This document shows, piece by piece, positions 1-23,651 of a stretch of DNA of 23,651 nt (positions within the stretch are counted from its first letter, which is position 1; the number at the start of each line of letters is the position of its first letter). The notes beneath the pieces were generated by a model that did no database searches, was not told the DNA's origin, and was given only the letters and a program-made list of their open reading frames with translations. The position numbers and the translations under genes were made by a program. This stretch comes from a virus, in the IMG/VR virus record IMGVR_UViG_3300025669_000196, positions 1 to 23,651 of that record; one strand, 5' to 3'.

Positions 1-45
1 TATTTAAGCAGCAAACAAAGCCATCCTATATTTACCGGTGCTTAT

Positions 46-1419
46 ATGATCGACTGGCATGAAACGCTTATTAAATTTGGTTACAACCAGCAGTCGCTTA
101 TTGGTAAAAGACCAAAGGTAGTGTGTAAATGTGATTATTGCCACAAAAAACGAGTGATCACAATCAGGGTAAAATCACGTATAAAGGACGGGCAAATGTC
201 GTGGGTTTGTCCGTCCTGCGTCGGTAAAAAAAGATCAAAAACCATCTCTGCTCAAATGCGTGACAATTGGACAAACCCAGATTATCGGGAGAACCAAATT
301 GATAAAAAACAAAGCGACGGTTATAAACTAACCCAATCTACAAAAAGCAGACAGAGATGGGAAAACCCGGAGTACAGAAAACAAATAGAAACTGGTATAA
401 ATATTACAAATTATATTCAAAAATCGCGTACACAGTTTAAACAACAATTTAATTATTCGTCAACAACATTTGGAAATTGGTCTGATAAAATAAGCATTGT
501 TTGTAATGCCTGCAACAATCACATAAATATTAGCCCACAAAAGCATATCGAGCATGGATATTGCCACAAATGTGGTATATCTGGTGGACAACGTGAAATC
601 GCAGAATATCTAAACACCGTAGGTCACCAACCAATCATTAATGATAGAACACAACTTGATGGTCTTGAGTTAGACATCTTTCTACCCGCCAACCGCTTGG
701 CCATCGAATTTCATGGTATTTACTGGCACTCGTATGACGTAAAAGAAACGCCAAAACAAAAGAAACGACACCAACTAAAAGCACTGAAAGCGGCGGATGC
801 TAACATTACGTTATTGCAATTTTTCGATTTTGAATGGGATAACCATCGAGAAATCGTACAATCAATGATTAAAAATAAACTCGGTTTATCTAAAAAAACC
901 AACGCCAGAGATTTTAAAGTCGCAGAAATCCCGAACAAAATTGCCGCCAAATTTTTCACCGACAACCACATCCAAGGACACAGAGTCGCAAAAACAACCC
1001 TTGCCTTACTAGATAATGATAATATAATGATGGCAGTATCATTTAGTAAGGCAAAAGATGGTTATGAAATCATCAGAATGGCAACAAAAATCAACCATAT
1101 AGTACGCGGTGGTGCTAGTAGATTATTAAGCCACTTCAAGCAAGAACAACTGTGCACATACGCGGATCTTAGATATTCGTCCGGCAACGCATACGCAACC
1201 TTAGGCTTTAAAAAAATTAGCACCACACAACCAGGATATTTCTATACTAAACAAAAAGGAGTTAATTATCAGATTTTATCGCGACAACAATGTCAAAAAC
1301 ATAAACTAAGCAAACTCCTTGGCAACTCATTTAACCCAGAATTAAGTGAAGCTCAAAACATGTTTAATCATGGATATAGGCGTGTATGGACTGCTGGTAA
1401 CTTATACTTTCAAAAATAA
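46..1419 (+). CDS. Free-standing homing endonuclease, EDxHD (Vsr-like) type with zinc ribbons
   Basis: Probable site-specific DNA endonuclease that spreads itself by homing. The N-terminal part has two Cys4 zinc-ribbon candidates: C27/C29/C32 with C55/C58, and C153/C156 with C173/C176. Between them are repeated W-x-NPxYR motifs. Residues about 205-265 match the Vsr-like EDxHD nuclease core of phage homing enzymes: ELDIFLP, then AIEFHGIYWHS, then an H-rich helix and TLLQFFDFEWD. The C-terminal part (TYADLRYSSG, GYFY, RQQCQKHKL) is the conserved tail of this family and is shared with the enzyme at 11134-12984. It lies on the plus strand just upstream of the CAP gene. The reading frame is open back to base 1 and there is no clear ribosome binding site before ATG 46, so the true start may lie outside the window. 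Family assignment is confident; the target site is unknown. Confidence 0.85.
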   Translation: MIDWHETLIKFGYNQQSLIGKRPKVVCKCDYCHKKRVITIRVKSRIKDGQMSWVCPSCVGKKRSKTISAQMRDNWTNPDYRENQIDKKQSDGYKLTQSTKSRQRWENPEYRKQIETGINITNYIQKSRTQFKQQFNYSSTTFGNWSDKISIVCNACNNHINISPQKHIEHGYCHKCGISGGQREIAEYLNTVGHQPIINDRTQLDGLELDIFLPANRLAIEFHGIYWHSYDVKETPKQKKRHQLKALKAADANITLLQFFDFEWDNHREIVQSMIKNKLGLSKKTNARDFKVAEIPNKIAAKFFTDNHIQGHRVAKTTLALLDNDNIMMAVSFSKAKDGYEIIRMATKINHIVRGGASRLLSHFKQEQLCTYADLRYSSGNAYATLGFKKISTTQPGYFYTKQKGVNYQILSRQQCQKHKLSKLLGNSFNPELSEAQNMFNHGYRRVWTAGNLYFQK

Positions 1420-1438
1420 TACAAAGAAGGATCAAAAA

Positions 1439-1954
1439 ATGACTGGACTATGGCGACGACGAAAACCCAATCCGAATCCCACACCAGACAAACCGGTGCC
1501 CTCACCAAATAACCCAACCAAAGTACCACGACAACTACTCAAAGCCCACAACGAAGAACGATCAGGATTTGACATACGTGGGTTGTATCTAAGTCGTTCG
1601 CTATGCCAAGTAGCCCAAGCACATGCTCAATGGATGCTTGATAATAAAACAATGTCCCACACTGGCGAAAACAAATCAACAGTTGGAACACGAGTACGAA
1701 ACGCTGGCTACACCGCCGTAGCTGTGGGCGAGAACATCGCACATGGTTATAGTACTATAGAATCAGTTATGAAGGGTTGGATGAATTCTAGTGGGCATCG
1801 ATCCAACATTTTACGCCCACAATATATCGAATGTGGTCTCGCACAAGTTGATGATTATTGGTGTGTAGTCTTTACCGCACCACCACTAATCGGCGATAAT
1901 TCCACTACCAAACCTCAATTACTATGCCCAACCCCGCTTGAATCACCAGACTGA
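1439..1954 (+). CDS. CAP-domain (SCP/PR-1/YkwD-like) protein
   Basis: A 171-aa protein. A basic, proline-rich N-terminal tail (about residues 1-30, with PNPNPTPDKP) precedes a CAP domain. CAP signatures are visible in order: HNEERS, an LCQVAQAHAQWM helix, MSHTGEN, GENIAHG, a W-x3-SGHRSNIL motif and a final CGLAQ/WCVVF strand. The His/Glu residues of the usual CAP tetrad are present. No signal peptide or membrane segment is seen, so any export would go through lysis or the virion. I chose ATG 1439 because AAGGA lies 8 bases before it; a longer in-frame start at 1346 would overlap the upstream endonuclease. The gene sits 19 bases after that endonuclease on the plus strand and converges on terL with a 21-base gap. 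The role is unknown; a tail, lysis or host-surface function is only a guess. Confidence 0.85.
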   Translation: MTGLWRRRKPNPNPTPDKPVPSPNNPTKVPRQLLKAHNEERSGFDIRGLYLSRSLCQVAQAHAQWMLDNKTMSHTGENKSTVGTRVRNAGYTAVAVGENIAHGYSTIESVMKGWMNSSGHRSNILRPQYIECGLAQVDDYWCVVFTAPPLIGDNSTTKPQLLCPTPLESPD

Positions 1955-1975
1955 CCCTTCCAACCTGGGGCATTT

Positions 1976-4900
1976 TTATCCATCTTTTCTATCATAATAG
2001 AACTTATTGGGTACAACAATAGGACCACCTTGGCTCATTGGTATACCACCCAATTCCATGGTGAAAGCATCTATGTGTCGTTGAGCCGAAACATCAGGCA
2101 ACTCATCTGGTGCCAACTTCATAGGCATCATTAAAGACGGCCCGCCCTGATCGGCAAAAGTTCTTTGTTGTGCAACTTGCCCAGCATCAGTAAGAATTAC
2201 TGGCCCAGTCTGGCTTGTGAAATCACCATTGCTACCCACTGGAATTAGATTACCAGCATCCACGACAAAAGCATCAGACGTACCAATCAAAGCCAAGCCG
2301 CAAGCGATTACAAGATCGTCGAAGTTGCCAGCACCATCTTCAGCCTCGGTCTTATTCGTATCCCGCCCAGTCCTATCACGCTTCCGAACGTACGTTTGGA
2401 ATTGCTTCAAAAGACGAGTACTGAATATCTTATAGCCTTCACCATCCTTTTCAGAGATGAAGTCCTGCAAGAATTTATTCAAAGTCGGCTTACTGGCCTG
2501 ACTAGTAGAAAAGCCGTACTGGGAAACCTTCAATGCTCGTTGTGTCTTCGAATTACCGGCTGTTGGTTTATCGTTGATTTCTTTTTTACGCCAGACCCTT
2601 GGGTACATGGTGTCAAAGCGAAGACTATCGATTAAAGTATCACCACCATTATTCCGTTCAATCACCGCCAAAGCAGAATTATACCAGCGGCCAATTCTGT
2701 CAATATACTTGACTAATTCTCTTGGTAAGCAATGAGCCATAAACTCGGCAACTTGTTCCATCGTATCAACATCGAAAACTTCAATCGCACTATAATCACG
2801 GCCCTTACCGGTCGCAATATCAACACCCATCACGTAAGCGTGGGCCTTGGTCCCATGGTCAATAACCACGTTCCCACGGCGTTTTGTTGGACTAGCAACA
2901 ACCGGCGTTTCCCAAATCCAAAGGCCCTCGTCTGGGTCGGTGAAGTCGAAACTGAGGTCTTCAACTAAGCCGCTAACTGGGTGCACATAGGTTTGGTAGC
3001 CCTTAACCTTTTGGACTGGGTCTTTGATTGTCGTTTGGACTTGGGCCAACACTTGCTTCGTTAGAATAGTATGGCCAGATCCAACGAACGACGCCATAAT
3101 TTCCTGGTCGAACTTCCAAGCATCACCCTGTTCTTGCAGAGCATCATACTGTTCTTGTAGCCATGGCGACCAATATGGGCCGAATTTGTCTATTTCGTGT
3201 CTGTCGACGCACTTTCGGATCCCGTCGCGAGGTGCAATCCGCTTCATTTGTCGTGATAGTGGGTCTTTGTATTCGATTTTCCAGTCCATATCCCACCAGT
3301 TGACCATGATGGGATTGAAACCGTTTATTCCAGCTTCAGCATCAGTCCAGGTGGACCAGTACCAATTACCAATTCCATTAGTCTGGTGATGTACAAACGT
3401 ACATCCAATGAACGAATGTCCATTTGGTATGGTAAAATCCATTAATTCCGATTCTGAATCCATTATTTCTACTATATCATCATAATAATAATCAGAATTC
3501 GCCAGTTGTTTAAGTATATTATAGCTACCATAATGCCGTTTATTATTTGGTACTCTACTCAAAAAAAATAATACAAGATCTTTAGAAAGCTTTTGGTTTT
3601 TTCGGTTTTTTCTACCAAATAAAACATTATTTTGAATCCCACACAAATTCATGTCTGTTATTGACATTTGTGCTTCTATTCTAAACTTTCGCACTAGTTC
3701 AACAGCATGTGGGATATATTCTATTGATGGTCTTGTGTTAATATAATTTTTTTGCTTTCTAGCTAAACCAAAACCAATTCTTTCATAATATTTCCTTGCT
3801 TCCCCAGATCTAATCAACAATCGCCCGTGTGGTAGGCATTGAGAAACATATGACCTATTGTTTAAATTAAATTCTTTTTCATATGCACCACGCCATTCTT
3901 CTTTACAGATTATTCCAAAATTCGATAACAATTGCCTAACTTGAACCAATAATTCAGAAGATGTTGATACTAAACCAACTTCACCATCCCTTTTCCTACT
4001 AAAACCATCGCCATCAAATAATCCCATTAAATAATGTCTTATGACGTTGGCAGAGCACTGAAACAACCGCTTGGGTATTTGTTTCAACGGTGCCTTACAT
4101 CTTTCAAACCCAATCCATTCTAAAAACCTATAAACCCCGGCGGAATTATTACAATCCATCGAATATGGTTGTTTTTTGCGAATTGTGAATTTCCAACCAA
4201 ACTTATTATTAAGAAATTTCTCCCTGATTTCAAGGTCGCCGCTAGCAACATTAATCGACGAGCTAGTTAGGCATCCTTCGGCTGTTATAACACCCAATAA
4301 ATAAGCCAATTCTCCATCTATAGTATCAATCCGCCAACCAGTCTTATCATCAACATAATCTAGCTTATCGTTATTGCCAAAAATAAATCGACCGCGTTCT
4401 ATTGGCAAATAATCACCAACTTTGAGATCGGTGGAATATGTATAATCTATCTCCCCAGTATTCTTAACCGATAATATTCTATGGGTTGTGGAAACTTCAG
4501 TTTTATATCTTCCCCTAGTTGTAATTATTTTGGTTGCTTCTTTTGGCCTTTTATAAAATTTTGTTGGTTTTTCTAAACCATCCCTACCTAGTACTTTAGG
4601 ACCATTGTAATCAGCATGATAATAACCCTCGTCAAACCCATCATACTCGTCTGGTTCTAAATCCTTGATCTGGCATAGACCATTCTCTGTCCAGATATAA
4701 GTATCTGGGGCAACACAAGTGCTGATGACGATGACGTTACCACCATGTTGCAATGTTGGCCAACCAGCCGCCCAAAGTGTGTCCATACCATTAATAAATG
4801 CAGATTCATCGATAATGTTCAATGATGAGGCGTTCGATCGGAGGACTTCCGGGTGGGAGGTGAGTGATTGAATTCTGGAACCATTGGGGAAAATGATCTC

Positions 4901-6295
4901 ATGTTCATTTTGCTTAACTGGTTTCCAAACTTCTTTCATCCATGGTGGAAGATGCTCATAGAGAAAAACAACATGGTCCCGCAGGAATCCCATCGCATCT
5001 TCATTACGACGGGAGACGATAAGAATTGTCTTATGCGGGTGGAACATGGCGAACCAGGTCGCGAATGCCCCAGAAATCTTTGAGATACCTGAATTATGAA
5101 CAACAGCACCATCAACAATATAGTTATTGTGTGGTGGGACTGATATATCATAAACTTTTGCAGTTTCACCTTTTTGGGTGATTCTTTTTATTTCGCCCTT
5201 TTTCCGATTAAAAAAGAAACCTTTGGTTATTTCTTTTCTAGGTTTTTTATTAAATATTCCAATATTTTCAACAAACAATTTAAAATCGGTGCCTCCATAT
5301 ATTCTTAATTTAGGCATCGATTGTTCTGTCGCCGGGTAAACCCTTGAATTAATACCAAATCGCGACAATAATTGTTTAATTTGATGCAACAAACGCATTG
5401 ATTCTTGACCAATGCCAACTTCATTGCAATTGCCGCCTGAATACCACCCATCGGCGGCAAACAATCTGTTTAGAAATAATGCTATAGAATCGTTTTCCCA
5501 GTCAAAAACAACATCTGGTATCTCTTTTTCTTCTCTAGTTTGCCCAGCTATTCCAAGGTCTTCAACCCATTTCCAAAATATCTTATTAGAATAATATATT
5601 CTATACGATGTTATTTTACCATCTTCATCCCTATTATGTGGTTTAATTGGTCTGCGTAAACCAAATAGCTTCGCAAAATGCTTTTGGTACTCTAACAAGT
5701 ATCTCCAACATGTGTTAGTAAAATGGCTTTGGTTACTGTTACCATAATAACCGTCACCAATCATATAACCTAATAATATTGCTTCACTTTCATTAGCAAC
5801 AAACCCTGTTCTTGGCCAATCACAGACTTCTAATAATCTATCATCGGTTGTTAAATTTTGTGCTTCTATTTCACCACCATATGTGAAATAATTATGATCT
5901 AGAGTCGCGACTGAGGTATGGCCAGTTTTTGATTTGACCTCACATACTTCCATTTCACCATTGTCGAAAGTCTCTTGAACTGGGACTATATCCAGCCTTT
6001 GGGTTTCATTATTGAATGAATATACCAGATCACCTTCTCGAATCAAATCAATTCGCCGGGGACCTGTTGGTGTCCATACCATTTGATCACCGCGAAAACA
6101 CTGTCGGCATTTTCTGAAAATGTTAAGCCTATGCTTACGGAAGCATGTGATAGCGTGTTTTTGATAGGTGAATGGCTCGAATGGTAGAACACCGGCTGAT
6201 GGGTGTTTCAGTCTACCAAAGTTGGCGAGGAACCACGACACGGATTGTTGCGATCTCCGGATGATTTCTTCTTGTTGTGGGCTCAGATTAGCCAT
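1976..6295 (-). CDS. terL: Terminase large subunit (T4 gp17-type) carrying two inteins
   Basis: ATPase-nuclease motor that pumps DNA into the prohead. The 1439-aa precursor contains inteins at residues 66-401 and 527-971; removing both leaves 658 aa, near T4 gp17 size. Extein motifs: Walker A region RKCRQ/SGISK (split by intein 1), Walker B LNIIDESAF (D496, E497), coupling motif IST/TNG (split by intein 2), and an RNaseH-fold nuclease with GVDIATGKGRDYSA, VIERNNGG and NFDDLVIA acidic residues. The start ATG overlaps the upstream HAD gene by 8 bases, with a purine-rich GAAGAGAAAA as ribosome binding site. The gene ends the minus-strand unit and converges on the CAP gene. The family assignment is firm. 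The intein boundaries come from junction motifs and extein continuity, which restores T4-like motifs at both joins. Confidence 0.95.
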   Translation of the reverse strand: MANLSPQQEEIIRRSQQSVSWFLANFGRLKHPSAGVLPFEPFTYQKHAITCFRKHRLNIFRKCRQCFRGDQMVWTPTGPRRIDLIREGDLVYSFNNETQRLDIVPVQETFDNGEMEVCEVKSKTGHTSVATLDHNYFTYGGEIEAQNLTTDDRLLEVCDWPRTGFVANESEAILLGYMIGDGYYGNSNQSHFTNTCWRYLLEYQKHFAKLFGLRRPIKPHNRDEDGKITSYRIYYSNKIFWKWVEDLGIAGQTREEKEIPDVVFDWENDSIALFLNRLFAADGWYSGGNCNEVGIGQESMRLLHQIKQLLSRFGINSRVYPATEQSMPKLRIYGGTDFKLFVENIGIFNKKPRKEITKGFFFNRKKGEIKRITQKGETAKVYDISVPPHNNYIVDGAVVHNSGISKISGAFATWFAMFHPHKTILIVSRRNEDAMGFLRDHVVFLYEHLPPWMKEVWKPVKQNEHEIIFPNGSRIQSLTSHPEVLRSNASSLNIIDESAFINGMDTLWAAGWPTLQHGGNVIVISTCVAPDTYIWTENGLCQIKDLEPDEYDGFDEGYYHADYNGPKVLGRDGLEKPTKFYKRPKEATKIITTRGRYKTEVSTTHRILSVKNTGEIDYTYSTDLKVGDYLPIERGRFIFGNNDKLDYVDDKTGWRIDTIDGELAYLLGVITAEGCLTSSSINVASGDLEIREKFLNNKFGWKFTIRKKQPYSMDCNNSAGVYRFLEWIGFERCKAPLKQIPKRLFQCSANVIRHYLMGLFDGDGFSRKRDGEVGLVSTSSELLVQVRQLLSNFGIICKEEWRGAYEKEFNLNNRSYVSQCLPHGRLLIRSGEARKYYERIGFGLARKQKNYINTRPSIEYIPHAVELVRKFRIEAQMSITDMNLCGIQNNVLFGRKNRKNQKLSKDLVLFFLSRVPNNKRHYGSYNILKQLANSDYYYDDIVEIMDSESELMDFTIPNGHSFIGCTFVHHQTNGIGNWYWSTWTDAEAGINGFNPIMVNWWDMDWKIEYKDPLSRQMKRIAPRDGIRKCVDRHEIDKFGPYWSPWLQEQYDALQEQGDAWKFDQEIMASFVGSGHTILTKQVLAQVQTTIKDPVQKVKGYQTYVHPVSGLVEDLSFDFTDPDEGLWIWETPVVASPTKRRGNVVIDHGTKAHAYVMGVDIATGKGRDYSAIEVFDVDTMEQVAEFMAHCLPRELVKYIDRIGRWYNSALAVIERNNGGDTLIDSLRFDTMYPRVWRKKEINDKPTAGNSKTQRALKVSQYGFSTSQASKPTLNKFLQDFISEKDGEGYKIFSTRLLKQFQTYVRKRDRTGRDTNKTEAEDGAGNFDDLVIACGLALIGTSDAFVVDAGNLIPVGSNGDFTSQTGPVILTDAGQVAQQRTFADQGGPSLMMPMKLAPDELPDVSAQRHIDAFTMELGGIPMSQGGPIVVPNKFYYDRKDG
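3383..4717 (-). mobile_element. TerL intein 2 (445 aa, LAGLIDADG endonuclease, Gln-terminal)
   Basis: Cis-splicing intein at precursor residues 527-971. It begins CVAPDTYIWTENG; block B is YKTEVSTTHRILSV. The LAGLIDADG helices are YLLGVITAEGCL (Glu in the acidic position) and YLMGLFDGDGFS. The C-terminus is HSFIGCTFVHHQ followed by +1 Thr, so the last intein residue is Gln rather than the usual Asn. Removal joins VIVIST to TNGIGN, restoring the T4 gp17-type coupling motif after Walker B. The endonuclease part closely resembles that of the sigma-factor intein at 9267-10553. Confidence 0.9.
5093..6100 (-). mobile_element. TerL intein 1 (336 aa, LAGLIDADG endonuclease, in Walker A)
   Basis: Cis-splicing intein at precursor residues 66-401. 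It starts with Cys (CFRGDQMVWTPTG, block A). Block B is the TSVATLDHNYFTY segment. The two LAGLIDADG helices are LLGYMIGDGYYG and FLNRLFAADGWY, each with an intact acidic residue, so the endonuclease may be active. Blocks F and G are VYDISVPPHNNYIVDG and AVVHN, followed by +1 Ser. Removal joins KCRQ to SGISKISG, rebuilding the terminase P-loop region. The ATPase should therefore be inactive until splicing occurs. Confidence 0.92.
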
Positions 6296-6659
6296 TAAGT
6301 TTTCTCTTCAATCGTGTTAATGCTTTACGCAACCCAGGCCATCCTACTGCTTTGTTGTCCCAGTATTCATCTGCCATGATTTTATCGCTTGTATCGGATG
6401 GTTGACTGGGATTTTTGTTGATATGGTCGAATGGAATATCGTATTCTTCAAACCAGTCTTTTATTCGTTTCTCATCGCCCCTACACGTGTTGATGACGAT
6501 TGTGATGGGGAGTTTTCTTACTTCCTTCATTACTTCTTGAGCGTCTTCCATCGGCTCAGGAATTTCATCTGTGTGGTGGTCTTGCTCTTTGGCTAAGGTG
6601 CCGTCGAGATCCACAGCCAGTGTGAATTTTCGGTCTTCGGCTATTGTTTGTAGTCGCAT
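6288..6659 (-). CDS. HAD-superfamily hydrolase/phosphatase
   Basis: A 123-aa single-domain HAD phosphatase. Motif I is AVDLDGTLA (nucleophile D17, acid/base D19). Motif II is VINTCRG (T58). A Lys/Asp motif III-IV region follows, with DKIMADEYWDNKA. The segment with FDHINKNP resembles small HAD proteins of the BT0820 type. Substrate unknown; phage HAD proteins of this size often act on nucleotides or nucleic-acid ends, but nothing here proves it. ATG overlaps the stop of the 253-aa gene by one base (TAATG) and the gene's own end overlaps terL by 8 bases, so the three are translationally coupled. An early-gene-like enzyme between the terminase genes is unusual for T4-type order. Confidence 0.85.
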   Translation of the reverse strand: MRLQTIAEDRKFTLAVDLDGTLAKEQDHHTDEIPEPMEDAQEVMKEVRKLPITIVINTCRGDEKRIKDWFEEYDIPFDHINKNPSQPSDTSDKIMADEYWDNKAVGWPGLRKALTRLKRKLNG

Positions 6660-7420
6660 TATACCAAGTCCTCATCGATCAATTCGGATAATCTACGTAT
6701 GGCTTCTTGTGGATTTTTCCACCAATCACCACCCATGCCAAATTCACCTGTGTCTTCTTCTTCATCGTCTTCTTCTGGTTCGACACGACCAATCACCTGT
6801 TGGTTATTCACATTGGTGCGACCAAATAATGATTGAAATCGACCAAAATCATCCCCTTGTAAAAAAATAGCAGCTTGTTCTTGTGGGACTTTCACCATTT
6901 TGACTGGTATTGTCACTAGGACTTGGCTTGCCATAGCATGTTGGCCACGCCCTTCTTTTTCAGACGCAACCACTGACCCTAAAGTCTTTGCTATAGAAGA
7001 CAAAATAAATATCAAATGCTCTCTACTATGATTATGCTTGTGGGCATGTGGGGTTTCTTCCCAATTTTCACTATCAAAGTCATAATAATCACCGGTATTA
7101 ATTATATGCCCGGCATCATACTGCGATATGACTTCAATTGCCTTCTCCAAGTTTTCATCACTTAATGTTTTAGCATTCCTCACATCTGTGTAATTCAAAT
7201 TCATTTCGAACGGTAAATCAATAGCTTCCGGAGCCTCAAACATATAGAGGTTCGCATCTGGTGACCCCGCCGCGATTTTTTTGCCCCAAGTGCAAAATTC
7301 AGTCCCATATTGTCGCAGGGCATCTGTCCCATCCCTAGTCGCCGGAAAAACAGCAACACTTTGCATGGGGTAATCAACCACTTGCTCTTCATCGGTATTC
7401 AAAAAAGTATAGTATCGCAT
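6659..7420 (-). CDS. Hypothetical protein, 253 aa, acidic C-terminal stretch
   Basis: I do not recognise this protein. It has no signal peptide or clear membrane segment. A His-rich patch (HAHKHNHSREH) sits near residue 125. A strongly acidic linker (EPEEDDEEEDTGEF) lies near residue 220, before a short C-terminal helix ending LSELIDEDLV. The start ATG has a good AAGGTG ribosome binding site 6 bases upstream. It is encoded between probable terS and the HAD/terL pair in one tightly overlapping unit, so a role in packaging or virion assembly is possible. This is inference from position only. Confidence 0.75.
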   Translation of the reverse strand: MRYYTFLNTDEEQVVDYPMQSVAVFPATRDGTDALRQYGTEFCTWGKKIAAGSPDANLYMFEAPEAIDLPFEMNLNYTDVRNAKTLSDENLEKAIEVISQYDAGHIINTGDYYDFDSENWEETPHAHKHNHSREHLIFILSSIAKTLGSVVASEKEGRGQHAMASQVLVTIPVKMVKVPQEQAAIFLQGDDFGRFQSLFGRTNVNNQQVIGRVEPEEDDEEEDTGEFGMGGDWWKNPQEAIRRLSELIDEDLV

Positions 7421-7428
7421 TATACACC

Positions 7429-8067
7429 TTAGTCTAAGCCACCGCTTGGCCCCGGTCTGCTAAGAAGCTCGTCTAACTCAGCACCTGAGGTTTGTAAGTT
7501 ATTGTTTTGAATATTAATGCCCGCTTTGGTTGCGGCGATCATTTTGGCTACGCCTTCCATCACTTTGACAGCGTTGCCGTTGATGTTCGCTTTTACTTCG
7601 ACGGCTTTGACTAACCCATCGACATACATCCGTGCCGGTATTTTATTGAGGGTGTGGGCATCTGTGCATGCCTTTTGTAGCATGTTGATTACATCTTGTG
7701 CTTCTTGGCGATCTGAGCGGCAGGCTTGAAGCACTTCTTCAGCCACCATGTCCATTTTGTCGAGGTATTTGCCAACTTCGGCTGCTTCTTCTTCAATGGC
7801 TTCTACTTCTAATGGGTCATAATCATCACCGTCAAAAACGCGTTGATCTTTAATTTCGGAGACTTCATCAATAGGCCGTGCCACTTTTTCATCACCGGTT
7901 ATTACGGTGTTTGTTACCGGATCAATGGGCTCCGGTTTGGGCTCCGGTTTGGGCTCCGGCTCAGATTCTTGAGCTTCAATTATTTCTTCTTCGCTTGGCA
8001 GAAATTCGTCCTGCTCGTCAAGCTGGTCAAGAAGATCTTTCAGTTCATCATCTATTTCTTTGGACAT
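7429..8067 (-). CDS. terS: Probable terminase small subunit (T4 gp16-like)
   Basis: A 212-aa protein. The N-terminal 90 residues are very acidic and contain a PEPKPEPKPEP spacer made by a short DNA repeat. The second half is helical and resembles the T4 gp16 core: an MYVDGLVKAVEVKANING helix, then a KVMEGVAKMI helix, then NIQNNNLQTSGAELDELLSR, comparable to the NIQN...DLMDEF tail of gp16. This fits a small terminase, which forms a ring that recognises DNA and stimulates TerL. It lies upstream of terL in the same orientation, although two genes separate them. ATG is preceded by AGGTGAT and overlaps the upstream gene by 16 bases. The match is by eye and weak in the N-terminal half; another virion-assembly protein remains possible. 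Confidence 0.6.
   Translation of the reverse strand: MSKEIDDELKDLLDQLDEQDEFLPSEEEIIEAQESEPEPKPEPKPEPIDPVTNTVITGDEKVARPIDEVSEIKDQRVFDGDDYDPLEVEAIEEEAAEVGKYLDKMDMVAEEVLQACRSDRQEAQDVINMLQKACTDAHTLNKIPARMYVDGLVKAVEVKANINGNAVKVMEGVAKMIAATKAGINIQNNNLQTSGAELDELLSRPGPSGGLD
7924..7966. repeat. Short tandem repeat encoding Pro-Glu-Pro-Lys spacer
   Basis: The 12-base unit GGCTCCGGTTTG (plus strand) is repeated about two and a half times. Inside the probable terS gene it encodes PEPKPEPKPEP on the minus strand. It forms a rigid proline-rich linker between the acidic N-terminus and the helical core. Copy number could vary between relatives by slippage. Confidence 0.7.
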
Positions 8068-8816
8068 GGATCACCTAGAAGATTGCAGAAATTAGATAGC
8101 CAATCGCGGTTAATACCGGGCTTGCTCATCAATTTGACGGCCATAGTCCTAATAGTATTATAGTCTTCCACGTCAGCCAATAGCTTTTCATCGATCGGTT
8201 TGCCAATATTCTCTTGAAAGAATTCAACGGCTTCTTTCAGACTATTGGGCATCGTGCGTTTTTGGGTACGTGCACTATGGCGATGCCCCGATTTTCCACC
8301 GTGTTGCATTTGTGTGCGATCCGCACGTTCACGCTTAGGTTGTACTCTATCGGCCATTGTGATATCTTGAGCACAATGGCCATCTTCATCTTGATGGCTT
8401 CGAACAGTATCTTGAGCGTGATTCACTCGTCTACGCACACGATCCCTGGCCGATTCTGGAGTAGCCTCTTGGATAAGACGATTGAAATCGTCGGCGGTGG
8501 CTGTTTTCGACTCAATCTTAGTTAGAAGAAGAGAGAAAGTCGCAAATTTAGGTGTTCCCTCAACCGAGCCACCTCCCTCTGTCTCGCCCTTCATCTCAGC
8601 TTCTAACTTTTCTAGTCGATCGTAATAATCATCGCCTTCCTTGAGATGAGCCCAGGCTATCTTACCGGCATCATCCTCTGAGTCGGCAACCTTCGTTTCA
8701 GGGTCGTCATGGTGCTCTTCCATTTCGACCTTAACGCCCTTTTCAAACTGGTCTACAGAGAAAGATACTTCTTCCCAGTCGATCCCAATTTTCTCGCCTA
8801 TTGCTTTCGCATCCAT
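8052..8816 (-). CDS. DUF5661-like protein, 254 aa
   Basis: The N-terminal 75 residues resemble DUF5661: a short helix with IDWEEVSFSVDQFEKG, then HHDDPETKVA and KIAWAHLKEGDDYYDRLEKLE, ending in the typical HL-E-xx-YY-x-L pattern. The middle (about residues 115-190) is rich in Arg, His and Asp and looks disordered. The C-terminal 60 residues form a second helical segment. No catalytic motif is seen and the function is unknown. GGAG sits 8 bases before the ATG. It lies between the sigma factor (54-base gap) and probable terS (16-base overlap) in the minus-strand unit. DUF5661-like domains occur in phage proteins and some bacterial proteins, without a settled role. Confidence 0.75.
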   Translation of the reverse strand: MDAKAIGEKIGIDWEEVSFSVDQFEKGVKVEMEEHHDDPETKVADSEDDAGKIAWAHLKEGDDYYDRLEKLEAEMKGETEGGGSVEGTPKFATFSLLLTKIESKTATADDFNRLIQEATPESARDRVRRRVNHAQDTVRSHQDEDGHCAQDITMADRVQPKRERADRTQMQHGGKSGHRHSARTQKRTMPNSLKEAVEFFQENIGKPIDEKLLADVEDYNTIRTMAVKLMSKPGINRDWLSNFCNLLGDPCPKK

Positions 8817-8870
8817 GATCCATCTCCACGATGGTTATAACTAATAACAAATCCGCATTAGTATTTTTGA

Positions 8871-11102
8871 TTATTCTTCAAAATCAATTTGAAGTCTTCG
8901 ACGATCCTTAGGTTTCGCAATATTGCGATTGATTGGAGAATCGGTAAATTCAAAACTGCGGAGTTTGATAAGACGGATAAATCCTGTCACAATAGCTCGC
9001 GATAAACCTGTGCGTGCAACAAGCTTACCGATTGTACCATCATGCGGTCTATCATCATTAAAGAGCAACCATTCCAAAGCCTGAATAATCTGCATATGGT
9101 CTTCATTATAAGTGCAGATCTGCCGGGCTTCCTCTAAGAAACGAACCATCACATCACTAACAGGACGAGACTTGTTTCCAAGGTGGCTGACATATGATTG
9201 AGAATTCTTCCGGTCACGCCCCTCCTTCTTAATATAGGCCAAAATCACCGTACGGGCAATCTGGGAGTTGTGTACTACCATCCCGTTTGCCACATACGAA
9301 TGTGATGGCGTATCCACTGCAAAATCAAGCAATTCATTGCTACTGGTAACAATCTGTCTAATTGGCAACCATACTAGCTTATTTTTAGTAGTGGTGTGGT
9401 TAACTAATCTATCTTTTGCAAACGTATAATCAATATCGTCAGAATAATCGGCCCAAGCTTCTAACGCTTTCTGTGCAGTTTCTATTGTGCACTTATCGGC
9501 TTTTAACAAACGACGCAACGAATTATAATTTGAATGTCCTACACCATATTTTGCATATAAGGATCTAAATCGATCATTTAAACCATAAACAAAATCACGG
9601 ATATGTTTTAAATTATTGACATTAGATTGTTTCCGCCATATTCCAAAACTAATAAAAGTATAGAACATCTCTGAGTCGCGAGAAGATAATAAAAGCTGAG
9701 TCACCCCGGTTAATGTACTAGTATAATTCTTAAATTCTCTAGTAGTACGTTTATCGTGTGATATCTTGGATATAATTCCAAAATTTAACAGAATCATACG
9801 CAATTGGGCTAATAACACTTTAGAACTAGTGGTATATCCAACATTACCATTTCGTTGGTTAGAATGCCCATCTCCATCAAACATGCCTGACAACATTTTG
9901 GCTATCAATCGTCTTGGTAGGCATAGCAAACGTGGTGGTATCAACTTCGACTGAGCAGTAGAGTGCTCCCCAAAACCAAGTTGTTCCATTAATTCAATAA
10001 AGCGAACGTTGCATAGTGAAACTCGTTGGTATTCGGGTTCGTGGATAAAATTTAACCCCATACTATTATTGACTAATTTGTCGATTATCTCATCATCTAT
10101 ATTGTAAATCACCAATTTACCATACGAATAAGACCCCTCAGCGATATACAACCCTAAAAAGTATGCTAGTTCTTCGGTGATTTTAGGTGGGTTTACCCAT
10201 TTACCACGCTTAGTTAATTGTATATCATCTAGATCACAATATTCGCCAAATTGGTTTTGCCCACAGCGAATAGCCACCAAATCGCCGGTTGTGATAGTGT
10301 GTGCTTCTGGCCATCCAACACCTTCATGATTATGGATATATAACCTATGCTCTGGTGAACATTCCAATTCATATCCACATTCAGTGGTAAAACGAAGCGT
10401 GTCTGTATAATCTCTACATTTAACAGCTTCTACTAAAGCTAACCCATCTAACCCATCAACATGAACTGGTAATCCGGCCTCAAAATGATCTCTTACTTCA
10501 GAGGCAGCTAATGGCCCATGGCAGGTGGGAATCATGGTATCAGGAGAAACACACCACATGTTAAAAACTTTGGACATACCTCGATAAATGATTGTTTCAG
10601 AACCACCATAGAGATCTTGCACCGGCTCAATAATTGGCTCGTTTGCCAATTTTGCATCACAATGAGGGCAGAGTCGACCCCTGTGCATCTTCATCACTTC
10701 ATCCATGGTTTTGATACCATATTCACGTTCGCCAGGGATGTAGAGAAGAGATTTGGCGGGATGGTCCGGGCTGTAGCATGTTCGGCAATGTGGCCGTGCC
10801 CGGTACTTGTAAAGAGTTTTTTCAATTTGGACCCAGGCTGTTTGGAGAAGGTCGCCGAAAGCAGACTCTTCTTGGCCTGGATAGATTGTGTGAAGCCCTT
10901 GCTTCCGGATAATCTGGCGGATCAGTTCTGTCGCATTGGACATAATCTGATCGCGAAGCTCTATTCTAGTACACCCGGTCCAAATATACTTTGTGAGATC
11001 CCACTCGACTATTTCATTGATGAAGTAGAGCTTCCTCTTAGTAGATACAGTTTTAACATTTTGAGTACTGTCTTGTGCGGCATTTATTGTTGGTTTTGAC
11101 AT
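8871..11102 (-). CDS. gp55-like late sigma factor (sigma-70 region 2) with intein and zinc-ribbon insert
   Basis: The 743-aa precursor has an intein at residues 184-612; the joined exteins give 314 aa. The extein looks like a phage sigma factor: FGDLLQTAWVQIEKTLYKY (region 2.1-like) and, after splicing, SKVFNMW/SQIARTVILAYIKKEGRDRK (region 2.3-2.4-like, as in T4 gp55). Between these lies a probable zinc ribbon, C106/C109 with C145/C148, which T4 gp55 lacks. The C-terminal part has an HTH-like helix pair (GTIGKLVARTGLSRAIVTGF) and ends with a hydrophobic-acidic tail, LQIDFEE, reminiscent of the sliding-clamp-binding tail of gp55. Expected role: directing host RNA polymerase to late promoters. 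No clear Shine-Dalgarno precedes ATG 11102, only a TAAG tandem repeat. Sigma family is fairly likely; the gp55 equivalence is inference. Confidence 0.65.
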   Translation of the reverse strand: MSKPTINAAQDSTQNVKTVSTKRKLYFINEIVEWDLTKYIWTGCTRIELRDQIMSNATELIRQIIRKQGLHTIYPGQEESAFGDLLQTAWVQIEKTLYKYRARPHCRTCYSPDHPAKSLLYIPGEREYGIKTMDEVMKMHRGRLCPHCDAKLANEPIIEPVQDLYGGSETIIYRGMSKVFNMWCVSPDTMIPTCHGPLAASEVRDHFEAGLPVHVDGLDGLALVEAVKCRDYTDTLRFTTECGYELECSPEHRLYIHNHEGVGWPEAHTITTGDLVAIRCGQNQFGEYCDLDDIQLTKRGKWVNPPKITEELAYFLGLYIAEGSYSYGKLVIYNIDDEIIDKLVNNSMGLNFIHEPEYQRVSLCNVRFIELMEQLGFGEHSTAQSKLIPPRLLCLPRRLIAKMLSGMFDGDGHSNQRNGNVGYTTSSKVLLAQLRMILLNFGIISKISHDKRTTREFKNYTSTLTGVTQLLLSSRDSEMFYTFISFGIWRKQSNVNNLKHIRDFVYGLNDRFRSLYAKYGVGHSNYNSLRRLLKADKCTIETAQKALEAWADYSDDIDYTFAKDRLVNHTTTKNKLVWLPIRQIVTSSNELLDFAVDTPSHSYVANGMVVHNSQIARTVILAYIKKEGRDRKNSQSYVSHLGNKSRPVSDVMVRFLEEARQICTYNEDHMQIIQALEWLLFNDDRPHDGTIGKLVARTGLSRAIVTGFIRLIKLRSFEFTDSPINRNIAKPKDRRRLQIDFEE
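9267..10553 (-). mobile_element. Sigma-factor intein (429 aa, LAGLIDADG endonuclease)
   Basis: Cis intein inserted between Trp183 and Ser of the region-2 helix. It starts CVSPDTMIPTCHGP (block A), with block B near YELECSPEHRLYIHN. The LAGLIDADG helices are YFLGLYIAEGSYS and MLSGMFDGDGHS. Block F is LDFAVDTPSHSYVANG and block G is MVVHN, followed by +1 Ser. Removal rebuilds NMW-SQIARTV, a continuous sigma region 2 helix. The nuclease segment is clearly related to that of TerL intein 2: the IP-x-RL...GMFDGDG...LL-x-NFGII-x-K pattern and the FGIWRKQ/FGLARKQ pattern. Confidence 0.92.
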
Positions 11103-11133
11103 AACTTACTTACTTAAAAACTGAATATCAATA

Positions 11134-12984
11134 ATGAAAAAAACAAAGAAAAGCACAACACAAGTGTTTATCAGCAAAGCATTGGCCATGCATCATGATA
11201 AATATGACTATTCTAAAGTAGATTATGTTGGTAGTAAAAATTTAGTGGTTATAATATGTCATAAACACGGCGAATTCTTGCAAACGCCAAGCAACCATTT
11301 ACGATCATCAGGATGCAAAAAATGCCAAGAAGAAAAAACACGACAGATCACAGCAGCTAATTTCAAAAAAAGATCGACCCAAAAACATGGTGATCGCTAT
11401 TCTTACGAATTTGTAAAATATAAAGATTCTTTAACACCAGTTATAATCGGATGCCCACCACACGGTAAATTCAGTCAGACCCCACAACAACATCTTTTAG
11501 GAAGAGGATGTCCAAGTTGTGGTAGGTTAAAAATGGAAGAACATGCCCAAAAAACAAAGAAATTACACGCTTTTGACTTTATAAAAGCCGCAAATAATCG
11601 ACATAATGGAAAATATGATTATTCTGAATCGGTATATGCATCGGCCCACGAAAAAACAGTAATAAAGTGCCCCAAGCATGGTGGGTTTTTACAAACACCA
11701 TCGTCCCACCTAATTGGAAATGGTTGTCCAATATGTGCTAATGAGAATAAATCAACCCCATTAGCTTTATTTATTTTAGCAGCGAACAAAAAACATTATG
11801 ATAAATATGATTATTCTGAGATGAGTTATGTTAATGCTAATTCAAAAATCAAAATCAAGTGTCCAATCCACGGTCTATTTATGCAAAGAGCGTCGTCTCA
11901 TCTGGTCGGAAACGGTTGTCCAAAGTGCGCAATAGATAGAATGACGGATGATACAAATTCGTTTGTCGCAAAGGCTAAAAGAACACACGGTAAAAAGTAT
12001 GATTATTCTAAAACAACATACAAGCATTCATCGCTGAAAGTGGTAATAACATGCCCAACCCACGGTGAATTCAAACAGATAGCTAATAATCATACCAATG
12101 GAGGTGGTTGCCCAAAATGTTGGCAAAATATATCAAAGCAACAGTTAGAAGTTGCGAAATTTTGCGAAAGTTGCGGTATAACAACAGAGACTAACAATAG
12201 AAGTGTCATATCGCCATTGGAAATAGACATATGGATAGAAAGCAGAAGACTTGGTATAGAATATCACGGGGCTTATCATCATTCGGCAAACTCAATCGAA
12301 AGAGATAATTTTTTAAAATACCGAAATCGTGATAAGGCAAAAGCGGCTTGTGATAATAAGATAACATTGCTACAAATTTTTAGCAACGAATGGTATGATG
12401 AGAGAAAAGGGAAGATATGGCAATCCATGATTCGACACAGGCTGCAAAAATCTGTACCAACATATGCAAGAAAATTACAAATTGTTGAACTTAACACACA
12501 ATCGGAAAGAGAATTTTTTAATAATAATCATCTGCGTGGGTATTGCCCATCATCTATTTGCTATGCTTTGACAAATGGGGATATGATACTAAATGCTATG
12601 AGCTTTATCAAACGCAAGTCGTACTGGGAAATCCAAAGATTTGCAACGCACACTGGGTTTGCAGTAGTGGGAGGAAAAAGTAGATTATTCAAATGCTTTA
12701 AAACAAAACAACATCCCATTCGCGTTATAACATACGCTGATTTGAGATACTCTGACCCACAATGTTATGGTAATCTAGGCTTCATATATGAAAAATCAAC
12801 AGTACCAGGGTATCAATATATCAAGAATGGTGTGGTTTTGGCAAGGCAGAAATGCCAGAAGCATAAATTAAATGTTTTGTTGGCCGAGTATGATCTCAAT
12901 AAGACTGAACGTGAGAATATGTTCAATAATGGGTATCGTAGATTATGGGACGCAGGGCACTTGAAATTTGTCCTAGATTTCTAA
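11134..12984 (+). CDS. Free-standing EDxHD homing endonuclease with five DUF723-like zinc-finger repeats
   Basis: A 616-aa probable homing endonuclease encoded antisense to its neighbours. Residues about 20-330 hold five copies of a roughly 45-residue module with pattern KYDYS-x-V-x-Y ... CP-x-HG-x-F-x-Q ... HL-x-G-x-GCPKC; cysteines run C42/C61/C64 in the first to C307/C326/C329 in the last. These resemble DUF723 zinc-binding modules and probably read DNA. The nuclease core at about 361-420 has PLEIDIW, LGIEYHGAYHHS and TLLQIFSNEW, matching the EDxHD/Vsr-like fold. The C-terminus (TYADLRYSDP, GYQYI, RQKCQKHKL) is homologous to the enzyme at 46-1419. The gene starts 31 bases from the divergent sigma gene and ends 8 bases from the convergent helicase C-half, so it fits tightly into an intergenic site. 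The ribosome binding site is weak. Confidence 0.88.
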   Translation: MKKTKKSTTQVFISKALAMHHDKYDYSKVDYVGSKNLVVIICHKHGEFLQTPSNHLRSSGCKKCQEEKTRQITAANFKKRSTQKHGDRYSYEFVKYKDSLTPVIIGCPPHGKFSQTPQQHLLGRGCPSCGRLKMEEHAQKTKKLHAFDFIKAANNRHNGKYDYSESVYASAHEKTVIKCPKHGGFLQTPSSHLIGNGCPICANENKSTPLALFILAANKKHYDKYDYSEMSYVNANSKIKIKCPIHGLFMQRASSHLVGNGCPKCAIDRMTDDTNSFVAKAKRTHGKKYDYSKTTYKHSSLKVVITCPTHGEFKQIANNHTNGGGCPKCWQNISKQQLEVAKFCESCGITTETNNRSVISPLEIDIWIESRRLGIEYHGAYHHSANSIERDNFLKYRNRDKAKAACDNKITLLQIFSNEWYDERKGKIWQSMIRHRLQKSVPTYARKLQIVELNTQSEREFFNNNHLRGYCPSSICYALTNGDMILNAMSFIKRKSYWEIQRFATHTGFAVVGGKSRLFKCFKTKQHPIRVITYADLRYSDPQCYGNLGFIYEKSTVPGYQYIKNGVVLARQKCQKHKLNVLLAEYDLNKTERENMFNNGYRRLWDAGHLKFVLDF

Positions 12985-12992
12985 TTCAAGTA

Positions 12993-14336
12993 CTACCGTT
13001 CTCGCTTTGGACGTTCGAGGAGTTCTTTTCTAATATGGAATCTGCTTTTGACAAGTTGGGCACCATCTATACTCCCACCGGGAAAAATCACGGTGGTCTT
13101 ATACCCAGCGGCGATCATGGCTTTCAACCGCAATCGTGAGTGCTCGTAGAGGTACTTGTTACTGCGAAAAAAGAAATCAAAAATCCGGCTCCGCCCACGT
13201 GAATTATGCCGAACCGCTCGGCCAACCTTTTGGATGAAATCAGATCTCAACTTCCCCCCAGTAGCAACAATCAAATTCTCACAACCGCCATCAAGGTCAA
13301 GACCTCTATTAATAATCTTACCACCAATAAGTACGTCAAACTCTCTGCGTTCGAACTCACGCAATCTTTCATTACGCTGACGTTTTGGTGTTTTACCAAA
13401 AATGAAATTGGCAGAAAGACCAACATCTCTAATAGAAGCCTCTAAATTATAGCCCAATCGTTCCCTATCAACAAGAGCTAACGTACCGTCTCCTTGATAC
13501 TTCTTACAAAGACCAGCAATCAACTTGTGAAAATCTTTATTGTCCACAAGCCACTCATCATAGGCAATATCATAAGCAGACTGGTCGTGAATACTCCCCT
13601 CAAGACCAAAAGCCAACATATAATAGTCAACAGGAATAATTCTACCAATTCGTTCTAATTCCTGCCGTGATTCGGTGGCAACAATCGAGCCTAAATGTTC
13701 CTGTATCACCAATCTCTCAACCGGCTTAGCATCATCAAAGATGGTCCCGGAAAAACCATACCGACGGCGCCCCTTGAACCAATGGCGGAACATATTCTTG
13801 AACGGGTCGGAAGTAGCTTTATCCGCTTCGTCAACAAGAAGCATTTCGGCTTCTTTGATATACCGTTGTAAAGACTTAGCATTTTTCCGCCGTGTCTTAT
13901 ATCCTTTAAATGATACTTCCCATCGTTCAAGCTTCTTCTCGTAGGTCTTGTCAGTATCTGCCTCAGTTCTTGAGGGAACCTTCGGCGGATTGGATGGTAT
14001 TGTGAGTGATTGAATAGTACCAACCACAATCCGCTGACCATTCGGCTTTTCACCAGCATAGAACAATCCAACCTCATCAATCACATCACGAAGTTCAAGC
14101 CGTTGCTTAAGCTGTTCTACCACAATCCGCTGATCGGCAACAACCACTGTGGGACAATTAATTGCTTTGCATATCCCAGCAATAATTTCTGTATTATGAG
14201 ACAATATACCATTTGTCCAATATGAGTGATCAAATTGCTCCTCTATTGAAGGCCCATGCTCGCTAGCCACTTGCAAATCATAGCAATTTTCGGCAGACGA
14301 TTCTAAATTTATAGACTTTATTTTAGAGAATTGCAT
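12993..14336 (-). CDS. UvsW-like SF2 helicase, C-terminal fragment with N-terminal C-intein
   Basis: A 447-aa protein. Residues 1-48 are the C-terminal half of a split intein (CYDLQV, HSYWTNGILSHN, then +1 Thr). Residues 49-447 are the rest of an SF2 helicase: TEII completing motif I, GTIQSL (motif Ib region), VDEADK (motif II), FSGTI (motif III), and VLIGGKIINRGLDLDG with QKVGRAVRHNSRG (motifs V and VI). Trans-splicing to the 134 extein residues of the fragment at 15624-16325 would give a 533-aa helicase, near T4 UvsW size (about 503). UvsW-type enzymes unwind branched DNA and R-loops. The gene has its own ATG, overlaps the nuclease gene by 19 bases and has GGA 6 bases upstream. Without splicing the P-loop Thr and Lys are on separate chains. 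Confidence 0.88.
   Translation of the reverse strand: MQFSKIKSINLESSAENCYDLQVASEHGPSIEEQFDHSYWTNGILSHNTEIIAGICKAINCPTVVVADQRIVVEQLKQRLELRDVIDEVGLFYAGEKPNGQRIVVGTIQSLTIPSNPPKVPSRTEADTDKTYEKKLERWEVSFKGYKTRRKNAKSLQRYIKEAEMLLVDEADKATSDPFKNMFRHWFKGRRRYGFSGTIFDDAKPVERLVIQEHLGSIVATESRQELERIGRIIPVDYYMLAFGLEGSIHDQSAYDIAYDEWLVDNKDFHKLIAGLCKKYQGDGTLALVDRERLGYNLEASIRDVGLSANFIFGKTPKRQRNERLREFERREFDVLIGGKIINRGLDLDGGCENLIVATGGKLRSDFIQKVGRAVRHNSRGRSRIFDFFFRSNKYLYEHSRLRLKAMIAAGYKTTVIFPGGSIDGAQLVKSRFHIRKELLERPKRER
14193..14336 (-). mobile_element. Split intein, C-terminal half (48 aa)
   Basis: Opens with its own ATG. Block F is ENCYDLQVASEHG and block G is HSYWTNGILSHN, followed by +1 Thr of the helicase Walker A motif. 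It pairs with the N-half at 15627-15923. At 48 residues it is a little longer than typical natural C-inteins. Confidence 0.9.
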
Positions 14337-15631
14337 AATTGATCCAAATGGTTGCGCAAGTTAGTGATTGTAGATGCGCCAACAATTACAAAATAAACAT
14401 AAGAAGCATATTTATTATCAGCCGCAAATTGATTGCCCACTTTTTTCTTTATATCATCAATATCGTTTGCAGCAGTATAAGTGCTTTTGATTTCTATAAT
14501 ATGTGGTGTGGATTGACCAACCAACGATAATTCAAAATCTGGAAACATATATCGCACACAATCACTAGCAATATATCTTATACTTGGTCCACGGGACAAA
14601 TTTGAAATTCTCAAATCATCGTGGCATACTTTTATAAAATATTGCTCATATCTAGATTGATAAAACATTTTACCAAACCTACTATCAGCATAACCTTGGA
14701 TACGCTTTGCACATTCAAAAATGGCTCTCACTTTTTCAGGAGTGTCATGGTTTCTGTGCCATGTCTTCAGCCTAGCCGCTTTAATCTCTTCTATTTCTTC
14801 GTCGCTTTTCGTAGCCATTGTTTGTTGAAATTTTTCAACCACGGCTGGTGCTGATGGATAATTCCCATTTACTTTTTTTATTTCCAGCCCACGACGAGCA
14901 TGTTCCTTCAAATCAACATGCCTCATTAATTCCTCAGATTGTAAAGTATTCTCTACACCATACCTCTTAAAATTGGTACGTTTAATCTTCTCCTTAATAT
15001 CCTCATGAAGCATCGGATCGCCATTTTTTTCGGCCCAAGCACCAATACCCAGTTTCCAATTCTCCTTACCAAGCTTAGAATATTTCTCCTTATTCTCAGC
15101 CATCATCTTACTACTAGCATCACGTCGCAAACAATTCGCACACAACAAAGACCTATTCTTTCTAAATCCAGGCAATGGTCTTGTTGTTGTCGCCCCACAT
15201 TCACAAACCCAATGACAATTGATAATTGATGATTGCTTCCAATTACCATTTTTCCTTTTCGACTTGCCATATTTTCTCGTAAAAGTAATCCGATACAACT
15301 CCGGAAAATGTGGTTCTGGCACCTCATCCAAACTTATATCAATAGTATCGGTCCTAAGCTCACTTTCCAACCTTTTAGGCTGTAAGCAATTTCGACATAA
15401 TAATTGTGAATTTTTGCGAAATTTAGACAACACTCTAATATTGCGTTTACCACACTCCACACAATCAAAAGCACATTGTATAGTAAACATCTGACATGGA
15501 TTACGTTTAGACGACCTGGCGATGTGATACTTCTTTTGTATTTCAACCCTGTCGATATTATCGATGTTTGATACATCATGCCCAGCATCATCTGGTGATA
15601 TTATGATAACATCTGTGCGAAAATCAGCCAT
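14318..15631 (-). CDS. Zinc-ribbon PD-(D/E)xK homing endonuclease nested between the helicase halves
   Basis: A 437-aa free-standing nuclease. The N-terminal part has two related zinc-ribbon modules: C53/C57/C60 with C79/C82, and C139/C143/C145 with C164/C167. Both contain an FRKN-x-LLC-x-NC segment. A phage homing-enzyme motif follows at about residue 220 (FKRYGVENTLQSEE). The C-terminal domain has a PD-(D/E)xK core: E329 in SRYEQYF, P364-D365 in FPDFEL, and E380-x-K382 in HIIEIKS. It is not LAGLIDADG and not the EDxHD type of its plus-strand neighbours. ATG overlaps the end of the N-half gene by 8 bases with GAGGTGG upstream; its end overlaps the C-half start by 19. Expected role: cutting intein-less alleles so the split-intein cassette is copied in. 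Confidence 0.85.
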   Translation of the reverse strand: MADFRTDVIIISPDDAGHDVSNIDNIDRVEIQKKYHIARSSKRNPCQMFTIQCAFDCVECGKRNIRVLSKFRKNSQLLCRNCLQPKRLESELRTDTIDISLDEVPEPHFPELYRITFTRKYGKSKRKNGNWKQSSIINCHWVCECGATTTRPLPGFRKNRSLLCANCLRRDASSKMMAENKEKYSKLGKENWKLGIGAWAEKNGDPMLHEDIKEKIKRTNFKRYGVENTLQSEELMRHVDLKEHARRGLEIKKVNGNYPSAPAVVEKFQQTMATKSDEEIEEIKAARLKTWHRNHDTPEKVRAIFECAKRIQGYADSRFGKMFYQSRYEQYFIKVCHDDLRISNLSRGPSIRYIASDCVRYMFPDFELSLVGQSTPHIIEIKSTYTAANDIDDIKKKVGNQFAADNKYASYVYFVIVGASTITNLRNHLDQLCNSLK

Positions 15632-16325
15632 CTATCGCCACCTCATCATCAACCATCAAGTCTTTGAGCATAACCCACCCGCGCTTAGTAAACACCCTAT
15701 GTTCTGGCACTCCTCTAAGCCAATGGCCAGACTCTAATTCTAATTTCATTATCTGCCGCTTATCAGTCTTATACAAAGCAGTAATATCCACCAAACCACC
15801 GGGATATTTCACACGTAATCCATCAATAGATCTATATTCTTCATCCTTAAACCCGTCAAAAAGAGTGCCAATCTCAATTTCGCCGAGTCCTTCTATGTTT
15901 ATTTTTGACTCAAATGTGCAGCACTTACCGCCGCCCGTGGGGACATCTACTAAACCGCACTCAACTTTACAAGCTGCCTGAATGCCGCGAACTTGATGCG
16001 GATCGAGTATAATCCCCGGCAAAAAATCTGGCTTGATATCTTCCGGCTTCAATTTTTCATATTCCCACTTTAGCCTAGTGTCCCTAATCACCAATGGTAT
16101 ACCATGTTCTTTACACACACCACGCAGCATACTTAGCAAAGGCCGGGCCATTCGCTTTTTAGCACGATTGTACTTGCGATAGATACCATCCCAATTACCA
16201 CGTTGGGCGGGGTCGACATAATGCCCAGGATGGGAAACGCTAAACTGAACCCATAGGATTTCTTCCTCAGCGTCTGTAATATTATCAAACCAAATCCACT
16301 GATTATCTTCTATAGTTGCTCTCAT
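15624..16325 (-). CDS. UvsW-like SF2 helicase, N-terminal fragment with C-terminal N-intein
   Basis: A 233-aa protein. Residues 1-134 are the helicase N-terminus: an accessory domain, then a Q-motif-like LDPHQVRGIQAACK, then motif I as far as VPTGGGK. Residues 135-233 are the N-terminal half of a split intein. The chain stops after AIDG, exactly where the nuclease gene begins. The fragment lacks all helicase motifs after the Walker A lysine, so it must be joined to the 12993-14336 product to work. No Shine-Dalgarno is visible before ATG 16325; a 12-bp hairpin lies just upstream. N-half and C-half are in the same frame relative to each other, while the intervening nuclease is in another frame. 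Confidence 0.87.
   Translation of the reverse strand: MRATIEDNQWIWFDNITDAEEEILWVQFSVSHPGHYVDPAQRGNWDGIYRKYNRAKKRMARPLLSMLRGVCKEHGIPLVIRDTRLKWEYEKLKPEDIKPDFLPGIILDPHQVRGIQAACKVECGLVDVPTGGGKCCTFESKINIEGLGEIEIGTLFDGFKDEEYRSIDGLRVKYPGGLVDITALYKTDKRQIMKLELESGHWLRGVPEHRVFTKRGWVMLKDLMVDDEVAIDG
15627..15923 (-). mobile_element. Split intein, N-terminal half (99 aa)
   Basis: Begins with Cys directly after the Walker A Lys (GGGK/CCTFESK), with block A continuing INIEGLGEIEIGTL. Block B is the GHWLRGVPEHRVFTKRGW segment, matching the G-x-x-x-x-x-T/VPxHR pattern. It ends WVMLKDLMVDDEVAIDG. The size (99 aa) is typical for naturally split N-inteins. No endonuclease domain is attached. Confidence 0.9.
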
Positions 16326-16342
16326 AATGATATAATACGCAT

Positions 16343-16372
16343 AGAGGCCGGATTGATAAAAATCCGACCTCT
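16343..16372 (-). other. 12-bp hairpin before the helicase N-half gene
   Basis: Perfect inverted repeat on the minus-strand RNA if one G-U pair is allowed (AGAGGUCGGAUU / AAUCCGGCCUCU, loop UUUAUC). The plus strand has a C-A mismatch at that position, so the structure favours minus-strand transcripts. It lies in the only real gap between the RNR unit and the helicase (16326-16384). No U-run follows, so it is not a standard intrinsic terminator. It could be a processing site, a weak terminator or a translational control element. An AT-rich TATTATAT follows, 18 bases or fewer before the start codon. Confidence 0.55.
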
Positions 16373-16384
16373 CATATCAACTTT

Positions 16385-16681
16385 CTAATTCTCGTCAACC
16401 TCAACACAGGGGATATCAAAATGTACCCGCCCACAATGCTCACACTTCGTAGGCACGGCAAACGTACTGCTTGTTCCACCTTCGGTCGACCAAATATGCA
16501 AAAGACCACTCGGCATCTGAATCAATACGCAACCGGGGTCGAGAACATAAGGATTTGGCGAAGGTCCATCGATAATCGTGATATGGCCAGTATAGTCTGG
16601 CATGCCCTCCGTTCGTAAGATACGATCAAAAGTGTCAATAATCTCACCGAAGTTGTCGACAGTATACTGTTTAACAATCAT
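16385..16681 (-). CDS. Hypothetical protein, 98 aa, possible C-terminal zinc site
   Basis: I do not recognise this protein. The N-terminal half is a mixed alpha/beta segment (VKQYTVDNFGEIIDTFDRIL). The C-terminal end has CEHCGRVHFDIPC, a likely metal site. I chose ATG 16681 because GGAGA lies 4 bases upstream and partly overlaps the RNR stop codon; a longer in-frame ATG at 16705 would run into the RNR gene. It follows the reductase directly on the minus strand, so it is probably co-translated with it. A role as a small RNR partner cannot be shown. Confidence 0.75.
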   Translation of the reverse strand: MIVKQYTVDNFGEIIDTFDRILRTEGMPDYTGHITIIDGPSPNPYVLDPGCVLIQMPSGLLHIWSTEGGTSSTFAVPTKCEHCGRVHFDIPCVEVDEN

Positions 16682-16689
16682 TTGGTCTC

Positions 16690-19600
16690 CTACACAATTA
16701 CGCATTTATCCGTATCGCAGTACATCGCACCTTCCGCCTCTTGGCCAAAGAAGTCAGTATAATCTGCCGGTTTCAGAGTAGCATTATAATCATCGACTTC
16801 TTTAACAGTACAAGGTTCATACGGTGCCTGAGCATAACCATGATTGGATAAAGGCAAGAAACTAATCCCCTTAAGTTGATCCTCGAACGTCCCAATAATA
16901 CGTGCAATATCACCAGCTTCCTCTGGGTGGAACTTGATAGTACACGAAACTTGGTTATCGGCCCAATACCGCTGGTAATCAACAACATTAACCATCTGCT
17001 CCCACATCGAAACCTCGGAAACAGGTCTCACACGGTCATCACTGATAGCAAATTTGACAACAACAGTACGATCCTGATCCTTAACATCCGGCTCGATGTG
17101 GAACCCAGCCTCTTCCAAAAGCGGAATCAACGAACTATCCTTGGCAATACGTGCTCGCCGCCAATACGTGCAGGCTTCCGGGTGGTGAATACCAGGCGTG
17201 GTACCAACAACCAACGAAATCGTGCCACTCGGCTTAACAGAAGTCACCTTAATAGACTTCTGGATGCACAACCATTCAGAATAAAGCTCCCAGCGTCGGA
17301 TTTCGTGGTATCCAGCGTCGCAGAAATCTTTTAGAACCGTTCGACGGCCAAATTTCTTGAATGCTTGCACAATACCACTTTGTGACAAACCAATTCGCCT
17401 ATTACGAAGCGTAACCTGATTCGTCCGTGGGTTATGTGTTGGAAGCAACGTTACCGTCTTTGCGTAAAGATAGGCGAACTTAAGAGTTCGCATGTAATCA
17501 TCAGCATCCTCGTGGTTGGCTGGGAATGTTTCAACCAGATTGCATTGATAGGTTAATGAATTCCCAAAAACACCCATATGATTATCTGGTTCGTCAAAAC
17601 AAAATGTATCATGCGTGCCACCCAACTCCTCGACACGCACAATTTTTTGTTTTTTAGCCATATCAATCATTTTATTTGGGTACCGTGGATTAGACCGCAA
17701 ACGAGAACCTATTTTCACAGCCACTTTATATCTGGTCGGGATCTCACCAGCTTCAAAACTTGATATTTGGACATACCACAAATCATACTTGCGTACACCC
17801 TTGTTTGTTACTTGTCCCTTTGGATGGCATAGGTTCACAGATGCATGGTTGATACCAACCCTTCGCAATAAAAGCTGAAGACTACGCATATGTTCTTCAG
17901 TTCCATAGATCCTATATCCATCGGTATGCGGTTGCCTAACAAGGCTTCCATCTGACTCAATCCAACCAGCAATAAATTCCAAGGCACTCTCTTGGTCAAA
18001 TTCAAACACCCATTGTGGGATTGGAGATTCAATATCTCTCAATTCTTTGGTTTGCTCAACTGTCACAAGATTTTTAAGAGAGTATCTTCGATAAGGGTCG
18101 GCATAGCCCTCTTTGATTTGTGGTTTATAAGGTATACCACCAAGCTGTAAGGCTTCCATCTTTTCGTCAGACCCACAAACAACGGCCATTGACCGTGTAT
18201 ATTTAGGACGATCAACAAGATCCAGAAACCCGTCGCCAGTAATATAACCCATTTCAAATGCATTCGGCTCAAATCGACCAGAAATCATACCCAACGAATA
18301 TGGGTGTGACTTACTACCTGAGACCAGATCTTGAGTCTCAACTCGTCGGTACACCCGTTTTCCAGATGGTTTCACCAACCAACCATGATTAGATGTAGTG
18401 TCTAAGTATGAACCATCTGACATGTGAACTCTAAACAATTTCCTATTAGAGCCAGTCATCCTAGGTTCAACTTTTGACCAATCATCACCGTTCCAAATTT
18501 CAATCGATTTTCCAACCAATTCTGCAATTGGCTGGACTCCATCACGCATCTGAAGCATCGTACTACCGGCCACACACAACTCGTATGACTCAAGCGATTG
18601 TTCAAGGCACGGATTGCCACCTTTGACACGACCATCAATACCAGGTTGCCGACCATCGATCATGCGGCCATAGTCACGCATGTTATCAAGCCACATCAGA
18701 CCGGGCTCACCATTAGAGGCGATATGTTGGCCGATGGTCGTATAATCCATGCCGACACTGGCGAAAATCGAATTGTTTGATGCCCAGCGATGATGATTCA
18801 GAGAATTCCAAGTATTAATCGCCGGAACCAACCGCTCTTGGGGGATGACCAATTCGCCATCTTCTGTGAAATCCGCTAGTGATGCTTTGTTTCGGTCTTG
18901 GGCGAAAAGATTGGTGGTGATCTCGGAGAATTTGCCGTAGTCTTGTTCTTCAAGCGTCTCCAGCGGATTCTTCATTGAGCAGTATTTCTCATCGTCGGGT
19001 TCGCCAAAGGCGATCTCGGCGGTACGGCGGACATTGCCAGCCACGACGCAACGACCAATATAATTCATCAGGTCAGTGATATCGACACTGGTTAGTGCTT
19101 TGCCAACACAACGATCAAGATGCTCCCTGATTAACTCATGTAATTCAAGGAGAATTGATGGACCTGAGGCTTTGCCACCAAACCCTTTAATAATACTGCC
19201 GGGTTTTCTGATGCTGCTATAATCGAATTGGATATTACCAATTTGGGGCTTTTTGGTATAGGACCAGATGAGCACTCGCATCGAGTCAACCCAACCTTCA
19301 CGGGAGTCGTCGATTAAATAGCGGTTGTGCTTCTTATCTGGTGCTTTAATTTGGATTTTCCCGGCACCTTTTGTGTCAAACCCAACCCCAACTCCCAACA
19401 TAGACATGTCCATCAGGAAGCAAAATGGCTCGGCGGGATCAGCTTCAATTTCGTCGTCGGTGGAGACAAAGCCACAGTTGCAAAGAGCCGCACTTCCACG
19501 TTCCCACATGAACTTCGTACCCATCATCCACATGCCGCGTCCGGGCGGGAGAAATTTGAATTCCCACATGCGTTGGAACATTTCCTGGGCGGATATTTGT

Positions 19601-19920
19601 GCCTTATCATAGTCCCACGGGATGTGGATCTTTCGGCAATGGCGGCGTTGGATCTCGTAGCAACCTTCAACTACCCGTCGCAGGGTGTCAAGAAAGCTTT
19701 CTTTGGTACCGTCTTCTTTCAGGCGAGAATATGTGCGATAGAAGACAAATTCGCCCATACCATTAAACCCGAAATTGGGTTTTTTGTTGGCATACGTAGA
19801 TAAAAACAGGGCATCCAATTTGAACTGAATATCGCCGTTAGTATGCCGTATATGACCAAAGTAAGTCTCTGTGATACTTTCTTCGTGTGTATCGTTCGCT
19901 TTTGCTAGTTCTATAGACAC
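16690..19920 (-). CDS. nrdJ: Class II (adenosylcobalamin-dependent) ribonucleoside-triphosphate reductase with intein
   Basis: Reduces ribonucleotides to deoxyribonucleotides for phage DNA synthesis. The 1076-aa precursor contains an intein at residues 449-792; the spliced enzyme is 732 aa, matching the monomeric Lactobacillus leichmannii type (about 739). Key residues counted from GTG 19920: C149 in LCNCGF (redox partner), N436/C438/E440 in NPCLEQ (radical site), the +1 Cys after the intein (11 residues after C438 in the mature chain, as C408/C419 in the known enzyme), and C1068/C1073 in the terminal CDTDKC shuttle. I chose GTG 19920 because GGAGAG lies 4 bases upstream; a TTG at 19932 is possible. 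It overlaps the upstream gene by 10 bases. Leu after the radical Cys (NPCLEQ) replaces the usual small residue. Confidence 0.93.
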   Translation of the reverse strand: MSIELAKANDTHEESITETYFGHIRHTNGDIQFKLDALFLSTYANKKPNFGFNGMGEFVFYRTYSRLKEDGTKESFLDTLRRVVEGCYEIQRRHCRKIHIPWDYDKAQISAQEMFQRMWEFKFLPPGRGMWMMGTKFMWERGSAALCNCGFVSTDDEIEADPAEPFCFLMDMSMLGVGVGFDTKGAGKIQIKAPDKKHNRYLIDDSREGWVDSMRVLIWSYTKKPQIGNIQFDYSSIRKPGSIIKGFGGKASGPSILLELHELIREHLDRCVGKALTSVDITDLMNYIGRCVVAGNVRRTAEIAFGEPDDEKYCSMKNPLETLEEQDYGKFSEITTNLFAQDRNKASLADFTEDGELVIPQERLVPAINTWNSLNHHRWASNNSIFASVGMDYTTIGQHIASNGEPGLMWLDNMRDYGRMIDGRQPGIDGRVKGGNPCLEQSLESYELCVAGSTMLQMRDGVQPIAELVGKSIEIWNGDDWSKVEPRMTGSNRKLFRVHMSDGSYLDTTSNHGWLVKPSGKRVYRRVETQDLVSGSKSHPYSLGMISGRFEPNAFEMGYITGDGFLDLVDRPKYTRSMAVVCGSDEKMEALQLGGIPYKPQIKEGYADPYRRYSLKNLVTVEQTKELRDIESPIPQWVFEFDQESALEFIAGWIESDGSLVRQPHTDGYRIYGTEEHMRSLQLLLRRVGINHASVNLCHPKGQVTNKGVRKYDLWYVQISSFEAGEIPTRYKVAVKIGSRLRSNPRYPNKMIDMAKKQKIVRVEELGGTHDTFCFDEPDNHMGVFGNSLTYQCNLVETFPANHEDADDYMRTLKFAYLYAKTVTLLPTHNPRTNQVTLRNRRIGLSQSGIVQAFKKFGRRTVLKDFCDAGYHEIRRWELYSEWLCIQKSIKVTSVKPSGTISLVVGTTPGIHHPEACTYWRRARIAKDSSLIPLLEEAGFHIEPDVKDQDRTVVVKFAISDDRVRPVSEVSMWEQMVNVVDYQRYWADNQVSCTIKFHPEEAGDIARIIGTFEDQLKGISFLPLSNHGYAQAPYEPCTVKEVDDYNATLKPADYTDFFGQEAEGAMYCDTDKCVIV
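17545..18576 (-). mobile_element. NrdJ intein (344 aa, LAGLIDADG endonuclease, Tyr-Gln terminus)
   Basis: Starts CVAGSTMLQMRDGVQPI (block A), with block B near YLDTTSNHGWLV. The LAGLIDADG helices are FEMGYITGDGFLD and FIAGWIESDGSLV. The end is CFDEPDNHMGVFGNSLTYQ followed by +1 Cys. The terminal pair is Tyr-Gln in place of the common His-Asn. Removal joins SLESYEL to CNLVETFP, the standard class II active-site sequence. Confidence 0.92.
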
Positions 19921-20570
19921 AATTCTCTCCAATCGGGGCCTAGAATCCGTTTTATGTTGATAATATTATCTGTGTCCTCAGTAAACTCAGATCGCAGCAT
20001 ATATAATATGGTCGCTCTCGGGAGAATTTCCCTTTCCTCTGGGTGGGTCTTAGCAAGACGTGCTAAGGCTCTCCCACACGGCTTCGACAATGCTAAGTAC
20101 AGCCTAGAAATGCGGGAAGCCTGGACCCATTGTGTAAGATTGCAGAGTTCGTCGGGATCCCGACGACAGAGAAGTGTTTCAAACAAATTACTTTGTGATC
20201 GTTCTGTTAACCAATTGTGAATGTGCTCAATCGAATCAGTGCATTGTTTGTGGGTATTCGCCTGTTTCTGCAGTTCATCATAGCATATCTGCAAAAGATT
20301 AGACTGATGCAAAGCGGCCAATCCTTTCCGTAAGACGCCCGCTTCCTTGCAGTGTCGCACAGCAATACTAATAAATTGCTTGGCTAAATCTTCATCAAAA
20401 TCCCACTCTGAAATTTTCAGAGTTAATGAGCGAACATAACGCCATTGGTAAGTCTTGACTGGGTCTGTATTAGAAGGGAACTTCAGTCTGATGCCTTGTT
20501 GTAGATAGGCCGCAGAACACCAGTCCCAAACCGTCATGATTCTATCATCTGATAGCTCTAGAATGTTCAT
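19911..20570 (-). CDS. Hypothetical protein, 219 aa, helical
   Basis: I do not recognise this protein. It appears all-helical, with several Cys and Trp residues scattered. There is no signal peptide, membrane segment or catalytic motif I can name. I place the start at ATG 20570 (MNILELSDD), because the upstream extension to 20702 is antisense to the well-supported gene at 20596-20922. The ribosome binding site is weak (AAGAA). ATG 20537 (MTVWDW) is an alternative. The gene overlaps nrdJ by 10 bases and is divergent from the plus-strand gene with a 25-base gap. Confidence 0.65.
   Translation of the reverse strand: MNILELSDDRIMTVWDWCSAAYLQQGIRLKFPSNTDPVKTYQWRYVRSLTLKISEWDFDEDLAKQFISIAVRHCKEAGVLRKGLAALHQSNLLQICYDELQKQANTHKQCTDSIEHIHNWLTERSQSNLFETLLCRRDPDELCNLTQWVQASRISRLYLALSKPCGRALARLAKTHPEEREILPRATILYMLRSEFTEDTDNIINIKRILGPDWRELCL
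19925..19930 (-). promoter_or_regulatory. Ribosome binding site deciding the nrdJ start
   Basis: GGAGAG on the minus strand, 4 bases before GTG 19920. It lies inside the last codons of the upstream 219-aa gene, so translation of the two is probably coupled. Confidence 0.6.
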
Positions 20571-20595
20571 GCGGTTCTTAATACAAGGAGAAGCA

Positions 20596-20922
20596 ATGCC
20601 TGACAATAGTGAACCCCTCGAAAACGATATGATCCAGAAAAATTCCGAAAACGATCTTGAAGACGAAAACAGCGACAGCCAAGAAAACCGTCGCCAAGAC
20701 ATGTTTGAAGAGACATTTCAAACTCTGATGAATGGATTTGGCGAAGCATGTGAGAAAGAGGGGGTAGAAGTGGCTATCGCCGTGGCAAAACACCCAGATT
20801 TTAAACAGCCGATGGTCTTTTATAAGGCTGGCCACATAGTAGACGCAGCCAGCCTAATGGCCGAGATCTTGCGGCAAATCAAAACAGAACTCTTTGCCGA
20901 TCTCGACACAGAGCCACACTAG
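20596..20922 (+). CDS. Hypothetical acidic protein, 108 aa, plus-strand island
   Basis: A small unrecognised protein. The N-terminal 35 residues are very acidic and Asn/Gln-rich. The rest is a compact alpha/beta segment (GEACEKEGVEVAIAVAKHP, then PMVFYKAGHIVDAASLMAEI). ATG 20596 has a strong AAGGAG 5 bases upstream, better than most genes here, which supports a real gene despite its reverse orientation. It is divergent from the 219-aa gene and its TAG stop overlaps the stop of the next minus-strand gene within a CTAG. Function unknown. Confidence 0.72.
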   Translation: MPDNSEPLENDMIQKNSENDLEDENSDSQENRRQDMFEETFQTLMNGFGEACEKEGVEVAIAVAKHPDFKQPMVFYKAGHIVDAASLMAEILRQIKTELFADLDTEPH

Positions 20923-21248
20923 TGAACCGACTCATCAAAAAGAATTTCGATCTTGCGTTTAAGATCGTCGTCAGCGTTTTCGTGGCAATCTGAGAGAGTT
21001 TTGTGGATAGGATTAGATGCATCAATTTCCCAATTGTACACAATAACCTTCAGATTTTCAAACATCATGGGTATGCATGGCGCATGGCGTAATTCATGCA
21101 TTCTGGTGATGACCTGTTTACAAGCCTTATCAAGATCTGGGCTTTCATCACCATAGTACCCACGAACCGACCCCTCCACAGAGGCAACCATCTTATCAAA
21201 ATCTGTGAAGCTGTAAATCCGATCAGCATTACCATCATAGCAGATCAT
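20919..21248 (-). CDS. Hypothetical protein, 109 aa
   Basis: An unrecognised small soluble protein. It contains YSFTDFDKMVASVEGS and an HEL-RHAPCIPMMFENLKVIVYNWEI strand region, and ends with a charged helix. I prefer ATG 21248 (MICYDGN), which overlaps the cupin gene by 14 bases. ATG 21281 would give 120 aa but overlaps by 47 bases with no ribosome binding site. The 3' end converges on the plus-strand gene with overlapping stop codons. Confidence 0.65.
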   Translation of the reverse strand: MICYDGNADRIYSFTDFDKMVASVEGSVRGYYGDESPDLDKACKQVITRMHELRHAPCIPMMFENLKVIVYNWEIDASNPIHKTLSDCHENADDDLKRKIEILFDESVH

Positions 21249-21675
21249 CCAAATCCGAATTATTTTGTCTCTGAATCCCATAATTTTGTAGTATAGAAAA
21301 CGGAAGACCAGCTAAGTCCTCCGTTTTGCCGCCTTCCACTATCCTTGTGATATCATTCCTTCTAACCTCACCGCCTCTATCCGCAAAATACTCTTCAATC
21401 ATCACCCCATCTTTATAAACCACAAACATATGTGGAACCAAAGACGCCACATCATAGGTATTATCTGGGCCAAGAAGTGTCTTCTTGACTGTCGGCCCAA
21501 ACATTTCGATGACTTCGACCAAGCCGGAAACTACTATGAACCTGTTTGCACGCTCTTTATGAAAATGCATTGAGCAAAAACTATTGGCCACGATTTGCAG
21601 TTCATACTTAGAATAAAACGGACTGTTAACTAATTCCTTCGTTTTACCCCAGCACTTTTGAACCCATTCGCCCAT
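21235..21675 (-). CDS. Cupin-fold protein
   Basis: A 146-aa protein with a single cupin-like beta barrel: CSMHFHKERANRFIVVSGLVEV (motif 1, with metal-type His-x-His) and SLVPHMFVVYKDGVMIEEYF (motif 2-like). This resembles small sugar-isomerase or sugar-binding cupins. A metal site is plausible from the His residues; substrate unknown. It starts 5 bases after the baseplate gene stop and overlaps the next gene. A cupin beside baseplate genes might modify or bind host surface sugar, but this is inference. Confidence 0.75.
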   Translation of the reverse strand: MGEWVQKCWGKTKELVNSPFYSKYELQIVANSFCSMHFHKERANRFIVVSGLVEVIEMFGPTVKKTLLGPDNTYDVASLVPHMFVVYKDGVMIEEYFADRGGEVRRNDITRIVEGGKTEDLAGLPFSILQNYGIQRQNNSDLDDLL

Positions 21676-21680
21676 TGACT

Positions 21681-23276
21681 CTAACCACCAAGTTTCTCAT
21701 AGTAGTATGAAGTGGTGCGTTTACCTTCAACGATTAACTCGCTGAACTTCACACCAGTGTTTTCAGCCGAATCTATATCACCATTTGGAAGAATATTATC
21801 CGAAGGCTGAAACAGATCAACGTAAGCCACGCCATCAATCGCTTCAACAACTTCGATAATATTAGAAACATATAGTCCCTGTCCCATATCCCAACGAGAC
21901 ACATTGAAAAAATTGTCAATAGCGGTTTCAACTTTATCCTTGATGACAGATGCATCAACATTTCTGTGTACAACTACCGTCATTTCGATATCTACTGGCC
22001 TAATTTGACCATCTAGCACAGAAACGTGATCAGTAAGAACGTTTAGATTGCTGAAATAAGTCTCAAGACCAGTCTTAAGCCCAGCATTCGGAGCAGTAGG
22101 AATATCATCCGGACCAACAGCCAAAGCATAGATTTCGACCAAATTAGCATTTAACCCAGACCGAAGTGTAGCAACGGCCTTACTAATAGCCCCAAACACC
22201 GGATGAGTAAAAGTGCTGGCCGCTTGGGCGTAGTCGTCGGCGGTAACGATGCTCTTTTGTGTCGCAAAGTCTCTCGGAGCCCTTTTCTTGGCTTGTTCGA
22301 TTGTCTCGCGGTCTGTGCCCCCATTTGACGGCGAAATGTTACGAAAGCGAACGGAGACAGCCGCATTGGCTGGTGCATTTGGTGACATCTGAAGTTGAGA
22401 ATCAATCTGACCAACACCAATTCTACCCCTAATACCACCACCGGCTCTAAACCTAAACGAGATTTCAGCACCAGACTGAGGGGCCTGACCGGTCAAGTCA
22501 TCGCCAAACCTGAATACCGCGATATTCTCGAAGAAGTTCACCTCCACTACTTTATCATTCGGACCAAAACGTTCAATCGGCTCAGTAATAACTGTCCACT
22601 CTTCTGAAGAATTCCCAACCGTGATCGTTACAAAAATTGGGCTTTCCAGGATATTCGGCTCTGTTATTTCAAAAACCTGATTTGACCCACCAGCACTAGT
22701 CACTATAACGGGACTTACAAATTGTCCCTCAACACCCCAAGCGGTCACGCCACGTTTACTAGCTGGAATGATAATCTTACTTGTCCAATCGTCCGGTGCT
22801 CTAAACACCTCATACACAATTTGTTGACCATCTGGACCATCAGTCAAAGTAAAAGTTGAGCCAGCCGTAACTTCAATATCGGTGCTAACCGGGAGATCAA
22901 CAGACACTTCGATATCCACCACAGCCGGGGTTTGGCGACGAATCCGCTGGTTGATAAGTGCCAAATGGTTGATAACAGCCTGCTCAGTTTGTGCGGTCGG
23001 TAATGTCGCCTCATTTGCAAGAATATCACCACGCAATGAAAGCTTGGCCACAGTAGCTGCAACAATTTCGGTGAGCATCATAATTCCGTTGCTGGCCACA
23101 AAATCATTGAATTGATCTGGAAAGTAGGTCTTAATATACTCAATAATCGCACGTCGTGCAGTAGTATAATCAAGACCACTGAAATCTAAACGTCTTAATT
23201 TAGCTGGTGGAAGGACAACACCGATTGTCTCCGGAGTAGTCGGTAAATCAAACAGCGTTTGGTTTTCGTTTGACAT
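21681..23276 (-). CDS. Baseplate wedge protein, gp6/Baseplate J-like
   Basis: A 531-aa baseplate component of the T4 gp6 / P2 gpJ family. The N-terminal helices (FSGLDYTTARRAIIEYIKT and the NGIMMLTEIVAA region) are followed by beta-rich domains. The family core is visible at IAVFRFGDDLTGQAPQSGAEISF with the RAGGGIRGRIGVGQI segment, and FATQKSIVTADDYAQAAS marks the central domain. The C-terminal part (LYVSNIIEVVEAIDGVAYVDL) matches the end of this family. It would form the wedge ring around the baseplate hub. It lies 14 bases after the gp25-like gene, the usual gp25-gp6 order. A GAGAG-type ribosome binding site precedes ATG 23276. Confidence 0.92.
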   Translation of the reverse strand: MSNENQTLFDLPTTPETIGVVLPPAKLRRLDFSGLDYTTARRAIIEYIKTYFPDQFNDFVASNGIMMLTEIVAATVAKLSLRGDILANEATLPTAQTEQAVINHLALINQRIRRQTPAVVDIEVSVDLPVSTDIEVTAGSTFTLTDGPDGQQIVYEVFRAPDDWTSKIIIPASKRGVTAWGVEGQFVSPVIVTSAGGSNQVFEITEPNILESPIFVTITVGNSSEEWTVITEPIERFGPNDKVVEVNFFENIAVFRFGDDLTGQAPQSGAEISFRFRAGGGIRGRIGVGQIDSQLQMSPNAPANAAVSVRFRNISPSNGGTDRETIEQAKKRAPRDFATQKSIVTADDYAQAASTFTHPVFGAISKAVATLRSGLNANLVEIYALAVGPDDIPTAPNAGLKTGLETYFSNLNVLTDHVSVLDGQIRPVDIEMTVVVHRNVDASVIKDKVETAIDNFFNVSRWDMGQGLYVSNIIEVVEAIDGVAYVDLFQPSDNILPNGDIDSAENTGVKFSELIVEGKRTTSYYYEKLGG

Positions 23277-23290
23277 TTTACACTCTCAAA

Positions 23291-23651
23291 TTATGAACTA
23301 GCCGCTACATCAAGAGATTGCTCGATAGTTAAACGACGTTTGGGGTCTTTTCTCATAACAACAATGATTTTAATATTCAACCGATTATTATCATCGTCTC
23401 TTTCCAAATTAACCGATCTAACAATAATCCGTGGATCGTTAGCAACTTTATCCCTAATTTCTTCTCTCAGACTCGATAAATCCTGCTCCGTCATCGGTTC
23501 AAAAACGAAATTCCGAAGATTAACACCAAATTCGGGACGCATAACACGTTCACCCGGCACAGTCATCAATGTCTGCAGAATATCATTCTTGATAAGACGA
23601 TCATCCTCCTGCCGAGACAAAATATTCTGCGCCCCTCCGATGAAAGGCGGA
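23291..23651 (-). CDS. gp25-like baseplate wedge protein (5' end beyond the window)
   Basis: Partial. The visible part has PPFIGGAQNIL at the edge, then LIKNDILQTLMTVPGERVMRPEFG and LRNFVFEP, the hallmark of the GPW/gp25 family, followed by a beta-rich end (IIVRSVNLERDDDNN, LNIKIIVVM). A TTG at 23620 could be read as a start, but the frame stays open to the window edge and the residues before it match the family, so the true start lies beyond 23651. gp25 joins the wedge to the sheath-side baseplate and pairs with the gp6-like protein downstream. Confidence 0.9.
   Translation of the reverse strand, partial: PPFIGGAQNILSRQEDDRLIKNDILQTLMTVPGERVMRPEFGVNLRNFVFEPMTEQDLSSLREEIRDKVANDPRIIVRSVNLERDDDNNRLNIKIIVVMRKDPKRRLTIEQSLDVAASS

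What the first reader, a model, noticed from the sequence alone, without database searches (positions are those of the whole stretch)
12993..16325. Fractured UvsW-like helicase: split intein in the P-loop with a nested nuclease gene
Seen: an N-half ending GGGK + N-intein, a separate nuclease gene, then C-intein + Thr and helicase motifs II-VI, all minus strand with overlaps of 8 and 19 bases. Joined exteins give GGGKT and a 533-aa helicase. Known: natural split inteins with a free-standing endonuclease between the gene halves were described from marine metagenomes (gp41, NrdA/NrdJ, IMPDH hosts). I do not recall a UvsW-type host, so this may be a new host gene and insertion site. The helicase would be inactive until trans-splicing.
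Basis: partly seen in the sequence, partly recalled or inferred. Interest (0 to 1): 0.9.

Follow-up and report, generated by a model that had tools for sequence, protein, structure and literature searches.

The report
Split-intein phage helicase with nested nuclease
A phage DNA helicase gene is broken in two by a protein element that should glue the two protein halves back together, with a DNA-cutting enzyme gene sitting in the break; the arrangement is real, but the same kind of break already exists, apparently unannotated, in the UvsW helicase of cultured T4-like phages.

Summary
In detail: three minus-strand genes with 8- and 19-base overlaps. They encode a helicase N-half plus a 99-residue N-intein, a 437-residue nuclease, and a 48-residue C-intein plus the helicase C-half. 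Joining the exteins gives a 533-residue helicase (GGGK|T) that aligns without a gap to dozens of uninterrupted orthologs. A colinear 12.8-kb relative (L004) is intein-free. Both halves are under strong purifying selection. I read it as a functional natural split intein (trans-splicing, P-loop site) with a nested homing-type nuclease. Splicing and cutting are inferred, not shown.

Two novelty claims fail. Host and site are not new: Enterococcus phages (one annotated "UvsW-like") and relative L089 carry contiguous inteins at the same GGGK/GSGK|T site. Fractured UvsW itself is not new: Salmonella phages S16 and CF-SP2 and Proteus phage PM2 have N-half + N-intein / nuclease / C-intein + C-half, at motif II.

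New: a second fractured-UvsW-type site (motif I) and a different nuclease (DUF7487, PD-(D/E)XK-like). Close relatives have Gly or Ser at +1, while the split allele has Thr, a residue splicing can use. Verdict: new member of a known kind, moderately interesting, testable in cultured phages.

The parts
15624..16325 (-). N-half gene: helicase N-terminal part up to the P-loop lysine, fused to the N-intein (233 aa)
   Evidence: ORF; TIGR01445 29.2 bits at residues 135-213; extein aligns to 60+ relatives
15924..16325 (-). N-extein, 134 codons, ends ...DVPTGGGK
15627..15923 (-). N-intein, 99 codons; Cys1 codon 15921-15923, block B His codon 15699-15701
   Evidence: PDB relative NrdJ-1
15624..15631 (-). 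8-nt overlap of N-half stop and nuclease start (ATGGCTGA)
   Evidence: sequence
14318..15631 (-). Free-standing nuclease gene, 437 aa: two Cys-rich zinc-finger-like regions, a KRYGVEN DNA-binding-type repeat, C-terminal PD-(D/E)XK-like core; Pfam DUF7487
   Evidence: Pfam PF24308 E 4e-10; homologs L163-L168 with invariant E329, P364-D365, E380, K382
14477..14650 (-). Putative catalytic core of the nuclease (residues 328-385: YE...YMFPDF...IIEIKSTY)
   Evidence: alignment A4
14318..14336 (-). 19-nt overlap of nuclease 3' end and C-half start
12993..14336 (-). C-half gene: C-intein fused to helicase motifs Ia-VI (447 aa)
   Evidence: ORF; Helicase_C E 3e-9; phrog_16 E 6e-40
14193..14336 (-). C-intein, 48 codons; His47 codon 14196-14198, Asn48 codon 14193-14195
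   Evidence: TIGR01443 15.2 bits versus cut-off 15.6
14190..14192 (-). +1 Thr codon (ACA); Gly or Ser in every relative of at least 61% identity
12996..14192 (-). C-extein, 399 codons

Best explanation
This is a 'fractured gene': a phage SF2 (UvsW-like, PHROG 16) helicase gene split at Walker A by a natural split intein of the canonical class-1 type, with a free-standing nuclease gene in the break. The three overlapping genes are probably made from one transcript with coupled translation (inferred). The N-half ends GGGK + N-intein and the C-half begins with the C-intein + Thr. The intein halves associate, Cys1, His47-Asn48 and Thr+1 carry out trans-splicing, and the intact 533-aa helicase with a complete P-loop results; each half alone lacks part of the ATP site (splicing is inferred from anatomy, the +1 residue and selection). 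The nuclease most likely cuts intein-free alleles of the helicase gene, so that repair copies intein and nuclease together into them (homing, inferred). Shown here: anatomy, empty site in relatives, conservation of both halves, nuclease family by motif. Not shown: splicing, cleavage, mobility.
For: Both halves carry intein splicing motifs at the right ends, and the joined intein resembles NrdJ-1, RecA and DnaB inteins. The exteins join without gain or loss onto uninterrupted orthologs. L004 (12.8 kb) is colinear from a baseplate gene to the terminase at about 70-90% aa identity with no intein. Selection: window vs L004 gives pN 0.11 / pS 0.86 (N-half) and 0.089 / 0.73 (C-half), no faster than between intact relatives, so both halves still make a working protein. 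The window sits (97/92 and 100/99 support) in a clade with Gly or Ser at +1 but has Thr, a splicing nucleophile; the nearest Gly codons (GGC, GGA) differ from ACA by 2-3 bases. The nuclease is absent from nine relatives' records, has lower GC (0.37 vs 0.44-0.46 in exteins), and its homologs are free-standing phage ORFs with a PD-(D/E)XK signature. The same architecture occurs in cultured phages S16, CF-SP2 and PM2.
Against: No experiment. Only one allele of this split intein was found, so selection on the intein itself cannot be tested. The C-intein model score falls just under its cut-off (15.2 vs 15.6), block B has Val instead of the usual Thr (VPEH), and the C-intein has an insertion of about 10 residues relative to others. 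The window helicase also differs from its clade at motif II (DEAD, not DECD) and after motif III (SGTI, not SGTP), so Thr+1 is not the only unusual motif residue. The AlphaFold model of the nuclease failed (pLDDT 38), so its fold rests on sequence motifs.
Confidence: 0.85

Rival explanations
1. One contiguous intein with an internal nuclease domain, made to look split by two sequencing or assembly errors.
For: N-half and C-half are in the same reading frame overall (coordinates), so two compensating indels would restore a single ORF; homologous helicases have contiguous inteins at this site.
Against: The indels would have to fall within windows of 8 nt and about 45 nt. The nuclease has a start codon directly after an in-frame stop, with an SD-like GAGG upstream. 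DUF7487 relatives are free-standing, not intein-embedded LAGLIDADG domains. The same three-gene layout with similar overlaps occurs in several independently sequenced T4-type phages.
Confidence: 0.05
2. The intein is decayed or splices poorly and the helicase works as a non-covalent two-subunit enzyme, with the intein halves as a docking module.
For: Block B Thr is replaced by Val; the C-intein motif is slightly below cut-off and carries an insertion.
Against: Cys1, block B His, His-Asn and Thr+1 are all present, and +1 is a nucleophile where the clade has Gly/Ser. An intein between the Walker A lysine and threonine would disrupt the ATP site unless removed.
Confidence: 0.07
3. A dead remnant: the helicase gene has been inactivated by a mobile element insertion and is decaying.
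For: Only one intein-bearing allele of this kind was found.
Against: Both halves have pN/pS near 0.12-0.13 against the closest intact relative, no excess over intact-intact pairs; no stops or frameshifts in 533 codons.
Confidence: 0.02
4. RNA-level splicing (group I or II intron) rather than protein splicing.
For: Phage genes often carry endonuclease-containing introns (PMC2988022, PMC12350094).
Against: No Rfam match in 14000-16100 even at E<=1, and none in the window at gathering scores. The coding sequence on both sides of the nuclease is intein-like and in frame with the exteins.
Confidence: 0.01

Closest known systems
Fractured uvsW of Salmonella phages S16 (gp114/gp114.1/gp115), CF-SP2 and Proteus phage PM2
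   Same: UvsW-type helicase; N-half + about 100-aa N-intein, free-standing nuclease ORF, C-intein + C-half; overlapping genes; exteins rejoin to a helicase
   Different: Site is motif II (NDE|C), not the P-loop; +1 is Cys; the nuclease is a 291-aa NUMOD3 / TnsA-like protein, only marginally related to the window's (hhalign E 2e-4, probability 45%, over the catalytic core). In the records I read it is annotated only as split helicase genes plus 'hypothetical protein'
Contiguous P-loop inteins of Enterococcus Herelleviridae helicases (phiM1EF22, iF6, ECP3) and viral contig L089
   Same: Homologous helicase, same GGGK/GSGK|T insertion point, Cys1 and HN|T junctions
   Different: One ORF; 425- and 290-aa inteins with an internal LAGLIDADG-like region (phiM1EF22 matches endonuclease family phrog_4645); no separate nuclease gene
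Marine 'fractured genes' of Dassa et al. 2009 (gp41, NrdA, NrdJ, IMPDH)
   Same: Split intein with a free-standing endonuclease gene between the host-gene halves (own knowledge and the paper's title; full text not held)
   Different: Other host genes; their nuclease family could not be compared here
NrdJ-1 split intein (PDB 8ubs)
   Same: Closest solved sequence relative of the joined intein (E 3e-4)
   Different: Host gene, about 10-residue insertion in the window's C-intein, Val for Thr in block B
DUF7487 free-standing phage nucleases (e.g. Vibrio phage Va1 'HJR family nuclease', L163-L168)
   Same: YGVEN repeats, PD...E-x-K core, in several also a zinc-finger-like N-terminus
   Different: Those found lie between ordinary genes, not inside a split intein

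Membership tests
Natural split intein, class 1 | N-terminal Cys1 with N-intein motif | tested here: met
   TIGR01445 29.2 bits, cut-off 24.5, starts at Cys135
Natural split intein, class 1 | Block B T-x-x-H | tested here: inconclusive
   His present (15699-15701); Thr replaced by Val: VPEH
Natural split intein, class 1 | C-terminal His-Asn and +1 C/S/T | tested here: met
   ...SHN|T; but TIGR01443 15.2 bits versus cut-off 15.6, just short
Natural split intein, class 1 | Trans-splicing activity | not testable with these tools
   needs co-expression
Fractured gene (split intein + nested free-standing endonuclease) | Host halves on two genes rejoin to an uninterrupted homolog | tested here: met
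Fractured gene (split intein + nested free-standing endonuclease) | Endonuclease ORF with its own start between the halves | tested here: met
Fractured gene (split intein + nested free-standing endonuclease) | Endonuclease of the family described by Dassa et al. | not tested
   paper not held; family here is DUF7487
PD-(D/E)XK / DUF7487 phage nuclease | Pfam DUF7487 above gathering score | tested here: met
   40.5 bits, cut-off 27
PD-(D/E)XK / DUF7487 phage nuclease | PD...E-x-K core and fold | tested here: inconclusive
   motif invariant in the six-sequence alignment; structure model failed, pLDDT 38
UvsW helicase proper | UvsW_N domain (Pfam PF21241) | tested here: not met
   no hit for the N-half; S16 gp114 hits at E 1e-42
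Phage SF2 helicase of PHROG 16 (UvsW-like in the broad sense) | Profile match and SF2 motifs I, II, III, VI | tested here: met
   E 6e-40; GGGKT, DEAD, SGT, QKVGRAVR

The most novel reading that the evidence does not exclude
A split intein with a DUF7487 nuclease, a nuclease family not previously tied to split inteins as far as I know, invaded a P-loop whose clade carries Gly at the Walker A Thr position. In doing so it brought its own Thr codon, so that invasion restored a canonical Walker A and made the helicase depend on trans-splicing.
Probability: 0.35. Interest if true: 0.55.

Novelty: new member of a known kind. Interest (0 to 1): 0.42.

Why it matters
Natural split inteins are few, and each new one is a candidate tool for protein ligation. 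Two fractured UvsW-type helicases at different motifs, with different nucleases, suggest that gene fracture has arisen repeatedly in the same replication/repair gene. The motif II version sits in cultured phages, so trans-splicing during infection can be checked directly. The empty-site relatives give a ready homing target for testing the nuclease.

Tried and rejected
Nuclease relatives by close search in viral contigs and genome contigs: none; a three-sequence profile found six. Structure of the nuclease: unusable (pLDDT 38), so no fold search was run. Another split allele at this site: none among about 60 orthologs, nor among 52 PTGGGK|C matches, which were contiguous P-loop inteins of other helicases or unrelated/chance matches. 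RNA intron: no Rfam match. DNA-level relatives of the window among phages: none. Literature link of UvsW to a split intein: none found in the open library; Dassa 2009 is not held. My first idea that the motif II intein of L013 had changed the host residue was wrong: DECD is native in that clade.

Full report
What is there. The window is a 23,651-base IMG/VR virus record. On the minus strand, 16325-12993, three genes overlap by 8 and 19 bases. The first is 134 residues of helicase ending VPTGGGK plus 99 residues beginning CCTFESK. The second is a 437-residue nuclease. The third is 48 residues ending ILSHN, then Thr and helicase motifs Ia-VI. Joined exteins give 533 residues with GGGKT. The N-intein model scores above its cut-off and starts at the first Cys; the C-intein model falls just below. 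As a joined 147-residue intein the best solved match is the NrdJ-1 intein. The nuclease frame is closed by a stop directly before its ATG, and the C-half frame 8 codons before its ATG, so only two well-placed indels could make this one ORF.

Empty-site comparison. Searches of viral contigs brought in about 60 orthologs. Apart from one distant ortholog, L089, they continue straight through the site: extein residue 134 is followed by residue 135 with no gap. The best comparison is L004: 12.8 kb, colinear with the window from the baseplate gene through small genes, the B12-type ribonucleotide reductase, the helicase and ORF 8871 to the terminase, mostly at 70-90% aa identity, with none of the window's inteins. 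This fits insertion of an element into an intact gene, not an assembly artefact.

Still functional. Against L004 the N-half has pS 0.86 / pN 0.11 and the C-half 0.73 / 0.089; pairs of intact relatives look the same. The tree places the window inside a well-supported clade whose other members have Gly (one Ser) after GGGK; the window has Thr. An intein of this class needs Cys, Ser or Thr there. The nearest Gly codons (GGC, GGA) are 2-3 bases from ACA. This fits either co-conversion of the donor's flank or selection for splicing. A caution: Thr is common in more distant orthologs, and the window is also unusual at motif II (DEAD, clade DECD) and after motif III (SGTI, clade SGTP), so the argument is supportive, not decisive.

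The nuclease. Pfam DUF7487 (E 4e-10). Six homologs in viral contigs are free-standing ORFs with YGVEN repeats and a C-terminal core in which E329, P364-D365, E380 and K382 are invariant; several also have zinc-finger-like N-termini. A Vibrio phage homolog is annotated 'HJR family nuclease' next to the major capsid gene. None of those inspected lies inside a split intein. An AlphaFold model was too poor to use. The gene was not found in nine relatives' records, some of which are fragments, and it has lower GC than the exteins. A homing role is inferred.

Is it new? Not as host and site. Enterococcus phages have a contiguous intein at the same GGGK|T of a homologous helicase, in one record annotated 'UvsW-like'. 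L089 has another (GSGK|T), and other phage helicases carry many contiguous PTGGGK|C inteins. Not as a fractured UvsW either. Searching with a motif II N-intein query led to Salmonella phages S16 and CF-SP2 and Proteus phage PM2, where uvsW is N-half + N-intein (NDE|C...), a 291-residue NUMOD3 / TnsA-like nuclease, and C-intein (...NGALAHN|C) + C-half, with overlaps of 10 and 38-65 bases as annotated. S16 gp114 hits UvsW_N (E 1e-42) and intein_Nterm (E 5e-11); gp115 hits intein_Cterm. The records call these split helicase genes and a hypothetical protein, and I found no open-access paper naming them as an intein. The window's split intein is a relative of S16's (28% over 98 residues), but its nuclease differs. 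PHROG 16259, whose profile ends like an N-intein, may be the family of these motif II N-halves (inference).

How it most likely works. The three genes are co-expressed (inferred from overlaps); intein halves pair and trans-splice through Cys1, His-Asn and Thr+1 (inferred from residues); the P-loop is completed only in the spliced product; the nuclease spreads the whole segment into intact alleles (inferred). Confidence is 0.85 for the split-intein reading and lower, about 0.7, for homing.

Verdict. Real and well supported; a new member of a known kind, with a new site for a split UvsW-type intein and a different nuclease family. The most useful by-product is that cultured phages S16, CF-SP2 and PM2 carry the sister arrangement, which makes the question testable now.

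Noticed in passing
L156 (S16, NC_020416) 3932-6658; L157 (CF-SP2) 3962-6691; L158 (PM2, NC_055727) 3938-6670: Apparently unannotated fractured uvsW: split intein at motif II with a nested NUMOD3/TnsA-like nuclease in cultured T4-type phages.
   Followed up: yes
window 1976-6295, 8871-11102, 16690-19932: The window carries four more inteins, all contiguous: two in the terminase large subunit, one in ORF 8871 and one in the ribonucleotide reductase. With the split intein and two free-standing homing-type nuclease genes (46-1419, 11134-12984), roughly 40% of the window is mobile-element sequence; relative L004 has none of the five inteins.
   Followed up: partly
window 1976-6295 (residue 971) and 16690-19932 (residue 796): The second terminase intein (VHHQ|T) and the reductase intein (LTYQ|C) end in Gln rather than Asn; the latter also lacks the penultimate His.
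   Followed up: no
L031 / L013 and L055: Helicase orthologs with two contiguous inteins in one gene, at motif II (VDE|C) and motif III (GF|S); L080 and L083 have one at motif II. Motifs I, II and III of this helicase are all intein sites.
   Followed up: partly
window C-half, motif II (VDEADK) and motif III (SGTIF): The window alone in its close clade has Ala for the Cys at VDE|C, the +1 nucleophile of the motif II intein of L013/L055, and Ile for Pro after SGT next to the motif III site; possibly loss of the target of other inteins.
   Followed up: no
A2 alignment and L004-L068: Most close helicase relatives have GGGKG or GSGKG: Gly in place of the Walker A Ser/Thr that normally binds the nucleotide's magnesium.
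   Followed up: partly
window 11134-12984 (+): A second, unrelated homing-type endonuclease gene (PHROG 559) ends 8 bases from the 3' end of the helicase C-half on the opposite strand.
   Followed up: no
L149 (ON840061) 1-1497: A terminase 'complete cds' that ends just after an N-intein (CLTGDTLV...), so it may be an unannotated split-intein half; lowest E-value (5e-4) among phage-collection hits to the window's N-intein.
   Followed up: no
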